Source: a virus
Length of the DNA: 64,000 nucleotides
IMG/VR virus record: IMGVR_UViG_3300047095_000752
Span: 62,001 to 126,000 of that record
Reading direction: 5' to 3' (one strand)
Numbering within the stretch: the first letter of the stretch is position 1; each line of letters starts with the position of its first letter. The notes below the pieces were generated by a model. The model saw only the letters and a list, made by a program, of their open reading frames with translations, did not search any database and was not told the DNA's origin. A program made the position numbers and the translations under genes. Positions 1 to 64,000 of the stretch are shown here, piece by piece.

Positions 1-492
1 GACTTCAAGCTTATCGAATTCGTTGAATGAATATTCGTTATTTGAATGTTCCACGTTGCGGAGCTTGCTGGCGAAGTCCGGGAGCGTGGCGAGATTACGC
101 TGCACTTTCTCCCGTGGTGGAGCCTTGGGCTTGGCGGTTGTGTTTGCGTTTGTAGAACCCTTGGGACGACCGCGACCACGCTTCACCGTAACAACAGGGG
201 CTTCATGTTGCACTGTTGGTGAAGTGATGGGTTGTGTGGGTTCGGGATCTGATGTGTCGGAATTAATATTGAAGATACCGAGAGCTTTGCTATATTCGAC
301 ATCGTCGTCGTCTTCTTCTTCGATGTCTTCATCTTCATCTTCGTCAATATCTTCGTCGGGTTCGTATGATATAATCGTGCGGGGTTCAAGAAATGGGTTC
401 GTATTGTCTTCGACACTATCAAAATTGAATGCGTCGTTGATGTTTGAAATAAGTGAATCGGTATCATTAACTTGGTCTACGTGTTCTGACAT
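1..492 (-). CDS. Acidic AT-hook protein, C-terminus cut off by window edge
   Basis: An open frame starts at an ATG preceded by a GGAG-type ribosome site and runs off the left edge (164 codons seen). Residues about 47-65 are an almost unbroken Asp/Glu run. Near residues 103-110 is RGRGRPKGS, a textbook AT-hook that binds the minor groove of AT-rich DNA. Ala/Pro/Lys-rich linker follows. Codons are C-ending and GC is higher than in neighbouring genes. Inferred role: DNA-binding or nucleoid-associated phage protein; a virion DNA-packaging or scaffold role is also possible. No named homologue recognised. Confidence 0.7.
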   Translation of the reverse strand, partial: MSEHVDQVNDTDSLISNINDAFNFDSVEDNTNPFLEPRTIISYEPDEDIDEDEDEDIEEEDDDDVEYSKALGIFNINSDTSDPEPTQPITSPTVQHEAPVVTVKRGRGRPKGSTNANTTAKPKAPPREKVQRNLATLPDFASKLRNVEHSNNEYSFNEFDKLEV

Positions 493-513
493 GAAAGTCA
501 ACTCCAATAACCA

Positions 514-906
514 TTACGAGAATGGCTTAATGTTTGGTGAGAAGTGTTTCTTGGCGTGTAGTTCAAACGATTCAAACTTCGCCTTTGCGATATTACTTAG
601 ATCTCTTATGCTGTCTATGTCATTTAATTCATCACTTACAAATATAATAATTTCATCTGGAATTAATTTTTGTACTTTTAATACAGCTTTACGGTATGAG
701 TATGGATTTGGTTTAAATACCTTCCCGCCCGTATATATTTTCACTGGATATATCCCGTGTTTAAAGCACCACCACATTATTTTAAACCGTGAGAATATAG
801 TCCTATTGGTCACCAAATAATAGTCTATATCGTACTCGTACAATATATTATTTTTTGGATCGAAATTCTTTTGCAATGTTTCGAACGATAGTATTATATT
901 CTTCAT
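514..906 (-). CDS. HAD-like small protein lacking motif I
   Basis: 130 residues. LVTNRT resembles HAD motif II, KPNP resembles the motif III lysine, and FVSDELNDID resembles the acidic motif IV, in the right order and spacing for a small HAD hydrolase. The N-terminal nucleophile motif (DxDxT) is not present; the protein begins with MKNIILSFETL. It may be an inactive HAD-fold protein or one using a different nucleophile. It is the first gene behind the AT-rich promoter at 1010-1029. Confidence 0.6.
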   Translation of the reverse strand: MKNIILSFETLQKNFDPKNNILYEYDIDYYLVTNRTIFSRFKIMWWCFKHGIYPVKIYTGGKVFKPNPYSYRKAVLKVQKLIPDEIIIFVSDELNDIDSIRDLSNIAKAKFESFELHAKKHFSPNIKPFS

Positions 907-975
907 AATAATTCCAACAATAAAAATATAGGTTTCATATTATAACAACTATAGACCTTTAAGTAAAGTTGACCC

Positions 976-994
976 CATCTTTGTAAAAAAGATG
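976..994 (-). promoter_or_regulatory. Leader hairpin
   Basis: A perfect 7-bp inverted repeat (CATCTTT / AAAGATG) lies in the leader between the promoter at 1010-1029 and the gene starting at 906. It has no T-run, so it is not a standard terminator. It may be an operator or mRNA-stabilising hairpin. Confidence 0.35.
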
Positions 995-1009
995 AATGAG
1001 ACTTAAGGT

Positions 1010-1029
1010 CAATAATTAATATATATAAT
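1010..1029 (-). promoter_or_regulatory. AT-rich phage promoter-like element, site 1
   Basis: Minus-strand ATTATATATATTAATTATTG, one of nine near-identical intergenic elements in the window. It sits between the SbcC gene end and the HAD-like gene it would transcribe. No -35 box is evident. Confidence 0.6.
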
Positions 1030-1043
1030 AGCATTGGATTCGT

Positions 1044-3515
1044 TTACATCCGGAGTTCTTCGTCAGCTTGAATCCATTCCTTTTGAGTATGTGTTATTAA
1101 TAATACGAGGTAGTCTTTGGATAGCATTTCAAATATACTCACCACTATAGACGAATTCTCTTCATCGAGGGAATCTAATAATTCGTCAAGTAAAAGTATA
1201 TTAGTTTTATACCCAGACATATATTCTAACAGATATCGTATACACAGTAGAATAATAATATTAGCAAGTTTAGTCTCACCGGCAGATAGGTCGGCGTATT
1301 CGGATAGTTTTGTATTATGTACAACATTTATACTGAATTTATTGTTACTCTTACCAGACTTTAGTGTCTTCTGGCTTGAGAACGTGACACGTAAAACGCC
1401 TATGAACTCCGATAGTTCTCTGGCTTTTTTATTGAGAATTGGAATGGACTCATCCATGAGAACAGACTTTATGCCTACATCCCCGAAAGCCTTCTTCCAA
1501 AATTTAACGATTTCAAGCTCTTCGTTTACGGCTTCGACTGCGGTGTAAAGATTTGCTTTTTCCGCACCCAATATTTTTATATTATCTTTTGTAGTTTTAA
1601 TAAATTCTTTTGTATTTTTCTTTACCGCTAATGTTGTTGATGTGATCACTTCCATCTTTTTAGTTATATCCGACAATTCTTCATTTTTAGAATTTATTGT
1701 ATCTTGTCGCTCATTGAGGGATCTGAGGTCGATATTGATATTCGATTTATCGATTTCGCATTGGTGTATTTGTTGTTCATACGCCTGTATAGATGATATG
1801 TGTCCGCCCTTAAACTCCGCTACTTTAGCTTGAAAGTCTGTATTGAATTTAGTCTTAAGTTTGGTAATTTCATTCTTTATATGATCACCTTTAGTATCCA
1901 ATTGAATTTTTAACTGGTCTAGTTTATTCTTAAGTGTTTCAGTTGATAGTGTGAGTGTAGATTTGAATCCAGTTATATCACCATTAAGTTTAGCTATTTC
2001 TTCTATTTTTGGAGTTGTCAATTCTTGTATTTTATTGTTAGCTCCGGTTTCAATATTTTCAATAAATTTATTAAAGTTTTCAATTATATTTACTTTTTCT
2101 TGTTCTTTAGTGGACTTTTGTTGAAAACAAATTGAACGAAGTTCAGATTCATTAATTAGATTTGACTCCAGATTTACTTTATCATTTTGGAGTCTTGTTA
2201 TAGTGTCATTTATACTTTGTATATTATCGTTTAGAGGCTGATTGCATGTATTACATTTATTCAATGCTTTAGATTGTTCGTATGATTGGATTTGGGTGTC
2301 TATTGCCGCCATATTAGTATTTATATTACTTATTGTTGAGTCGTGCCGCAAGAATTTAGATTCAAGTTCATGCAACTCATTATTAACTGTATTTAAATTT
2401 AGAGTATACTTATCAGTTTCTTGTTTTATATTATTTTCTTTAATTTTATTAATTTTATTTGTTATATCTGTTATCTCGGTGTGTAAATTATTTATATGTG
2501 ATATTATTGTATTGATCGTCTTAGCCGTTTCATTTTCAATTGTGCTAAGCTCGGATGTTTTATTAGTTATATCATTATTTAGTGCTAATATTTCATCCGA
2601 GAACGAATTATTCAACTCAGCTTCCATATCTTTATATTCAAGAGTCGCTGTGTTCTTAATAGACTCTAAGTGAAGCTGGTACGATGTTTGTAGTGATTCG
2701 ATCTGAGTTTTAAGTTGAACTTCTTTAGATTCGATATCTTTGATCTTAGCTTGCAATTCAGTTAGTTTATTTATATCTAAATCTGTGATTAAGTTTTCGA
2801 TATGACACTTTAGAACCGTCTTATCTCGGTTTAGATTTTTATACATACCTTCGTTATACAATAAGTTAGTTTTTAATTTATCATTTTCAGAATTTATATT
2901 ATTATTGTGTAGTTCTATTTTACCATCTATACCTTCAATCTTATATTGAATGTTATCGAGATCTCGCTTTAGTATATTTGTATTATTTGTTAGTGTCTCA
3001 TGGTGCTGATCGAATCGGTCTAACATTAGAATACTGTCTAGAATTTCCTTTTGACCCGAGTGCGTCATATTCACAAAAGATCTTGCTATATATTGTGAAA
3101 ACAACATCGTATTCAAGAAAACATCTTTATTTATAAAAATTGAATTTATGATCTGATTTGTAGCCTTGACATCCATGTCCGTGGATAATTGAGTTCCATT
3201 TTGATATAAGATTTTTGTATTTTTGTATTTGGAATGTTTTCTATAATTATGGATTTCATATTCGACACCGTCTTTTTCGAATACTAATTTAACATAACAA
3301 TTTTTACCAACTATATTATTTACTACAGCATCGCCACCTAAGCCCTTCGAAGTCTCATCGAAGATAGCCCAGATTATAGCGTCAATTATAGTTGTCTTAC
3401 CTGAGCCATTTGCCCCAACAACCATTAGTAATTTATTTGTACTAAGATCCATATCAAATAATGTATGGCATTTAAAATTTTCTAGATATAAACTTTTGAA
3501 GGTTATTGTCTTCAT
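1044..3515 (-). CDS. sbcC: SbcC/Rad50-like recombination ATPase (T4 gp46 type)
   Basis: 823 residues, ABC-type SMC-like ATPase that works with the SbcD nuclease to process DNA ends for recombination-dependent replication. Walker A GANGSGKT at residues 34-41; long coiled coils about 180-410 and 430-650; zinc-hook CNTC at 421-424 at the tip; signature LSAGETKLAN and Walker B NILLLDELLDSLDEEN near the C-terminus. The head is therefore split by the coiled coil as in the whole family. Its ATG directly abuts the stop codon of the SbcD gene (TAAATG), so the pair is translationally coupled. Confidence 0.97.
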   Translation of the reverse strand: MKTITFKSLYLENFKCHTLFDMDLSTNKLLMVVGANGSGKTTIIDAIIWAIFDETSKGLGGDAVVNNIVGKNCYVKLVFEKDGVEYEIHNYRKHSKYKNTKILYQNGTQLSTDMDVKATNQIINSIFINKDVFLNTMLFSQYIARSFVNMTHSGQKEILDSILMLDRFDQHHETLTNNTNILKRDLDNIQYKIEGIDGKIELHNNNINSENDKLKTNLLYNEGMYKNLNRDKTVLKCHIENLITDLDINKLTELQAKIKDIESKEVQLKTQIESLQTSYQLHLESIKNTATLEYKDMEAELNNSFSDEILALNNDITNKTSELSTIENETAKTINTIISHINNLHTEITDITNKINKIKENNIKQETDKYTLNLNTVNNELHELESKFLRHDSTISNINTNMAAIDTQIQSYEQSKALNKCNTCNQPLNDNIQSINDTITRLQNDKVNLESNLINESELRSICFQQKSTKEQEKVNIIENFNKFIENIETGANNKIQELTTPKIEEIAKLNGDITGFKSTLTLSTETLKNKLDQLKIQLDTKGDHIKNEITKLKTKFNTDFQAKVAEFKGGHISSIQAYEQQIHQCEIDKSNINIDLRSLNERQDTINSKNEELSDITKKMEVITSTTLAVKKNTKEFIKTTKDNIKILGAEKANLYTAVEAVNEELEIVKFWKKAFGDVGIKSVLMDESIPILNKKARELSEFIGVLRVTFSSQKTLKSGKSNNKFSINVVHNTKLSEYADLSAGETKLANIIILLCIRYLLEYMSGYKTNILLLDELLDSLDEENSSIVVSIFEMLSKDYLVLLITHTQKEWIQADEELRM

Positions 3516-4523
3516 TTATTCCCTTGGCTCCAGATTCGTTAGTCCAATTTGAAGATACCGATCCCGATCATATTCTGGTACGTTATTTATCTCTAGATAT
3601 TTTATCATTTGTTCGCCGAGAGCCATTGAAGATGATATACCGCGAATAACATCTTCAGGTTCGTATTTATCAATAACGGGTACTGCAGCTTCTTTAACGA
3701 TATTGCTTATTTCTTTTGGTATTTCTTGTAGGTTATTATGGACAGTTATGAAGTCATCTTTATTTTCTAATATTTGCTTTACTTCTTCAAAATTAGTATT
3801 TTCATCGATTTGGATATCTACATATTTTCTAAAGCCGGTTACTTCAACGAATTCAGTCTTTAGAGTTTCATCATCGAATACAATAAAACCTTTAGGTCCC
3901 TTTTCTCCACGGTTCATAGGAACTAGAGTACCGGGATAATGGATATGATCTACAGTTTGGTGGGTATGATAATCGCCGAGTAATACGAGTTTGAATTTAT
4001 GTAGATCCTTTTTAGTAAAGCGCGTAGATACCTTCAGCCCACTGTCCGTTGCTGCCTCGCTTAACGGGAAGTGTGATATCAATATATCATTCGGTTCCGC
4101 TCCTGCAATATCAGTTTGCATATCTTGTGAGTCGGGTATATACGTTATATTATCAACTACAGTCGGATATACATGAACAGTTGTGTTCGGCATGGTCTTG
4201 AATAATGATACTGAATTCTGACCTACATACAAACTGGATCCATCGTGGTTGCCGGGGATGAATACATAATTTAATTTATCACAATATTTCAATAATAATT
4301 CTTGGAATAGATAAAATGGTCTGGTGTAGATCGTGTTTCTATGATGTCCTATATCACCACCAAAAATCACGGTATCGATATTATTTTTAACCCCGTACGT
4401 GAGGACTTGTTCTATAGAATCTAATAATTCTTGCAATTTTAATGTGATGCCATTTTCCAGTTCTACTGTATCATTTGCGAACGGCTGAAGGTGTAAATCT
4501 GCTGTGAATATCTTTTTAGCCAC
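3516..4523 (-). CDS. sbcD: SbcD/Mre11-like nuclease (T4 gp47 type)
   Basis: 335 residues. The calcineurin-like phosphoesterase motifs occur in order: TADLHL (D9, H11), GGDIGHHRN, PGNHDGS, and LLGDYHTHQ, giving the two-metal nuclease site. It partners with the downstream SbcC ATPase. The protein ends with a short C-terminal region as in T4 gp47. The order sbcD-sbcC matches phage 47-46. Confidence 0.96.
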   Translation of the reverse strand: MAKKIFTADLHLQPFANDTVELENGITLKLQELLDSIEQVLTYGVKNNIDTVIFGGDIGHHRNTIYTRPFYLFQELLLKYCDKLNYVFIPGNHDGSSLYVGQNSVSLFKTMPNTTVHVYPTVVDNITYIPDSQDMQTDIAGAEPNDILISHFPLSEAATDSGLKVSTRFTKKDLHKFKLVLLGDYHTHQTVDHIHYPGTLVPMNRGEKGPKGFIVFDDETLKTEFVEVTGFRKYVDIQIDENTNFEEVKQILENKDDFITVHNNLQEIPKEISNIVKEAAVPVIDKYEPEDVIRGISSSMALGEQMIKYLEINNVPEYDRDRYLQIGLTNLEPRE

Positions 4524-4563
4524 GTGACTTACTCACTTTCTTTCTCCGGGTGGGTGGACTATT

Positions 4564-5322
4564 TTAATTTCTATTATCTGTGTACTTCGTAGCTGCCCAT
4601 ACGGTAATCGGGATCTTATCCAACAACGCTTCGTACTTCATTGTGAAGACAGAGCTATACTTCGAATTTTTGTATAGGGTCAATTTCAATTCTTCTGTTG
4701 CTAATATAAACGAATTTACCTCATAGCGGGTATCACAGTAATATGTATTTACACTTAAATTATCCACTGAATGTACATCGAATTTTGTCTCAGATACCAG
4801 ATCGGATGGAATCAAAATAAAACTCGCATGGTCGCCATCTATCTTAAGGGTGACTACGGCGCTCTCCAGTGTCTTGGATGCCTTCTCAATGCGTTTTAGC
4901 ACTGTCCGGTCCATAACTGTCTCAAACACCTTAGATTCGATTGCCTTGGCATTTGTAGATGTTACATTCTCAGGGTCTAGATACTTTGGTTCGAGCATGG
5001 AAGTATCTGGTATTAGGTATGTTATCTTACTCTGAGGATCCATCCAGACATATTTACCTTTTTCAAAGTTCAGACGGACTTCATTATTATCCAAACTAAA
5101 AAGACTTAATAGTGCATGCTGCTGCTTAATGTTATTAATATAAACAGTTGAATTACCAAAATATTTAGTAAGATCAATATCAAATAATAGAGTCCGAGGT
5201 TTATTTAATTGGTGTATTTTACCTTCTTGGATAGTTAGATCCTGACATGAATCCTTTAGATAAGAAAACAAACTCATGATAGATCGAAATTGGTCAGCAC
5301 TGAAGTTCATAGAAACTGGCAT
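4564..5322 (-). CDS. Probable DNA polymerase sliding clamp-like protein
   Basis: 252 residues. No catalytic motif. Alternating beta-strand and helix pattern with two pseudo-repeats of about 120 residues, an N-terminal FSADQFRSIMSLFSYL helix, and a short LSLFSLDNNEVRLNF strand pair resemble T4 gp45-type clamps (228 residues). Position between the gp46/47 pair and a UvsW-like helicase fits a replication factor. The identification rests on fold pattern and context, not on a strong motif. Confidence 0.5.
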   Translation of the reverse strand: MPVSMNFSADQFRSIMSLFSYLKDSCQDLTIQEGKIHQLNKPRTLLFDIDLTKYFGNSTVYINNIKQQHALLSLFSLDNNEVRLNFEKGKYVWMDPQSKITYLIPDTSMLEPKYLDPENVTSTNAKAIESKVFETVMDRTVLKRIEKASKTLESAVVTLKIDGDHASFILIPSDLVSETKFDVHSVDNLSVNTYYCDTRYEVNSFILATEELKLTLYKNSKYSSVFTMKYEALLDKIPITVWAATKYTDNRN

Positions 5323-5324
5323 TG

Positions 5325-5828
5325 TTATTTTTCTCCGTTAAATGTATATGATACGACCATCCATTTAAGATCGCATGTGCGTGGAACTATGATTGGAAAT
5401 TTAGGGATTATATTGAATTTACCCAACCAATTGTAAAAGTTATCTTTAGCCTTCTTGCTTATTTTAGGGTTTTTATTTGGTAGATCGAGTAATGAATCGT
5501 GTCCGTGTTTAATACATTTATTTTTGTTATTTTTGTTTAATTGTACAGGATGTAATATATATCGTTTATCATTTTCAAAATTATACTGACATAAATCAAC
5601 AACAGGTTCTGCGTCAAAGTATGCTTTCTCGAATGCAACTAAATTCAAAAAGAACATTTCAATATCATTCTTCTCAAGGTGTGTGTATATATCATTTATG
5701 TCTTCGACGTGATTGGAATACAGGGATACCATGTCGTTTTGAATTTCATATAAGAATTTGATTGTATCTTCGGAATTCCCAAGCTCAATACCATATACAA
5801 GTTTAACCACTGTCTTTTGGATTTTCAT
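5325..5828 (-). CDS. Unknown protein in replication operon
   Basis: 167 residues, not recognised. Helical N-terminal half; C-terminal half is basic with KCIKHGH and ends with a strand-rich FPIIVPRTCDLKWMVVSYTF. Stop codon lies 2 nt before the clamp-like gene start, so it is co-translated with it. Confidence 0.75.
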   Translation of the reverse strand: MKIQKTVVKLVYGIELGNSEDTIKFLYEIQNDMVSLYSNHVEDINDIYTHLEKNDIEMFFLNLVAFEKAYFDAEPVVDLCQYNFENDKRYILHPVQLNKNNKNKCIKHGHDSLLDLPNKNPKISKKAKDNFYNWLGKFNIIPKFPIIVPRTCDLKWMVVSYTFNGEK

Positions 5829-5856
5829 TTAACAAGTCCTTTTTAAGGTTAAGGTA

Positions 5857-6222
5857 TTAAGTGTTAGTTATAGAGATAACGTGATTCACTCGGTCTGAAA
5901 CACTTTTAATATTAGTTGATATATTCGTCAATTTATTTTTTAACTGTGTATTTTCATCAAGGAGTTTAGCTTCATTGGAACACTTGTCCAGCCTATCTTT
6001 GAGGGATTTATTTTCAGATATCAATTTTGATATTGTAGTTTTCATTTCACATACCGAGTCTTCGTATACAGATATTAAAAACTCAGCAGAAGCTCCGGGG
6101 TATACAAACCACGCTCCTGTGGATGTTTTTATACAAACCTTGTCGGATAGTTTTGGATCTTCGGATTTTTCAATTTCCCATACTGTATCTGTATAATTTT
6201 CAGTTGGTATTAATACATCCAT
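5857..6222 (-). CDS. Coiled-coil protein of unknown function
   Basis: 121 residues. Residues 1-50 form a small globular part (WFVYPGASAEF). Residues about 55-115 are a predicted coiled coil with heptads (KLISENKSLKDRLDK). Lies 13 nt downstream of the helicase gene in the same operon. Function unknown. Confidence 0.7.
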   Translation of the reverse strand: MDVLIPTENYTDTVWEIEKSEDPKLSDKVCIKTSTGAWFVYPGASAEFLISVYEDSVCEMKTTISKLISENKSLKDRLDKCSNEAKLLDENTQLKNKLTNISTNIKSVSDRVNHVISITNT

Positions 6223-6235
6223 TTGTAACGATCTC

Positions 6236-7648
6236 CTATTTGAGTGAAATGTTGTAGGGCCAGTTCTTTTCGTCGTACACTGCTAGTCGGTCTAATAAAC
6301 CCTTTTCAAAGCTTTGAATTTTTTCGGTTTTATCTCTGTTCCAGACTTTACGAATAGTTGGATCTGTGTCCACAATGTCAAAACATATAGGGCGTTTTTT
6401 ACCTTCAAGTTGGCGGATCAATCTACCAATTAACTGAACTGGATTATTTGTAGGCGATGTCATAATAGCACAGTCGAGATTGGGTCGGTTGTTTCCGTCT
6501 CGGCACGCTTTATATGATGAAAAGACTAACTGTTTAGTATGGAATGCATCTTTCATATTTGTTATATCGGATACCTTCAATATTTCTTTTGGCTTCGCGG
6601 TAGGTAAGAACATACCAATAGATTCTCGTGGTGCCTTACACTTCTCAGCTAAGAACATCAAAGGACTGATATAATTCCCGACGATAAGAGTATTACGGCC
6701 TTCATCAAAAGCTTTATCGATAAGATATACAATTAAACTAACATACATCTCAGACTTTTTACTCTGAGTATAATATTTAGATAACTCGAAAAAACCGGAA
6801 TAGTTTATGTACTTGTATGAATTTTTATTTATATTGAAGTTTGATTTAATAACTAAAATCTTAGGAACAATAGTATCTTTGACGTCGACTTCAAATTCTT
6901 TTATTTCACCAAAGTGATATCCAATAATTTTATTTGAAGGACCGGGTCTCTCGGGGGTTGCGCTCAGGGCTAGGGTTACTCTTGCGTTGACTGATATACA
7001 CGACTTAGAGAAGGTCTCTGCGCCACTCACCGCGTGACATTCATCACACACAAGTACTCCTATACCACATTCCTTGAAATACTTAAGAAAATCATATTTT
7101 TGATTTTTTACTGCAATACCAATTACGTGAGGAGTTGTAAGTAAAACTGATTTATCTAATTCTTTTTTGTATTTCTTTTCTTGTGTGGTCAATACTCCGA
7201 TATCATCTATAGATAAGGTCGTGTGGTCTGTTATTTCTTTTATCCATTGTTTTAATAAATCTTTTTTATGTACAATAATTAATGTCTTTTTCTTTCGGCG
7301 GCACATCATAGCAATTGTGCATATAGTTTTACCAATTCCCGGTAGAGCTTTTAATATGCCATTATTATTTGTTGATAAATAGTCGACGGCTTTAATCTGA
7401 GTATCATTACGAAGTTCAATTTTAGAATCAATATCTATGTCAAGCCCTTCACACGTTTGATCTTCAACCTCATCATTGACGGGATAGTATCTAGGTATTA
7501 GAATTCCATTATTAATATTTTCATAAAATACAAAGGTTTCACTATCAGTTGAGTTGAATTTTTGTTGTGTTATTGTTAGGTCTTTGATTATTGCGTTAAA
7601 TCGTGGGTGGTCGGATGGAATTTCAATACCGGAATTTCGTATAAGCAT
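6236..7648 (-). CDS. uvsW: UvsW-like SF2 DNA/RNA helicase
   Basis: 470 residues. SF2 helicase motifs in order: Walker A ALPGIGKT, motif II DECHA (VLVCDECHAVSG), motif III LALSATPERPG, and motif VI QLIGRLIRQLEGKKRP. The size and motif forms match the T4 UvsW/RadD-like group, which unwinds branched DNA and R-loops during recombination-dependent replication. First gene after the terminator at 7679-7714. Confidence 0.93.
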   Translation of the reverse strand: MLIRNSGIEIPSDHPRFNAIIKDLTITQQKFNSTDSETFVFYENINNGILIPRYYPVNDEVEDQTCEGLDIDIDSKIELRNDTQIKAVDYLSTNNNGILKALPGIGKTICTIAMMCRRKKKTLIIVHKKDLLKQWIKEITDHTTLSIDDIGVLTTQEKKYKKELDKSVLLTTPHVIGIAVKNQKYDFLKYFKECGIGVLVCDECHAVSGAETFSKSCISVNARVTLALSATPERPGPSNKIIGYHFGEIKEFEVDVKDTIVPKILVIKSNFNINKNSYKYINYSGFFELSKYYTQSKKSEMYVSLIVYLIDKAFDEGRNTLIVGNYISPLMFLAEKCKAPRESIGMFLPTAKPKEILKVSDITNMKDAFHTKQLVFSSYKACRDGNNRPNLDCAIMTSPTNNPVQLIGRLIRQLEGKKRPICFDIVDTDPTIRKVWNRDKTEKIQSFEKGLLDRLAVYDEKNWPYNISLK

Positions 7649-7678
7649 GGGTAGCTCCTATTATACACAATTATAACA

Positions 7679-7714
7679 TAAAAAGCCCCGCTTGGGCAAG
7701 GAGTCCAAGCGGGG
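7679..7714 (-). terminator. Rho-independent terminator
   Basis: Perfect 10-bp stem (CCCCGCTTGG / CCAAGCGGGG) followed on the minus strand by a T5 tract. It ends the topoisomerase-side operon after the gene at 7729. TATAAT-like sequences just downstream may restart transcription for the helicase. Confidence 0.92.
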
Positions 7715-7728
7715 TAACTAACAATTCT

Positions 7729-8223
7729 CTATTTAATATTACTTGATATAGCCATACCAATCAACCAATTGAATTGAAATCCGGATACATCAACTTTATA
7801 TTCTTTGAAAAATTTAGTGAATTCATTTATTTTTGATGATAGCGACTTTCTACTTATCGTATTTATAAGAAAGTCGATGCCATCCCATTCATCAGTTGAA
7901 TTGTATATATCACAATTTACCACACCGGGTACAAGTAATATAGCAGGAGATTGATTCTTATCCATAACTTTATACCAGTTAAACGGTAAGGGTCCGGGTG
8001 GACCTGAGAATGGAGACAACTCATCAAAGAAATCCAATAGTGTATTTATAATATTTTTATTATCACAGTTAATTAATTTATGAAACAACTCATAGTCTAT
8101 ATCATCTTCTGGATCTAATGTTTTATAGTATGGTTCAAATTTTTTCATGAATTCTATTGATGACTGCTCAGACAATATATGACCATATGCTATATACGAT
8201 TTAACCCCAATCGCGATCTTCAT
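7729..8223 (-). CDS. Unknown protein
   Basis: 164 residues from the ATG at 8223, chosen because AAGGA lies 9-10 nt upstream; longer upstream extensions lack a ribosome site. No known motif; contains a Pro-rich FSGPPGPLPFNWYKV segment. Overlaps the end of the membrane-protein gene by 23 nt, implying coupling. Confidence 0.75.
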   Translation of the reverse strand: MKIAIGVKSYIAYGHILSEQSSIEFMKKFEPYYKTLDPEDDIDYELFHKLINCDNKNIINTLLDFFDELSPFSGPPGPLPFNWYKVMDKNQSPAILLVPGVVNCDIYNSTDEWDGIDFLINTISRKSLSSKINEFTKFFKEYKVDVSGFQFNWLIGMAISSNIK

Positions 8224-8524
8224 TGGATGTGTCCTTCTCGGTAATCTTCTCTTCAATCTTTTCTTCATTCTTTTTGTAATAGTGTTCGTACAGGTGAATT
8301 ATAATCCCAAACGAAACACCAATAATAGTTATACAGATCCAAAGCGGAATGAAGCTGATAAGATATAGAATCGGGTATATAGCTTTCAAAAATATAGCGG
8401 AAACACCAAACCAAAACCATGTAAGAGCTATTATATAAACCATAAATAATCTAAAGTCAGATTTTGTTTCAAGTTTAGATTCAAGTATTACTTGTAAATA
8501 TTTATTTAGTTGCGGCATTTTCAT
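8201..8524 (-). CDS. Small membrane protein
   Basis: 107 residues with two or three hydrophobic segments (about 28-48 and 52-78) and a highly charged C-terminal tail (KKNEEKIEEKITEKD). Start overlaps the topoisomerase gene end. No named family; inferred to sit in the host inner membrane. Confidence 0.75.
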   Translation of the reverse strand: MKMPQLNKYLQVILESKLETKSDFRLFMVYIIALTWFWFGVSAIFLKAIYPILYLISFIPLWICITIIGVSFGIIIHLYEHYYKKNEEKIEEKITEKDTSNEDRDWG

Positions 8525-9830
8525 ATTCCTTTATGATGTAAGATTCTACGCTCGCTATAACTTTTACAATTTGATTAATATTATTTTCAATTTCAGGCTT
8601 ATCTATTTTTACTGTTAGTAATTTCTTAATATTATATTTTTCAATAACTGCTTTCACATCATCTTCAGTTTCTTTAATTTGTTTTGCTATGTCGGTTATG
8701 ATGGTTTCAATTGGAGCCTTAAGTCTAAGTTCGGAAATTATAGGTCGTAATTTTTCAATAATATTTACTTCTTTTAATTGCTCTTCATATCTCGCTTTTG
8801 TATACGCGCAGTATTTTTTATATGTTATTTTGTAATGCTCATAGCACTTTAATAACATTTCATCGACTGACGCTATCCTAAAGGCTTTATTTTCATCCAC
8901 TACATACATTGAATATCTTACATTTGATGTCAATGCGAAGTCAATTGATTTTTTCATTTCATTGTATATCTCTTGTGTATTTCTTTGCTTTATAACTTCA
9001 AATTTAATGCTGGTACCATTCTTCTCATTAGATTCGTCAATAAATGCGATGCTATTAGATGTGATCAAATCATTGTATTTTGCAATTCTGTTATAAACAT
9101 TTTCAAAATTAACTCGCGGTGCCCAGCCGTGTATTGTTATAGTTTTGTTAACTTTATCTTCGGTGTATTGACCTTTTACCGATAGGGTTGCTTCACCTTT
9201 AGTGAGTATAGATTTCAATACATCTTTTGATGATAATATATCGCAATTTGGGATATTGGGTTTTATGATTACATTTCTATCGGTTTTTCTCAATAAATAT
9301 AAAAGTCGTTTATATAATGATTCTCTTTTGTATATGGGGAAGTCAGCTTTAACACCAAATCCGATGGATGATAGTTCTTCTGTACCCATTAAACAAAATG
9401 GAAAGAATGTGGGTAAATATTCCGGTTCTTGGAAATCTAATTCATTCAACGTCCAAGTCACATGCTTCACGTATTTCATTGCAGTATTTTCAACAAATGG
9501 GTGTGCTTTTATGGATGTATATCTGTCCGCCGATGGTGGAGTTGGTTCTATACCAATGGTAGAACCCCACTGACCACCACCGATTGCAAACTTATTTCTG
9601 ATAGCCCAAGTAGCAGGACCAATGCTGGGGGCATGTGGGTGGTATTTACCGAGAAGTTCGCCGTTAGCAGTTACGGTCTTAACTTCTGATTTTGAAGCTA
9701 TTGTATGGAGTACTAACAGAAGCCTTCTTTGAACTGGTAAAAGACCGTCAATGATAGACGGTAGCATTTTTTCTTTGTTTACATAATTGCCATAAGTTTT
9801 ATAGCAATCGATTGCGAGTTTGAAGCTCAC
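8502..9830 (-). CDS. 52: Type II topoisomerase, DNA-cleaving subunit (T4 gp52 type)
   Basis: 442 residues, the same length as T4 gp52. Contains DGLLPVQRRLLLV, GKYHPHAPSIG, and the catalytic tyrosine at Y104 in ADRYTS (GyrA/ParC R-Y-T context). C-terminal coiled coil about 350-430. It lacks a GyrA-like beta-pinwheel, so it should relax or decatenate rather than supercoil. Partner of the 608-residue ATPase subunit at 10753-12579. Confidence 0.96.
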   Translation of the reverse strand: MSFKLAIDCYKTYGNYVNKEKMLPSIIDGLLPVQRRLLLVLHTIASKSEVKTVTANGELLGKYHPHAPSIGPATWAIRNKFAIGGGQWGSTIGIEPTPPSADRYTSIKAHPFVENTAMKYVKHVTWTLNELDFQEPEYLPTFFPFCLMGTEELSSIGFGVKADFPIYKRESLYKRLLYLLRKTDRNVIIKPNIPNCDILSSKDVLKSILTKGEATLSVKGQYTEDKVNKTITIHGWAPRVNFENVYNRIAKYNDLITSNSIAFIDESNEKNGTSIKFEVIKQRNTQEIYNEMKKSIDFALTSNVRYSMYVVDENKAFRIASVDEMLLKCYEHYKITYKKYCAYTKARYEEQLKEVNIIEKLRPIISELRLKAPIETIITDIAKQIKETEDDVKAVIEKYNIKKLLTVKIDKPEIENNINQIVKVIASVESYIIKEYENAATK

Positions 9831-9858
9831 TATATTTTCCTTTTTGTGCTAGATGCGA

Positions 9859-10434
9859 TTAGAAAGGAATGTCGTCTACCGGAATCGGCGCGTATTGGTT
9901 TGGGTTATACGCCGGTTGTGGTTGGTTGTTATATTGTGGTGGTGCTTGCTGAGCATATGCTGCCTTTGGCTGGGCTTGTTGATAGCCGCCCTGCTGCTGG
10001 GCTGGGTACTGTGTGTTCCCCGCTCCTGTGGCACCACGGACATCTTCTTGACGAAGAACATCCACCTTATGTGCTTTAACATATGTCTTTTGCTTATTTT
10101 CACCGGATGTCTTATCTACCCAGTTAGACATGTGAAGCGATCCATGAACGATTAGGGGTGAACCCTTACGAACACGTTCGCCAATGAACTGAGCCAGCTT
10201 ATCCCAGATTTCTACATCGTAATAAATAGATGTATCATTCTGAGCCGCCCCTTGTTCCGCTGCACGTTGTTCGGCGGACTTGGGTGGGTTATATGCAAAT
10301 CGGAATCGACATACGGACTTACCGGATTGTGTGGTATTCAGGACAGGATCTGCGACGACCCGACCACTTAGAGAAATAGTATTGATATCAGGTACATTAA
10401 GGGTATTGCCAGTTACAGGTTGATTTGGATTCAT
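9859..10434 (-). CDS. ssb: Single-stranded DNA-binding protein, bacterial OB-fold type
   Basis: 191 residues. OB-fold start NTISLSGRVVADPVL, then SVCRFRFAYN, YYDVEIWDKLAQFIGERVRKGSPLIVHG. Residues about 125-180 are a Gln/Pro/Asn/Tyr-rich flexible linker ending in the acidic tip DDIPF, the bacterial SSB tail that recruits repair proteins. C-rich codon use and GC well above flanking genes suggest high expression. Confidence 0.97.
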   Translation of the reverse strand: MNPNQPVTGNTLNVPDINTISLSGRVVADPVLNTTQSGKSVCRFRFAYNPPKSAEQRAAEQGAAQNDTSIYYDVEIWDKLAQFIGERVRKGSPLIVHGSLHMSNWVDKTSGENKQKTYVKAHKVDVLRQEDVRGATGAGNTQYPAQQQGGYQQAQPKAAYAQQAPPQYNNQPQPAYNPNQYAPIPVDDIPF

Positions 10435-10448
10435 GCTTACAAGTTCCT

Positions 10449-10670
10449 TTAGATTGCTGTTTTATTTTTTGATGATTTGTTTGCACAGGAGCTACAAAAC
10501 CATTTGTAGTCCACATTTTTCCACCCATATCCATTTAATACTTCGACGTGATCTTCGTCATAAATATCTATAAATACAGGTACTTCATTCTTTCGATTTT
10601 TTAGAATTTCTTCACATTGTGAATTTGAAAATAAATTATTCTCACAATAAAACTCTTTCTGGTGAGTCAC
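10449..10670 (-). CDS. Small Cys-containing protein
   Basis: 73 residues. Cysteines at FYCEN, QCEE and WFCSSC may bind zinc. First gene behind the sigma70-like promoter at 10728-10756 and directly upstream of ssb, so probably early expressed. Function unknown. Confidence 0.7.
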   Translation of the reverse strand: MTHQKEFYCENNLFSNSQCEEILKNRKNEVPVFIDIYDEDHVEVLNGYGWKNVDYKWFCSSCANKSSKNKTAI

Positions 10671-10727
10671 TTTCTTCTTCCTTCTGTTAGATTGTTGATT
10701 GATGTTGGGGGTTAGCTAACTGTATAT

Positions 10728-10756
10728 ATGATATCACATGTAGGGTTAGTTGTCAA
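10728..10756 (-). promoter_or_regulatory. Sigma70-type promoter
   Basis: Minus strand TTGACA, 17-bp spacer, TATCAT. It drives the 73-residue gene, ssb and the topoisomerase cleaving subunit. Its -35 box overlaps the last codons of the topoisomerase ATPase gene. Confidence 0.85.
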
Positions 10757-12579
10757 TAAATATACTTGTCGAGTACAAGATCTTTCTTAAGTTTCGGATC
10801 CTTCATAAGATCAAATAACTTTTTACAAATAACGTCATCCCATTCGATTGGGATTAACTTTCGGTGAGCTTCATCTAAAGTTATTTTCTTTAGTTCAGGT
10901 GGGTTAAATTGACCCAATCCTTTGAATCGACGTATTTTATTATTTCCAGCTTCTCTGGCTTTATCCAGTTCAACTTGATTCCATATGGGGACGAATTTAG
11001 CGTTAAGTCCATATCCAAACAATGGAGTTTTACATACATATAGCTTTTTAGCTTGAATTAATTCTGGAGTCAATTTGGCGAATAATGTTATTAGCAGAGC
11101 CGTTATAAATTCCCCCGCCGGGTCAGCATCCGCGCTCAAAATTATTTTAGAATATCTTAATTTATCAATATTACAATGAGGAGTTATACCGCACCCAATT
11201 GCAGTTATAATATCTTTAACTACATCATTTGCCAATACTTCTGATAACCGTTTACGAGTTACATTTACAACCACTCCCCGTAGTGGAAGGATGGCGTGCT
11301 TAGTAGGATCCCGCATTTGAAGAAGACCGCCAATAGCAGATTCTCCTTCACCAATCAGGAGTTCTCCGCCTTCTTTAGTGCAATCTCGTAACTTATTAAA
11401 TCCGGGTATGCTTCGCTTTGATGTGTTGTTTGCATTTTTGTTTATCTTTTTGTTTTGCATTGATGTACGATAATATTCGAATTTTTCTAGAATCTCATTC
11501 AAGTTGGGTAACTTCTTGAAATATGATTCCATTAAAGCTGGGATAGCATCCATAACCAATAGATTTGATTTCGAACTTAATTTTTCTTTAGTCTGGGATT
11601 CAAATTCAACATCGACTACTTGCAGATTAATATAGATGCGTAGCCAATTTAAAGCATCTGATGAATTGAACTCAAATTTATTTTTCTTAGCTAATTTTTG
11701 AAATAAATCTTCAATTATATCTTTAACCTTATTAATATGTGCACCCTGCTCAACCTTTACAAAGTTTACCGTGGTGAACACATCCATCTTTGTATTTTCG
11801 GAATTAAAATCCCATCCAATTTTTACTACACATTTTTCAGAATTTTTATTTTCAGTTGTAAATTCATGCCATTCTTTTACATTCTTGCCTAGATAAGATT
11901 CAATAAGATTCGACTCGGAACCTTTTATAGCTATCTTCTCACCATCTACATTCAATACAATATGGACTTGGTCGAAATTCGCCGCTGTGATTATCAATCG
12001 TTCTTTAACAATTGTAGTATTTATCTTTAGTGTATCAAAATGATTTTTATGTGGCTTTACTGTTATTATTGTTGAAAATGCATTTTGAGATTTCTTTTCC
12101 AGTGTGTGTCTTACTGGTTCTTCTTTATACTTAAATTCATATCGCGCATGTTTTTTATTCTTGAATATATTAATCTTCATATATTCTGATAGGGCATTTA
12201 CGCAAGTTAGACCTACACCATGTAGACCACTCGATACTTTATACGCTGAGTCTTCATCATTCTTTTTATATTTACCAGATGTGAAAATTGAATTGCATAT
12301 TAAGATTGGACGATCTTCGTATAACGGTAACTTATGATCGAACGGTATACCACGACCCGAATCCGCTACAATGAATTCCCCGGAATTATTATCGATTTGA
12401 ACATATATATTTTTAGCAAATCCTGCCGATACTTCATCAATTGCATTATCCAAACATTCTAAAAGTAATTTAGTAGGGTCAGCAGATCCACCAATGTACA
12501 TACCGGGTCGTAGACGTATTTGATCTAATGCCCCGAGTTGCTGAATTTTATCTACACCATAATCGTCTTTTTTTGCCAT
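10753..12579 (-). CDS. 39: Type II topoisomerase, ATPase/TOPRIM subunit (T4 gp39 type)
   Basis: 608 residues. GHKL ATPase motifs: LDNAIDEVSAG, DSGRGIPFD, SGLHGVGLTCVNALSEY. TOPRIM domain from about residue 400: LLIGEGESAIGGLL and LSADADPAGEFI, supplying the catalytic Glu and DxD. Followed by the conserved RRFKGLGQFNPPELKKITL. Acts with the gp52-like subunit to pass DNA duplexes. Separated from that partner by ssb and a small gene. Confidence 0.96.
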   Translation of the reverse strand: MAKKDDYGVDKIQQLGALDQIRLRPGMYIGGSADPTKLLLECLDNAIDEVSAGFAKNIYVQIDNNSGEFIVADSGRGIPFDHKLPLYEDRPILICNSIFTSGKYKKNDEDSAYKVSSGLHGVGLTCVNALSEYMKINIFKNKKHARYEFKYKEEPVRHTLEKKSQNAFSTIITVKPHKNHFDTLKINTTIVKERLIITAANFDQVHIVLNVDGEKIAIKGSESNLIESYLGKNVKEWHEFTTENKNSEKCVVKIGWDFNSENTKMDVFTTVNFVKVEQGAHINKVKDIIEDLFQKLAKKNKFEFNSSDALNWLRIYINLQVVDVEFESQTKEKLSSKSNLLVMDAIPALMESYFKKLPNLNEILEKFEYYRTSMQNKKINKNANNTSKRSIPGFNKLRDCTKEGGELLIGEGESAIGGLLQMRDPTKHAILPLRGVVVNVTRKRLSEVLANDVVKDIITAIGCGITPHCNIDKLRYSKIILSADADPAGEFITALLITLFAKLTPELIQAKKLYVCKTPLFGYGLNAKFVPIWNQVELDKAREAGNNKIRRFKGLGQFNPPELKKITLDEAHRKLIPIEWDDVICKKLFDLMKDPKLKKDLVLDKYIY

Positions 12580-12599
12580 GTTAGTCTTTCTGTTCCTTT

Positions 12600-12641
12600 A
12601 AAAAATCCCAGTCAAGAGTATAATATCTTGACTGGGATTTT
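12600..12641 (-). terminator. Rho-independent terminator
   Basis: Perfect 16-bp stem centred on AATCCCAGTCAAGA, with a T-run following on the minus strand. Ends the gene at 12665-13630. The stem is so symmetrical that it could work on either strand. Confidence 0.92.
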
Positions 12642-12664
12642 AAGTTAATGATGTTATGATTTAA

Positions 12665-13630
12665 TTACAGACCAAGCTCTTCATCACTAAACATATTTCC
12701 GATATCGTCATTATTCATATGATGTACATTTTGAGGTGGTTGATTCTGAGTCACAACATTCTGATATTGAGGTGGCGCTGGGGTGTACTGTGGCTGTTGT
12801 GGAGGCGCGGTCACCGGAGCCACATATTGAGGTTGTGTTACTGGTGGCTGCTGATATTGTGGTGGCGATTGTGGCTGTTGATATTGTGTAGGTTCGGGTT
12901 GGTTATATTGTGGTGGTGCATTATTATATTGAGGTTGATTGTTATATTGTTGGGGTTGCGCTTGATTATTATAAGTCTTCTTATAATTACCTTGCTGATT
13001 ACCACCGGCATTTGGTGGATTTTCTCGAAGTTTATAAATAGCAGAATTAATAACCTTGAACATTGCTTTTTGTAGAAGGATATCATACGGCGCGTCGGTA
13101 CCAACCTTACGCAGAATACCTTCAAATATAGCCAACGAATACACACCACCATACATAGACGAGTTACTTAACATGTACGAACCATTTTTACCATCTTGAC
13201 CCTTAATCCAAACAATAAGCTTATCTGGGTTGGGATCATTCGGTAACAATGAAAATGTAATTATACTAGACTGACGATTAGATCCGGGAGGGGCAGGGTG
13301 CATAATACCCAATGAATTCTTATATTTAGGATCTGTATTTTTGTCTGGATTTTCATATGTACCATTCTTAACCAATGGTAGATGCTTTAGAATATGAATC
13401 ACATTATCATGACTAAGGGTCATACACGCCTTAGCTTCTTCATTATATCGCTTTTCGCCCTTCTGTGGCATCTTACTTACACCAGCTAGGATGGGGGCGA
13501 TATGGAGTTGCAACCGACCATCCATAGCCAATTCGAGTCCGAAGCGAGCTTTCGAACTACAGAATGTATACGGGTATGTATTGGCGCGAGTGCATATATT
13601 GAAGATTTGGTCTGTCACTTCAGAAGACAT
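12665..13630 (-). CDS. Second SSB-like protein with Gln/Pro/Asn-rich tail
   Basis: 321 residues. Residues 1-195 form a globular domain without a motif I can name (ARFGLELAMDGRLQLHIAP; KLIVWIKGQDGKNGSYML). Residues about 205-300 are repetitive Gln/Pro/Asn/Tyr, and the end is acidic (NDDIGNMFSDEELGL), the layout of SSB proteins and T4 gp32. Neighbours are replication genes. Inferred ssDNA-binding or condensate-forming replication protein. Direct proof is absent. Confidence 0.55.
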   Translation of the reverse strand: MSSEVTDQIFNICTRANTYPYTFCSSKARFGLELAMDGRLQLHIAPILAGVSKMPQKGEKRYNEEAKACMTLSHDNVIHILKHLPLVKNGTYENPDKNTDPKYKNSLGIMHPAPPGSNRQSSIITFSLLPNDPNPDKLIVWIKGQDGKNGSYMLSNSSMYGGVYSLAIFEGILRKVGTDAPYDILLQKAMFKVINSAIYKLRENPPNAGGNQQGNYKKTYNNQAQPQQYNNQPQYNNAPPQYNQPEPTQYQQPQSPPQYQQPPVTQPQYVAPVTAPPQQPQYTPAPPQYQNVVTQNQPPQNVHHMNNDDIGNMFSDEELGL

Positions 13631-14380
13631 TTACAACAAGTCCTTTTCGTTAAGGTTATGCTTTGAGGTTTCTTTTTGAATGATTTCCCACTTATAAAAT
13701 GGGTGTATTTCAATATTAGATCCACTATATATATTTTCTTTTATAAGACGTAATATAGTTGGATTTTTATTGTAGTTTCCAATTTTCAGGGACATTGTGT
13801 TATGACTTAATATATCCTTTTTATAGTCTAGTGTGTGGGTGACTTTACTTGCAATTAAATCGTCAAAATCTACCCGATAAAAATTATCAAGTATGTAACT
13901 ATTTAATTCACGTAGGCTAAAGTCGGATATATGACCAGTATTTGATTTAATACTTGAGCATGTGAATACAATTGCAATTTTTTTAATTTCTTCATAAAAG
14001 ATAATATATTTGGAACTTATATAAGGACCGTCTAAAGCGTGATTTAAATTAGAATCCAAGTACTCCGGAAATATATAGTCATTTAATTTTACATAAGATC
14101 CATTCGTTTCAATAATATCTTTAATTATAAAGTGCTTAGATAGACTTACGTCTTTATGGTGGTGGATTGTGGTTCCATTCTTGTTTACACTTTCTTTATA
14201 ATCTAAAATTGAATCTTGAATATAATCATCCATATACGTCAGGTCTCGGCGAGTCATATTTGGAATTTTATTCAGATTTTCTTTTATATTATTGTAATAG
14301 CATAGAAGCAGCTTTAATATCGACTCCGCTCTGATAACGGAGTCGATATTATTATTATACAACAAGTCTGATGTTTTCAT
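13631..14380 (-). CDS. Unknown protein
   Basis: 249 residues, no motif recognised; mixed alpha/beta with a helical start. Its C-terminal codons carry the ribosome site (AAAGGA) for the following SSB-like gene, whose ATG abuts its stop, so the two are coupled. Confidence 0.75.
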   Translation of the reverse strand: MKTSDLLYNNNIDSVIRAESILKLLLCYYNNIKENLNKIPNMTRRDLTYMDDYIQDSILDYKESVNKNGTTIHHHKDVSLSKHFIIKDIIETNGSYVKLNDYIFPEYLDSNLNHALDGPYISSKYIIFYEEIKKIAIVFTCSSIKSNTGHISDFSLRELNSYILDNFYRVDFDDLIASKVTHTLDYKKDILSHNTMSLKIGNYNKNPTILRLIKENIYSGSNIEIHPFYKWEIIQKETSKHNLNEKDLL

Positions 14381-14401
14381 ATAATATAATCCAGCTTTAA
14401 A

Positions 14402-14803
14402 TTATCGGGTGTACTGGTCGAGGACATTCTTGTCCAGATGCGCCACGTTACCCTGCGGCTCCTGTGTGAACTTACCATCAATGAGAGGCGCGGATGGACG
14501 TTCGGACTGTACAGAGTTTGCGGTTCCGATAATAGACTTATACAAAGTCTTTGCGTCATCGGTGGCGTCAATGCTCACTGTGCCGCGAGGGATATTAATA
14601 AACGCGATAGCGGGACTTGATACATTGACATTCTTCAAATAGTTCTGTACTTGTTCGAATCGTTGATCGTTATAGTTTTCTTTGGTGAAAATCAGCCGCT
14701 CGCGACCACGCATCTCAAAACGGATTTCAGCCGAATCAATGATGATTTTGAGAACATCGCCAGCAAATTTAGAGGAGTCGTTTGTAGTTACAACAATTTT
14801 CAT
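14402..14803 (-). CDS. Unknown protein, high-GC codons
   Basis: 133 residues. N-terminal strand MKIVVTTNDSSKFAGDVLKI, a basic RGRERLIF segment and a disordered C-terminus. Codons end in C or G much more than neighbours. Lies between a sigma70-type promoter and an AT-rich block, so likely strongly and early expressed. Not recognised. Confidence 0.75.
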   Translation of the reverse strand: MKIVVTTNDSSKFAGDVLKIIIDSAEIRFEMRGRERLIFTKENYNDQRFEQVQNYLKNVNVSSPAIAFINIPRGTVSIDATDDAKTLYKSIIGTANSVQSERPSAPLIDGKFTQEPQGNVAHLDKNVLDQYTR

Positions 14804-14845
14804 TTTTTCAAATTCCTTCTTGTTTTTGAACTTTGGTGTGATTTA

Positions 14846-14874
14846 AAAAATTCTGCAGCATTAAACTGCAGAAT
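14846..14874 (-). terminator. Rho-independent terminator
   Basis: 9-bp stem ATTCTGCAG / CTGCAGAAT followed by T6 on the minus strand, directly downstream of the sigma70-type promoter at 14878-14906. A transcript starting at that promoter would meet this hairpin at once, so it may act as an attenuator or early stem of the leader. Confidence 0.75.
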
Positions 14875-14877
14875 ATA

Positions 14878-14906
14878 ACTATACCAGATTATTTTTTATA
14901 TGTCAA
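14878..14906 (-). promoter_or_regulatory. Sigma70-type promoter
   Basis: Minus strand TTGACA, 17-bp spacer, TATAGT, immediately after the stop codon of the upstream gene. Would transcribe the gene at 14402-14803. Confidence 0.85.
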
Positions 14907-14907
14907 A

Positions 14908-15423
14908 TTATTCTATAAAGTCTTGTTTCACTTCAATAAATAGTCTTGATATAAATTTTTTATAACTTTCAGCGTCAATGTATTTAATACAATCTATGAG
15001 TAATTTAGGTGCAGATTCTATGTGTAAGAACTGTTCCATCTCTTCGCGAGATATATCTTTATCTATTTTTTTGATCTCGACTAAACTGATCATTTTAATT
15101 TTAATGAATCTTATCGTCTGGATGATGTTTTTAATATATTCATTACGATCATTTATATTATAATTCTCTAATTTCAAATAATTCAAGCTATATGTCTTTG
15201 CAAGTGAATTTAATACTAATGTAAAATAATCGGTATTACTCATATCCAAATGATCTAAATAATACTTGAGCATAGAATCTGAAATTCTTAAATTAAATGA
15301 TCTTAAGAATTCAATTTGATCGTGCTCGAATAATAGATCTTCATTCATTGCAGTCTGTGCGTAGTCCGATTCTTCAGGATCTACAATATGCCCTAAAAAT
15401 CTTTGATCTGTAATACCCATCAT
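14908..15423 (-). CDS. Unknown helical protein
   Basis: 171 residues, mostly alpha-helical, acidic N-terminus, no motif recognised. It is the only gene between the AT-rich element at 15548 and the sigma70-type promoter at 14878, so it is a single-gene transcription unit. Confidence 0.75.
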   Translation of the reverse strand: MMGITDQRFLGHIVDPEESDYAQTAMNEDLLFEHDQIEFLRSFNLRISDSMLKYYLDHLDMSNTDYFTLVLNSLAKTYSLNYLKLENYNINDRNEYIKNIIQTIRFIKIKMISLVEIKKIDKDISREEMEQFLHIESAPKLLIDCIKYIDAESYKKFISRLFIEVKQDFIE

Positions 15424-15547
15424 AATCCTCTTTACTGTTAAAAAATATATAACAAAAAAATCGTAACTTCAATTAATGAATGACTTTATGATATATGAAG
15501 ATCGCATATACTTTAATCTGGGATAAAAATAAACCAGAGTATATACT

Positions 15548-15567
15548 CAATACTTAATATATATAAT
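15548..15567 (-). promoter_or_regulatory. AT-rich phage promoter-like element, site 2
   Basis: Minus-strand ATTATATATATTAAGTATTG, matching the shared 20-bp element at 18 or more positions. Lies in the 150-nt gap upstream of the gene starting at 15423. Confidence 0.6.
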
Positions 15568-15572
15568 CGTAC

Positions 15573-15797
15573 TTATTTTGGAGTTGGTAATGGTTTACCG
15601 GTTATCGATCTTCCCTTTAAAGCTCTCTTATCAATTTCATTTTTAAGGGCTGCAGCGGCAAGTACTCGACGATTTGCATCCACGGTCTTGATCGTCTGTC
15701 CAGCAAAAGGAACTGAGTTCTTTGTAGTTACACTTGCTGCTGGTACATATGGTACTTTCATGTGCTCATCTTCATAGAAAAATTGAGTAGTAAACAT
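15573..15797 (-). CDS. Small basic protein after RNA polymerase beta
   Basis: 74 residues, Ala/Lys-rich (NRRVLAAAALKNEIDKRALKG), Pro-rich end. Lies 33 nt downstream of the beta C-terminal ORF and is probably co-expressed with it. Unknown; could be an RNA polymerase accessory or virion peptide. Confidence 0.65.
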   Translation of the reverse strand: MFTTQFFYEDEHMKVPYVPAASVTTKNSVPFAGQTIKTVDANRRVLAAAALKNEIDKRALKGRSITGKPLPTPK

Positions 15798-15829
15798 TAA
15801 TATAATCCTTTATAGTTTATTTTTAAACA

Positions 15830-18313
15830 TTAACTCTTTAGTAGGATCGCTGACATGTACTGAGAAAATATTTCTTTCACGGGGTTTTGACGTGATACCT
15901 TAAAGGTTGCATCCCCCTTTTGAACGATCTCGGAAATCAATTCGTTTTTAACCCCGTGATCCGAACTCTGAGGTCCGAACAATTCATCGAGCAATACAGG
16001 TACATCCCAAGCAAGAAGCGAGTATAAGTCGCCTTCACCGATCTTCTGTCCGCCTCCTCGTTTAGCACCAGCCGTGGGAGCTAAAGTCCCAGTAGCATAG
16101 GAGCCGGTCGATCTCGCTGAAATCTTCTTATCCGACATATGCTCAAGTTTGTTTACATATAAATAACCAACCGAAATTGGATCTGTAATTTTATTATTAA
16201 ACGTAGGTAGCATTAATGGATATTTGGTTTTAAGTCCTAATACACGTAAAGCTTTTAATATATTATCTCTAGCTGGAGTTTTAAATGGAGGAAATACTAA
16301 AGGTACAAATCCGTTTTCTTTAATTTGATTGACCATATCCCTGTACATTGGATCGCTCATTGATTTAAGCTTAGTTATACTACTTTTACTGTAATGGAAT
16401 CCGTCTGTATTATCGAGAAGTGATAAAGCTGCAGCATATTTTGTGGTAAATTCTATTCTGGATTTTGTGGTTGCAATTATGGCTAACTCTTTGGCGATCA
16501 ACCCTGTGTGTAGCTCCATTAGCTGACCGGGGTTCATTCGATTAATTACAGATAGAGTTGAATATAACATTTCAATTTTACGACCATCTGGCATCCGAGG
16601 CATCTCATCATCGGGGACAATTGCCGCAACTACACCTTTATTGAACGCTCTATTATTAAGTTTATCCCCCTTGATCATTTGAAGCTCTTGTTGGATCGTG
16701 AATTTAATTAAGACCCCGATAAATGGCTTTCCACGTTCCTTAAATGACCCCAGAGGGTATCTACCATTGAGACGAGTGTAGCGCTCACGGAATGCTTCGA
16801 ACGCCGGTACAAGCAACTGAGGGATGTCCTCTTCGGGTATATTTGAATATACTTCGATATCTACAATCTTACCACCATCCGCTCTTAAGTGCTTCAAAGT
16901 TTGGGTATCGTAAAGGGTGGTAGAGTGTGTCATCAACACCGCCCCTTTATCTACATAATCCCCAATATTGGCTATAAATGAAAGATCGTCTTCTTCGGTT
17001 ATATACACACTTTGTTCTTCTTGGTGGAGAGATGTGAATCTTTTCGATGCACTTTCGCTCACAACCATGCCATCCTCGAAGTTATACCCATACCAAGGCA
17101 TAAACGCGCAAAGCATGTTGATCCCAGTGCTGATTATCCCATCCTTTACACCGGATCCTTCGGCTAAGATCTCTCCAGTTTTTACTTTTTGTCCGATCTT
17201 GACTAAAGTTTGAAATACTCCAAGTCCATTTTTGCCCTGCCCAGATTTTAACAACACAGGTTTAATATCTACAGCATGGATCTTATTTTTATCATCTCTT
17301 ATAATAATTTCAAGTGTAGTTATATCCGTAATGACACCATCAATGGGGGCTTTTTTAATAAACGAATCTGATAATAGACCCGATAATACACTTTCAAATC
17401 CAGTTTGGATCGCTGGAAATTCTTTATACTTAAGTGGGATCGCTTGTTTAGCCTGACCTGACGCCATGCAAACGCGAGCACCTTCATTTGATTCAACGAA
17501 TGGGATCATTGCCGGTCCGACAGAAAGGATCTCGTGCGGCATGACCTTTGATCGATCTCGTTCGGCAAATAATCCACGGGTGTTTGTTAGTGCAGATCCA
17601 ATCGTTAAATGTTGTAGGATCCCCATTTTATCCGATGCAGGTGTATCCAACGGATCGATGTTACCAAAATAGCTTGGGTGAATATTCATTGCTGCTGCGG
17701 GCCACGCTGCCGCTTTTGGGATCCCGCCGATCCCAATCGGCGTGATCCGCGTCAGCATGCTCAATTCCTCAAGTGGATTTATATTTTCAGCCGTAGTAAA
17801 GTTCTGACTTGTTACGATCAGACTCATAACGGTAGTGGGATTTATGAATAAACGGGCATCCTTATCACCTGAAAGGCGCTTTGACATATATTCGGTATAA
17901 GCCGCATTCAACTGCTTTTGGAGCAGAGATACGAATACTTCGGATGATCGAACGCGCAAGTTATGGGTGTCATTCCAATCGTCAATACGACCTTTTACTA
18001 CCTCCTCAACCATGTTTTGGATTATATATCTTAACTCGGTTGGGTGATTGCGGCTGGCCAAGATGTTCTTCTCAATAGCAGTCACGATATTATCGAGAAT
18101 GTTATTGAGGATATAGGTACAGTTTCTATTACCTATAGACTTTTCAAGAACACTCTGCCAGAACAATGGAGTTTCCATCGCATCTATATTTTTTGGGAAA
18201 AACGGAACAGATTTATTGAAGCATTCAATTTGTTGCTTCCCTGCCTCATTATTGTCCGCGCACTCGAATGTTGCAATTTGCCCATTAGGTAATTTTATAG
18301 ATCTATTGTACAT
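15830..18313 (-). CDS. rpoB: RNA polymerase beta subunit, C-terminal fragment
   Basis: 827 residues. Conserved beta blocks: NPLEELSMLTRITPIG (179-194), IHPSYFGNIDPLDTP (211-225, the HPxxxGxxxPxxTP rif region), GDKLNNRAFNKGV near 550 (the GDK..RHGNKG active-site block with its lysines), MLYSTLSVINRMNPGQLMELH, and KRGGGQKIGEGDLYSLLAWDVP near the end. It starts about where bacterial beta reaches the middle of the lobe region and runs to the C-terminus. The N-terminal part is a separate ORF 6.4 kb upstream, interrupted by endonucleases. Phage-encoded multisubunit RNAP. Confidence 0.96.
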   Translation of the reverse strand: MYNRSIKLPNGQIATFECADNNEAGKQQIECFNKSVPFFPKNIDAMETPLFWQSVLEKSIGNRNCTYILNNILDNIVTAIEKNILASRNHPTELRYIIQNMVEEVVKGRIDDWNDTHNLRVRSSEVFVSLLQKQLNAAYTEYMSKRLSGDKDARLFINPTTVMSLIVTSQNFTTAENINPLEELSMLTRITPIGIGGIPKAAAWPAAAMNIHPSYFGNIDPLDTPASDKMGILQHLTIGSALTNTRGLFAERDRSKVMPHEILSVGPAMIPFVESNEGARVCMASGQAKQAIPLKYKEFPAIQTGFESVLSGLLSDSFIKKAPIDGVITDITTLEIIIRDDKNKIHAVDIKPVLLKSGQGKNGLGVFQTLVKIGQKVKTGEILAEGSGVKDGIISTGINMLCAFMPWYGYNFEDGMVVSESASKRFTSLHQEEQSVYITEEDDLSFIANIGDYVDKGAVLMTHSTTLYDTQTLKHLRADGGKIVDIEVYSNIPEEDIPQLLVPAFEAFRERYTRLNGRYPLGSFKERGKPFIGVLIKFTIQQELQMIKGDKLNNRAFNKGVVAAIVPDDEMPRMPDGRKIEMLYSTLSVINRMNPGQLMELHTGLIAKELAIIATTKSRIEFTTKYAAALSLLDNTDGFHYSKSSITKLKSMSDPMYRDMVNQIKENGFVPLVFPPFKTPARDNILKALRVLGLKTKYPLMLPTFNNKITDPISVGYLYVNKLEHMSDKKISARSTGSYATGTLAPTAGAKRGGGQKIGEGDLYSLLAWDVPVLLDELFGPQSSDHGVKNELISEIVQKGDATFKVSRQNPVKEIFSQYMSAILLKS

Positions 18314-18348
18314 AAATTTTCCTCTAAACCGAATAAAATGTTGGGGTT

Positions 18349-18366
18349 ATATATAGAAATTTGTCC
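18349..18366 (-). promoter_or_regulatory. Late-type promoter-like element, site 1
   Basis: Minus strand GGACAAATTTCTATATA, one of four copies of [AG]ACA-N6-TA. It lies 36 nt upstream of the beta C-fragment start. Confidence 0.55.
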
Positions 18367-18370
18367 TACG

Positions 18371-18384
18371 ATATGATATCATAT
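18371..18384. promoter_or_regulatory. 14-bp palindrome between divergent genes
   Basis: Perfect palindrome ATATGATATCATAT in the divergent gap between the beta C-fragment (minus) and the HNH endonuclease (plus). Position suggests an operator or overlapping promoter for the plus-strand gene. Confidence 0.35.
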
Positions 18385-18426
18385 GTATATGTAGTATGTA
18401 AAAAGTTTAAATAAAAGGATTTAAAT

Positions 18427-19191
18427 ATGCCTGTAAAATTGAAATATGATTTTGTTTACAATTTCTTTAAAGAAAAAGGTTGTGAATTATTAGAAACGGA
18501 ATATGTCGGTACACACACTAAAATGAGATATATATGTGAATGTGGTGATGAAAGTGTAATCTCATATAATAAGTTCCAACGAGGTAACAGATGCGCAAAA
18601 TGTGCCGGTAATGAAAAACATACATATGAAGAAGTATATAAGGCATTTGCCTCTAAAGGCTATGAGTTGTTAGAAACTGAATATGTTAATATAGGTACCA
18701 AAATGAGATATAAATGTGAATGTGGTAATGTAAGTGAAATAAGATTTTACGCTTTCAAAAGGGGAAGTGGATGTAAAAAATGTCAAATCGAAAATAATTC
18801 CGGAGAAAATCACTACAGATTTAAAAAAGATCGTTCCCGATTATGCCGAACTACTTATTTATCGTTTGATCTTAAAAAACTCCACATCTTAAAAGACGAT
18901 CCAAATTATGATAACCACCTTCAATCCAAACATAAAGCTCAATTAAATCCTTCCCGTTGGGCTAAATCCGAGTACGCTGTAGATCATATATTCCCTCGCG
19001 TAGCTTTCATAGATAACAATTTAGATAATATTCACGGGGGAGTATTAATCAAAGAAATCTGCAATCTCAGAGAAAACTTAAGAATAATAAATAGAAAAGA
19101 TAACCAAACAAAAGCCGGAAAATACTCCCAAGAAGACTTCCTCCAATGGTTTAACAATAACCTAAATAAAAAAATAAAAGCCAGTGTATAA
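18427..19191 (+). CDS. HNH homing endonuclease with two zinc-ribbon repeats
   Basis: 254 residues and the only convincing plus-strand gene. Two N-terminal repeats of about 55 residues (GCELLETEYVG..TKMRYICECG..C..C; GYELLETEYVN..TKMRYKCECG..C..C) are DNA-binding zinc ribbons. The C-terminal HNH nuclease has YAVDHIFPRVAF, NLDNIHGG and ICNLRENLRIINR, ending EDFLQWFNNNL. Ribosome site AAAAGGA lies 8 nt before ATG. Free-standing mobile endonuclease lying at the 5' end of the beta C-fragment. Paralogues at 23507 and 31513. Confidence 0.93.
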   Translation: MPVKLKYDFVYNFFKEKGCELLETEYVGTHTKMRYICECGDESVISYNKFQRGNRCAKCAGNEKHTYEEVYKAFASKGYELLETEYVNIGTKMRYKCECGNVSEIRFYAFKRGSGCKKCQIENNSGENHYRFKKDRSRLCRTTYLSFDLKKLHILKDDPNYDNHLQSKHKAQLNPSRWAKSEYAVDHIFPRVAFIDNNLDNIHGGVLIKEICNLRENLRIINRKDNQTKAGKYSQEDFLQWFNNNLNKKIKASV

Positions 19192-19200
19192 ACTGACTTT
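19177..19200. terminator. Convergent stem-loop
   Basis: Imperfect stem AAAGCCAGT / ACTGACTTT between the convergent HNH gene and the minus-strand paralogue cluster. On the minus strand it is followed by a T-rich tract, so it should terminate the cluster transcript. Confidence 0.6.
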
Positions 19201-19215
19201 AAATATTATAATATA

Positions 19216-19452
19216 TTATTTCATTTTTAGAAAATAAGGATTTTTTAAATTTGTGGAATAACGCTTAATGTTTGGTGTGTACATATACAGTTGGATGTTA
19301 ACATGAGACCCATCTCTCGGATATAACGCAAGAGCCACATTAAATGAACTTACATAGAAATTAATGTTACACATCCCATATTGGGCGATACTATTTATCA
19401 ATTGTGTTATCCTATGTCCGATTTTAGCATATCCTTTGAACATATCATACAT
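19216..19452 (-). CDS. Tiny paralogue, cluster 1 (member 1)
   Basis: 78 residues. Shares with the next three genes the layout: amphipathic helix (HRITQLINSI), then INFYVSSFNVALALY, then a strand with YMYTPNIKRY. Function unknown. Last gene of the cluster, before the convergent stem-loop. Confidence 0.7.
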   Translation of the reverse strand: MYDMFKGYAKIGHRITQLINSIAQYGMCNINFYVSSFNVALALYPRDGSHVNIQLYMYTPNIKRYSTNLKNPYFLKMK

Positions 19453-19458
19453 CGAAGT

Positions 19459-19704
19459 TCACCATCGGTTTGTCATCCTTATAGGTCTTTTATAATATGC
19501 CGGTCCTATCGACTTGATCATTGGAGTATATACATAGAGATGCCAATGTATTAGCTTCCGACCATCCAGTCGGGGTGAGTGTAATATATCAACGCCTACA
19601 CTTGTCAGTGTATAAAAGTGAACACGTAATAACTCAAATCCAAGTATACTATCTATAAACATTTTTAATTTTTCTGTCACGGTTTGAATATTTTTATAGG
19701 TCAT
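19459..19704 (-). CDS. Tiny paralogue, cluster 1 (member 2)
   Basis: 81 residues. Same layout: helix EKLKMFIDSILG, strand VHFYTLTSVGVDIL, then WHLYVYTPMIKS and YYKRPI. Clear relative of the genes at 19216 and 19701 (shared FY..T..VG and YVYTP/YAYAA blocks). Unknown function. Confidence 0.7.
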   Translation of the reverse strand: MTYKNIQTVTEKLKMFIDSILGFELLRVHFYTLTSVGVDILHSPRLDGRKLIHWHLYVYTPMIKSIGPAYYKRPIRMTNRW

Positions 19705-19940
19705 AACCCCATAGTCCCTAATAACATCGGTCGTTTATATGTATCGCCGGACATCCTATTACTGGCGGCATAAGCATAAATGTGAAATTTATAGCTATAT
19801 CCATTCGTTACCGAGAAAAAACCAATCCCAACATTACCGGTCGCACCATAAAAATTTATAGACCATATCTCGTGTCCTGTTATTTTTTCCATGAATTTAC
19901 TTAACATATGCGCGACTCTTCTAATAACATTAATGGGCAT
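19701..19940 (-). CDS. Tiny paralogue, cluster 1 (member 3)
   Basis: 79 residues. Helix VAHMLSKFMEKITG, strand INFYGATGNVGIGFF, then FHIYAYAAS and TYKRPM. The TYKRPM / YYKRPI match with member 2 near the C-terminus shows common descent. Overlaps its neighbour by 4 nt. Confidence 0.72.
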   Translation of the reverse strand: MPINVIRRVAHMLSKFMEKITGHEIWSINFYGATGNVGIGFFSVTNGYSYKFHIYAYAASNRMSGDTYKRPMLLGTMGL

Positions 19941-20178
19941 ATTTAATCATCCTTATCATTTCTTTATTGGATTTTTTTGGTAAAGTTCCATGATTACTTA
20001 TGTACTTGTATATATTTAAATGTATTTGATCTGATGTTACATAAGCGCCGTGTTTAAAAATACGAACCCCTACATTTTTAGTTATAGGAAAGTAAATGAT
20101 GTCATAAAATCCAATTCCAAGAATCTTATTTATAAAGCGGATGAGCCGCCTCGCTATTTTTATAGTGAAACTACTCAT
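19930..20178 (-). CDS. Tiny paralogue, cluster 1 (member 4)
   Basis: 82 residues from the ATG at 20178, chosen because GGAAAGG lies upstream of it. Helix IARRLIRFINKILG, strand IIYFPITKNVGVRIF, then IHLNIYKYISNH. Same family as members 1-3. Confidence 0.7.
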   Translation of the reverse strand: MSSFTIKIARRLIRFINKILGIGFYDIIYFPITKNVGVRIFKHGAYVTSDQIHLNIYKYISNHGTLPKKSNKEMIRMIKYAH

Positions 20179-20208
20179 GAATAGGCACCTTTCCATTGAA
20201 TGCATACG

Positions 20209-20511
20209 TCAGTACCCATGCCGCGTCGGATTATTTCGCATTTGTTCTTTATAAGACATCCCAAACGTATGAGCTTCAAGATGGAGCCAGCACGAAAACA
20301 TTCCTATATGTTCGTACATTATTATCCTTGACGTTGTATTATTTAGTACTATATAGTTTTTATTGTTAGGTTGTTCAAAGGATTTTATATGGGTTCTGAT
20401 GTCATATATAAGGGCGCTTGATACCGATTTATTTATTGCGTTTAAAAATTTTTCAATCCAATATGATGAATCGTAGATCCATTCGTCCATTTGTGTTTTA
20501 TGTGAAAGCAT
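20209..20511 (-). CDS. Tiny paralogue, cluster 1 (member 5)
   Basis: 100 residues. Helix YWIEKFLNAINKSVSSALIYDI, then a strand-rich region (YIVLNNTTSRIIMY; CWLHLEAHTFG). More diverged but has the same helix-then-strands plan. Unknown function. Confidence 0.62.
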   Translation of the reverse strand: MLSHKTQMDEWIYDSSYWIEKFLNAINKSVSSALIYDIRTHIKSFEQPNNKNYIVLNNTTSRIIMYEHIGMFSCWLHLEAHTFGMSYKEQMRNNPTRHGY

Positions 20512-20512
20512 A

Positions 20513-20626
20513 CTAATCTTTTTTTATTAATTTTTTTGATATTAAAATATACTTGGTTGATAGCGGTCGGACGCTATTATGACGAGATCGCATTTGTTCT
20601 CCTACGCTTACTTTACCATTCCTCAT
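20513..20626 (-). CDS. 37-residue basic peptide
   Basis: Begins at an ATG with a strong AAAAGGAG ribosome site 6-7 nt upstream and stops just before the gene starting at 20511. Sequence is basic (MRSRHNSVRPLS; SKKLIKKD). The ribosome site and fit in the operon support translation. Function unknown. Confidence 0.55.
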   Translation of the reverse strand: MRNGKVSVGEQMRSRHNSVRPLSTKYILISKKLIKKD

Positions 20627-20643
20627 GTAAACTCCTTTTAAAG

Positions 20644-20880
20644 TTAATAAATAATATGGTGCATACAACAGAATATATGTAAGCTTTTTGAATTTCTTTT
20701 GGATAAATAAATTACATAGTGTGATTCTGTATATCTTAAAAAGTGATTTGTTAAGGTGGTGTGTATATAAAAATCTAAATTAAAATTACTAACTACGTGA
20801 AATACCTTATTTATAAACTTTGCGATAATATATAGGGTGTGCCCAGTATACTCTTCAAAATAAGGTGCTATATTTATCAT
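20644..20880 (-). CDS. Tiny paralogue, cluster 1 (member 6)
   Basis: 78 residues. Helix LYIIAKFINKVFHVVSN, strand FNLDFYIHTTL, then SHYVIYLSKRN. Matches the cluster plan. Overlaps the next gene's start by 4 nt. Confidence 0.62.
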   Translation of the reverse strand: MINIAPYFEEYTGHTLYIIAKFINKVFHVVSNFNLDFYIHTTLTNHFLRYTESHYVIYLSKRNSKSLHIFCCMHHIIY

Positions 20881-21119
20881 TTGTAATAGCTTATTTTATG
20901 ATGTAAAAATGAAATGCATAAAAATCCGTATCTATTATTATTCATTATTTTAAAGTTAGATTGGTGCAGAGCTATATTATTTGTTGGTATTCCAACGTGG
21001 ACCATATATCTTATAAGTGATGTGTGTTGAGCCGTGATAGTATTTACAAAGAGTCGCAGTATATTTGATAAATTACCTACAATTGTCACATATGCTTTTC
21101 GCATTTGATTGAAATTCAT
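20877..21119 (-). CDS. Tiny paralogue, cluster 1 (member 7)
   Basis: 80 residues. Helix VGNLSNILRLFVNTITAQ, strand IRYMVHVGIPTNNIALH, then YGFLCISFLHHK. Similar helix and first strand to member 8. Unknown function. Confidence 0.65.
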   Translation of the reverse strand: MNFNQMRKAYVTIVGNLSNILRLFVNTITAQHTSLIRYMVHVGIPTNNIALHQSNFKIMNNNRYGFLCISFLHHKISYYK

Positions 21120-21349
21120 TATATTGTATACCTTATTTTAAACACAGTAAAGTAAACTTGTAATAGATGATGAGTTCTTAAATTTAATACTGAGAGTACA
21201 GATGGGATGGAGTAGTTCTCAATTGCTAAAACAACTATGTGATGAATATCGGGGCGTGATATATTTAATGCATTTATAAGCAATCTAATAGTGGAGCCTA
21301 CATTAAGACATGTCAGTTTAATGCAAGTATTATAGTGGTTACTAATCAT
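21119..21349 (-). CDS. Tiny paralogue, cluster 1 (member 8)
   Basis: 76 residues. Helix VGSTIRLLINALN, strand IHHIVVLAIENYSIPSVLSVLNLR, then LLQVYFTVFKIRY. Its start overlaps the stop of the small membrane protein at 21342. Unknown function. Confidence 0.65.
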   Translation of the reverse strand: MISNHYNTCIKLTCLNVGSTIRLLINALNISRPDIHHIVVLAIENYSIPSVLSVLNLRTHHLLQVYFTVFKIRYTI

Positions 21350-21515
21350 TTCTGTATACTTTATAAAAATCTATGATTACATCCAATGCTAAGCTAGCAA
21401 TTATACCTACTATTGCAGATTCTATAAAATTCATATTCCATATTTGATCTGTTACAATTATACATGTGAGGACGAATAAAAAATACGATACAGTACGTAA
21501 CCAAGGTCGATTCAT
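21342..21515 (-). CDS. 57-residue two-helix membrane protein
   Basis: Begins at an ATG overlapping the upstream stop (ATGA) with GGAGG just before it. Two hydrophobic segments: SYFLFVLTCIIV and ESAIVGIIASLALDVII. Unknown; small phage inner-membrane protein. Confidence 0.65.
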   Translation of the reverse strand: MNRPWLRTVSYFLFVLTCIIVTDQIWNMNFIESAIVGIIASLALDVIIDFYKVYRND

Positions 21516-21919
21516 TTACCCTCCAGTTCTTCTTTAAGTTTATTGAATAGTTTTTGTTTTTCAGTTTTTGTTAAATTTAATGCATCTATTTTATTTTGTC
21601 TTCTAGTTCTTTCTATAGCTCTTTTATATTCTTTTTCCTTTTTAATTCGTTCGTTAAATTCATTTTCTGTTTCATATCTATACAATACAAATTTTTCATC
21701 AAAACTGTCATAATAAGATTCCGATCTTTCAAGTTGCATTGAATAGTAGTCTCTATACTCAGGGTCGATAAGGTCTTCGAATTTCTTTTCGGCTTCGTCT
21801 AGACTTTTACGTATCTCTTCAAATGTCACATCGTAAAATCCACTATCTAAATTTATCGAATGAACTTTTTTATACTTTCTACTTATATTGTATTGAGTGT
21901 ATGTATCTTGCTTTGGCAT
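21512..21919 (-). CDS. Charged protein with YRYET motif (family member 1)
   Basis: 135 residues, very rich in Glu/Lys. Contains VLYRYETENEFNERI followed by a basic coiled coil (KRAIERTRRQ), ending NLTKTEKQKLFNKLKEEL. The YRYET..EF..R motif recurs in the genes at 21879 and 50239. Unknown function. Confidence 0.7.
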   Translation of the reverse strand: MPKQDTYTQYNISRKYKKVHSINLDSGFYDVTFEEIRKSLDEAEKKFEDLIDPEYRDYYSMQLERSESYYDSFDEKFVLYRYETENEFNERIKKEKEYKRAIERTRRQNKIDALNLTKTEKQKLFNKLKEELEGK

Positions 21920-22292
21920 TGTATTTAATCCTCCTTCGTTGTCTTTTTACTCTTTTATTATAACAATTAAACATTCTGTGAATAAATTCTCCACGAGTCT
22001 CGTATCTATAAAGGACGACCATAAATGTCGACCCATGGGATGCGTTGATAAAATAATTCGAGTACTCATATTTATGTGGTGCCAACCTTGATAATAAACG
22101 ATTAAGTATATTTCCAATAAACATAGGTATTTCATTTGTGGAGACCATCCAAATATCAGCTACACCAATAAACTCAGATGTATGATATTTATCTCGTCTA
22201 TTTGAATTATAAAACGCTTCAATGTTATCTATATTATTTTCGTCTATTTTTGTATATTGATTCTCATCATCTATGCTTTTTAAATACATCAT
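21879..22292 (-). CDS. Protein with YRYET motif (family member 2)
   Basis: 137 residues. Globular N-terminal part (TSEFIGVADIWMVSTNEIPMF), then VVLYRYETRGEFIHRM and a very basic tail (KRVKRQRRRIKYNAK). Overlaps the 21512 gene by 41 nt. Start has only a distant GGAG, so it may be translated at low level. Confidence 0.65.
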   Translation of the reverse strand: MMYLKSIDDENQYTKIDENNIDNIEAFYNSNRRDKYHTSEFIGVADIWMVSTNEIPMFIGNILNRLLSRLAPHKYEYSNYFINASHGSTFMVVLYRYETRGEFIHRMFNCYNKRVKRQRRRIKYNAKARYIHSIQYK

Positions 22293-22307
22293 TTCACGAA
22301 AAAATCT

Positions 22308-22340
22308 CCATAAAAAATGGGAGTGGTACTACCTCCCAAA
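22308..22340 (-). terminator. Probable terminator
   Basis: Imperfect GC-containing stem (GGGAGGT on one side, ACCACTCCC with a bulge on the other) followed by T6 on the minus strand, after the 30-residue ORF at 22354. Confidence 0.55.
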
Positions 22341-22353
22341 AAGTACTAGACGG

Positions 22354-22446
22354 TTAGATCGCACGGAAGACGAAATCGTCATCCATTAGGAGTTGCCACG
22401 CGGGGATTGCAGGATGAACTTCAATCAACTTCGGTACCACGTTCAT
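22354..22446 (-). CDS. Possible 30-residue peptide
   Basis: Short ORF with an unusually good ribosome site (AAAGGAACGG then AAC before ATG), ending just before the terminator at 22308-22340. Sequence begins MNVVPKLIEVHPAIPAW and ends DDDFVFRAI. Overlaps the previous small gene's end. Could be chance. Confidence 0.42.
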   Translation of the reverse strand: MNVVPKLIEVHPAIPAWQLLMDDDFVFRAI

Positions 22447-22588
22447 GTTCCGTTCCTTTGGTTGGGTGGGAGATAAGCATGAGACTTGATTGTGGGGATA
22501 GGATGAAATTGTATTGATGTTTGTCAGAATCTATGTCGCATATAAATACAGATTTTGTATCTCCGAGTTTAGATTGCGACTGTATCAT
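22421..22588 (-). CDS. Possible 55-residue protein
   Basis: Starts at an ATG inside the last codons of the gene at 22569. Reads SKLGDTKSVFICDIDSDK and FILSPQSSLMLIS, a plausible beta-rich small protein. A longer start is possible upstream but overlaps more. Unknown function. Confidence 0.45.
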   Translation of the reverse strand: MIQSQSKLGDTKSVFICDIDSDKHQYNFILSPQSSLMLISHPTKGTEHERGTEVD

Positions 22589-22790
22589 TGCGGGACATTT
22601 CTTGTAACTGCTTGTAGAACAGGTATGCAGATGTGTGCCTGTTATCAGGAACATTTTTGGATTTGATCAGTCTCTGTCCGTGGAGGCTATATTCAAAATC
22701 TCCATCAGGTTTCTTTTCGACTGATATAATGACTCCGTATTTAACTAAGGCGCTCTCCATCTCCTCAGTTGTAAGTTCTTCCGTGCACAT
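22569..22790 (-). CDS. Small unknown protein
   Basis: 73 residues beginning MCTEELTTEEMESALVKYG with a GGAGG ribosome site nearby. First gene behind the AT-rich element at 22823. Contains a short beta hairpin VIISVEKKPDGDFEYSLHG. Not recognised. Confidence 0.65.
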   Translation of the reverse strand: MCTEELTTEEMESALVKYGVIISVEKKPDGDFEYSLHGQRLIKSKNVPDNRHTSAYLFYKQLQEMSRNDTVAI

Positions 22791-22822
22791 TTTGACCTCC
22801 GTTTTTGGTTAAAGGATATATA

Positions 22823-22842
22823 CAATAATAAATATATATAAT
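22823..22842 (-). promoter_or_regulatory. AT-rich phage promoter-like element, site 3
   Basis: Minus-strand ATTATATATATTTATTATTG. It follows the terminator at 22847-22879 almost without a gap and precedes the gene starting at 22790. Confidence 0.62.
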
Positions 22843-22846
22843 AAAA

Positions 22847-22879
22847 AAATAACCCCGCAGCCTGTAGTGGCAGCGGGGT
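22847..22879 (-). terminator. Rho-independent terminator
   Basis: Minus-strand stem CCCCGC..GCC / GGC..GCGGGG with one T-T mismatch, followed by a T-rich tract. Insulates the 23004 transcription unit from the promoter at 22823. Confidence 0.88.
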
Positions 22880-22888
22880 AAAGAGGTA

Positions 22889-23017
22889 TCAGTCCCCGTC
22901 GAGGTTCCGCCCCCTCACCACCGAGGGATTGATGTTATGGAACCTCTCAGCGAAGGCGAACCCAGCAAGGATGGAGATATCCCTTCCGTTAGATTGGTGT
23001 CGGTTACATCGCTTCAA
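22889..23017 (-). CDS. Doubtful 42-residue ORF
   Basis: ORF between the gene at 23004 and the terminator, with C-ending codons like that gene (LAGFAFAERFHNINPSVV). The only available start is TTG with a poor ribosome site, so this may be untranslated 3' sequence. Confidence 0.22.
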   Translation of the reverse strand: MKRCNRHQSNGRDISILAGFAFAERFHNINPSVVRGRNLDGD

Positions 23018-23396
23018 TCGCGTTGACCGGGTTCAGTTCGGCACGAGATACACGGCGCGCTTCCAACAAGTCATTGCGAAGGGCTTCCGAAATGACCGAG
23101 GATCCAGCCATTCGAATTTGGAGTACACGGGCGCATTCGTGAACCTTTTTGGTATCGCGTCCCTTGAGAGCTTGTACTGTCTCCAAAAGTTCAGGAGCCA
23201 GCCGGAAGGCGATGAAGCCCTTGTCGTCGGTCGGGGCGACCGGGTTCTTCTGGATGTACTTCTGCAATGACACGATGATATTATCCATCACCTTGTCGTT
23301 GTCAACGGTGATGGGCGGTGCTCCTTTACATCCGCCGTCCGCCACCCCGTTGAAAATTCCGATGAGGATGTTCACAATTTTAATCTGGTTTGTCAT
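23004..23396 (-). CDS. Unknown protein, high-GC codons
   Basis: 130 residues from the ATG at 23396, chosen for its AAAAGGA ribosome site. Helical: KVMDNIIVSLQKYIQKNP, then FIAFRLAPELLETVQALKGRD and a C-terminal ALRNDLLEARRVSRAEL. The middle resembles a small ribbon-helix-helix-like or helical DNA-binding unit, but this is not firm. GC and codons differ sharply from the flanking HNH gene. It has its own promoter at 23472 and terminator. Confidence 0.72.
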   Translation of the reverse strand: MTNQIKIVNILIGIFNGVADGGCKGAPPITVDNDKVMDNIIVSLQKYIQKNPVAPTDDKGFIAFRLAPELLETVQALKGRDTKKVHECARVLQIRMAGSSVISEALRNDLLEARRVSRAELNPVNAIEAM

Positions 23397-23471
23397 GGCG
23401 AGATTCCTTTTTGCCCGGTGGGCGTTATAACCTAACAACTTAACTCCCATAAGTTAGCGTCAGATTATTTA

Positions 23472-23491
23472 CACTTCTTAATATATATAGT
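23472..23491 (-). promoter_or_regulatory. AT-rich phage promoter-like element, site 4
   Basis: Minus-strand ACTATATATATTAAGAAGTG, a variant of the shared element, again touching a terminator. About 75-nt leader to the gene starting at 23396. Confidence 0.55.
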
Positions 23492-23492
23492 G

Positions 23493-23521
23493 AAAACTCA
23501 CTGAAATTAATCAGTGAGTTT
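23493..23521 (-). terminator. Terminator overlapping HNH stop codon
   Basis: Perfect 11-bp stem AAACTCACTGA / TCAGTGAGTTT. The stop codon of the HNH gene lies in or beside the loop. Confidence 0.82.
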
Positions 23522-24664
23522 GCCTTTAAACCATTCCATGAACTCTTCTTGGTCGTATTTACCGGACTTCTGTCCATTCTCTTCTCTTGGTATTATTCTC
23601 AAGTTTTCTCTTAAATTGCAAATATTTTTTACTATTAGAGGACCATGAATATTATCTAGATCATTATCTATAAAAGCTTTACGGGGGAATATGTGATCTA
23701 CCGTGTAATCAGATCTATCCCATATATTACTTGATGCCTTGGCGACTTTTTGGGATTGGATGTGATTATTGTAGTTTGGATCGTCTTTTAATATATGTAG
23801 TTTACCATAATCAAACCCAAGATATGTCATTCTTAGAATACGGGTTCGATCTGGGTTAAATCTTGGATTGTTCTCACCTCTAACTTTATCATCTAAATAA
23901 CATTCCCGACACCGTTGTCCTATATTTTTAAAGTTATTAAATTTCATTTTAAATGTATGATTTCGGTCACATTTCATTATAAGGTATTTATGAGCATTTA
24001 TATATGTTTTACTTAATAAACTATAACCAAAACTTTCTATATGACTTTTAACGACTTCGTATTCGGGTCGAAATTTACCAAAACATTCTGGACATCGGTG
24101 ACCCACGTGAACAAACCCGACAAAACTCATTTCAAATATGTGATTATCCGGGCACTTGATTTTCATGTTTGTTTTATTGTTGATGTATTCTGTATCTAAC
24201 AGTAAATATCCTTCAACATTTATTTTAGACTTTACATAATTAAAATCATTTTTACGTTCCTGTGCAAATCGTATTGAGACGCACTTATTACATCGATTAT
24301 CCTGACTATAAAAACTGCTAAACCGTACCTTATATGTGTGGTCTGCGGGACATTTTATTGTTATTTTTGAGTTTACACCCTTATAATTTCCTATATCAAT
24401 TAATGTGTAACCATAGTCATTTAGTATTTTAGATATTTCATCAGATCCATGCTTGACCTCTTTCTTAATACATTTCTTACAACTAGTAGTCCGTCTAAAA
24501 TTATTATATGGTATCTCCGATATATTACCGCATGAGCATTTATATTTCATTTTGGTTTGTGTATTAATATATTCTTCTTTACTGACTAATAATACACAGT
24601 TTCGATCTAAATATGTTTGTAATACTTGTTCGTAGGGTACGGGTTTAGACATATGAATTTTCAT
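23507..24664 (-). CDS. HNH homing endonuclease with four zinc-ribbon repeats
   Basis: 385 residues from the ATG at 24664, preceded by AGGT; a longer frame overlapping the beta gene lacks a ribosome site. Four repeats of about 60 residues, each with GY.LL...Y.N..T.M..KC..H and a C..C pair, then an HNH domain YTVDHIFPRKAF / DLDNIHG / ICNLRENLRIIPRE, ending EEFMEWFKGKL. Site-specific mobile endonuclease 59 nt downstream of the beta N-fragment stop. Same family as 18427 and 31513. Confidence 0.93.
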   Translation of the reverse strand: MKIHMSKPVPYEQVLQTYLDRNCVLLVSKEEYINTQTKMKYKCSCGNISEIPYNNFRRTTSCKKCIKKEVKHGSDEISKILNDYGYTLIDIGNYKGVNSKITIKCPADHTYKVRFSSFYSQDNRCNKCVSIRFAQERKNDFNYVKSKINVEGYLLLDTEYINNKTNMKIKCPDNHIFEMSFVGFVHVGHRCPECFGKFRPEYEVVKSHIESFGYSLLSKTYINAHKYLIMKCDRNHTFKMKFNNFKNIGQRCRECYLDDKVRGENNPRFNPDRTRILRMTYLGFDYGKLHILKDDPNYNNHIQSQKVAKASSNIWDRSDYTVDHIFPRKAFIDNDLDNIHGPLIVKNICNLRENLRIIPREENGQKSGKYDQEEFMEWFKGKLTD

Positions 24665-24723
24665 TCTAAAAATACCTACATGAACTTGTCGTGTAGGTAG
24701 TATATTTAATTTATTTATTTGAA

Positions 24724-26301
24724 CTAAGCTATGGTATAAGTGACACCATAATCTTTTAAACTTTCTTTTAATCCCCATTTATAAGCTAACACCATCAATA
24801 GGGGAAATTTGTAGGATCCCATGTACCCTATGAGGTATGCGCCGTTTTGGAGGAACTTACTGTGGATCTTCATGATCGAATACGATGATTCGAAGCGCCC
24901 TACGTTAATTGTGGGATAGAATATCGGATAACGTACGATCTGGTTGACTAGTATTTTCTGTTGTCCATTTATCACGAACGTTCCATTCGCAGTAAGATAC
25001 GGTAGGTCCACATGCACTTCGTGTATGTTACCCTCCGGATCTTTAAGTTGGATCTGGTAGCGCTCCTTGATCGATTGATATATCTCCGATGCTCCTGTAT
25101 GCACTTGTTTTACTTCCATACTCTTCAATTTCAGCGGAACATCTTTATCTTCGAGGAGTTTGAAGGCATCTGAGATATCATCTTTTAAATTAACTCTAAA
25201 ATCAGTCATACGTTTATTTAAAATATGTGCAGGGCTTTGATAATCTAAAAGCTTGGGTACATCGGCGGACTTAATGATCATATTCGTTGAAAAGTTTTTG
25301 GCAGGATCTCTTTTTAATAATTGAGTTACAAGTTTATTTATAATCTCAGCTTGCTTCTCAGGACTCTTCCGATCAATCTTCTTTGAAATTTCTTTAGCCT
25401 TCTCAAGATCACCCATAACGCTATAAACAACAGATCTTGTGATTAATTTATTATGATTTTCAAAATCTTTTTCGCGATCAATTGTAGAGTCAGCTTTTGT
25501 ATAGTTCTTAATAGCGTCCTGTACGATTTGTTCGTGCTGCTTACTTACGAGAGGAGATTCCTTAGTGGCTATTTGAGCTACTTCTTCAGCGTGATTTGAT
25601 TCCCCTGTGACTCCATCTGTATTTTGTTGTAGTCTTAATAGTATATTTTTAACTCGGACTAAACTATTATTTTTAGCTAAGACATCATACAGCTTTACGA
25701 AGCGCCCACCATCTTTATTATAAACGAACATTATAATTTTTTCGAATGGTATTGATTCTCTTTTACCAGCTTCTAACATTAATAACATATTAAAAAAGAT
25801 ATAACACTTCTTGTAGAATAGTTTATCGGATAAAGGCTTATCGACGTTCACGGCATATAACAAGATTGTTTCAAATTTATCTTTATCGATCTCACTAGCA
25901 GTTTCTAAATATTGATTATATAATTTAGATCCCTGACCTGTATCAAATCTTTTTGTACGATACATTAAGTCTACGGCGTTTAAATACCGTGTGGCATCGT
26001 AAAAGAAGTTGTATCCATTTACTTTAGTGTACTCACCGGGTCTACCTTTAATTGGTAGGAGGTCTCGATCTTTAATTAATTTTGTATATTCTGGGGTGAG
26101 ATATGATTGTGGTCTTGTTATGGTAGGTACAAAAACATATCGAGCATATTGCTTTTTGAAATTTAAAAAGTTATAGGTCTCTAATAAATTTACATTTTCA
26201 CCATAGAAATAAAAACATAAGTTCTTTTTACTATTTGGATCTTTTATTGGTATGACTAATTCATCATACGGTATAAAAAGCTTTTGGTTTAATAAATTCA
26301 T
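24724..26301 (-). CDS. rpoB: RNA polymerase beta subunit, N-terminal fragment with extra phage domain
   Basis: 525 residues from the ATG at 26301 (AAGGT 8 nt upstream). A start at 26364 would lie inside the terminator hairpin at 26338. Residues 1-220 are a phage-specific domain shared with the hydrophobic protein at 26400. Residues about 390-525 are true beta sequence: SMEVKQVHTGASEIY, VDLPYLTANGTFVINGQQK (the GTFIING block) and YKFPLLMVLAYKWG. It ends inside the lobe; the remainder is the ORF at 15830. Confidence 0.92.
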   Translation of the reverse strand: MNLLNQKLFIPYDELVIPIKDPNSKKNLCFYFYGENVNLLETYNFLNFKKQYARYVFVPTITRPQSYLTPEYTKLIKDRDLLPIKGRPGEYTKVNGYNFFYDATRYLNAVDLMYRTKRFDTGQGSKLYNQYLETASEIDKDKFETILLYAVNVDKPLSDKLFYKKCYIFFNMLLMLEAGKRESIPFEKIIMFVYNKDGGRFVKLYDVLAKNNSLVRVKNILLRLQQNTDGVTGESNHAEEVAQIATKESPLVSKQHEQIVQDAIKNYTKADSTIDREKDFENHNKLITRSVVYSVMGDLEKAKEISKKIDRKSPEKQAEIINKLVTQLLKRDPAKNFSTNMIIKSADVPKLLDYQSPAHILNKRMTDFRVNLKDDISDAFKLLEDKDVPLKLKSMEVKQVHTGASEIYQSIKERYQIQLKDPEGNIHEVHVDLPYLTANGTFVINGQQKILVNQIVRYPIFYPTINVGRFESSYSIMKIHSKFLQNGAYLIGYMGSYKFPLLMVLAYKWGLKESLKDYGVTYTIA

Positions 26302-26337
26302 GTTGAGTACCTTATGTTCTTTAAATCCGGTATTGAA

Positions 26338-26367
26338 AATAATTGGGTTATTACGTAAACCCAATTA
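26338..26367 (-). terminator. Rho-independent terminator before beta N-fragment
   Basis: Stem AATTGGGTT / AACCCAATT followed by ATTATTTT on the minus strand. Located after the gene at 26400 and 37 nt before the chosen beta start, so transcription of beta may depend on readthrough. Confidence 0.75.
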
Positions 26368-26399
26368 TAGTATATATTTATATATTTTTCAATATATTA

Positions 26400-27827
26400 T
26401 TAAAATAGAATACCCTTTTGCATAGCATCCATAACCTGTGCCCGTTCGGACTGTAGTGAGCTTACACACTGGGGATCGCCTTGGCATTGTTGGAGTAGAC
26501 CATCTATATTGCTTAATTTCAGTTTATTCATATAATTGATACAAGCTTGTTGTTTACCGCCAGTTAAATTTGCACAACCTTGTTCAGTATACTTTTCCTG
26601 TTTACGAGCTTGATGTCTTTTCCATAGTATTGAAGCTGCAGTACCGGCGGCGGCGAGACCACCGGCAACAGCAGTCGCCGTTTGTGCTGTTGGGGACATT
26701 TGTTTATATCCATTTATAACGGCATTAGCACCATTTTTAGCCCGTTGCATTATACTTGGACCCTTGGGTTCTTCCGGTGTACCCCTAACCATATTAGCCA
26801 GATCATAATATGTATATCCGGCTACACCCATACCTGCAGTCGCTCTAAGTGGTTTACGCATTAAATTACGGCCAGCTCCAGTCAATGAGTTACCGACCCA
26901 TTTTGGGGCGACTCCAGATTTAGCAACGGCGGCTCCACCTTTTCTAAGCCCTAATCCAGCCATTTTAGGTAGGAATCTGGCAGCCGCACCAATAGCAGCC
27001 CCAATTTCATTAAATGTATATACGCCATCAACCCAAGGTGAATAATAAGATTCTTCAAAGTTCATAGCCTCAGACATCTCATCTTCATCAAACTCATTGG
27101 CTACAAAATTAACAGGGGTATCGACTGTAGCCTTGTCTAAAATAGATGGTTTAGAACTTGTTATAATACTTCTAATCTTATTAATATTAGTATTTACACC
27201 TTTTTGATATAATAGCTTGTATTCTTTAGTTCCATTCTTAGGTGAATACTCACAATATATAATCTTATCGAATGGGACTTCGGAGTCAATGTTCTTAATA
27301 TTTTTAATCATAGCTAAATATAATGGTAGAATCTTTTTAGTTAATAACTTTTCGGAAAATTCCAAATCTGTATTTAATGTATATAATAATACTTTTTCGG
27401 AGTTACTCGGTGAATTATTACATAATAATTTAAAATATGAACTCATCAATTCTCTAAACTTCTGATGATTGAATACAGTGATATTGTACCTGTCAATGAT
27501 AGCATCAAAATATCGATTAGCGTCTATATAGGTGTGAAATTTATCGAAGTCTTTTAGCTCGTTCAAGTTAGCTTTAATAGGTACAAAACCAGCATCTTTT
27601 ATACCGACCTTGTAATCTGAATTCATATAGGTTCGGAACGGGGCTGGAGATGTGGGTACAACATACTTACGTATACCGTTACCTGTAAATTTAGACCCTT
27701 TTATTGCAGAAAGAGTATCTTCGTTTTCACTTAACACCATTATTGACAGTAGCTTACCACCAACTGGGGATGTGGTTACACTTATGTCATTATATGAAAT
27801 GTAGGGTTTAATTGATGAATATATCAT
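26400..27827 (-). CDS. Hydrophobic protein with beta-N paralogous domain; putative virion/ejection protein
   Basis: 475 residues. Residues about 45-225 match the N-terminal domain of the beta N-fragment (KYVVPTSPAPFRTYM / RYVFVPTITRPQSYL; EKVLLYTLNTDLEFSEKL / ETILLYAVNVDKPLSDKL; VPFDKIIYCEY / IPFEKIIMFVY). Residues about 275-400 are Gly/Ala-rich with two or three membrane-like segments. The last 70 residues have four cysteines (GCANL, QQACIN, QQCQG, PQCVSS). Inferred structural or ejected protein linked to a virion RNA polymerase. Confidence 0.7.
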   Translation of the reverse strand: MIYSSIKPYISYNDISVTTSPVGGKLLSIMVLSENEDTLSAIKGSKFTGNGIRKYVVPTSPAPFRTYMNSDYKVGIKDAGFVPIKANLNELKDFDKFHTYIDANRYFDAIIDRYNITVFNHQKFRELMSSYFKLLCNNSPSNSEKVLLYTLNTDLEFSEKLLTKKILPLYLAMIKNIKNIDSEVPFDKIIYCEYSPKNGTKEYKLLYQKGVNTNINKIRSIITSSKPSILDKATVDTPVNFVANEFDEDEMSEAMNFEESYYSPWVDGVYTFNEIGAAIGAAARFLPKMAGLGLRKGGAAVAKSGVAPKWVGNSLTGAGRNLMRKPLRATAGMGVAGYTYYDLANMVRGTPEEPKGPSIMQRAKNGANAVINGYKQMSPTAQTATAVAGGLAAAGTAASILWKRHQARKQEKYTEQGCANLTGGKQQACINYMNKLKLSNIDGLLQQCQGDPQCVSSLQSERAQVMDAMQKGILF

Positions 27828-27833
27828 TATTTA

Positions 27834-28781
27834 TTATCCAAGTTCGTTTAACTTTGCTCTAATTGCGGCGGTGCACTTATCAGGATTGTTGGCTAACTTA
27901 CAACGCTTCATTTTAGCCATTAATTCCTTGCGAACCTTATCCCCAACATGAGCTAAACACGCGGACTTCTTTTCGGGATCTTCGATTTTATTACAACCGT
28001 TATTATACCAGTCTTTTTTCTCTAATGCATCTTTAATTAATTTAGCTGCTAATACGGTACCACCAACGACGGCGGCTCCTGTGGCTACTTTGGATGTAGT
28101 AGAAGAGTTCTTTATACCAGATGCTACACTTCCGGCTTTTGCTTTTACGGAAGATGCGCCATTTGTAATAGCACGCACAATGGATGCGCGGCACCTACTT
28201 GGGTGTAACAGACACTCTCCTGTTATGCGCCCACTATCCACAGCGGCGTTAAATCCCGCCGTTGCAGCGGCAATACCACCTACTGTAGCGGCGGCGGATT
28301 GTACCATTAAGGACAACACTCTGGCTGATGCTTTGGGTACATCGACGGCACCAAGACGAACTGTCGCACCGACCCCAAGTTTGGCGGCGTTTGCTACACT
28401 TTTAACATTAGTGAAGTCATCTTTAATTTCATTAGCCGCCATACCTGTACCTAAAACTGCAGCACCTACTTTAGCTCTAGTACGAGTCTTATCCAACTCA
28501 CCCTTAAGCTGTAGGGCTTTACCCTTCCAAGCATCTTTACTTTTTAATTTTGCAAGGGTACCTTTCGGATCAGCTTTGAAATTCTTATATGAAGTCAATT
28601 TACCGAAGTCGATGCCTTTACTTACATCTCGTAGGGTATGCTTCTTAAATGCTTCCACTGGTACGGATACAAGCTTCTTACCAGCCTTCTTGGCACCGCT
28701 GCCTAAAAATTTCGCCAATTCCAGTCCGGTTTCGACTTTACCCGCTTCATTTATAACATCATCTTCGTAATATTTTTTCAC
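27834..28781 (-). CDS. Hydrophobic Cys-tailed protein; putative virion/ejection protein
   Basis: 315 residues from a GTG at 28781, because GAGGAG lies 8 nt before it; an upstream ATG has no ribosome site. Lys/Gly-rich N-terminal half, then Ala/Gly-rich hydrophobic segments (VQSAAATVGGIAAATAGF; VATGAAVVGGTVLAAKL). C-terminal four-Cys domain (GCNKI, SACLAH, KRCKL, DKCTAA) parallels that of the gene at 26400, 7 nt downstream. Higher Ala/Gly coding than neighbours. Behind the late-type element at 28812. Confidence 0.7.
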   Translation of the reverse strand: MKKYYEDDVINEAGKVETGLELAKFLGSGAKKAGKKLVSVPVEAFKKHTLRDVSKGIDFGKLTSYKNFKADPKGTLAKLKSKDAWKGKALQLKGELDKTRTRAKVGAAVLGTGMAANEIKDDFTNVKSVANAAKLGVGATVRLGAVDVPKASARVLSLMVQSAAATVGGIAAATAGFNAAVDSGRITGECLLHPSRCRASIVRAITNGASSVKAKAGSVASGIKNSSTTSKVATGAAVVGGTVLAAKLIKDALEKKDWYNNGCNKIEDPEKKSACLAHVGDKVRKELMAKMKRCKLANNPDKCTAAIRAKLNELG

Positions 28782-28811
28782 TGTGTAACTCCTCATAAAA
28801 TATAGATTTAC

Positions 28812-28826
28812 TATATAAATTTGTCC
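28812..28826 (-). promoter_or_regulatory. Late-type promoter-like element, site 2
   Basis: Minus strand GGACAAATTTATATA. 31 nt upstream of the GTG start at 28781. Should drive the two putative virion genes and possibly the beta N-fragment. Confidence 0.6.
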
Positions 28827-28843
28827 TAAAAATAAAAAGTCTA

Positions 28844-28874
28844 CAAAAAAACACGGTAGTTATAATACCGTGTT
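28844..28874 (-). terminator. Rho-independent terminator
   Basis: Stem ACACGGTA / TACCGTGT followed by T7 on the minus strand. Ends paralogue cluster 2, just upstream of the late-type element. Confidence 0.88.
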
Positions 28875-28894
28875 AATCATTATTTTTTATTATA

Positions 28895-29182
28895 TCACTT
28901 CAAAGACAATAAATACGAACTGTTTATTATTTTAATTACAGTCAGTTCCAAGAAACATATGTACATAATCCACATTATTATAGATGATGTGTAGTTAATA
29001 CATCTCCATATGCGAGAATAATATTTACTATTGGTGCCTGATGTGTATATAGGTGGTCTTATATAGTATTCACTGAAGGTCCCACGATGGGTCAAGGTTA
29101 TAGATTTGTAATTAAATCCAGATCCCGGAAACATATGATTTATCGGTCTAAATGCAACCTCAACGACATTATATAGTTTCAT
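28895..29182 (-). CDS. Tiny paralogue, cluster 2 (member 1)
   Basis: 95 residues. Strand-rich start (VVEVAFRPINHMF) and a hydrophobic helix at the C-terminus (SSIIMWIMYICFLELTVIKII). This strands-then-helix order is the reverse of clusters 1 and 5. Last gene before the terminator. Confidence 0.62.
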   Translation of the reverse strand: MKLYNVVEVAFRPINHMFPGSGFNYKSITLTHRGTFSEYYIRPPIYTSGTNSKYYSRIWRCINYTSSIIMWIMYICFLELTVIKIINSSYLLSLK

Positions 29183-29502
29183 TAAAAGTTATTCCGCGTA
29201 AAGTTGAATGTGCTAGGCTTAGATATCATATATTCGGAATTTGGTATTATTATACTATTATTTGGAAAAATTAAATATAATATTTCTAATGCCATTATAA
29301 TTATTGGACTCAGGCAACGTCGTATAAACATGGCAAACTGATGGTTAGAAGTTACTGACAATAAAAATGTTTCCATAATTTGATATCTAGTCCACTCACA
29401 TAGTTGTATTCTATATACTTTACAGTCTTTAGTATGTATAGTAAATCTTAATTTCATGAATGTAAATGGTTTACGCTCAGGTTTATTATCCCATGTATAC
29501 AT
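29182..29502 (-). CDS. Tiny paralogue, cluster 2 (member 2)
   Basis: 106 residues. KLRFTIHTKDCKVYRI strands, then the helix CLSPIIIMALEILYLIF and IIIPNSEYM near the C-terminus. The IxIPxxxY motif also occurs in cluster 5, but there it follows an N-terminal helix. Confidence 0.62.
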   Translation of the reverse strand: MYTWDNKPERKPFTFMKLRFTIHTKDCKVYRIQLCEWTRYQIMETFLLSVTSNHQFAMFIRRCLSPIIIMALEILYLIFPNNSIIIPNSEYMISKPSTFNFTRNNF

Positions 29503-29803
29503 AATGACTCGATTTTGGAATTAATACTGAGAAGCCAGCGTAATCAAATTGGGAAAACCCTTTGGTGCGGCGACTAACTAAATTTAGCAAAAGTCCAAAT
29601 ACGTGCTCACTCGATACAAATATAATATCGGAAAACCATTTACCATGGTTATATATAAATGGACTTGCAAATAAAGTCTCTACAATCTTGTAACTGTGGA
29701 ATCTAGGTCTCATGTCAAACAAAGAATATAAATGATATCCGGGATGTGTTCTACTTTTAAATATAGAATATTGAAGTCGGATACAAGTAAATTTGAATTT
29801 CAT
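29486..29803 (-). CDS. Tiny paralogue, cluster 2 (member 3)
   Basis: 105 residues. Strands first, C-terminal SSEHVFGLLLNLVSRR helix followed by FSVLIPKSSHYVY. Overlaps both neighbours by 4-17 nt as in a coupled operon. Confidence 0.62.
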   Translation of the reverse strand: MKFKFTCIRLQYSIFKSRTHPGYHLYSLFDMRPRFHSYKIVETLFASPFIYNHGKWFSDIIFVSSEHVFGLLLNLVSRRTKGFSQFDYAGFSVLIPKSSHYVYMG

Positions 29804-30135
29804 ACAATCCAGTTGTGGTTACGGTCATCGTTTGAAGCCGTTCTGTATATATGCATAAAACTCACCGTTAGGAATGGTTTCATTTTTCTGTCAATAAAAA
29901 ACAATATATCCAATATTAATAATAGAGTTGAACTTAAAGATGATATTAGATACATTATACATACTCTATTTGGTACTGGTACATTTCCATACTCGGGCGG
30001 AAATAATAAAACCATACTAACGGTATTAAAATGAGTTGGATTCGGATATGGAGCAAATGTAACTGAGTTATATAATTTTCTAGGATCTTTACGATACCCC
30101 GTGTATGTGAATCGATTGAACGGACCTTTAATCAT
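29800..30135 (-). CDS. Tiny paralogue, cluster 2 (member 4)
   Basis: 111 residues. FNRFTYTGYRKDPRKLY start, central-to-C-terminal helix ISSLSSTLLLILDILFFI, then FLTVSFMHIYRTAS. Overlaps the end of the Dam gene by 8 nt. Confidence 0.6.
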   Translation of the reverse strand: MIKGPFNRFTYTGYRKDPRKLYNSVTFAPYPNPTHFNTVSMVLLFPPEYGNVPVPNRVCIMYLISSLSSTLLLILDILFFIDRKMKPFLTVSFMHIYRTASNDDRNHNWIV

Positions 30136-31000
30136 AATTTTTAATCAGAAGTTCTGTTACATTTCCTCTTTTATCACCACTTGAGTTTATATTTCGTTTA
30201 GCTGATACTTCTGTGACTTTATAGTTCTTATACAAATCTCGTATTTCATCTGCACTCGAATTCGACATAAGGAATTTTACCCCAAGCCCATGTAGGTAAT
30301 CGCACACTTCTTTTAACTTCTTATGATCTTCGATGCCAAATCCATCGCTTGTATATGACGTAAAGTTCGATGTTTTCGTCAATGGGAGATATGGAGGGTC
30401 GAAATAAAAGAAATCGTGCTCAGAGTCTTCGTTGGAATATATCTTGAATACAAAGTCTATATATGATTCATTGTATATACTTACATTCTTGAGATGTAGG
30501 CTGCATTCTCGTAGATTCTTTTCATCACAGATACAAGGGTTCCTGTAATCTCCAAATGGGGTATTGAAGTAACCTTGCTTACTCACTCTGTATAATCCGT
30601 TGAAGCAAGTTTTATTTAGAAACAAGAATCGAGACGCCCTCTGTACGTCATTTAGCTGTACATACACTTCTGGGTCTCTGTCTAGCTTTCTAACTTCTAC
30701 ATAATATTCTTTTGAGTTTTCATGTTCTTTCAAATCTTCTATTAAATCTTCTACGTTTTCTTGTACTACTTTATATAGATTTATTAATTCTGAATTTGAA
30801 TCGTTGATGTAACTGTATTGTACATTTTTATGTTTTAATATATTAAATAGGACTGCTCCTCCACCTACAAATGGTTCGTAATAGTTGCTTATAACTTCTG
30901 GTAAATTTTCTTTTATTTTTGGTAGTAATTGCGTTTTTCCACCAGCCCACTTTACAAATGGTTTTGGTAACTTCACATTAGTTGTGAGATTCACGGACAC
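30128..31000 (-). CDS. dam: Dam-family N6-adenine DNA methyltransferase
   Basis: 290 residues. FVKWAGGKTQLLPKI (15-29) and EPFVGGGAVLFNIL form the SAM-binding site; FYFDPPYLPL is the DPPY catalytic motif. FKVSKQGYFNTPFG-like block present as in T4 Dam and E. coli Dam (D12 class). Methylates adenine, probably in GATC, to protect phage DNA from host restriction or to regulate it. Overlaps the next gene by 10 nt. Confidence 0.95.
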   Translation of the reverse strand: MSVNLTTNVKLPKPFVKWAGGKTQLLPKIKENLPEVISNYYEPFVGGGAVLFNILKHKNVQYSYINDSNSELINLYKVVQENVEDLIEDLKEHENSKEYYVEVRKLDRDPEVYVQLNDVQRASRFLFLNKTCFNGLYRVSKQGYFNTPFGDYRNPCICDEKNLRECSLHLKNVSIYNESYIDFVFKIYSNEDSEHDFFYFDPPYLPLTKTSNFTSYTSDGFGIEDHKKLKEVCDYLHGLGVKFLMSNSSADEIRDLYKNYKVTEVSAKRNINSSGDKRGNVTELLIKNYD

Positions 31001-31449
31001 ATTCCTTTTGTTATAGACGATTCTATTTGGTTATTGAGTTCGGTTAATTCTTTTATTTTTTGTGTAGTTTCAAGTTTTTTCTTTCTTAATTCTTCTAGAC
31101 TTACCACCTCGCCGTTGAACATAGCTTGTGACGACATTGCTTCCATTATATAAACTTTAGCTATTTTGCCGCGTTGGTTATGATATCTATCTTTAAATGT
31201 GAAAGGTCGCATATTTTGATCGATCCATACTTGATCGACATCACTGTATTTATACTCATTCGAAGTGGCATCAATCCAATTATATTGAATTCCATTATAA
31301 GCCACCATTATTGTAATGTCTGGTATTTTTTCAAGTATGGCTCTAAGAAATAAATATGTTTGAGTTGGTGATGAGAATCCTATAGACCCTATACACGTAC
31401 CTGACTCCGCATCCACGTGAAACCCATCGAGGTTTAGTTCGGGATTCAT
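30991..31449 (-). CDS. Unknown protein upstream of dam
   Basis: 152 residues. Globular part (GSIGFSSPTQTYLFLRAILEKIP) followed by a C-terminal coiled coil (SLEELRKKKLETTQKIKELTELN). Translationally coupled to dam. Unknown. Confidence 0.7.
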   Translation of the reverse strand: MNPELNLDGFHVDAESGTCIGSIGFSSPTQTYLFLRAILEKIPDITIMVAYNGIQYNWIDATSNEYKYSDVDQVWIDQNMRPFTFKDRYHNQRGKIAKVYIMEAMSSQAMFNGEVVSLEELRKKKLETTQKIKELTELNNQIESSITKGMCP

Positions 31450-31512
31450 GTCAATTGTAACACCTTTTCGGGTTAAGTTAGTAGTTCCAATATTTATACA
31501 TCATATATAAAT

Positions 31513-32337
31513 TTATTTCAATAATTTAATTTCATCTATAATTTTACTTTTAAACCATTTTAAAAATTTCTCTTTGTTGTACTTATCAAATTTCTTCATA
31601 TTTTCCGAATGTAGAAGTAATTGTAGATTGTCTCGTGTATTAGCTATTTTTCGAACTATTTGTTCCGTATGAATTTTTTCCGATAAAATTTTAGAAAATG
31701 CGCAAATCGGAAAAATATGATCTACATTATAATCTCCGGGATTTATTAAAAAATTGTTATAATTCGGATCATCTTTCATATTTTTAATAATCCATCGTAT
31801 TTTCTTTTTTCGTCTTAATTTGGAGTTTGATGTAACTTCGTCTCGAATTGGATTAAAATTATAATGATTTGTACCCGATCTATTTTTTGACATTCTTTCT
31901 TTAAAACATTCTATACAAATTTTATAACGATCCAATCGATTGGAATATGGGTGTCCTTTTTGACACACGAAATCTAATTTTTGCCGGTATCCCTCATATA
32001 TTTCTGATGTGCAAATTATGTTATCTTTTTTACACATCTCTTTAATTTGATTTAATTTTTTGACTTTAAGTATCACTTTATTACTTTTTATTTTTTCTAA
32101 CGTTTTAGATTTTATTATACTTTTATTTTCTAGTTTAATTTCTTTATTACAAACTTTACAACAATTTCTTTTTCTTTTTATAAGATCTTTATACGTTTTT
32201 TGCTGTAAATGCCCATCGGGACACAAACAATCCATATGGTGGGTGGTTCCATTATAGTGTTGATCTAATAAAACCCACCCCAAATCAAAAAATGCTTTAT
32301 CTACAATTGATATATCTATCTTAGATTTATTTTTCAT
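31513..32337 (-). CDS. HNH endonuclease, third family copy
   Basis: 274 residues. Two degenerate zinc-ribbon repeats (LGWVLLDQHYNGTTHHMDCLCPDGH; ICTSEIYEGYRQKLDFVCQKGH) then a shortened HNH domain with YNVDHIFPICAFSK and IANTRDNLQLLLHSE, ending EKFLKWFKSKI. Compared with the other two copies, the DNIHG loop is replaced by KIHTEQ. May be a diverged but active homing endonuclease. Its start overlaps the lysozyme stop. Confidence 0.88.
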   Translation of the reverse strand: MKNKSKIDISIVDKAFFDLGWVLLDQHYNGTTHHMDCLCPDGHLQQKTYKDLIKRKRNCCKVCNKEIKLENKSIIKSKTLEKIKSNKVILKVKKLNQIKEMCKKDNIICTSEIYEGYRQKLDFVCQKGHPYSNRLDRYKICIECFKERMSKNRSGTNHYNFNPIRDEVTSNSKLRRKKKIRWIIKNMKDDPNYNNFLINPGDYNVDHIFPICAFSKILSEKIHTEQIVRKIANTRDNLQLLLHSENMKKFDKYNKEKFLKWFKSKIIDEIKLLK

Positions 32338-32765
32338 TTAATATCTTTTCCTAAAATTAAATTTATATTATTCAATGCACGCCGACCAACTTGTTTAAAA
32401 TATTTAGAATTTTTTAATTCGTATGCCGCCATCTTTGAATCCCCTTCCGATAAATATTTAGTAAATTTTGGGAAATTCAAATAAAAATTACCACCCATAT
32501 TAAAACAAAGATCTACTACAACAATCTGCTGTTTTCCTGTCAACTTTTCAAAATTCGGAAATTTCTTAGCCTCATTGAAATGTTTTGTAAAATCTTTTTC
32601 AAACAATTCATCTGCTTGTTTTTGTGTAATTACTGAGTACTTTTCACCGGGCACAATTAGGTGCCCCCAGCCTATCGTCCACTTACCCAGACTATCCTTG
32701 TATTTTTTTAGTCTCAGACCCTCGTGGTTTTTTATATATTCTTTAGCCATATCTAAACTTGACAT
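32334..32765 (-). CDS. T4-type lysozyme (GH24 endolysin)
   Basis: 143 residues. Catalytic triad E15, D24, T30 in NHEGLRLKKYKDSLGKWTIG, with exactly the E-9-D-6-T spacing of T4 lysozyme (E11, D20, T26). Followed by GWGH, and the C-terminal QVGRRALN. Cleaves peptidoglycan at lysis. No signal peptide, so a holin must release it. Behind the late-type element at 32780. Confidence 0.96.
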   Translation of the reverse strand: MSSLDMAKEYIKNHEGLRLKKYKDSLGKWTIGWGHLIVPGEKYSVITQKQADELFEKDFTKHFNEAKKFPNFEKLTGKQQIVVVDLCFNMGGNFYLNFPKFTKYLSEGDSKMAAYELKNSKYFKQVGRRALNNINLILGKDIK

Positions 32766-32779
32766 ATCATATTCTCCTT

Positions 32780-32794
32780 TATATAAATTTGTTC
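32780..32794 (-). promoter_or_regulatory. Late-type promoter-like element, site 3
   Basis: Minus strand GAACAAATTTATATA followed directly by the AAGGAG ribosome site of lysozyme. Lysozyme is a typical late gene, which supports the class assignment. Confidence 0.6.
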
Positions 32795-33225
32795 TATTTA
32801 TCCAAATTTACGGAAGGTACACTCAATTTAATCCAATAATATACAATCGCGCCCGGATGGATACTTCTAACGTCTACCCACTTGGAGTCTTTATTAGAGT
32901 ATATCATCCAAGCATTTGTATCATTGAAGGTCGAATGTTTAAACCCTATTTCAAATCCACGGTTAAATATATTTTTTTCTGTGTAAAATAATATAAAGTA
33001 TAATTGCTTTTTATCTTTACTCGTCTTAACCGGACTCAATTTTGACAGTAATGATATGTCAGCGTTATGGGTAAACCCTATATCAAAAAAAGTTGGATAT
33101 GGATAATGTCTATTATTTGTGTGTAGAAATTTATTTGCGGTGTATCTTGAATTTCCACTACCATCTTTATATTTTAATTTCACATGTTTAAAGTAATCTT
33201 TACTAATATCTTTCTTGCTTTTCAT
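32794..33225 (-). CDS. Unknown, C-terminal W-Y-W domain (member 1)
   Basis: 143 residues from the ATG at 33225 (AAAGGA upstream). The C-terminal half, LYFILFYTEKN..FEIGFKHSTFND..WMIYSNKDSKWVDV..YYWIKLSVP, aligns with the gene at 33975. Unknown function. Confidence 0.7.
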   Translation of the reverse strand: MKSKKDISKDYFKHVKLKYKDGSGNSRYTANKFLHTNNRHYPYPTFFDIGFTHNADISLLSKLSPVKTSKDKKQLYFILFYTEKNIFNRGFEIGFKHSTFNDTNAWMIYSNKDSKWVDVRSIHPGAIVYYWIKLSVPSVNLDK

Positions 33226-33239
33226 TAAATTTCCTTTCA

Positions 33240-33274
33240 CAAAAAAATCACCCACCCGACGTGGTGGGTGATTT
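33240..33274 (-). terminator. Rho-independent terminator
   Basis: Stem AATCACCCAC / GTGGGTGATT followed by T7 on the minus strand, 6 nt after the stop of the gene at 33280. Confidence 0.93.
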
Positions 33275-33279
33275 CAACA

Positions 33280-33885
33280 TTACTCGATGGGGGACACCTG
33301 ATTTTTATATGTGTAGGTCCCCCAGCCCTTGGTGTTCACGAATACATCCTTGACACTGAAGTTCTCAAGGATGTATTTGTATGGGCGTGAGGGCTTATCC
33401 TTTCGGTCGGTCGGATCAAGGTCGATGCGCTTACCAGCGGACACCCACATCGCATCCGACAGGAGATAACCAGCCGCGTAACGGCGATCCATCTCGAAGT
33501 GCGGGAGACGGTCATACTCCAGCAGAAACGTGACGGCAATGTTAATCGACGTGTCGAAGTCGATTGAACAGTCCGTGAAATTGCAGTTCTTGAAGACTGC
33601 TTTCGAGTCGTCCGTGAACTTGAACACACTCCCTGAGAAATCGGTTCCAATAAAAGAGCCAGAAATCGAAGAGTAAGTCAAATCACATTTGGTCAAATCG
33701 AGGACAGACGTATCCCCCTTCACCCGGATGTCATGGTCCCGAAGATCCACCAATCCGTTGTGAGTTGGATACAATTTTTTATTGTCGTTAAATGTTGTCA
33801 GATGTCCATGCTCAAGACGGCTAAGCATGGTATTCTGAACTTTAACGGCAATTTTCTCATCCTCTGTTAGTGTGTTTGTATCCAT
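33280..33885 (-). CDS. Pentapeptide-like protein, high-GC codons
   Basis: 201 residues. Central part has pentapeptide-style steps (LDLTKCDLTYSSISGSFIGT; VFKNCNFTDCSIDF) that would build a short right-handed beta helix. C-terminal half (RRYAAGYLLSDAMWVSAGK) is unrelated. Codons are C-ending, GC far above neighbours. Monocistronic between promoter 33919 and terminator 33240, suggesting high expression. Function unknown; some pentapeptide proteins mimic DNA. Confidence 0.72.
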   Translation of the reverse strand: MDTNTLTEDEKIAVKVQNTMLSRLEHGHLTTFNDNKKLYPTHNGLVDLRDHDIRVKGDTSVLDLTKCDLTYSSISGSFIGTDFSGSVFKFTDDSKAVFKNCNFTDCSIDFDTSINIAVTFLLEYDRLPHFEMDRRYAAGYLLSDAMWVSAGKRIDLDPTDRKDKPSRPYKYILENFSVKDVFVNTKGWGTYTYKNQVSPIE

Positions 33886-33918
33886 ACATCTCCTTCAAAG
33901 TTAAAGTAAAATCCATTA

Positions 33919-33938
33919 CAATATTAAATATATATAAT
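33919..33938 (-). promoter_or_regulatory. AT-rich phage promoter-like element, site 5
   Basis: Minus-strand ATTATATATATTTAATATTG directly behind the terminator at 33941; drives the high-GC gene starting at 33885. Confidence 0.65.
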
Positions 33939-33940
33939 AA

Positions 33941-33968
33941 AAAAATAAAGGGAGGATGATACCTCCCT
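33941..33968 (-). terminator. Rho-independent terminator
   Basis: Stem GGGAGG / CCTCCC followed on the minus strand by a T-rich tract, 7 nt after the stop of the gene at 33975. Confidence 0.85.
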
Positions 33969-33974
33969 AAAATT

Positions 33975-34670
33975 TTAATAATCTTCTACTTTAATTTTTG
34001 GTATCTTTAGATAAGTCCATGAATGTACGCTATAATTTTCATATTTAGTATGTGGAGTAACCCAACGACGAAGGTCGGAATCGCAGTAAAAAGTCCAATC
34101 GTTGAACATAGTTGTGCAATTTGTTTTAAATCCAATTTCTACGTTCAATTGTCCGTTTGACTTATCTTCTACTAAAATGCAATATAGAGTTTGTAGATTC
34201 TTTTTATTATCATTTACCATCGGTTTACTTTTATTATTACCGACACGCAAATATTTATTTGAATATAACTGCTTAGTCAGATCTGTAAGTGGTTCTGCAG
34301 TATCAATAATCTTATCATGAAATGTGTAGATTCGTTTACACGATGGAATGTCGTATACTTTACCATTTGGGTGTTTAATTAAAAACTTATATTTAAACTT
34401 ACCATTTTTCTTTTTAGCGTGAATTGAGCGATATGCAATTGGTTCGAAAATAGGGGCTTTGAATATTTTCTTTGGGAATGTATAGCTAATACGCTGGTCA
34501 TTGATCCAGTCCGATGTCTTTTGCGACAATGTTGCCACTTGGTCTATATCTAGAATGATATTATTTCCAGCTACTGTGAACTTTAGTTTATTTTTTCCAA
34601 TATCTTCGTAAATTGTTAGTGTGGATTCATCTTTGACTTGAGACTTTGCTTCAAACAATGTTTTTTGCAT
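33975..34670 (-). CDS. Unknown, C-terminal W-Y-W domain (member 2)
   Basis: 231 residues. C-terminal LYCILVEDKSN..VEIGFKTNCTTMFNDWTFYCDSDLRRWVTP..SWTYLKIP aligns with the gene at 32794. N-terminal half is distinct (TLTIYEDIGKNKLKFTVAG). Driven alone from the sigma70-type promoter at 34722, so probably early. Unknown function. Confidence 0.74.
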   Translation of the reverse strand: MQKTLFEAKSQVKDESTLTIYEDIGKNKLKFTVAGNNIILDIDQVATLSQKTSDWINDQRISYTFPKKIFKAPIFEPIAYRSIHAKKKNGKFKYKFLIKHPNGKVYDIPSCKRIYTFHDKIIDTAEPLTDLTKQLYSNKYLRVGNNKSKPMVNDNKKNLQTLYCILVEDKSNGQLNVEIGFKTNCTTMFNDWTFYCDSDLRRWVTPHTKYENYSVHSWTYLKIPKIKVEDY

Positions 34671-34721
34671 TTTGATACCTTTACAATTAATTTTGGACAG
34701 GGTTCACGTTCTTTCGTATAA

Positions 34722-34750
34722 AGTGTATCACATAACCTTGGATCTGTCAA
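34722..34750 (-). promoter_or_regulatory. Sigma70-type promoter
   Basis: Minus strand TTGACA, 17-bp spacer, TACACT. Overlaps the stop of the gene at 34747 and precedes the gene starting at 34670. Confidence 0.87.
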
Positions 34751-35052
34751 TTCAAACGGCGGTTCGGCATCATATAATATCTAACATATGTATGATATAC
34801 CTTCATGAATGCAATTAAAATACTACTCGAATCTAGAACTGCTGATTCGTCCCCCAATCTTGATGAATAAAAGAAATTATAGTTCATATAACCAATCGAA
34901 CATAGGTCTTCGAAATAATAAACAACTACACGTGATATAACACGTCCGCTTCTTGCACTATCTGGTAACCCTTCCCATATTAAATCCAAAAATTTACACA
35001 ATGATTTACTGATCTGACCTATCAACACGTCCAATTCATTGAGTTTAAACAT
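34747..35052 (-). CDS. Tiny paralogue, cluster 3 (member 1)
   Basis: 101 residues. Helix LDVLIGQISKSLCKFLDLIW, then strands (RVVVYYFEDLCSIGYMNYNFFY; FMKVYHTYVRYYM). Same helix-plus-strands plan as the other clusters. Unknown function. Confidence 0.62.
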   Translation of the reverse strand: MFKLNELDVLIGQISKSLCKFLDLIWEGLPDSARSGRVISRVVVYYFEDLCSIGYMNYNFFYSSRLGDESAVLDSSSILIAFMKVYHTYVRYYMMPNRRLN

Positions 35053-35053
35053 A

Positions 35054-35338
35054 TCACGCAGGACCCCAGTATTTATCTAATGGTAAACATAATGCTTTAT
35101 ACGGTGTAATGAATAACATCATAACATTATCTCTAAGTTCTGAGAGCTGATGGGATACGGAATAATATTTCGCTTTAGGTTTATGTGCATATGTTAATCT
35201 CCGTGTATCTGATAAGTAATCATGTGCGATAATTTCTTTATTAATTTTATATGTAGATCTAATAACTCCAACCAATAGCTTTTGAAGTTTCTGTATTGAG
35301 AGGTAATAATAGTTGTTTATAGGGTGATTATAACTCAT
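35054..35338 (-). CDS. Tiny paralogue, cluster 3 (member 2)
   Basis: 94 residues from the ATG at 35338, which overlaps the upstream stop (ATGA) and has AGG before it. Helix LSIQKLQKLLVGVIRSTY, then KAKYYSVSHQ and VMMLFITPYKAL. Unknown. Confidence 0.62.
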   Translation of the reverse strand: MSYNHPINNYYYLSIQKLQKLLVGVIRSTYKINKEIIAHDYLSDTRRLTYAHKPKAKYYSVSHQLSELRDNVMMLFITPYKALCLPLDKYWGPA

Positions 35339-35829
35339 TTGGACCTGTCGTATAATAGTTCTTTCGCTTTGTCTAATATTTTTCCGCGAATCCAACTGTT
35401 ATTGGAGGTTCCCGATCCGAATAAATCGACTCCTACTAAGAAATTTGCTAGGTCGGAAGAATTTCGATTCACATAATCATTCACAAATATAACTCTATTT
35501 ACACCATTGATTTGTTTGTTGTATGTTCTTATATACCCATCCTCTATTTTGACTACAATGTCCTGATCTGATACGTTATATCCAAACACTTCGGATTTAT
35601 TTTCGGTTATGTACTTTCTGGTTTCACCATTTAGATATATCGATGTAGTCAAGTCATCTAAGTGTTTTTTATAATCTAATGGTGACATTTCGTTTTCTTG
35701 AATTTTAATAGAATCTAAAGCGACTAACGACTCTATGTATTTGGGGTCTACTGGTATATTGGTCACTGTGTTATCCCCTGTAGTAAGGTTCTTTCGAAAG
35801 TTGAAATATGAATAATTTAGAACATACAT
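35335..35829 (-). CDS. Unknown protein
   Basis: 164 residues, mixed alpha/beta, no motif recognised (SEVFGYNVSDQDIVVKIEDGYIRTYNKQ). Overlaps both neighbours. Embedded in paralogue cluster 3 but larger and not clearly of that family. Confidence 0.68.
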   Translation of the reverse strand: MYVLNYSYFNFRKNLTTGDNTVTNIPVDPKYIESLVALDSIKIQENEMSPLDYKKHLDDLTTSIYLNGETRKYITENKSEVFGYNVSDQDIVVKIEDGYIRTYNKQINGVNRVIFVNDYVNRNSSDLANFLVGVDLFGSGTSNNSWIRGKILDKAKELLYDRSK

Positions 35830-36031
35830 AATTTAATACAGATTCCGTCCTATAGTATGAATTTATATGTTTTGGAAATGATTTTTTATAACTTACAAAC
35901 CGGAGTGTCTTCCTATCATATTCGTGTGGTATTTTATCCGGATGTAATCTAACTAATACAGAACTAATCTCATGTATGTATATTCTCAAGTCCAGCATAA
36001 TATCGCAGATTTTATTTAATAAATCACGCAC
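35771..36031 (-). CDS. Tiny paralogue, cluster 3 (member 3), GTG start
   Basis: 86 residues beginning at a GTG that overlaps the end of the upstream gene. Helix LLNKICDIMLDLRIYIHEISSVL, then KTLRFVSYKKSF. Unknown function. Confidence 0.55.
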   Translation of the reverse strand: MRDLLNKICDIMLDLRIYIHEISSVLVRLHPDKIPHEYDRKTLRFVSYKKSFPKHINSYYRTESVLNYVCSKLFIFQLSKEPYYRG

Positions 36032-36704
36032 ATGAAAACTGCTTTTTAGTTAGAGTTTGTTTTAGAGGGCACACTTCAATACAATTCAAGGTCAGATCAT
36101 CTTTATCGGCAAATAGGTATTCCCAGATTTTTGATTTTTTGTTATATGTGTATAATTTAGAATCTCCTAGATCCGCTGCAAGTTCACAATACTGTGTTTT
36201 ATTATATTTGAATAATAGTATGCATAATTTAATTTGATTTGCATTTACTTTTCTTTTACAATATTTTGATGCTGGGGTTGTCTCAAAAAATCGTGATATT
36301 TGTGAGTATAGATTTCTGGTTGGTATTTTAGTCAATTTATGTATATCCATTCCATAATACACACTATTGAATGATTCTGGCTCCATTGGAGATCCGCTAC
36401 CAAGCAAGTAGTATTTTCCGTTTATATGTTTATATACTATATTCTCTACATAACCCGCCCACCCACGAGTCATATCTTTCACACCGTACATAGTGAAGAT
36501 TTGATGTGAGTTGCTTTTCATTACATTTTCTATTTTTCTAAGTTTATTTTGATGTACCCACAAGTTTAAATCAGATCTCAAATTGATGATATCTTGTTCT
36601 GATAGTTCAGAATTATCAGTAAATAAATTGTCATGTCCAGCCATCTTGATCCGAGAGCCATCATCCGGAAACTTGATAGCCGCGTCACCGTATCTTTTAA
36701 ACAT
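36024..36704 (-). CDS. Unknown protein with W-containing C-terminal domain
   Basis: 226 residues. GYVENIVYKHINGKYYLLGSG in the middle; C-terminal CILLFKYNKTQYCELAADLGDSKLYTYNKKSKIWEYLF has the strand-loop-Trp layout of the W-Y-W group but is diverged. Unknown function. Confidence 0.7.
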   Translation of the reverse strand: MFKRYGDAAIKFPDDGSRIKMAGHDNLFTDNSELSEQDIINLRSDLNLWVHQNKLRKIENVMKSNSHQIFTMYGVKDMTRGWAGYVENIVYKHINGKYYLLGSGSPMEPESFNSVYYGMDIHKLTKIPTRNLYSQISRFFETTPASKYCKRKVNANQIKLCILLFKYNKTQYCELAADLGDSKLYTYNKKSKIWEYLFADKDDLTLNCIEVCPLKQTLTKKQFSCA

Positions 36705-36708
36705 CTAT

Positions 36709-37194
36709 TTAATAATCCCTGTAGTCGCGTGTGTCGTATATTATATGCCATTCTAATTGCTTTGCTATATAATCATAAAAATTCGATTCCATAAGATATA
36801 TAAAATCCCGAATTGCTTCTGTATTTTCTGAAGTCTTTAAACTTTGGATACTGGTATTATTATCATCGTCAAACAAATGGACTGCAACGCCCTCATCGGA
36901 TGGGTATATGAATCCGACATCTTCCCCGTTTATTTTACAGATTTCCATGGTAAATGGATAGTATACATGTAAATACCTAAATAGCCTTTCATAATTTTCT
37001 TCTTCATATAAATTTACCAATTCTATATTGTCTATATTAAATATTTCCAATTTTGAATTTTTATCGGGTACTCTGTTATGTATCATATATAATGAAAATC
37101 TACGCAACTCGTCTATCGTTTTAAATCTATATGCGTAAAGCATGTATATATTAACGTCTACTGTAGATGTCGTGGTTATTAACACTGTTTTCAA
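36709..37194 (-). CDS. Unknown acidic protein
   Basis: 161 residues, acidic (HLFDDDNNTSIQSL, NLYEEENYERLFRYL). No motif recognised. Overlaps the gene upstream by 4 nt; 4 nt from the next. Confidence 0.68.
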   Translation of the reverse strand: MKTVLITTTSTVDVNIYMLYAYRFKTIDELRRFSLYMIHNRVPDKNSKLEIFNIDNIELVNLYEEENYERLFRYLHVYYPFTMEICKINGEDVGFIYPSDEGVAVHLFDDDNNTSIQSLKTSENTEAIRDFIYLMESNFYDYIAKQLEWHIIYDTRDYRDY

Positions 37195-37493
37195 CTCCTT
37201 GTGTGGTAAATGGTTAACCTAATATCCGGGAACCCTAAGCTTATACCAATCTCTCGTTGGTGGAATATAAGTATGCTGGGTGGCACTCGTTTATTAATCA
37301 ATCGAGTATATGATGTCTTGTAGTCCAGTCTGATTATCATACCATACTTTACTATGTGTGAACTTTGTATTTGGTCCGGTGGTACGGTTATAACTGGTTT
37401 TATTATATGTACTTTTTTAGAATTTATTATAGTGCATATAAATACTGTATACATAAAACTTATTATATTTAATATTGTATTGTTAATTTTCAT
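37191..37493 (-). CDS. Tiny paralogue, cluster 3 (member 4)
   Basis: 100 residues. Hydrophobic N-terminal helix ILNIISFMYTVFICTIIN, then VHIIKPVITVPP, YGMIIRLDYKTSY and IGISLGFPDIRLTIY. Same plan as its upstream neighbour. Could carry a membrane anchor. Confidence 0.62.
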   Translation of the reverse strand: MKINNTILNIISFMYTVFICTIINSKKVHIIKPVITVPPDQIQSSHIVKYGMIIRLDYKTSYTRLINKRVPPSILIFHQREIGISLGFPDIRLTIYHTRS

Positions 37494-37834
37494 ATTAGCG
37501 ACATCTTGAATGTTATCTCATAGCTTCCGGATTTCTTTTTTATTGTTAAGTATTTAGTTAATATTCGATTCTGTTGCTGAGATCTATGTACATACCCAAG
37601 TCCTATCCCACTAACCCATCCTATTTTATAAGGGACTTCAAATTGAGCTATACCCCAAGTTGCTTTCTGGATGGTGGAATGATCTACTTTAAACATATGT
37701 ATATCGAATTTTTTATTAATCTTTAACAGCAATAACTTTAAATGCATTATTTGAAACAAGATTACATGTTTTGCACCAAGGCTCGGTGATAGACATCCTC
37801 CTCTCCCAACGAGTCGGATTGAAAACATCTTCAT
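37490..37834 (-). CDS. Tiny paralogue, cluster 3 (member 5)
   Basis: 114 residues. Helix VILFQIMHLKLLLLKIN, then FDIHMFKVDHS, WGIAQFEVPYKIGWVSGIGLGYV and SYEITFKMSL. GAAAGGA ribosome site before ATG. First gene of cluster 3 by transcription order. Unknown. Confidence 0.65.
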   Translation of the reverse strand: MKMFSIRLVGRGGCLSPSLGAKHVILFQIMHLKLLLLKINKKFDIHMFKVDHSTIQKATWGIAQFEVPYKIGWVSGIGLGYVHRSQQQNRILTKYLTIKKKSGSYEITFKMSLI

Positions 37835-37859
37835 AAAGTTCCTTTCGATTTAGACGAAT

Positions 37860-37891
37860 AAAAAAATCGGGGGTTTGTACGACCCCCGATT
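37860..37891 (-). terminator. Rho-independent terminator
   Basis: Stem ATCGGGGGT / ACCCCCGAT with T7 following on the minus strand, ending the methyltransferase gene. Confidence 0.94.
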
Positions 37892-37901
37892 AATTCTCAG
37901 T

Positions 37902-38627
37902 TTACTTTTTGCGTAGGACCACACCGTACAGTGAGGCGTCGTCCTGAGTTGCTCGGTCTACCTTTATGTAGTGGCTGGCGAACAGAATCCAGACTCTACC
38001 GAGAACAAACCGAACCACTCGTGGTAGTTTCCAATACAGGCGGGTGAACTTAGACGTATTCGAGTCCTTAAAGAAGAACTCTTTCTCAACCGTGAAGTGC
38101 TTGTGGAACCTTTCCACTATAGCCTCGTGGTTGTAAGTCTTCTCATCCCACTTATAGTGGATTTGAAATTTGTATTCGGGTCCGTACGGTACCGTTATAT
38201 AGACGGCTCCACCGGGTACCAGAATTCTATTGATTTCATTCATTATATCAAGATCGCCATCACCGGGGAAGTGCTCGATGGTGGAGATGATTGTCACTAT
38301 GTCCGCACTTTGACTTGGAAATCCGAGTTTTATAGGCTCTCCTAACTCGAAGTATTTCATTCGGAACGTCCGCATTTCCGAGCAATACTTTCTCTGGACC
38401 ATGAGTCCTTCCTCCACGTCGAGGACTGACTGTATTGTCCCATGACGGCGGCTTAAATATGACGCCAGTGGACTTTTCCAAGGTCCAATGTCGAGCACCA
38501 CCTTATCGTACAACTTCCCTTTGAAGTGCTGCAGGAACCAGTGATTCTCTACGCACCTGTAAAACTCCACGCCTTTTATGAACTGGATAAACCCCAGTCT
38601 AAATGTAAAAAGCCATATTTCCCACAT
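37902..38627 (-). CDS. Class I SAM-dependent methyltransferase, high-GC codons
   Basis: 241 residues from the ATG at 38627; a longer frame would run through the promoter at 38672. Motif I VVLDIGPWKSPLASYL, acidic loop VLDVEEG, then ADIVTIISTIEHFPGDGD and ILVPGGAVYITVPYG, as in the Methyltransf_11 group. C-terminal basic, aromatic segment (RLYWKLPRVVRFVLGRVWI) may bind membrane or substrate. Substrate unknown. High GC and monocistronic. Confidence 0.85.
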   Translation of the reverse strand: MWEIWLFTFRLGFIQFIKGVEFYRCVENHWFLQHFKGKLYDKVVLDIGPWKSPLASYLSRRHGTIQSVLDVEEGLMVQRKYCSEMRTFRMKYFELGEPIKLGFPSQSADIVTIISTIEHFPGDGDLDIMNEINRILVPGGAVYITVPYGPEYKFQIHYKWDEKTYNHEAIVERFHKHFTVEKEFFFKDSNTSKFTRLYWKLPRVVRFVLGRVWILFASHYIKVDRATQDDASLYGVVLRKK

Positions 38628-38671
38628 CGTGGGTGTACTCCCAGTATTTTTGTTAAAGTTGATGGTTAATT

Positions 38672-38691
38672 CAATAATTGATATATATAAT
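38672..38691 (-). promoter_or_regulatory. AT-rich phage promoter-like element, site 6
   Basis: Minus-strand ATTATATATATCAATTATTG. Sets the start of the methyltransferase gene downstream of it. Confidence 0.62.
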
Positions 38692-38702
38692 GTTACCCTC
38701 AC

Positions 38703-39188
38703 TCATTGTAAATGTGATTTCCTATAAAACCCTTCGATCTTATACCAAGCCACTATAGTTTCGATGCGAGTTGATATCCACATATCCAAATCCGGGCAGT
38801 AGAAGTTCCAGTATTCTCTTGGACTCATTATATGTGCTATGTGGTATGCGTATGTGAATTTATGATTTTTATATTGCCTTTGAGCAATCAAATATAATTG
38901 TCTAGCTTTTGTGTATTTTGGGAGTTTATTAAAGTCGAATTCATATTCACTATCATTCATTATTATTGTATCTATTGCTAATTTATTTGGATGAAATATT
39001 CCTACTCTTCTTTTTATATAATCAATCGAGTCGTTATCGTAATTTATATCCAATTGCTTATCACCAAATATTTTATGTAATTCACCATCTTCCGTTTTGA
39101 ACGACAACTGATCGAATAGCTCATCTACGCAGTCGTGCGTCGGAGTTAACACAGTATACGGTGGGAGTTTATCGTATTTGCTCATATG
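38703..39188 (-). CDS. Unknown, W-Y-W domain (member 3)
   Basis: 161 residues from the ATG at 39188 (GAAGG upstream); the ATG at 39224 with AAAGGA is an alternative giving 173. C-terminal YAYHIAHIMSPREYWNFYCPDLDMWISTRIETIVAWYKI has the same Trp-Tyr-Asp-Trp...Trp ending as the genes at 32794 and 33975. Unknown function. Confidence 0.68.
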   Translation of the reverse strand, partial: HMSKYDKLPPYTVLTPTHDCVDELFDQLSFKTEDGELHKIFGDKQLDINYDNDSIDYIKRRVGIFHPNKLAIDTIIMNDSEYEFDFNKLPKYTKARQLYLIAQRQYKNHKFTYAYHIAHIMSPREYWNFYCPDLDMWISTRIETIVAWYKIEGFYRKSHLQ

Positions 39189-39210
39189 ACCTTCTTTCTC
39201 TTTAACTGCT

Positions 39211-39525
39211 TTAGTCGCCATCCCAAATTCCTTTCGGGTGTAGTTTCGCAATTTCCAATAATTTCTTTATTGGTTCTTTAGCGTTGCCACCAGTCGGTGT
39301 CCAATAGTTTGGATCTTTATTATTAGGTAATTTTGATATAGCGAACTCAAGTATAGGAATCGTCTCTTCCGCTGTCATCCCATATAGTCTGCGTATACCC
39401 CTTTCACTATTAAACACTCGGCGATAATACCACACATAATTGAATGTAATGCTTACAGGACATTCGATACCATCGTTTATAACTCGGTGTGTATCCGGAT
39501 CTAGAAGTGTGATGTCATACCCCAT
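39211..39525 (-). CDS. Conserved phage protein of unknown function
   Basis: 104 residues. YDITLLDPDTHRVI, FNYVWYYRRVF, GIRRLYGMTAEETIPILEFAI, YWTPTGGNAKEPIKKLLEIA and HPKGIWDGD form a pattern I recognise as common among phage and prophage proteins without a known activity. Compact alpha/beta. Confidence 0.78.
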   Translation of the reverse strand: MGYDITLLDPDTHRVINDGIECPVSITFNYVWYYRRVFNSERGIRRLYGMTAEETIPILEFAISKLPNNKDPNYWTPTGGNAKEPIKKLLEIAKLHPKGIWDGD

Positions 39526-39528
39526 GGT

Positions 39529-40101
39529 TTATACAAAAAATATAATTTCGGATAGAATTGGCTTAGATACTCTTAGATTTGGATAGGTATCATTTTCTAT
39601 GTCATACATATTTTCAAATCCGGTTTTTTTAAATAGTAGGCTACAATTCAGTTGGTTGTTATCTTTATAATATCTATATTCGTCTGTATATGAGGTATGA
39701 CTTAAAGTAGGCATAGATAAAAATGTTGTGGTGGCTGGTTCGTTCGTATCATGAGTAAAATGATGAAATTTCAATTTACATAACAATTGTTTATAACCAT
39801 CCATCTTAATATAATATAATGGTAAATAAGTTCTTTCTGAAATTTTATTATATATTTCTCCTATTAAGTTTTTCTGAAAATACATACCGATTAGATCATA
39901 TAATATTTGGTCTGGAGATTGTGGATTTCTATTTAGAACGCAGTTATTAATTAAGTTGTATTCGGATTTATAATGGGCTGAGGCGGCGGACCGTATTGAG
40001 TTGTTTAGTGGTTTCGTAACGTGACTCCAAAACTCATTGTTACCTAGTACAAACGGAAACCCATATACTTCTCCGTCTTTTGGGGCGAATATCCTGCTCA
40101 T
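39529..40101 (-). CDS. Unknown protein
   Basis: 190 residues, no motif. FGFPFVLGNNEFWSHV-like N-terminus and a C-terminal strand-rich part (RVSKPILSEIIFFV). 3-nt spacing to neighbours; in an operon with the zinc-ribbon gene. Confidence 0.7.
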   Translation of the reverse strand: MSRIFAPKDGEVYGFPFVLGNNEFWSHVTKPLNNSIRSAASAHYKSEYNLINNCVLNRNPQSPDQILYDLIGMYFQKNLIGEIYNKISERTYLPLYYIKMDGYKQLLCKLKFHHFTHDTNEPATTTFLSMPTLSHTSYTDEYRYYKDNNQLNCSLLFKKTGFENMYDIENDTYPNLRVSKPILSEIIFFV

Positions 40102-40103
40102 AG

Positions 40104-40469
40104 TTAAACTCCTATTCCAGTTTTAAGACAACCCATACTACAAAAATACGAGACTTTATTACCTTTAGAAATACAAAATCCTTTATTCTGTTTAAATCCC
40201 GCAATACAATCGGGGTTACCACAGAATTCTATATGAATTCCCTTATCTAATAATACTTTATTCATATAGTTATTTTTAATAACCAACCGTCTTATCTTTC
40301 GGATTATTGGGAGTTCTTCCTTTGGCTTAATCTTTGCATCGGTCTCACCCAATATATTTAAAATCTCAAGATCTTGTTTATGATAATTATCGATTATTTC
40401 TAATTGCTCTTTACATTGTTCTTTCAGTTGAGCAATATCGTGATCCGATAGTTTTGATTTATTTCCCAT
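40104..40469 (-). CDS. Helical protein with C-terminal zinc ribbon
   Basis: 121 residues from the ATG at 40469, which overlaps the upstream TGA. Helical N-terminal two-thirds; C-terminal FCGNPDC..GFCISKG..YFCSMGCL supplies four to five cysteines for one zinc. Unknown partner. Confidence 0.7.
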   Translation of the reverse strand: MGNKSKLSDHDIAQLKEQCKEQLEIIDNYHKQDLEILNILGETDAKIKPKEELPIIRKIRRLVIKNNYMNKVLLDKGIHIEFCGNPDCIAGFKQNKGFCISKGNKVSYFCSMGCLKTGIGV

Positions 40470-40540
40470 CAAGATTTATTCCGATTTGCGTACCAATAAC
40501 CTGCAGCGAAACAAACTATAAGCAGTATTAACGTTGTCAT
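40469..40540 (-). CDS. 23-residue single-span membrane peptide
   Basis: MTTLILLIVCFAAGYWYANR with AAAAGGAAA ribosome site before ATG, and stop overlapping the next start (TGATG). Size, hydrophobicity and signals support a real translated micro-membrane protein. Confidence 0.6.
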   Translation of the reverse strand: MTTLILLIVCFAAGYWYANRNKS

Positions 40541-40560
40541 TTGAACTTTCCTTTTGGTTG

Positions 40561-40803
40561 TTAGTTATAATATGAATACACTATGCTAAAATTGTACAAC
40601 TTGTAGAAGTATATACGAACTTCATATGAGGTGTGGCAATCCATTTTATTTTTTGAAAACATCATTAATTCGGCGCTGTGCATCCATACATTATCTCCAA
40701 AATGTGTGAAGATATATTTATCATGCAAAATCATATCTATTAAACAGTTTACTTTATAAAACATTCTTGATGTTAGGCTTAAGGTCGGCGTTGTAAATAC
40801 CAT
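40561..40803 (-). CDS. Tiny paralogue, cluster 4 (member 1)
   Basis: 80 residues. Helix SRMFYKVNCLIDMIL, strand YIFTHFGDNVWM, then YEVRIYFYKLYNFSIVY. Fits the family plan. Last gene of cluster 4. Confidence 0.62.
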   Translation of the reverse strand: MVFTTPTLSLTSRMFYKVNCLIDMILHDKYIFTHFGDNVWMHSAELMMFSKNKMDCHTSYEVRIYFYKLYNFSIVYSYYN

Positions 40804-41130
40804 TTACATCGACCTTTTAACTAGATAATAATCTATAGGAAATGGACTCCCCATAGAATCGAAAGTCTCATTCGCATCAAAAGCGACAAGTATATATCGT
40901 TTGATTTCAATATCAGTAATATCTACTAAAATTTTGGGGTGATAATTTTTAAATACAAATCTATATGTAACTTTAGGTTCTCCGTATTCGATATTATATC
41001 CATACAAATAATGTGAAGGTAGCATCAATATTTTATTTATATTTATTTTACTCAATAGATTAATACAAGAACCAATCAAACTTCTTAACTCATGATTGTC
41101 GTAGTCGTCAGGTAGTAGTGTAATCATCAA
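40804..41130 (-). CDS. Tiny paralogue, cluster 4 (member 2)
   Basis: 108 residues. Helix ELRSLIGSCINLLSKI, then INKILMLPSHYLYGYNIEYG (the hxhhPxYhY motif), VTYRFVFKNY, FPIDYYLVKR. Close relative of member 3. Confidence 0.68.
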   Translation of the reverse strand: MMITLLPDDYDNHELRSLIGSCINLLSKININKILMLPSHYLYGYNIEYGEPKVTYRFVFKNYHPKILVDITDIEIKRYILVAFDANETFDSMGSPFPIDYYLVKRSM

Positions 41131-41453
41131 AAAGATCCTATCACATTATACACCACGGCTTCATTAATATCATTTTTCCTCCAAAGTAATGTGATTAAAT
41201 AATCGTTCACCGAGAATTGACCAATCTTCTTTATGTATACAGCTTTACTTTCATCAAATGCAAATTTCACTGTATAATACGTGTATTTATTATTAGTTTT
41301 ATAATTTTTGAACATGTACACAGGAAGTATAAGAATTGGTTTATTGTTGTGTGTGAACCCAGCCGCTGTAGTTAAACATAAATTTATAATACGATATAGC
41401 CTCCCAACAACTCCATTTAAATGAAATCCTGTAATAGAGTAAGTCTCCGACAT
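41127..41453 (-). CDS. Tiny paralogue, cluster 4 (member 3)
   Basis: 108 residues. Helix GRLYRIINLCLTTAAG, then KPILILPVYMFKNYKTNN, YTVKFAFDESKAVYIK, FSVNDYLITLLW. Shares PVYMF and NDYLI blocks with members 2 and 4. Confidence 0.68.
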   Translation of the reverse strand: MSETYSITGFHLNGVVGRLYRIINLCLTTAAGFTHNNKPILILPVYMFKNYKTNNKYTYYTVKFAFDESKAVYIKKIGQFSVNDYLITLLWRKNDINEAVVYNVIGSF

Positions 41454-41809
41454 TAGAAACTACTGTTTACCGAGTAGACTATATTAGGCGAAGTATAGTA
41501 TGTACCAATACAATACATAAAAATATAGTTTTTAAGGTTTAGATCGGATTTACGTAGAGTTATATCTTTTCTTTTTTTATCACCATTCTTATGTCGGATT
41601 GAAATTGACTTAAACCAGTATATCTTAAATTCTTCCGTAAATAGATAAGTTGGGAATATTATGTTGACCTTGCGTCCCGTCGAGTTATACATATAACATC
41701 TATGTAACAGATAAAATACTTCTCCTATTACAAAATTTATATCATTCGTAAAATTGTTAATGTACTTCAATGGTCCACTCCTTTTTGTGTGTCTTCTATT
41801 ACTCCACAT
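41453..41809 (-). CDS. Tiny paralogue, cluster 4 (member 4)
   Basis: 118 residues from the ATG at 41809. Helix INFVIGEVFYLLHRCY, then KVNIIFPTYLFTEEFKIYW, ISIRHKNGDKK, LNLKNYIFMYCIG. The C-terminal VYSVNSSF resembles VYNVIGSF of member 3, direct evidence of duplication. Confidence 0.68.
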   Translation of the reverse strand: MWSNRRHTKRSGPLKYINNFTNDINFVIGEVFYLLHRCYMYNSTGRKVNIIFPTYLFTEEFKIYWFKSISIRHKNGDKKRKDITLRKSDLNLKNYIFMYCIGTYYTSPNIVYSVNSSF

Positions 41810-41900
41810 TATCCAGCGAGCCTTCAATTACATCTTCTATCGTCAAGTCGTTAGAAAATGCAATAAAAATAAATAGAATAGCAGCTTGCACTTTAGTCAT
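41799..41900 (-). CDS. 33-residue hydrophobic peptide
   Basis: Starts MTKVQAAILFIFIAFSND and ends acidic (IEDVIEGSLDNVE). GAG-type ribosome site; overlaps the next gene start by 11 nt. First ORF behind the AT-rich promoter at 41944. Confidence 0.52.
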   Translation of the reverse strand: MTKVQAAILFIFIAFSNDLTIEDVIEGSLDNVE

Positions 41901-41943
41901 TTTCTAACTCTTTTGATGCAAAAAAGAAAACTTGTATTATATA

Positions 41944-41963
41944 CAATATTAAATATATATAAT
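41944..41963 (-). promoter_or_regulatory. AT-rich phage promoter-like element, site 7
   Basis: Minus-strand ATTATATATATTTAATATTG touching the T-tract of the terminator at 41964-41998. Drives cluster 4. Confidence 0.65.
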
Positions 41964-41998
41964 AAAAACTAGCACAACTCCGATGGTTGTGCTAGTTC
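41964..41998 (-). terminator. Rho-independent terminator
   Basis: Perfect 12-bp stem AACTAGCACAAC / GTTGTGCTAGTT followed by T5 on the minus strand. Confidence 0.94.
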
Positions 41999-42018
41999 TT
42001 AAAATGATTTTGGTTGTA

Positions 42019-42312
42019 TTATTCTTCAGCGCCTACATACTCGATGAACTTATTGTCTTCGGTCAATTCGTAGATTGTATTTGCTGTGGGATTCTCCGGG
42101 AGAGTAGTCTCCGCCAGAAAGTCCTTGGGTGCTGTGATTGGGTCATACACCACACCTTCCTTGCCAGACAGGCGCTTCAGGAAGGAGAAGTCGTACGAGA
42201 TGGAGATTGTACCGTTGGGGCGCTTGAACTTGTACACTTTGAGCTTGTAGTAGCCCTTGGACTTGGAGTCTGACTTGGGTGTGGTCTTGGTGGCTTTTTC
42301 GGTCTTAGGCAT
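42019..42312 (-). CDS. Small unknown protein, high-GC codons
   Basis: 97 residues. Lys/Thr/Ser-rich disordered N-terminus, then a beta-rich region (YYKLKVYKFKRPNGTISISYDF) and an acidic end. Strong AAAAGGA ribosome site, high GC, next to a strong terminator: probably abundant. Not recognised. Confidence 0.75.
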   Translation of the reverse strand: MPKTEKATKTTPKSDSKSKGYYKLKVYKFKRPNGTISISYDFSFLKRLSGKEGVVYDPITAPKDFLAETTLPENPTANTIYELTEDNKFIEYVGAEE

Positions 42313-42339
42313 TGTTGTATTCCTTTTAAGTTGAGTTGG

Positions 42340-42750
42340 TTACTTGCGTTTATCGACATTTAATACTTTTATTTCTTCTGGAGTCAATTTAGATCTTGCA
42401 GACTCTATTAATGCTTTTCTCTTCTTATCTTTCTCTTCTTTTTCAATGCGTCTTTTATCTGCTCTTTGATGTGTTTCCCACCAGTTTGCTAAATTTCTGG
42501 ATTGCCGGACTCTACCATTATATACGATATTGGTCAGTTCATCTTCGGTCATTTCAGATACCGTTTTACAAAGTAGAACTACTATATCATTTAACCTATG
42601 TGAATTTCCATAAAAATCTTGAGCGGCTTCTTTTATCCAGTCTGGGAGATCTATTGATTTTATAGAATTTATATATACCAAATGTTCCGATGCTTCTTTC
42701 GAGTCTTGTTCGGAGCGGTTCGGATTCATATACGACGAGTCGCATGGCAT
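42340..42750 (-). CDS. Unknown helical, basic protein
   Basis: 136 residues. Helical throughout, with NLANWWETHQRADKRRIEKEEKDKKRKALIESARSKLTPEEIKVL. The C-terminal LTPEEIKVL resembles the LTKTEKQKL end of the YRYET protein at 21512. Unknown function. Confidence 0.7.
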   Translation of the reverse strand: MPCDSSYMNPNRSEQDSKEASEHLVYINSIKSIDLPDWIKEAAQDFYGNSHRLNDIVVLLCKTVSEMTEDELTNIVYNGRVRQSRNLANWWETHQRADKRRIEKEEKDKKRKALIESARSKLTPEEIKVLNVDKRK

Positions 42751-42780
42751 TGTGGAGTTGGTGTCCTTTTGGTCCGGGAA

Positions 42781-43476
42781 TTACTTGTTAAAAAGTTTAG
42801 TCCAAGAAATAACACTATCTTTTGAGATAATTTGTTCACCCATTTTAAGCACTTTACCGTCACAGTGTACAATATTATTATAATATACATTTTTATTACC
42901 CTTGGTCGATTTTACCAGAGCAAAGTAATATCCTTTTTTATTAATTTGGTTTTCATGATCAAACTCGCGGTTTGTAAAAAACTCTGATATTGCATCGGAT
43001 TTGAGTTTATATTCGGTATTAAACAATTTAAACTCAGAAGCTTCGATACCATCATCTATATCTGTAAATTCATAACATTCAAAGTCTTGAAATCTCTCCA
43101 ATAAAGTGATTTCAAATATATTATCTTTATTGTCTTTGAATATAATATTGAAGCCACACTCATCGGTGTATAATGTATATGGCGTTTTTAGTTTAACTAA
43201 AAGCTGTTCATTAAATCTAACAAAATGTCTATCATAATATTCATTATATACTTGTTGGATGTCACTTTTAATAGAACTAAGATCCTCTAATTCCGAATAT
43301 GATATGCAATATATTTTACTCTCGCAAAGGAAATCGCCTAATGGCTCACACATTATGGTCAATGCTTTTAATTGCTCGGAGCTTACTTTATAGAACTTTT
43401 TGATATATCTGTCGAATTTTTCCACAGTTGTCAGCGGAAAATATTTGACGTGTGCATCCAACGTTTTTTGGTCCAT
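42781..43476 (-). CDS. Unknown protein, W-domain related
   Basis: 231 residues from the ATG at 43476 (AAAGGAATCC before it). C-terminal YYFALVKSTKGNKNVYYNNIVHCDGK..VISWTKLF follows the layout of the W-Y-W group. Middle is strand-rich (TLYTDECGFNIIFKDNKDNIFEITLL). Unknown function. Confidence 0.7.
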   Translation of the reverse strand: MDQKTLDAHVKYFPLTTVEKFDRYIKKFYKVSSEQLKALTIMCEPLGDFLCESKIYCISYSELEDLSSIKSDIQQVYNEYYDRHFVRFNEQLLVKLKTPYTLYTDECGFNIIFKDNKDNIFEITLLERFQDFECYEFTDIDDGIEASEFKLFNTEYKLKSDAISEFFTNREFDHENQINKKGYYFALVKSTKGNKNVYYNNIVHCDGKVLKMGEQIISKDSVISWTKLFNK

Positions 43477-43487
43477 TATGGATTCCT

Positions 43488-43988
43488 TTAAATTTTCGAC
43501 CATGCCAAAAGTCTGTATTTCAAATCGGTCCAGCATTTGTTTTTATTATCATAAGTTTTAAACCAATCGTTGTCTATATACTTACATACGTACATGTTGT
43601 AGTTTGATAATCTTTTTGTTGTCATACTGAATATATCCATAGTTACACAAAAATAAAGATCATTTTCAGTTGAATTCTTAGGGTAATTGAATAACTCCAT
43701 TTGTAGTCCATTTATAATATAACTATAATCACTCGATACCATTTTATTCAAAATTTTATCGGAAGATGTAATTGATGGTAAATCAATTTCGTAATACATA
43801 TCAGCGTAACTTGTATTACTTTGGATTTCCCGTATAGCTCCAGCTTCATCTTTATAACATAAATCCGTCATGTTTAATCTTAATAGACTACCACGTAAAC
43901 TATGATCTGGTATGTAAACTTTATATGGGATTAATTTTTTGTATTTTGTTTTAATTTTCTTTTCGAGTTTACTCTGGTCTTCGTCCAT
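43488..43988 (-). CDS. Unknown, W-Y-W domain (member 4)
   Basis: 166 residues. C-terminal LYFCVTMDIF..YNMYVCKYIDNDWFKTYDNKNKCWTDLKYRLLAWSKI: same W..YD....W......W ending as 33975 and 38703. N-terminal part begins with a Lys-rich helix. AAGGAG ribosome site. Unknown. Confidence 0.7.
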   Translation of the reverse strand: MDEDQSKLEKKIKTKYKKLIPYKVYIPDHSLRGSLLRLNMTDLCYKDEAGAIREIQSNTSYADMYYEIDLPSITSSDKILNKMVSSDYSYIINGLQMELFNYPKNSTENDLYFCVTMDIFSMTTKRLSNYNMYVCKYIDNDWFKTYDNKNKCWTDLKYRLLAWSKI

Positions 43989-44012
43989 GCTCGACTCCTT
44001 GTTGTTGCGAGG

Positions 44013-44180
44013 CTATTTTCTATTTTTATCAAGCCACTCTTTTAGTTCATCTTCGGAATACCGTATACAACTACCAATTATCATATGTGGTATTTCCTTA
44101 TTTTCTCGGAGTTTACATAGTGTACTTTTTGATACACTTAGCCATTCAGACACTTCGGATTCGGTCAACATTTTTTTCAT
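44013..44180 (-). CDS. 55-residue excisionase-like HTH protein
   Basis: MKKMLTESEVSEWLSVSKST followed by LCKLRENKEIPHMIIGSCIRYSEDELKEWL (continuous). This is the MerR/Xis-type winged HTH_17 unit: helix-turn-helix, wing with the conserved Ile-Arg-Tyr, and closing helix. AAAGGA lies before ATG. Likely small DNA-binding regulator of the surrounding operon. Confidence 0.88.
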   Translation of the reverse strand: MKKMLTESEVSEWLSVSKSTLCKLRENKEIPHMIIGSCIRYSEDELKEWLDKNRK

Positions 44181-44193
44181 TATGAGATTCCTT

Positions 44194-44607
44194 TTAGTTT
44201 TCGGTGGTGTTTATCGTGAATTGTTCTAAGAGATTAAGTACTTCTAAAGCCTCTTCAAACCTTAATGCTGGGTGTTCAGATCTATGTTTAGTTCTAACTC
44301 CCGTTATTTCAACCTTATGTAAATAGCGGTGCCCATCCCAATGGAATTCATAAAATATTTTTTCTTTTTCAACTTCATCGTATCTCGCATTATCCCTCAA
44401 AAATTTATTTACGGAATTCATAAACTTTTCTTTTTTCTTATATTTCCATATAATGAATATACCTAAGCTTAGATTGTGACCTGATTTTAACATATCGCCC
44501 CCTAAAATTTCATTGACTTTATGGTATTTTTCTAATATCTCACGTAACAAAATAGTTCGTTTTTCCAAGTCTTTTAATAGCCGTTCTATGGCTCGTCCGG
44601 ATTTCAT
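44194..44607 (-). CDS. Unknown protein
   Basis: 137 residues. Helical N-terminus (AIERLLKDLEKRTILLREILEKYHKV), middle basic/hydrophobic LSLGIFIIWKYKKKEKF, then a beta hairpin with FHWDGHRYLHKVEITG. Located between the HTH gene and the restriction-modification-like operon. Unknown. Confidence 0.7.
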   Translation of the reverse strand: MKSGRAIERLLKDLEKRTILLREILEKYHKVNEILGGDMLKSGHNLSLGIFIIWKYKKKEKFMNSVNKFLRDNARYDEVEKEKIFYEFHWDGHRYLHKVEITGVRTKHRSEHPALRFEEALEVLNLLEQFTINTTEN

Positions 44608-44622
44608 TTTTGGTGGTGTCCT

Positions 44623-45699
44623 TTAAGGTTGAATATAAAATCCGAAATAAAATATTGTACATAACATGAGTATAAATGATATGAATATAAATACTGTGTC
44701 GAAGTATATATGTGGTTTGATAAACTCTTTAAACTTATGAAATAAATCATCAACCTCATCTACAATATCTGTTAGAATTGTATTATTCCCTATATATTTT
44801 GTAGCTTGATATGTAGGTTCTCGGACTATTATCGGAGTCTGTACTATCATGGGATCCGGAGTCTGTAACTTATAATCGTTATTCATATTTCGAATCATAT
44901 GAGCGATATTATCATCACTTTCATTTGCGATCCATTTTATAATCTGTTCAACTTCGGCTATAGCACAGTCCATGCGTTCTTTTGTTTCAACATGTATTGA
45001 TTTAAAAGTTGTTTCGGTATTTGTTGGTGTCATTGTAAAGCTAGATATATATGGTTTAACATTGAGTATCGACTTTATGATAGTTATTTTATCGGCTGTT
45101 ATATCACCATCTGTATGAATTGTTCGATTACTAGGTAACGGTGGGGGTAAATCCGACCTATTATAATTCGTATATGATGGATTTCTATGATATTGTTTTA
45201 AATCATTTACTAAGCTACTTATACTAAAATTTTCATCTACATAATAATATTTATGACTCCCTTCAACAATTTCAATATATTGTATAAGGTCATCATGATA
45301 ATACTGATATGCCTGTGATGGTGAGTATGACCAATCTATATTATCATTATCTAGACATTTTAATATAGGTCTAGTTTCGAATATAAAACATTCATTCGTA
45401 TCACCCACAAAACATGATGTTGGTAATGGATCATCTGAATACTTCGTCTGTAGCTGTTTTAAATAAAATATACATTGTATTATAACGGATTGTCTATTTG
45501 ATGCTTTTGTAAAATCTTTTTTGTATTTAACTTCTATTAGACAATGGACGCCATCGCCTTTCATTAAGCCGTCTGATATACATGGAGAAGTTATAATACA
45601 ATTATCTAAATTATTATAAAACATTGTTCTATATGCGGATTCTACATCCTTCTCAGCATGTGCCACATCTAGTTGTTTCATTAATTGTTTTGCATTCAT
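44623..45699 (-). CDS. Membrane-anchored PD-(D/E)XK nuclease-like protein
   Basis: 358 residues from the ATG at 45699 (GGAG upstream). Residues 1-180 are paralogous to the start of the methyltransferase fusion at 46148: D43, E56 and K58 (DGLMKGDG..CLIEVKYK) occupy identical positions, and IIQCIFYLKQL..LPTSCFVGDTNECFIFE matches IQCLYYLQDF..LPTSIFIGDNDECFILD. Residues 190-325 form a low-complexity and helical linker. C-terminus is one transmembrane helix (FDTVFIFISFILMLCTIFYFGFY). Inferred membrane-tethered nuclease. Confidence 0.75.
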   Translation of the reverse strand: MNAKQLMKQLDVAHAEKDVESAYRTMFYNNLDNCIITSPCISDGLMKGDGVHCLIEVKYKKDFTKASNRQSVIIQCIFYLKQLQTKYSDDPLPTSCFVGDTNECFIFETRPILKCLDNDNIDWSYSPSQAYQYYHDDLIQYIEIVEGSHKYYYVDENFSISSLVNDLKQYHRNPSYTNYNRSDLPPPLPSNRTIHTDGDITADKITIIKSILNVKPYISSFTMTPTNTETTFKSIHVETKERMDCAIAEVEQIIKWIANESDDNIAHMIRNMNNDYKLQTPDPMIVQTPIIVREPTYQATKYIGNNTILTDIVDEVDDLFHKFKEFIKPHIYFDTVFIFISFILMLCTIFYFGFYIQP

Positions 45700-45730
45700 T
45701 ATAAACAAACTCCAAAATAAAATGCAGTAA

Positions 45731-46144
45731 TCAACATTCCCAATCAAAATCCGAGTCATCAGTATCATCTGATTTATTTATTGTATTTGATTTTACATTT
45801 TGTCTAAGTTTATATAAAATAGAAACCCATATCCAACATATCCAACATATCCATAATAATAAAATGGGGGGTCCGAAAAGCTTTTCTTCAACTATATCTA
45901 ATGCGCCAAACGTAAAAGATAGAATAATTAAAACTATTAATGATATAATTTTCAGTGTAGTACTTTTAGCACATTTTTCATATATATTATAATTAGAATT
46001 TAAGTCCTCTGTTATATCAATTACGAATTTAATTAATATACCAAGTACAGCAACTATTAAAACTATAATAGCTATTGGTGGAGATAATATAAATACAATT
46101 ATAAATAAAAATAAACACCCCAGAAGAGCACATATTTCAATCAT
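45731..46144 (-). CDS. Multi-pass membrane protein
   Basis: 137 residues with four hydrophobic segments (ICALLGCLFLFIIVFIL; AIIVLIVAVLGILIKFVI; IISLIVLIILSFTFGAL; ILLLWICWICWIWVSIL) and an acidic tail SDDTDDSDFDWEC. Lies between the methyltransferase fusion and the membrane-anchored nuclease paralogue in one operon; likely a partner of the latter. Confidence 0.75.
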   Translation of the reverse strand: MIEICALLGCLFLFIIVFILSPPIAIIVLIVAVLGILIKFVIDITEDLNSNYNIYEKCAKSTTLKIISLIVLIILSFTFGALDIVEEKLFGPPILLLWICWICWIWVSILYKLRQNVKSNTINKSDDTDDSDFDWEC

Positions 46145-46147
46145 TAT

Positions 46148-48583
46148 TCATTTCCTTAAGAACCCAAGTTCATAGACCATTGGAATCATACGTTGTTCAA
46201 ATGCCTTGTACTGGTCTCTAAAGGCTTTGAACTCTTCCGCATAATACTTCTTCCATACGAGCTTTAGCTGGGCGTAGCCACTGTCCCAGCTATCCAGATG
46301 GTAGTCCGGATGTGATTGTGACATCAACTTGCGAACAGCCATAGACTTCAACAATAACTCTGTGGCTGCATCCAATACTTCGCGAGCATCTTGTGATAGC
46401 TCTATATCTTTTAGTTTATTATATACGAATCTTTCTTGTTTATTATTTTTGACATCTTTATAAAGACTATCATAATTAGCATTATTTGCCGCCTCCATTA
46501 TTTGATCTGTTGATAGCCAGAAGAATTCGTTTTTAATATCCCATAGTTTATCTTTATATGTTATTTGACGTAGGGATGATTGTTGGGAAGAATTATTGAA
46601 AAGTGAATATACAATAGAGTCATTTACAAATTGTTGCCATTCCGGGTGGTCTTCATTCGGAGCTATATATTCGTCTTTATCATTAATCCAAGTGCCTTTA
46701 ATGGATTTTCTTGCTGTGAACAATGTAGTCACTTTATAAAAGTTTTCATTCATAATCGAGAACCCATTACCTTTGGATGAGCAACTTGAAAATAAAGCGA
46801 CTCCACATGAATTTTCATATGCATTATTTGAAGTGTTTAACATATAACCCATATTATTATCTAAAGATGTTCCATAGCCGGTCTGTTTAATTTTCATGGA
46901 GCTACTTAGATATGGAAAATCTTTTTTAACTTTATTTTTTAAATTTTCTCGAACCCAATCACTACATGGCTTTAAATTATCTAAATTGTATAAAGATTTC
47001 CTACTAATACTTGATATACCGGTGTAAATTATATCCTTAATGTCGCTATTAAATTCATTATTTATAGTTTTTCCACTTTTCCATATACTGAAATCAATTC
47101 CCCAAGATTCCGCTGTGTCTGAAAAATGATTTGCGCAAAATAACATACTATATATAAATTCAAATTTATTTAAAAATTTTTCTCTAAATTTATTAAATGA
47201 TGGGCTTGTCTTGTATGATGATTTGGCGAATACTACTATAGTTATATTATTATTTATATTCAATTTATATATTCTATATAAGAATTGTGTGTATAAATTT
47301 TGGGCAGATTTACCCCATCCTTCTTCTATCATTTTTTTATTTAGTTTTGTATTTGCAACACCATCTTTATGTGAACCGTTCGATTTCATCATATTCCCCT
47401 GCCGAGCATAAGGAGGATTGATAAAAAACAGTATTTCTTTACCTTCCTTTAATGAAGATTTAAGTCTATCGGGTAGTTTTCTACCTTCATCATTCAAAAA
47501 GTCAAATTGAAATATCGTAGCATTTGAATTATACCCCATATCTTTAATTGTATCTATATCAGACTGTTCCAAAGTCGATAGATACAATTCTTTGAAATTA
47601 TAGTCCCGAGTTAAATTGGCAGATCCACATGCACAGTCCCATACGATATAGCGATCTTTCCAGTCTTCGCCGAGATGATTTGAAATCTCTTTATGTGCTT
47701 CGTCGGCCCAGACGGCGGGAGTGAAAAACTCTCCCTTGCGCCTACGAGTCTCGTCTTCAATTAATCTATCCCCATATGCAGTCAATTCTTCTTTTTCATT
47801 TGGTGTATAATTAATACCTTCGTATTTCTTAAAAAACGATTTAAATTCTTTTACTTTAACATTCCCATAATTTTTAGTAAAAAGAATAGTGGGGTTATTA
47901 GAATTGAGACCGTTTTCATCTGAATTTATAAGCAATTGTAGAAACAAATTAACCCGTTGATTGATAGATAATTTACAAGGGCTAGACTTTGTATCTACAA
48001 GGATTTCTTTATCGAATATATCAAAAGCCGCAACAATGTTTTTATTGTTGATTTTTACTTTAGTCAAATCACCGGAGTGGATCTTAATCAAAGTATCAAC
48101 TACATCATTAAGCTTAAATTTATCATCTATGAAATAGCAAAATGAATTATATTCTTGTATGTCAATATCTTCTGAGAGTTCAACCATAAGCTCAGGGTTG
48201 TTCATATGGGCAGTAGATGCCGAACCCTTGATATCTTTATTCAAATACTTCTTTAGAACCTTAGCGTCTAAAATAAAGCATTCGTCATTATCACCGATAA
48301 ATATGGAGGTTGGTAAAGCTTTACCATTTTTATGAAAATCTTGTAGATAATACAAGCACTGTATAAGGACAGTTACTCGGTCTTCGATTTTCTTAAAGTT
48401 TAGATCTCGCTTGAATTCCAATAATGAAAAAATATTATCACCAATGATAATACCATCCATATTTTGTTCGCGAGTTATCTGGATATCCTTTTCTTTTTTG
48501 AATAGCTTATCAAAATATTTCTTGTAAACCATTTCAATGTCGGATTCATTCTTCGTTTTTTGCAGGTCTGCGTATAGGCTCAT
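46148..48583 (-). CDS. Nuclease-methyltransferase fusion (type IIG/BREX-like)
   Basis: 811 residues. N-terminal PD-(D/E)XK-like module: D43, E56, K58 in DGIIIGDN..LLEFKRD. Then an N6-adenine methyltransferase: FFTP at 286-289 (motif X), VWDCACGSAN at 314-323 (SAM motif I), FINPPYARQG with NPPY at 389-392 (catalytic motif IV). The last 400 residues are long and helical, possibly target recognition. Single-chain restriction-modification enzymes of type IIG have this order. Could modify phage DNA, attack competitor DNA, or both. Confidence 0.88.
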   Translation of the reverse strand: MSLYADLQKTKNESDIEMVYKKYFDKLFKKEKDIQITREQNMDGIIIGDNIFSLLEFKRDLNFKKIEDRVTVLIQCLYYLQDFHKNGKALPTSIFIGDNDECFILDAKVLKKYLNKDIKGSASTAHMNNPELMVELSEDIDIQEYNSFCYFIDDKFKLNDVVDTLIKIHSGDLTKVKINNKNIVAAFDIFDKEILVDTKSSPCKLSINQRVNLFLQLLINSDENGLNSNNPTILFTKNYGNVKVKEFKSFFKKYEGINYTPNEKEELTAYGDRLIEDETRRRKGEFFTPAVWADEAHKEISNHLGEDWKDRYIVWDCACGSANLTRDYNFKELYLSTLEQSDIDTIKDMGYNSNATIFQFDFLNDEGRKLPDRLKSSLKEGKEILFFINPPYARQGNMMKSNGSHKDGVANTKLNKKMIEEGWGKSAQNLYTQFLYRIYKLNINNNITIVVFAKSSYKTSPSFNKFREKFLNKFEFIYSMLFCANHFSDTAESWGIDFSIWKSGKTINNEFNSDIKDIIYTGISSISRKSLYNLDNLKPCSDWVRENLKNKVKKDFPYLSSSMKIKQTGYGTSLDNNMGYMLNTSNNAYENSCGVALFSSCSSKGNGFSIMNENFYKVTTLFTARKSIKGTWINDKDEYIAPNEDHPEWQQFVNDSIVYSLFNNSSQQSSLRQITYKDKLWDIKNEFFWLSTDQIMEAANNANYDSLYKDVKNNKQERFVYNKLKDIELSQDAREVLDAATELLLKSMAVRKLMSQSHPDYHLDSWDSGYAQLKLVWKKYYAEEFKAFRDQYKAFEQRMIPMVYELGFLRK

Positions 48584-48607
48584 GAGAGTTCCTCGTGTTG
48601 GTTTTTA

Positions 48608-49102
48608 TTATTTTATAGCTTTTAATCCTAATTTCCATCTTTTCTTGATTGAGGTTAAATATTTACTTACATCTTTATCATGTCCATGTATAATTGCATA
48701 TGGTGGGTCGTCTTCGTAAAAAGTCCATTGGTCCTCATGGGGTCCGTCCAAATCCTCTGCTAATTCCTTAATTTTCAAATATATATTTTCAATTTCTTCA
48801 TTTTCATAATATCGAAACTTAGACGGTTTAAGTGAAAAACATCCTTTACGTTCACCAAATATAAGTCCGGTATGTATATAACCGTCGGTGTATATTTTAT
48901 CTAAAAGGCGTATAACCCTCGTATCATGATCTTCATCCCAAAGAACAGCAAAATCTAAGTGCTTAGGTTTTTTCAAATCGTTATTATCAAAATCTTTCCA
49001 AACTACAGTCCTAAATATAGAATAATGGGTTCCCCGTCCGAGATCGGTTGATGGACTTTGTTCATCATAAATAGTTTTAAAATAGCTGGAATATTGTACC
49101 AT
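48608..49102 (-). CDS. Unknown protein, first gene of the RM-like operon
   Basis: 164 residues. Alpha/beta pattern with LDFAVLWDEDHDTRVIRLLDKIYT and GLIFGERKGCFSL, and an acidic C-terminal region (GPHEDQWTFYEDDPPY). GAGGG ribosome site. Not recognised; could be a control or anti-restriction protein by position. Confidence 0.7.
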   Translation of the reverse strand: MVQYSSYFKTIYDEQSPSTDLGRGTHYSIFRTVVWKDFDNNDLKKPKHLDFAVLWDEDHDTRVIRLLDKIYTDGYIHTGLIFGERKGCFSLKPSKFRYYENEEIENIYLKIKELAEDLDGPHEDQWTFYEDDPPYAIIHGHDKDVSKYLTSIKKRWKLGLKAIK

Positions 49103-49337
49103 ATTAATTGTCCCTCGTGTTCTTGGAAAATAAATAACGGTCCGCGCTAAATGCCACTAAATGACTATAAGTGACGAAGTAGGTGATTGCTTAAACTTCA
49201 GCGTTACTTCAACTAAAGCTAAACCCTCTCAGACCGGGGAACGTAAAGTTCCCTGTACTCAAAACGTGATCATATCAAGTAAATATAGTGTACCATCGAA
49301 TCTAGATCCTGTCAACTTATGATGTTAGTTTATACTT
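49103..49337 (-). promoter_or_regulatory. 235-nt leader region
   Basis: Longest non-coding stretch between coding blocks. Holds a sigma70-type promoter at its upstream end and then about 180 nt of leader before the 164-residue gene. One 6-bp hairpin GGGAAC / GTTCCC at 49237-49253 and weaker repeats (CACTAAATGACTATAAGTG). No ORF with a ribosome site seen. GC is higher than flanking genes. May be a structured leader or small RNA. Confidence 0.45.
49287..49315 (-). promoter_or_regulatory. Sigma70-type promoter of the RM-like operon
   Basis: Minus strand TTGACA, 17-bp spacer, TACACT. Expected start near 49280. Confidence 0.88.
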
Positions 49338-50180
49338 TTATTGAATCGAATCCAACAAGTTTCGAGACTCTATGAGTTGGGATTGGGTTACAAATGGAGC
49401 ACGTGGTGGATCGGTGACATCATCGGATACAGTGACATCCGGAAAATCATATACGCTATCGGATGTATTCATAGCGGCAATTTGATTTGAAAGTGAAGTG
49501 AACGACTCCAGTATATTTTTATATCGTGCGTTTTCTGCATTTCTCAGTTTATTCAAATTGGCTTCAATTGTTTTAATATTCGTTTCAAGTGTCGCAAATT
49601 TCTGATCCATATCATTTTTAAATTCATTGAATTTTTCAATCATTACAATTTCAACATTATCTGCAATCTCGGATGTTCTGTATTGAATTTCATTTTTAAT
49701 ATCGGTCGACTGCTTTTCGATGGTTTCTTCGAATGTGGATTTAACGTCCGAACCAATTCTCGTTAGAGATACTTCCCGGTGAGTATTCTTATATGTATCC
49801 TGTAGATTTTGGGTCTGTTCGCCCAATATTTCTCTCAACATACTCGAAATATTATTATACAATTTATTATGGGCTGTGGTTTTATTTGGACTTCCTTTGG
49901 GGCGTCCGGTACGTTTTTGTTCGCGGCGCACTTTGCCCCACAATTCCAGATCAGACTTGAGGTTCAAAAGAGCGGGACAATCTTGAAAGTTATTCCAGTT
50001 ATATGTGTACGGATAATCATTTTCTACAAGTATATTTTGTATAGATCTCATTTTATCTCGGCAGGTTGGGTCCGAATGATTATACAAAAACCCCCGGATG
50101 GTGTATATCGAATAGCCGGAGTGGTTAGCAATGAACTGTACAATGCAGGTGGTTTGATCTGTTTTTGGGTTAGTGGGCAT
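49338..50180 (-). CDS. DNA-binding protein: HTH plus AT-hook plus coiled coil
   Basis: 280 residues. Residues about 10-60 (IVQFIANHSGYSIYTIRGFL..KMRSIQNILVENDYPY) resemble a LacI-type helix-turn-helix. Residues about 88-103, KRTGRPKGSPNKT, form an AT-hook. Residues about 120-240 are a long coiled coil (EKFNEFKNDMDQKFATLETN). Inferred dimeric DNA-binding or nucleoid-like protein. Single gene, with its stop just upstream of the sigma70 promoter. Confidence 0.75.
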   Translation of the reverse strand: MPTNPKTDQTTCIVQFIANHSGYSIYTIRGFLYNHSDPTCRDKMRSIQNILVENDYPYTYNWNNFQDCPALLNLKSDLELWGKVRREQKRTGRPKGSPNKTTAHNKLYNNISSMLREILGEQTQNLQDTYKNTHREVSLTRIGSDVKSTFEETIEKQSTDIKNEIQYRTSEIADNVEIVMIEKFNEFKNDMDQKFATLETNIKTIEANLNKLRNAENARYKNILESFTSLSNQIAAMNTSDSVYDFPDVTVSDDVTDPPRAPFVTQSQLIESRNLLDSIQ

Positions 50181-50238
50181 TTTTAAACCTTTTCATGTTA
50201 AGTTGGGGGGTGAGTGTACTTACAGTGGTCTGTTAAAC

Positions 50239-50691
50239 TTAAACGGTTGAGGTATGCCCCGACTCCACCGGAATTTTACAATTGGCATTTATTGTCTTAA
50301 TCAATTCCATCCGAGATTTCATGGGTAGACTATTTACGGCTTTATATACCCGATCTATCTGTTCTTGCTCATGTTGTTCCCGGCGGCGAATCTGGTCCTT
50401 TATGTTAAAATCCATCGTGTCACATCTATTGTTGTATTCTTCTTCGGTCTCATATCTATAATTTACAATCTCATATCCGCCACATTTATAGTCATCACCA
50501 AATTGATATTTAACAACTTGTTTAACCCATTTTGGATTGTGGTTGTTATCAAGCAATTCTATAATTTTATTTTTAGCGTCATCCAAAAGTAATCCGTCAA
50601 GGTCATCAATCATAGAGTCTAGCTCAATTATCGATGATCTTTTCAAAAGCTTCTTGGATTCGTAATCTCTGGCTGTGAGTTCTACTTTCAT
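50239..50691 (-). CDS. Protein with YRYET motif (family member 3)
   Basis: 150 residues. GGYEIVNYRYETEEEYNNRCDTM followed by a basic helix (IKDQIRRREQHEQEQI). Shares this block with 21512 and 21879, 28 kb away. N-terminal half (SMIDDLDGLLLDDAKNKIIELL) is helical. Unknown function. Confidence 0.72.
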   Translation of the reverse strand: MKVELTARDYESKKLLKRSSIIELDSMIDDLDGLLLDDAKNKIIELLDNNHNPKWVKQVVKYQFGDDYKCGGYEIVNYRYETEEEYNNRCDTMDFNIKDQIRRREQHEQEQIDRVYKAVNSLPMKSRMELIKTINANCKIPVESGHTSTV

Positions 50692-50692
50692 T

Positions 50693-51025
50693 TTAATTCC
50701 TTTGTAGGTTCAGGTGCTTTGAAATCGTTAATCTAAATGCTGGGATATAAGACGGATTTAGATTACGAAGGTCGGCGATTTCCGTCTGGATTTTTATATA
50801 ATGCTCGTTGCCGTCATCCCCATATAAAGTGTATTTATAATAAAACGGGGAATTGAAAAATCTTTTCATATGAGTTGTTACTGGTAAATCTCTTAAGTAA
50901 ACCCTATAATATTGGGTTATTATCTTTGGTTTTATAACATATAATAGTTCATATACTTTAAACATGGAATCTGTAAATAATTTTATAATTTTAGAATACT
51001 TTTTAATATCGGAAGAAGTCATCAT
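50693..51025 (-). CDS. Tiny paralogue, cluster 5 (member 1)
   Basis: 110 residues. Helix IKLFTDSMFKVYELLYVI, KIITQYYRVYLRDLP, then YYKYTLYGDDGNEHYIKI and FRLTISKHLN. Helix-plus-strands plan of the family. Confidence 0.66.
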   Translation of the reverse strand: MMTSSDIKKYSKIIKLFTDSMFKVYELLYVIKPKIITQYYRVYLRDLPVTTHMKRFFNSPFYYKYTLYGDDGNEHYIKIQTEIADLRNLNPSYIPAFRLTISKHLNLQRN

Positions 51026-51329
51026 ACAATTTTGGACTCGATGCTGTGAATTTTATCTCTGATGTTGTATATGCACGTGCGCCCCACGAGAAAAACTTAG
51101 AATGTACTACCCATATATTTGCTATTCCAATTACCTTCTGTAACATGGTTGACGAATATGTTATTGATCGATTTATAGATTGGCTTGTATTTAAGAAATA
51201 ATCATTCTTGATATAAACTCTATTGTATTGTATGAATATTCCTGCTTTCTTCCCTATCACGTGTATAATAGATTGCGCCCGACATAATAATTCATTGTAT
51301 ACCCGTAGTGGAAGTTTATGGAGCATCAT
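51003..51329 (-). CDS. Tiny paralogue, cluster 5 (member 2)
   Basis: 108 residues. Helix ELLCRAQSIIHVIGKKA, IFIQYNRVYIKND, then strands and FFSWGARAYTTSEIKFTAS. QYNRVYIKN is similar to QYYRVYLRD of member 1, showing recent duplication. Confidence 0.67.
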   Translation of the reverse strand: MMLHKLPLRVYNELLCRAQSIIHVIGKKAGIFIQYNRVYIKNDYFLNTSQSINRSITYSSTMLQKVIGIANIWVVHSKFFSWGARAYTTSEIKFTASSPKLYDDFFRY

Positions 51330-51892
51330 TCTTCATCATCTCCATAATCATCGAATTCGTCGATTTCATCGTATTGTGCCGCAACCCCATTATAATATTT
51401 TGTTTTATTATATGAATCTTGATAGTCCATGAAAAATGCCTTAAATAACTGACTAAATTCATCCGTGTATCCATGTTCACCTCGTCCGCCGGTATAATTG
51501 AAAAACATTATAAACACAAATGAACTATACCCCAATCCAAATATATTTATCGTTTGAGACTTTTCCCGTAAAAAATCAAATATTTTATTCACATCATTGT
51601 ATAATACAGAGTGTACAGACGTATTTATATAAGATCCTAGACTACAGGTTCGACTTAATATGAACTGGAAAACATCCATCAGAAATCCTATACGCACACA
51701 AAGTTCGTACATAGGACTACACCTACCCTCGTCATTACAACACGCGACGATATACGTTTCATGCAATGAGGCGTGTGGATCTGGATAGTACTCGCTTTTT
51801 AGTAAATTCTTGATATAATCTCTAAAACAAAATCCATCGAGAGTTGTCTGGTGCCTTCCGTTGAGTTGCACTATCATTCGGGTACGCTCCAA
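51326..51892 (-). CDS. Larger cluster-5 protein, unknown
   Basis: 188 residues. TLDGFCFRDYIKNLL, YIVACCNDEGRC, then helix VRIGFLMDVFQFIL and strand FGLGYSSFVFIMFF; very acidic end (YDEIDEFDDYGDDEE). Longer than other members; the internal helix-strand unit could be a family domain with additions. Confidence 0.65.
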   Translation of the reverse strand: MERTRMIVQLNGRHQTTLDGFCFRDYIKNLLKSEYYPDPHASLHETYIVACCNDEGRCSPMYELCVRIGFLMDVFQFILSRTCSLGSYINTSVHSVLYNDVNKIFDFLREKSQTINIFGLGYSSFVFIMFFNYTGGRGEHGYTDEFSQLFKAFFMDYQDSYNKTKYYNGVAAQYDEIDEFDDYGDDEE

Positions 51893-52263
51893 GTCTTTCG
51901 GGTCAACGTAGTGTCCTTAGTGTAGATAATCTCGTAATGTAACTCCAAAGTGTTATACGACTGATCATCATATGAACCCTTCAACCGTAGTATATTCAAT
52001 TTATTATACGCTGCAAATAAATAATCGTGATCTCCATGCGGGGGTTCTTCCTTAACTTGGCATATCGTATAGGGGGTTGAATTTAAATCTATAGTTAGAC
52101 CCACATCTTTATTTTTTATAGGAGATTTGTTGTATGTTGGAGCCATATAATACATATAAGTCGGTAGGGCTATATATTTCAACTTAGGTGTACAGCGGTA
52201 TAATAAATAGAAAAGCCCCGTTATAAGTTTTTCTATTTTGAGTGCAAATTGTTTACACATCAT
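51874..52263 (-). CDS. Tiny paralogue, cluster 5 (member 4)
   Basis: 129 residues. Helix ALKIEKLITGLFYLLYRC, then KYIALPTYMYYMAPTYNKSP (P-Y motif), VGLTIDLNSTPY. Close to member 6 (YYMSPSYTSTPDNY). Confidence 0.7.
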   Translation of the reverse strand: MMCKQFALKIEKLITGLFYLLYRCTPKLKYIALPTYMYYMAPTYNKSPIKNKDVGLTIDLNSTPYTICQVKEEPPHGDHDYLFAAYNKLNILRLKGSYDDQSYNTLELHYEIIYTKDTTLTRKTWSVPE

Positions 52264-52616
52264 TTGATAGCTTCGGATGCGAATGTAATTTGACTAAATT
52301 TTGTATGGACAGTTTTATCAAATTTGTTGGGAGAACCACTATATTTGAATATACTAAATAATGTAAGTTTGAAGTTAGATATATTCATAATTTGAGTGCC
52401 AGACCATGCTATATCACTCGATATAAAATTTGTATTAACAATCAACTTATAGTCATCCAAGCCCGAATCTAATGTAAAGTCATAATACGATCTATTATTA
52501 TGTAAGGAGGGCTGCAAAGTTCTATACATATACCCTGATATCGCTATTATGTCGACGTTAAGTTCTCGTAATAAACTCAAAATTTCACATATCGAATTCT
52601 CTAACTTTAGTATCAT
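52260..52616 (-). CDS. Tiny paralogue, cluster 5 (member 5)
   Basis: 118 residues. Helix LENSICEILSLLRELNV, DIIAISGYMYRTLQPSL, YYDFTLDSGLDDYKLIVN, FKLTLFSIFKYSG. Shares YMYRT..PSL with member 7 (YLYRTGDPSL). Confidence 0.7.
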   Translation of the reverse strand: MILKLENSICEILSLLRELNVDIIAISGYMYRTLQPSLHNNRSYYDFTLDSGLDDYKLIVNTNFISSDIAWSGTQIMNISNFKLTLFSIFKYSGSPNKFDKTVHTKFSQITFASEAIK

Positions 52617-52984
52617 GCTTTACCTTTCGGTCTAGTTGTGTGTAACTGGGTATACGATAAAGATATATCACCACCGTCATCCTCGGCGGATACTAATTTA
52701 AATATAGTCAGTCTACATTTGTTTATATAAATATTTTCAAACCTTGATTTTTGACCATGATTAATTTTTGGTATGTATTCAAATCTAGTCATTATATATC
52801 GTATACTATCATTTATATTGAATGATACGTGGAATTCGTTATAATTGTCTGGTGTTGATGTGTATGATGGACTCATATAATACAAAAATGAATGAAAGCA
52901 TATACACTCCATCGGTCTTTTAATGCTTAACATTCTGAATATGGTCACTATACAATTCTCGATTAATTCTGGTATATGATTCAT
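52613..52984 (-). CDS. Tiny paralogue, cluster 5 (member 6)
   Basis: 123 residues. Helix LIENCIVTIFRMLSI, ECICFHSFLYYMSPSYTSTP, FHVSFNINDSIRY, CRLTIFKLVSAED. RLTIFKLV matches KLTLFSIF of member 5. Overlaps both neighbours by 4 nt. Confidence 0.7.
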   Translation of the reverse strand: MNHIPELIENCIVTIFRMLSIKRPMECICFHSFLYYMSPSYTSTPDNYNEFHVSFNINDSIRYIMTRFEYIPKINHGQKSRFENIYINKCRLTIFKLVSAEDDGGDISLSYTQLHTTRPKGKA

Positions 52985-53322
52985 TTGTATTTAATAAGGA
53001 TAGGGTTGATCATACAGTCAAATGCTTTTTGGTCTAATACAAATAACTTGGGGGGTTCACTATCCGGTCCAACCTCGAATATCGGGCATTTTACGCATGA
53101 CATGTGATAAATAATATTTGATGTACCCTCGATTCTTTTGTAAAAGTCCACTTCATCATTTGTGTTGAATACGTAATCTATAAGGTCCCAATAGAGCGAC
53201 GGATCCCCAGTTCTATACAGGTAGTTTGGAATATGTATATATTTAGGTTTAAATTTTAATATTAAATTTAATATTTTACAAATCGAAACTTCAACGTAAT
53301 GAATAGGGTCAGTCGTTGCCAT
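52981..53322 (-). CDS. Tiny paralogue, cluster 5 (member 7)
   Basis: 113 residues from the ATG at 53322 with AAAAGGA upstream. Helix VEVSICKILNLILKF, KYIHIPNYLYRTGDPSL, YVFNTNDEVDFY, PKLFVLDQKAF. Best example of the IxIPxYxYxxxxPS motif. Confidence 0.7.
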   Translation of the reverse strand: MATTDPIHYVEVSICKILNLILKFKPKYIHIPNYLYRTGDPSLYWDLIDYVFNTNDEVDFYKRIEGTSNIIYHMSCVKCPIFEVGPDSEPPKLFVLDQKAFDCMINPILIKYK

Positions 53323-53671
53323 TGTTAAATCCTTTTTTAAGAGTTGGAATATCAACCGAATCAAAAATGTATATTGGGTATGGTGAATGTGAGAATTTAT
53401 TTAAATTGAATTTAAATAATGTATTTTTACCAGTACTCCTATATACTTCGTTGAGGTCATTGGGTTTCATGTTGTACATTTTTCTGGGTGGGTTATCAAC
53501 TCCGAATCCACTGGAGTCTATATAGTAGTTCGTAGTTCGCCTCCATATATAACAAGGTGTAAATAACACGAAGGGTCGTACACCAGAACTTCCTAATTTC
53601 GATTTAACTATTAATATAAGGGTAGATGATATTGCAGATTCTATCATGTCGATGAAATCCATAGTTAACAT
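53309..53671 (-). CDS. Tiny paralogue, cluster 5 (member 8)
   Basis: 120 residues. Helix FIDMIESAISSTLILIVKS, VLFTPCYIWRRTTNYYIDSS, TLFKFNLNKFSHS. Keeps helix, P-Y strand and terminal strand. Unknown. Confidence 0.67.
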   Translation of the reverse strand: MLTMDFIDMIESAISSTLILIVKSKLGSSGVRPFVLFTPCYIWRRTTNYYIDSSGFGVDNPPRKMYNMKPNDLNEVYRSTGKNTLFKFNLNKFSHSPYPIYIFDSVDIPTLKKGFNNGND

Positions 53672-54049
53672 CTATAACCTCCTGTCGGTAAGATTTGATG
53701 TTATTCGGATATCAGCGTAACCCTTCTTTATATTTACATAATATAAATTGTTGGCATTTGATAGCCCATTAAAATAAATCAGTTTTAGATTATCTACTAT
53801 ATAGTTTTTTGGTCTAGGTGGGCTATAAATGAGTATGTCACCAACACCATCGATACGATATGGTTCAAACATTAAGGTATTGACTATAAAATGAACATGC
53901 CGATCATGTACACTTGATGCGGCTGGTGCATATGCTACTAAATTTAAGTACAAAAGTGAATTCCTAATATCATATAAATTAAAAATAGTTTTTATTATTG
54001 TCATTACCGCTGGTATGGATGCTGATATATAATTTCTGGTGCTACTCAT
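53672..54049 (-). CDS. Tiny paralogue, cluster 5 (member 9)
   Basis: 125 residues. Helix ASIPAVMTIIKTIFNLYDI, LLYLNLVAYAPAASSVHD, VHFIVNTLMFEPY, NLYYVNIKKGYADIRI. Diverged member with the same order of elements. Confidence 0.66.
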   Translation of the reverse strand: MSSTRNYISASIPAVMTIIKTIFNLYDIRNSLLYLNLVAYAPAASSVHDRHVHFIVNTLMFEPYRIDGVGDILIYSPPRPKNYIVDNLKLIYFNGLSNANNLYYVNIKKGYADIRITSNLTDRRL

Positions 54050-54437
54050 GGCATTCTCTATAATCGTATATTTCGATTCCGCGCCCCATAAATGAAATTG
54101 AGAATAAAGTTGGCTTGTGAATAAATGCTACCGCTAAGTCGACCTTTGTGTCAAAGTCGAATCCTAACGTCATAGTGGTTGAGGCATACGGTTTATATCT
54201 GTATATATCGGGAGTTAAGCTAACTTCAACATACCCTAAAAAACTTTTACAACAATCATGGACGGCGTATCTATACATAGAATCGCAGTATATGTCAGTA
54301 ACCTTTCTACTCTGCACTAAATATGACATCAAATGACTACATAATGTTATAACGAATTTACGTTTAAATATTTTACATAATATACACAGAACACTACACA
54401 CACTATATTCTATTTTTCGAACTAACACGAGATTCAA
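54042..54437 (-). CDS. Tiny paralogue, cluster 5 (member 10)
   Basis: 131 residues. Helix IEYSVCSVLCILCKIF, FVITLCSHLMSYLVQSRKV, then YVEVSLTPDIYRY and FSISFMGRGIEI. First gene behind the AT-rich element at 54465. Confidence 0.67.
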   Translation of the reverse strand: MNLVLVRKIEYSVCSVLCILCKIFKRKFVITLCSHLMSYLVQSRKVTDIYCDSMYRYAVHDCCKSFLGYVEVSLTPDIYRYKPYASTTMTLGFDFDTKVDLAVAFIHKPTLFSISFMGRGIEIYDYRECHE

Positions 54438-54464
54438 TTCAATATCCTTTCGTGGTTTTACTCT

Positions 54465-54484
54465 CTTGTTAAAATATATATAGT
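54465..54484 (-). promoter_or_regulatory. AT-rich phage promoter-like element, site 9
   Basis: Minus-strand ACTATATATATTTTAACAAG, the least conserved copy, 28 nt before the gene starting at 54437 and just after the stop at 54492. Confidence 0.5.
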
Positions 54485-54491
54485 GAGTGTT

Positions 54492-54869
54492 TTAATATAC
54501 ACTGAGTGTTAGATGTAACCTGTCGGTCAAGGGTGAACCACTGTATTCATAGTCCAAATGTAATATATCCGACTTGTGAATATTAAATACATTTATTTCA
54601 TTATTGACGTTAGTTGTATATGTTTTGTATGACTTTATTTGGTCATATACTTTAAGTGAAATTAACGGCTCTCTGTATAATGTCATATAATTATCAAAAC
54701 CGTCCAGATCAGTTTGCGAAGAAAAGAATACTAAATTCTGAGACTTCATATCGATTGAACATATATCTTTTGGCTTACATATAATATGATAAAAAAGAAC
54801 AAAAGATTTGGATATTGAGTTTTCAATTTTAGCATATAAGTCCCGTATAAAATCTTCAGCCATACGCAT
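54492..54869 (-). CDS. Tiny paralogue, cluster 5 (member 11)
   Basis: 125 residues from the ATG at 54869, which has GGGAGG before it; longer frames would overlap the promoter at 54924. Helix LYAKIENSISKSFVLFYHII, CSIDMKSQNLVFFSSQ, PLISLKVYDQI, RLHLTLSVY. Confidence 0.68.
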   Translation of the reverse strand: MRMAEDFIRDLYAKIENSISKSFVLFYHIICKPKDICSIDMKSQNLVFFSSQTDLDGFDNYMTLYREPLISLKVYDQIKSYKTYTTNVNNEINVFNIHKSDILHLDYEYSGSPLTDRLHLTLSVY

Positions 54870-54923
54870 ATTGTTACCTCCCTTAAGTTCGATTACAAAA
54901 ATAAATATCATAAGGTATGATAT

Positions 54924-54943
54924 CAATAATTAATATATATAAT
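54924..54943 (-). promoter_or_regulatory. AT-rich phage promoter-like element, site 8
   Basis: Minus-strand ATTATATATATTAATTATTG, identical to site 1, directly behind the terminator at 54944-54979. Confidence 0.66.
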
Positions 54944-54979
54944 TAAAAATCACTTACCAAAATTAATGGTAAGTGATTT
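54944..54979 (-). terminator. Rho-independent terminator
   Basis: Perfect 12-bp stem AATCACTTACCA / TGGTAAGTGATT followed by T4-5 and AT-rich sequence on the minus strand. Ends the transcript coming from the beta' C-fragment side. Confidence 0.92.
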
Positions 54980-55001
54980 AATGTAGGACTTTTAACTTAT
55001 A

Positions 55002-55370
55002 TTAGAATGCTGTATATTCCTCGATGGGTATTATGTCGAAGTGAGCGCTACGAGGAAATGATAACCCTATTATATGCCTTTTGTGTATACATGTTTTGAA
55101 ATCGGGAGTTTGGCATGGGTAGTAATTAAAATCTTTCAGAAAAATTGTCAAACCTTCGAATAAAGGGGTGTCATCAGACCATCTAACTTTTTGTATATAT
55201 CTCGGATACAAAACCGAATAATGACCATCTAAAATTAATGGGTTGTATGTGAATATGTATATTATTTCACCAATTGGATCTAGGATACGACGTAATAATT
55301 TAAAAAGTATAGGTACACATTTTAAATACAGGTCGCTTATCAATTGCTTCAGTCTCCGGTTTGTTAACAT
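55002..55370 (-). CDS. Tiny paralogue, cluster 5 (member 12)
   Basis: 122 residues. Helix CVPILFKLLRRILDPIG, EIIYIFTYNPLILDGHYSVL, YPRYIQKVRW, KRHIIGLSFPRS, IIPIEEYTAF. Tandem duplicate of the next gene (IYIFTYNPL / TYIFVTNPI; YPRYIQKVRW / YPKHKDKVLW; same TAF/NAF end). Confidence 0.74.
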   Translation of the reverse strand: MLTNRRLKQLISDLYLKCVPILFKLLRRILDPIGEIIYIFTYNPLILDGHYSVLYPRYIQKVRWSDDTPLFEGLTIFLKDFNYYPCQTPDFKTCIHKRHIIGLSFPRSAHFDIIPIEEYTAF

Positions 55371-55727
55371 CTAAAATGCGTTATAATCACAAAGTTTTAT
55401 CATTTCAAATGACGTGTCATCCACCCTTTTTATTCCTATTAAATTCTTCTTACGGACCAGCATTCTATAGTCTTCTCGACCCGTTTCGTAATCGTTAAAA
55501 TCTTGAGCCGAAAATGTCGTATAATAATTTGTATATAATTCTAGACCCCACAGTACCTTATCTTTATGTTTCGGGTATACAATTGAGGTATGGCAATATA
55601 TAGTAATAGGGTTTGTAACAAATATGTATGTGACTTTATTTATGGGTTGTATAATATTTCTAATTAAATGAAATAATAATTCTATTTTATGTGCTATTTG
55701 AGTGTATTTGTCAAAGTCTTCGTTCAT
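55371..55727 (-). CDS. Tiny paralogue, cluster 5 (member 13)
   Basis: 118 residues. Helix IAHKIELLFHLIRNIIQPIN, VTYIFVTNPITIYCHTSIVY, YPKHKDKVLW, KKNLIGIKRVDD, MIKLCDYNAF. Its start ATG overlaps the stop of the HNH relic at 55724. Confidence 0.74.
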   Translation of the reverse strand: MNEDFDKYTQIAHKIELLFHLIRNIIQPINKVTYIFVTNPITIYCHTSIVYPKHKDKVLWGLELYTNYYTTFSAQDFNDYETGREDYRMLVRKKNLIGIKRVDDTSFEMIKLCDYNAF

Positions 55728-55777
55728 TTGATTTCCTGAAGTTTAAGATTAAACCATTCTATGAATTTATTTCTTCT
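55724..55777 (-). pseudogene. Relic of HNH endonuclease C-terminus
   Basis: A second frame at the end of the beta' C-fragment reads RRNKFIEWFNLKLQEIK then stop. It matches the C-terminal ends of the three intact HNH genes (EEFMEWFKGKL, EDFLQWFNNNL, EKFLKWFKSKI). It overlaps the beta' stop by 11 nt. Best explained as the leftover 3' end of a deleted endonuclease gene; a chance match is possible because the segment is short. Confidence 0.5.
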
Positions 55778-57323
55778 TTTCTTTTAATTTTTCTATACTC
55801 AACTCACTGAGGGGTTCGCCGAATAATACTTTTTCGATCTGTGAATATTTCTTCGAGTCTTTTGAGATCAACCCAAATGTTAAACTTTTACCAAGGTTCT
55901 CATAGGCGACCCCCAGAGACCACGATATAATCGAAGGAAGAGATTTAATGCTATGTAATTCCGGATCGTATGGATCCTTCAATCTGGCTGCAATCATCGG
56001 ATCTTTCTTATTTCTTAAAATCGTTGCGAGGATGACCTCAAGGTGGCAACTATCCCAAGGTCCAAAAGTACTTAGAGCTTCGTAAAACTTCTTGTATAGG
56101 TTCTCTGGGGTCTCCCATGGACCCTTGCCCGCAACCAATGAGTCTAGGCTCTGGGCGATCTTTTCAGGAGCGATCTTAAAGAATTTAATTGTAAATAATT
56201 TAACATCTTTACCATACATTAAAGTGATACTATCAGCAGTTTCATTATAATCATCGTGGATATTAATTTCAACAGGCATTTCAATAGTAGCATTAACTTC
56301 AATATTACCAATATACATTCTAAAATAGCCTAAAGGTAACTTATAAGTATTTCCTACTTTTTCAATTGCATACTCGTCCTTGAAGATACTTTTATTGATC
56401 TTAATCGTTGTTACTTCAGCGCTGGAGTATAGATCGTTATCTTTTTGATATACCATACCTGATAAATATTTTTCTTCGTCATCTGTAATAGAGTCCGCAA
56501 GTTCTTTTAAGATATCCACCTTCTTGAAGACTACGGCCCCGCCTGTGTGAAATGAATTGTGTGTCTGAACATTATTATTCAAAAATTCTTCGGAGTCAGT
56601 TTTAAGATCATATACATATCCACAATATCCCTCTATACCGGGAACTACCTGCTCAATATCAATGTAATCATTAATATCCTGTATAAGCTTATCTGAAGGC
56701 ACAGCATTCTTTAAAGTCCAATATACAAGTCCGTCTTCAGTATTAATATCAAAGTTACAAGTATGACTTAAATGATCTGCTACAAGCTTCAACTGTGATA
56801 CAAAGTTAAAACTAAAAATCTTAGACTTGGTGTTGACTTTATCGTCGGACTTAATATTATCAAATAAGAAATGATATAAAAGGTATGTTAAGTTACTAGT
56901 ACTTATTTTAGATAAATAATCAGGATTAATACAAAAATTATATATCGAATCGCCATTAAAATATTCGGAATGATTTGCAATTATATGTAAATTAGGATCT
57001 TCAAATATATTCAACAAAATGTCAAATAGTATATCTACATCAGGCGGCTCTACCCCGTAAACAAATTCTAATTTACGTTCGGTGTTATCAACCCAAATTC
57101 TATCATGGAACATTACTATATCTTTAGCTTCAACCACCGTAGGTTGCCCGTCAAGCGACTGAATCCATACAGGGTGGTCTTCTTGGCAAAACAGCATATG
57201 TCCAGTCACAGTGCGAATAAAGCACATTGGTGCCGTTGGTGTATGCCTTTGGATCTTATATGCTCGGGTTAAACCGTCTTTACCCACGACATTGAGATCT
57301 AACTCTTTAGTTTCTAAATTCAT
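55767..57323 (-). CDS. rpoC: Split C-intein fused to RNA polymerase beta' C-terminal fragment
   Basis: 518 residues. Residues 1-256 are a C-intein: block B TGHMLFCQEDHPVWI (40-54, His50; the usual Thr of TxxH is Gln47), block F GYVYDLKTDSEEFLNNNV (235-252), block G QTHN ending at Asn256. Ser257 is the +1 extein residue, starting SFHTGG, the universal beta' FHTGG motif. Residues 257-518 are beta' C-terminal sequence. Residues about 88-205 are an insertion that looks like a decayed LAGLIDADG endonuclease. The N-intein is at the end of the ORF at 59344, so the ligated product needs trans-splicing. Confidence 0.92.
   Translation of the reverse strand: MNLETKELDLNVVGKDGLTRAYKIQRHTPTAPMCFIRTVTGHMLFCQEDHPVWIQSLDGQPTVVEAKDIVMFHDRIWVDNTERKLEFVYGVEPPDVDILFDILLNIFEDPNLHIIANHSEYFNGDSIYNFCINPDYLSKISTSNLTYLLYHFLFDNIKSDDKVNTKSKIFSFNFVSQLKLVADHLSHTCNFDINTEDGLVYWTLKNAVPSDKLIQDINDYIDIEQVVPGIEGYCGYVYDLKTDSEEFLNNNVQTHNSFHTGGAVVFKKVDILKELADSITDDEEKYLSGMVYQKDNDLYSSAEVTTIKINKSIFKDEYAIEKVGNTYKLPLGYFRMYIGNIEVNATIEMPVEINIHDDYNETADSITLMYGKDVKLFTIKFFKIAPEKIAQSLDSLVAGKGPWETPENLYKKFYEALSTFGPWDSCHLEVILATILRNKKDPMIAARLKDPYDPELHSIKSLPSIISWSLGVAYENLGKSLTFGLISKDSKKYSQIEKVLFGEPLSELSIEKLKEKKK
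56556..57323 (-). other. C-intein segment (256 residues)
   Basis: Begins at the ORF start methionine and ends at Asn256 before Ser257. Contains blocks B, F and G but no block A, which is encoded 2 kb away at 59347-59415. Penultimate His255 and terminal Asn256 are the residues needed for Asn cyclisation. Confidence 0.9.
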
Positions 57324-57333
57324 TTACAGTTCC

Positions 57334-57603
57334 TTAAATAATAGGTGAAGATGCTAATTGCCAATATACGGGCGCGTAATATTCTTCCGGGACATGTGAT
57401 TTTTTGTAGTTCTTTTCGCCTTCCCAGCAACCCATATGTTTATATTGACTAAACTTTTTATTATATCTTAATAAACATATCTTAAATTCACGAGGTTCTT
57501 CGGAATAATATAATGCACGTGTTAAACAGTCGTTGTCAGGGAGTTTATCAACGGTTTTAATCCAGTTGCTTAAATTAATTTCGTCTTTACTTATTTTGTG
57601 CAT
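57334..57603 (-). CDS. DUF551-like small protein inside the fractured beta' locus
   Basis: 89 residues. NWIKTVDKLPDNDCLTRAL at the start and YYAPVYWQLASSPII at the end match the DUF551 pattern (WI.V...LP ... VTHWMPLP.PP), common in phages, unknown function. Lies between the endonuclease and the C-intein ORF with 2-10 nt spacing; a passenger carried with the mobile element or a phage gene inserted there. Confidence 0.65.
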   Translation of the reverse strand: MHKISKDEINLSNWIKTVDKLPDNDCLTRALYYSEEPREFKICLLRYNKKFSQYKHMGCWEGEKNYKKSHVPEEYYAPVYWQLASSPII

Positions 57604-57605
57604 TG

Positions 57606-59324
57606 TTAAGCAACTTTCTTCTTAAATACATTATTTCCACAATCCCAAACACGATCATATTCATTACTTTGCATATTTTGCCACTCGGTTAATGTTGGAT
57701 CAAATGATTCTAATAGATTGTTTAATTTATGTTTTTGAAATTTAAGTCTGGAATCTCGATTCATATAATCATTGGTATAAAAGTAATTTGGTGAGCCTGT
57801 ATGCGTTAATTCAAATCCAGAGCTTTCATATATATTACCATATCCATATCTTAGATCTGAATAGGTTATTATATCACACTTGATATCTTTTGAGAAGTCA
57901 TTTACTAACTTTTGGAAACCACCGACTACATTTGTATTTAATTTTGTGCAGAATCTTAATATTTCGTAATTGTCTTTGGATCTAATTACTGTAATCATGC
58001 TAATTAAATTATTATTACTATCATAAAGTCCATAATTGAATCCACGATGAGTGTAACCTTGTATATGATTTTGGTCTAAAAATAACTCTGCGTCCTTGAA
58101 GGGAACCTTATGTATATTTAGATCCGATGTATTATATGTATTTTCATATATTTTTAATTTATTTGCAATAATCGAACAAACTATATCTTGCTTATTAAAC
58201 CATTCATCATCGAATATATGAATTAAATCAATTCCTTTTTCTTTACATAAATTCGTTTTATTGATATGGTAATGTTCATCTTTGCCTTGTTTTTCGGAGT
58301 GCCAATAGAGTCCGTTGAATTCAATTGCAAGTTTGTAGTCTGGAATGTAAATGTCGATTTCAAGTGGATTTATTAATGACCGGTCATTTTCTATTATAAT
58401 TGTATTTTCTGGTAGGATCGATTTAACGAATTCGTAAACTTCGTGCTCGCCTTTGGAAGTGCCTGACATACCCTGATGTGGGTAACAATTAAAACATCTT
58501 GGTATGTGTCCATCCGCTAAATTATCTAAAAAGATATGATTACAAGTATTACATTTGAATTCATATCGGTTATCTCGTGATATTCCATTATATTCATCTA
58601 GGCTAAATACTGGCGTTACTTTACTTAATAATCTTTTTGAATTCAACAATTTTATATAAAATACTTCTTTTAATTTAACTTTACCAGCGGCAGACGATAT
58701 ATAGTGTTTATGACCATATCGTTTAACCATTGTGTTTTCGGCTTTGTTTCTTATCTCTTTTATTTTAGATACGTTATCCACACCGTATTTTTCTTGTACT
58801 GTATTTTTAATCTTTTCACGAATTTCATTAGATTCGAATGGAGTTAGTGCTCCATATTTTTCTAAATTAGTTTTATTTCGTTTTTCGTTTATTTCTTTAT
58901 TGTCAAACAGATTTACACTACCATATCGCTCAATTCGTGTATTAAGTATTTTATTCTTAACTTTTTCATTTTTTGCCGATTGTTCATACCCATACTTTTT
59001 TAGATTTGTGTTTTTTATTTTTTGTTTTACATCTTCATTTTGAAACCCATATTCAGATCCATATCTCTCCAGATTTGTTTGTTTAATTTTGTTTTTAGTT
59101 TCTGTATTTAATCCCCTGCATTTATTAGAGCATGTTTTATAAAATCCATCTTTAAAACTTTTATATGGGGTTGGGCTTTTACAAACTTTACACAAATGTT
59201 CGTCATTAACTGAAATATATTTAATATAATATTCTGATATATGTATTTCTTTGTGTGAATGCATTATATGATTTTTTAAAGAATTTGTATCATCAAACAC
59301 TCTCTGGCAGATCTGACATTGCAT
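57606..59324 (-). CDS. Vsr/EDxHD-like homing endonuclease nested in split intein
   Basis: 572 residues. C2H2 finger (3-24, CQICQRVF..HIMHSH); zinc pairs C45/C48 and C65/C69; six repeats with exact 23-residue spacing, each ending RYG or KYG (Y88, 111, 134, 157, 180, 203), DNA-binding NUMOD-like; zinc CNTC / CFNC (258-280); then a Vsr-like nuclease core with D324 (EIDIYIPDY), E335 (AIEFNG) and YWH (340-342), and IHIFDDEW. A further 190-residue C-terminal domain follows. This is the endonuclease type found with split inteins in fractured phage genes. Confidence 0.88.
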   Translation of the reverse strand: MQCQICQRVFDDTNSLKNHIMHSHKEIHISEYYIKYISVNDEHLCKVCKSPTPYKSFKDGFYKTCSNKCRGLNTETKNKIKQTNLERYGSEYGFQNEDVKQKIKNTNLKKYGYEQSAKNEKVKNKILNTRIERYGSVNLFDNKEINEKRNKTNLEKYGALTPFESNEIREKIKNTVQEKYGVDNVSKIKEIRNKAENTMVKRYGHKHYISSAAGKVKLKEVFYIKLLNSKRLLSKVTPVFSLDEYNGISRDNRYEFKCNTCNHIFLDNLADGHIPRCFNCYPHQGMSGTSKGEHEVYEFVKSILPENTIIIENDRSLINPLEIDIYIPDYKLAIEFNGLYWHSEKQGKDEHYHINKTNLCKEKGIDLIHIFDDEWFNKQDIVCSIIANKLKIYENTYNTSDLNIHKVPFKDAELFLDQNHIQGYTHRGFNYGLYDSNNNLISMITVIRSKDNYEILRFCTKLNTNVVGGFQKLVNDFSKDIKCDIITYSDLRYGYGNIYESSGFELTHTGSPNYFYTNDYMNRDSRLKFQKHKLNNLLESFDPTLTEWQNMQSNEYDRVWDCGNNVFKKKVA

Positions 59325-59343
59325 TTAATATTTTCTTTCGTAA

Positions 59344-60834
59344 TTAGTTTTGGTCCCAAAGTTCATCTAATGAGATTATACCATGCTTTTCCGTATTTAC
59401 CAACCCCGTTGAACACTTCATAATCTTTTCTGATAACGAACAACAGGCTTGGGCAGCAAGCATACCCAGTGCCCGTGACTTTACCTGATAAATCAAATCG
59501 CCATAACAAGTGCGGCATATTTCACGACTTTTGCAAAATGTAGGGCTACGGAGTTCTACGAACTTTCCGATATGTGCATCAGTCAGTCTTTCTACCTTCC
59601 GATCCTTCTGATTTATAATATAACGACCTTGCATCCGACCAAATAATTCGGATGTTATCTTAAGTTTTAGTCCTCGTTTAGTTCCACAATCCGCATTTGT
59701 GATGTCACCCTCACACGATCCAATCGAATACACCATTTTACGATATGCATATCCACCGAACGCGGTATTTACGGCACGGTCAATAATACCCTTACGACTA
59801 CCTGCGGCGGATTCTAGGTATTGCTCAGGATCGAAACCATCAACCAACGCTTTTTCGACAGGCGGAAGGAGTTCGCCACTGGCGTTACTGATCAATCCTT
59901 TGGATACCATAATCTGACGCAATTGCGATCCACCCTTGGCCGCCCCACTTGCTATCTGGATATAAAGTCCTTCTTCTTGTGTCCTCAAATATTCCATCAA
60001 GGCAACATCCATCTCATCTAAAATTTTAATTTGTTTATTTACATCCGGCTCAGCCTTAAGTTTCTTTGAAAGGCTTTTTAATTCGGGTGAAGGTATAAAC
60101 ATATCTAAACTAATAGTCTGGGGATATTGAGTAGCAGCCTCGAAGGACATCTTGCACATCTTATCAATTGTAAGTGCGAAATCAGCTTTGTTTTTAAGCA
60201 TCACTTCTTTTAATACTTTACTCACATCTCTCGCATTCATAGGTTTATCTATAAATGGAATGTAAGATGGGAGAACACTATTGAATATAACTCTACCTGC
60301 GGTTGTGTTTGTAAGCCCGATATTCGTGTTGATCCGGACGGGATCCCCCGGATGTAGTTTTTCAGCATCTTGTACATTGTTTATAACTCTTATAGGTTTT
60401 TTATTTTCCAAGTAAGTAATTGTAAAAATACCGATATTCATTTCTTTTGATAGTGAAAAGTTAGGAGAATTTAAGAATTCAAAGCCCTGTGTTGTAATCA
60501 TTTTATTCTTAACTTCATTCTGAGCTTCAATTGAAATTGGGACGACAATAGCCATTTGGTCACCATCGAAATCCGCCATGTAAGGACCCACAACAACCGG
60601 GTGAATATCAATAGTCGGTCCATCGATTATAGTAACGTAAGCACCTTGGATCCGTCCTCTTTCGACGTTAGGATCACGTTTATATAATACTACTCGATTT
60701 TTATCTTCGATTTCTTTTACTGCGATTTTTCGAATAGTATCATAAATTATAGGATTTACTTTATATCCCTTAGAGATGTATTTCAATATCTTACGGATAT
60801 CGTCGATGGAGACTTTTTCACTTTCATGTAACAT
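59344..60834 (-). CDS. rpoC: RNA polymerase beta' middle fragment ending in a split N-intein
   Basis: 496 residues. Catalytic ADFDGDQM with D88, D90 and D92 that chelate the active-site Mg; RGRIQGAYVTIIDGPTIDIHP before it; Zn site with CKSREICRTCYGD near 445; and bridge-helix-region sequence. The beta' frame stops at LGMLAAQACCSLSEKIMK, where bacteria continue with ...FHTGG. From C474 a 23-residue N-intein follows (CSTGLVNTEKHGIISLDEL). Start has AGGAATCC ribosome site. Confidence 0.94.
   Translation of the reverse strand: MLHESEKVSIDDIRKILKYISKGYKVNPIIYDTIRKIAVKEIEDKNRVVLYKRDPNVERGRIQGAYVTIIDGPTIDIHPVVVGPYMADFDGDQMAIVVPISIEAQNEVKNKMITTQGFEFLNSPNFSLSKEMNIGIFTITYLENKKPIRVINNVQDAEKLHPGDPVRINTNIGLTNTTAGRVIFNSVLPSYIPFIDKPMNARDVSKVLKEVMLKNKADFALTIDKMCKMSFEAATQYPQTISLDMFIPSPELKSLSKKLKAEPDVNKQIKILDEMDVALMEYLRTQEEGLYIQIASGAAKGGSQLRQIMVSKGLISNASGELLPPVEKALVDGFDPEQYLESAAGSRKGIIDRAVNTAFGGYAYRKMVYSIGSCEGDITNADCGTKRGLKLKITSELFGRMQGRYIINQKDRKVERLTDAHIGKFVELRSPTFCKSREICRTCYGDLIYQVKSRALGMLAAQACCSLSEKIMKCSTGLVNTEKHGIISLDELWDQN
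59347..59415 (-). other. Very short N-intein (23 residues)
   Basis: Block A with nucleophile Cys1, then GLVNTEKHGIISLDEL and four more residues before stop. Splitting directly after block A is the atypical split position, unlike DnaE-type inteins whose N-part is about 100 residues. Confidence 0.88.
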
Positions 60835-60855
60835 TCAGGATTCCTTTAATACGTA

Positions 60856-61218
60856 TTAATCCAATTGCTTATATCGTTTATCTAATTCGTTAATTAAAGC
60901 GTGGATACTATCGTCCATTTTATATTTATTTGCTGTCGCCCAAGATCCAGCATAAGCATTATCATCTTCTTTTATTTCCGGTGTTATTTCAAGAACGGAT
61001 ACGAGAGCCTCATACAGTTTGTGTGTATCTATTGATTTGTATGTACTGTCTCTATCTCTTGATTTATCAAGTTCACTTCTTAATTGTAGTAATTCTTGTA
61101 TATACTCAGCATTCTGTTTTTTTAATGTACTGATAATGGATATTGAATCTATATTTGATCCTTCATACTTATCCATATCGTTTATATTGAGACCAAAAGA
61201 TCCATTTTCAGATTCCAT
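60856..61218 (-). CDS. Unknown coiled-coil protein between beta' fragments
   Basis: 120 residues, not RNA polymerase. Residues about 25-70 coiled coil (STLKKQNAEYIQELLQLRSELDKSRD); rest helical. Lies between the beta' N and middle fragments. May assist their assembly or be an insertion. Unknown. Confidence 0.7.
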   Translation of the reverse strand: MESENGSFGLNINDMDKYEGSNIDSISIISTLKKQNAEYIQELLQLRSELDKSRDRDSTYKSIDTHKLYEALVSVLEITPEIKEDDNAYAGSWATANKYKMDDSIHALINELDKRYKQLD

Positions 61219-61233
61219 TTAAATACCCTTTTG

Positions 61234-61560
61234 TTAAATGCCTCTGCTGTACTCTTCTTGTGCATCTGCTAAGACAGGTACAACATACCGAGTATAACCT
61301 CTTCGTCCATCACTTACAAATTTTGGGGCAGCGATAAAGTGGGCGGCTTGCTTATCATTCTTCATCTTAAATGGAAATTTACCATCCCATCCTTCGACTT
61401 TGTCTAAGTTCGTCTCGCCAACTTCAACTTTAGTACCATCTGATAATTTAATATCATTCGGGATACCATTACCTTCAAAATCATCATTAGCCTTATACTT
61501 GAGGATTTCTTTCTTGGTCATACTATCAATTTGTTCGAATATAATCTTTTTCAATACCAT
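61234..61560 (-). CDS. Unknown protein between beta' fragments
   Basis: 108 residues. Basic N-terminal helix, then IKLSDGTKVEVGETNLDKVEGW and KQAAHFIAAPKFVSDGRRGY. No motif recognised. 18 nt downstream of the beta' N-fragment. Confidence 0.7.
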   Translation of the reverse strand: MVLKKIIFEQIDSMTKKEILKYKANDDFEGNGIPNDIKLSDGTKVEVGETNLDKVEGWDGKFPFKMKNDKQAAHFIAAPKFVSDGRRGYTRYVVPVLADAQEEYSRGI

Positions 61561-61578
61561 TGTTATTTCCTTTGTGGG

Positions 61579-62499
61579 TTAATCGTCTTCTAATAAATCG
61601 GATTCTTGAGATAAGAATTTCTTAACTTCTATGTGAAATTCATCGGGAATCATGCTTTTGTATGGTGAATTAATAATGCCATATATAAGATATGGTTCAA
61701 AAAGCTGACACGCTAGTCGTAATGGTACACCAACATTACCAACTTTTAATTTATAATTCGGTGTAATGACCGCACGAGCAGAATAGTCCACCCGCTTACC
61801 CAGAAGATGGTTTCGTATCAGACCTTCCTTCTTGGATACTTTTACTTTTACAAGCTCATATAGATCTCGCATAAATAATTGCATTCTATAACTGAAAATA
61901 TCAAACAACTGACCGGATACACTACCTAACTGAGTTCCTGCCATAATTATTTTTTGATATAACTTTGTGAGATCATCGATCTGGATATCCCCAGTAATTT
62001 CGTCAATCTGAATTGGTCTATATTCGGGTGAAATTACAGGTAATTTATTTATAAAGAAAGTTCGATCATCAACTGCTTTGTAAAGTACATCGATAATCTT
62101 ATTTCGGTCTCCACCCTCTTCACCGGTCGAAAAACGTATCTTATGGATGTTGTTTACAAATGCAGTCATACCATTAATATCACCCATATCATCTTCGACT
62201 AAATTATTATTCGAATCCAGTGAAAATATGGCTTCCCCAGATAATAAGTCGGGGATGCGTCTAAAGATACGCTTCTCTAAAATATCATATAGAAATGGGT
62301 GAACAACATTACAGTTTAGATCAATCCAAGAATAATTAGAACGTCTCTCTTTAGATCCTTCTACCCCGAAGATAGTTTCTGAATATAAACCTTGAGGGTG
62401 GAAATTCATAGACTTATCGAAGTAGATTTGATGTGATGTTATAGCTTCTAGTGCCTTCTTTTCTTTTAAAAAGACATCTACGTGAATTGGTTCGATCAT
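61579..62499 (-). CDS. rpoC: RNA polymerase beta' subunit, N-terminal fragment
   Basis: 306 residues. [37 protein letters not shown] is the beta' switch-2/rudder-proximal block (bacterial [23 protein letters not shown]). [14 protein letters not shown] near residue 32 is the phage form of the N-terminal GLFDERIFG block. It ends near bacterial beta' residue 380, and the next part begins at 60834, with two small ORFs between. AGAGG ribosome site just behind the late-type element at 62511. Confidence 0.95.
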   Translation of the reverse strand: [306 protein letters not shown]

Positions 62500-62510
62500 A
62501 AAAATACCTC

Positions 62511-62523
62511 TAAAAATTTGTCC
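62511..62523 (-). promoter_or_regulatory. Late-type promoter-like element, site 4
   Basis: Minus strand GGACAAATTTTTA. If transcription starts at the TA, the leader is only about 12 nt and contains the AGAGG ribosome site of the beta' N-fragment. Confidence 0.58.
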
Positions 62524-62540
62524 AATTAATTAAATTTTAT

Positions 62541-62575
62541 AAAAAAACATGGTGGAAATACATATTCCACCATGC
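62541..62575 (-). terminator. Rho-independent terminator
   Basis: Perfect 10-bp stem CATGGTGGAA / TTCCACCATG followed by T7 on the minus strand. Separates the genes at 62593-63837 from the beta' operon. Confidence 0.94.
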
Positions 62576-62592
62576 TTCTAATTTCTATTATA

Positions 62593-62955
62593 TCACAGAT
62601 CCTTATAGGATCCCTTAATAAAATGTTCGATTATGTTGTCTTTCATCTTGTCAAGGACTGGAAATGAGGATCGGTTCTTCTCAATCACAGTTTCCAATAT
62701 CCCCAATATGACTTTATAGTCTATCTTATCTTTATCATCTTTAACATATTTATTATGGAATTCAACAAATTTTCTGATATCTTTTAAATTGTATTTTTTA
62801 AGAATTTTGAAATGTCGTATGGATATGGGGTTGTGTTCTATATAAACGTCCTCATATACCGCGTATAATTCCTTCATATTTTTTATTGTTTTATATTTGA
62901 CTTTGAATAGAATTAAGTCGATAAACACTTTGAGTTTATTATATTTTTCATCCAT
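62593..62955 (-). CDS. Unknown helical protein
   Basis: 120 residues, all-helical pattern with many Lys and Asp (KYVKDDKDKIDYKVILGILETVIEKN). AT-rich codons, in contrast to the gene 6 nt upstream. Unknown. Confidence 0.72.
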   Translation of the reverse strand: MDEKYNKLKVFIDLILFKVKYKTIKNMKELYAVYEDVYIEHNPISIRHFKILKKYNLKDIRKFVEFHNKYVKDDKDKIDYKVILGILETVIEKNRSSFPVLDKMKDNIIEHFIKGSYKDL

Positions 62956-62961
62956 AATATA

Positions 62962-63837
62962 TCAGTCCGATTCGATCTTGGATTCAGGGGTGTGTCCAAT
63001 CTTGAAGAGCGAATCCATGTTGCCGCTCAGGGCGTCCAGATCAACTTTCGCGTTCTGGACATTGTCATGGATATAGTCGCCCCACGGGATTTTGCGTTTG
63101 TCGATGGACTTGAAGAAATCGATTTCGTATTCGCACCATTTCTGGTACATCGGGAAATCCGCCGCGTTGGCTTCTTCGTTCATCTGACCTTGGAAGTCCG
63201 CCATGTACAGTTCCCAAATCCGAAGGAGTTCCGTGTCCTTCAGCTTGACTATGAACAGGTCGGCTTCCTTGTCTGAGTTCATGGCGACAGCGTACAGGGA
63301 GAACAGAGTGTTCATCTGCGTGAAGGCGTACAGGAGAAGCTTGCACTGGTCCTTGGTGTACGGGAAGTGGGTCAGGTCGCCGTAACAGTCGTAGTTGGAG
63401 TCCTTGTGATCCTTCATGACATCGAAGACTTCATTCTTGAGGTTATCATAGTTCGGAAGCTTGGACAGGATCTTCCGGAAGGTGCCATCCGGATCGTCTT
63501 CAACGTCCTTGAGGAGTTCATCCATGTTGATATCGTTGACAAGGGTGTCGTGGATGTGCTGGACGAGGTTGTGATACAGACGCTGTTCAATGGTGAGTTG
63601 CTCACCACCATCTTCGGAGCATATGTTGGACATCATGGCTGTGGTGTAAAAGCGATTGATGTCAGCTTGACTGTTGAAGAATGCGATGGTGTTGACATTT
63701 CGGGCAACACGGTCGGGGGAGCCGAGTTCACCGTCGTAAAAGTCGATTCCCTTGATGTTGTGGAAGAAAACCATCCACGTCTCGGGGAGTTCAAGCGCGT
63801 CAATCCGCGCACGCATCTTCTTTGTGAGCTTTGCCAT
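62962..63837 (-). CDS. Unknown protein, high-GC codons
   Basis: 291 residues from the ATG at 63837 (AAAGGA upstream). Basic N-terminus MAKLTKKMRARIDAL, then mixed alpha/beta with acidic patches (LLKDVEDDPDGTFRKIL) and several Trp/Tyr. No motif recognised. C- and G-ending codons throughout make it one of the most GC-rich genes here, next to an AT-rich gene of the same operon. Confidence 0.78.
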   Translation of the reverse strand: MAKLTKKMRARIDALELPETWMVFFHNIKGIDFYDGELGSPDRVARNVNTIAFFNSQADINRFYTTAMMSNICSEDGGEQLTIEQRLYHNLVQHIHDTLVNDINMDELLKDVEDDPDGTFRKILSKLPNYDNLKNEVFDVMKDHKDSNYDCYGDLTHFPYTKDQCKLLLYAFTQMNTLFSLYAVAMNSDKEADLFIVKLKDTELLRIWELYMADFQGQMNEEANAADFPMYQKWCEYEIDFFKSIDKRKIPWGDYIHDNVQNAKVDLDALSGNMDSLFKIGHTPESKIESD

Positions 63838-63885
63838 TGTTTTCAAATTCCTTTATTCACACTACGGTTTAAGAGACACAACAGT

Positions 63886-63999
63886 TTATATACTATAATA
63901 ATATTTTGCCCGTGGAACCAATTGTCTTAACATAAGCATAATGTCGACATCGTACTTATGATTCATCCCGCGAGGCTTTAAATACTTATAGAATACTAA
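63886..63999 (-). CDS. C-terminal end of an unknown gene, cut by window edge
   Basis: Last 37 codons before TAA, reading VFYKYLKPRGMNHKYDVDIM and ending LVPRAKYYYSI. It is the open frame at the right edge on the coding strand. Too short to identify. Confidence 0.4.
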   Translation of the reverse strand, partial: LVFYKYLKPRGMNHKYDVDIMLMLRQLVPRAKYYYSI

Positions 64000-64000
64000 A

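What the first reader, a model, noticed from the sequence alone, without database searches (positions are those of the whole stretch)
55767..60834. RNA polymerase beta' is a fractured gene joined by an atypically split intein
Seen: the ORF at 59344 follows beta' up to AAQACCSLSEKIMK, then adds Cys and a 23-residue block-A-like tail and stops. The ORF at 55767 opens with intein block B, then blocks F and G ending THN, then SFHTGG, the next beta' motif. Known: this is the 'fractured gene' layout of a split intein around a free-standing endonuclease, described from metagenomic phage sequences. The split after only 23 residues is an atypical site; most split inteins break about 100 residues in. 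Inference: functional beta' needs protein trans-splicing, which couples polymerase activity to co-expression of two ORFs separated by 2 kb.
Basis: partly seen in the sequence, partly recalled or inferred. Interest (0 to 1): 0.92.

Follow-up and report, generated by a model that had tools for sequence, protein, structure and literature searches.

The report
RNA polymerase gene split by intein
In a large uncultured phage the gene for the RNA polymerase beta' subunit is cut inside its catalytic trigger loop by a DNA-cutting endonuclease gene, and each half carries part of a self-splicing protein (a split intein) that should stitch the two polypeptides into one; a second distant phage has the same arrangement, and two close relatives still carry the unsplit intein.

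Summary
The 496-aa ORF (59344-60834, -) ends at beta' ...SEKIMK plus a 23-aa N-intein. The 518-aa ORF (55767-57323, -) starts with a 256-aa C-intein ending THN, then beta' SFHTGG. Between them lie a 572-aa EDxHD-type homing endonuclease and an 89-aa ORF. Twenty-four intein-less orthologs run straight through this point. Three relatives carry an unsplit intein at exactly this site. One more phage (L260, beta' about 45% identical) has the same fractured layout, 25-aa N-intein and endonuclease included, so it is neither an assembly artefact nor one-off decay. All splicing residues are present. The intein's own LAGLIDADG nuclease is degenerate, and a separate EDxHD nuclease sits in the break. Most likely, beta' is completed by protein trans-splicing within the trigger loop; splicing itself is untested. 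"Fractured genes" and atypically split inteins are known kinds. I found no earlier report of one in RNA polymerase, and the loop appears to be an intein hotspot: two sites 3 residues apart, both filled in one relative.

The parts
61579..62499 (-). beta' part A (306 aa), N-terminal third; joined to part B by no intein (ordinary gene fission)
   Evidence: PHROG 2986 E=1e-37, PF00623; 49% identical to the separate 311-aa part A in L244
59416..60834 (-). beta' part B extein (473 aa) with the DFDGD catalytic motif, ending ..SLSEKIMK in the trigger loop
   Evidence: PF00623 1.5e-15, PF04998 1e-8, TIGR02386 3.5e-48; alignment
59344..59415 (-). N-intein, 23 aa (block A; Cys1) and stop codon
   Evidence: profile of unsplit relatives E=5.2e-6 among 2,150 ORF tails
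57606..59324 (-). free-standing EDxHD-type homing endonuclease, 572 aa, with C2H2-like and DUF7487 repeats
   Evidence: phrog_3339 homing endonuclease 1.6e-121; DUF7487 2.7e-25; weak PDB hit 3r3p 'mobile intron protein' E=0.022 over the catalytic part
57334..57603 (-). 89-aa ORF of unknown function between endonuclease and C-intein; absent from L260
   Evidence: ORF only; no Pfam hit
56556..57323 (-). C-intein, 256 aa: block B (GHMLFCQEDHPVWI), block F (GYVYDLKTD), block G (VQTHN)
   Evidence: own profile E=7.9e-18; PF14890 weak, E=0.034, ending exactly at profile position 155/155; Foldseek matches of the model are inteins
56658..57095 (-). degenerate LAGLIDADG region inside the C-intein (first motif lost, second FLFDNIKSDD)
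   Evidence: alignment with the intact motifs CAEG / IDGDG of G002
55767..56555 (-). beta' part C extein (262 aa) starting SFHTGG, with stop codon
   Evidence: alignment with 24 uninterrupted orthologs; matches

Best explanation
This is a naturally split intein at an atypical position (23 + 256 residues) in the trigger loop of a phage RNA polymerase beta' subunit, with a free-standing EDxHD homing endonuclease gene in the break: a 'fractured gene'. The two polypeptides are made separately, the short N-intein docks onto the C-intein to complete a Hint fold, and the usual steps (Cys1 acyl shift, transfer to Ser+1, Asn cyclisation) join ..SEKIMK to SFHTGG.., giving one trigger loop. The spliced B-C chain then assembles with part A, presumably non-covalently, and with beta. 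The endonuclease probably cuts alleles lacking the element so that the whole cassette is copied in; the intein's own LAGLIDADG nuclease has decayed. Shown by sequence: halves, junction, unsplit homologs, second fractured virus, catalytic residues. Inferred: splicing activity, endonuclease target, and order of evolutionary events.
For: Exact empty site in 24 orthologs. Unsplit inteins at the same residue in G002 (386 aa, with both LAGLIDADG motifs), L244 (385 aa) and L259 (390 aa). Same fracture in L260: 25-aa N-intein, 689-aa endonuclease, 240-aa C-intein. N- and C-intein profile scores far above background. PF14890 hits, below cut-off, in all four unsplit relatives tested and in the L260 C-intein (4.3e-7). 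The C-intein AF2 model is confident only over its two terminal regions, and its leading PDB matches are inteins; the unsplit G002 intein folds with pTM 0.83 and matches intein-endonucleases at 4e-18. Cys1, block B His, block F YDL, terminal His-Asn and Ser+1 are all present. Ribosome-binding-like sites precede the B and C ORFs.
Against: No splicing was measured. The block B Thr is Gln in the window. The N-intein is two residues shorter than usual block A, but this is shared with unsplit G002, L244 and L259. The window lacks the near-universal GExGTQ motif just before the junction, but its three clade mates have the same kind of change. The window C-intein alone scores below the Pfam cut-off.
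Confidence: 0.87

Rival explanations
1. The intein halves no longer splice; beta' B and C assemble as separate chains, as other naturally split RNA polymerases do, with intein remnants hanging from the trigger loop.
For: The A/B split of the same gene and the beta split work without intein, if the enzyme is active. Phage polymerases of the phiKZ type assemble from several pieces (PMC7598289).
Against: The break lies inside the mobile catalytic loop, not in a linker. All splicing residues are kept in both fractured viruses despite 33% C-intein identity.
Confidence: 0.08
2. The locus is a decaying pseudogene; a second polymerase in the genome does the work.
For: The genome encodes another, uninterrupted beta'; GExGTQ is lost in the window.
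Against: All ORFs are open; the layout recurs in L260; the GExGTQ replacement (SL[SA]E[KR]IMK) is shared by all four members of the clade; the other beta' is a paralog, and many relatives carry both types.
Confidence: 0.04
3. An RNA-level group I or group II intron carrying an endonuclease ORF interrupts the gene.
For: Phage RNA polymerase genes are known targets of intron endonucleases (Birkholz 2024, cited in PMC13282480).
Against: No Rfam intron match in the region; both flanks encode parts of a protein that is an unsplit intein in relatives.
Confidence: 0.01

Closest known systems
Fractured genes with split inteins and EDxHD endonucleases (Dassa et al. 2009; paper not held here, known from citations and general knowledge)
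   Same: N-intein and C-intein on separate ORFs of one strand with a free-standing endonuclease gene between them, in phage-like metagenomic sequence
   Different: Host gene is RNA polymerase beta', inside the trigger loop; C-intein still holds a degenerate LAGLIDADG domain; unsplit homologs at the same site are known here
Atypically split inteins with short N-intein (AceL-TerL, VidaL; PolB16 OarG with 15 aa, PMC10189870)
   Same: Break shortly after block A, N-intein of 23-25 aa
   Different: Larger C-intein (240-256 aa) because of the nuclease remnant; different host protein
MIJ3 phage split PolB intein with HNH endonuclease (PMC6892783)
   Same: Split intein with an endonuclease ORF between the host gene halves in a jumbo phage
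   Different: DNA polymerase B, HNH nuclease, Ser1
Archaeal largest-subunit inteins Mja rPol A', Mja rPol A'', Nph rPol A'' (PMC1635734)
   Same: Inteins in the homolog of beta'
   Different: Contiguous inteins (general knowledge); I could not test whether the A'' site is the same residue
phiKZ/AR9-type split phage RNA polymerases (PMC7598289)
   Same: Two multisubunit polymerases in one phage, split beta'
   Different: There the beta' split follows the DPBB domain and no intein is described; here part A ends before DFDGD and the B/C break is in the trigger loop

Membership tests
Split intein | Nucleophile at position 1 (Cys/Ser) | tested here: met
   Cys1 directly after ..SEKIMK
Split intein | Block B His, block F Asp, C-terminal His-Asn, nucleophile at +1 | tested here: met
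   CQEDH, VYDL, THN, Ser+1; the His, Asp and His-Asn are invariant in the ten-intein alignment
Split intein | Exteins align without gap to intein-less homologs | tested here: met
   24 orthologs
Split intein | Hint fold | tested here: met
   C-intein model of partial confidence (pLDDT 57.6), leading PDB matches are inteins; unsplit homolog clear
Split intein | Matches a curated intein model above its cut-off | tested here: not met
   PF14890 E=0.034, below the cut-off; the unsplit relatives also stay below it, so this speaks of the model's reach rather than against membership
Split intein | Trans-splicing activity | not testable with these tools
   needs expression
Fractured gene | Free-standing endonuclease ORF between the two intein halves on the same strand | tested here: met
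   57606-59324; same in L260
Fractured gene | EDxHD-type nuclease active-site residues | tested here: met
   LEIDIYIP..IEFNGLYWHSE region conserved in an alignment of ten homologs, judged by eye; weak hit to 3r3p
Atypically split intein | N-intein of about 15-25 aa | tested here: met
   23 aa (window), 25 aa (L260)
phiKZ-type split RNA polymerase | beta' split after the DPBB domain | tested here: not met
   DFDGD lies at residue 88 of part B, so the A/B split is upstream of it

The most novel reading that the evidence does not exclude
The trigger loop of phage RNA polymerases is an intein hotspot in which nuclease replacement can be followed step by step: a LAGLIDADG intein (G002), the same intein with a decayed nuclease and an EDxHD endonuclease gene just downstream of beta' (L244), and finally that endonuclease inside the intein, turning cis- into trans-splicing (window, L260). 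Enzyme activation then waits for ligation of the catalytic loop.
Probability: 0.45. Interest if true: 0.75.

Novelty: new variant of a known kind. Interest (0 to 1): 0.66.

Why it matters
It puts a split intein in the moving catalytic element of a multisubunit RNA polymerase, so that the enzyme can be complete only after two separately made proteins are ligated. Unsplit and split forms of one intein exist in related viruses, so the origin of split inteins, usually guessed, can be tested by experiment. The 23-25 aa N-inteins are short enough for peptide synthesis and so of use in protein labelling.

Tried and rejected
A group I/II intron: no Rfam match. Another intein behind the A/B split of beta' or the beta split: both are plain fissions by comparison with L244 and L155. 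Intein starting one or two residues further upstream to restore the usual block A spacing: rejected, because unsplit relatives have the same short form. Frameshift as the cause of the GExGTQ loss: the other frames read by eye do not restore it, and clade mates share the change. First single-sequence scans for relatives gave only a false hit (L005) or nothing. phmmer against PDB with the C-intein ORF gave only chance SUMO-like hits. Site of the archaeal rPol A'' inteins could not be checked. The tree cannot say whether the fracture arose once or twice (inner supports 45-53).

Full report
What is there. The window is C1:62001-126000 of a 245,225-base virus record. On the - strand, in order of transcription, lie beta' part A (62499-61579), two small ORFs, part B with a 23-residue extra tail (60834-59344), a 572-aa endonuclease ORF (59324-57606), an 89-aa ORF, and part C with a 256-aa extra head (57323-55767). 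Parts A and B match RNA polymerase families; part C is recognised through its orthologs.

The junction. Scanning with the phage's other beta' brought in 80 related loci. Searching 50 of their records gave about 30 orthologs of the fractured beta'. In the alignment 24 of them run without a gap through the point (mostly ..IMR/K-T/S-FHTGG..) where window part B ends and part C begins. By E. coli numbering (general knowledge) this is between R933 and T934 of the trigger loop.

Unsplit versions. G002 has a 386-aa insertion at the same residue, in one ORF, beginning CSDGLVHH and ending QNHN, with both LAGLIDADG motifs. L244 and L259 have it too, 385 and 390 aa. L259 starts with Ser. A second site, three residues downstream (FH|TGG), is occupied in G036, L185, L189, L245, L246 and L250. 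L244 has both inteins, separated by only Ser-Phe-His.

A second fractured virus. L260 (IMGVR_UViG_3300022697_000186) has part A, part B ending SLAEKIMK plus CGVGLINKNKKLISMDDIWEEKDKL, a 689-aa endonuclease, and a C-intein ORF ending QNHN|SFHTGG. Identity to the window: A 49%, B extein 45%, endonuclease 47%, C-intein 33%, C extein 39%. Keeping the layout and the splicing residues across this divergence argues for function.

More than chance. Structure: the C-intein model is confident only in its two terminal regions, and it matches inteins in the PDB, further down including inteins with atypical split sites. The unsplit G002 intein gives a clear Hint plus LAGLIDADG match.

The endonuclease. PHROG 3339 homing endonuclease, DUF7487 repeats and EDxHD-type residues. 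In L244 a 48% identical endonuclease sits directly downstream of the unsplit beta' gene. In the tree the three RNA-polymerase-linked endonucleases and one other L244 copy group together (support 80). In the window intein the first LAGLIDADG motif is gone and the second is degenerate. This fits replacement of one nuclease by another, but the order of events is inferred.

Clade. Window, L244, L259 and L260 form a fully supported group (100). They share the A/B fission and the change of GExGTQ to SL[SA]E[KR]IMK-type sequence. Relationships within are unresolved. The last viral scan found no further members.

Second polymerase. The same genome has an uninterrupted 902-aa beta' (C1:55285-57993), paralogous. 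It is not an intact copy of the fractured gene.

Expression. AAGGA- or AAAGGA-like sites precede the part C and part B start codons, so both halves can be translated on their own. In L260 the endonuclease stop overlaps the GTG of part C.

Literature. Dassa 2009 is not held but is cited in held papers for split inteins and their endonucleases. PolB16 OarG has a 15-aa N-intein. MIJ3 has a comparable PolB locus. Searches for inteins in phage RNA polymerase or its trigger loop gave nothing relevant; most subscription papers were not searched.

Verdict. Real, and best read as a new host gene and site for a fractured gene with an atypically split intein, with unsplit relatives that make its origin testable. 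Splicing is likely but unproven.

Noticed in passing
L244 7001-9367: Two inteins in tandem in one trigger loop, separated by three extein residues (SFH); one with decayed, one with intact LAGLIDADG motifs.
   Followed up: partly
L245, L246, L250, L259: Fused beta-beta' phage-like polymerases of about 2,900 aa (L245, L246), and L250 and L259, carry several inteins or intein-like insertions each, some directly at the catalytic DFDGD motif.
   Followed up: no
window 15830-18313 and 24724-26364: beta is split into two ORFs 6 kb apart without intein; a 423-aa endonuclease-like ORF (23507-24778, HNH-like by eye) overlaps the end of the first part. In L244 beta is continuous across this point.
   Followed up: partly
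window 50693-55727: Row of about a dozen ORFs of 108-188 aa that look like divergent copies of one family, directly downstream of beta' part C.
   Followed up: no
window 18427-19191, L003 337-1245 and 4327-5271, L004 2054-4059: Several copies of one HNH-like endonuclease family (by eye), often beside polymerase genes.
   Followed up: no
G000:C1:182586-184187: Second EDxHD-type endonuclease in the same genome, 44% identical.
   Followed up: no
G000:C1:216625-218976 (L275 2626-4977): PhoH-like ATPase with an intein in its P-loop that seems to start with Ala, possibly class 3.
   Followed up: no
L148-L153: Several relatives have beta' split into about 780 and 220-250 aa shortly after the trigger loop, without intein.
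   Followed up: no
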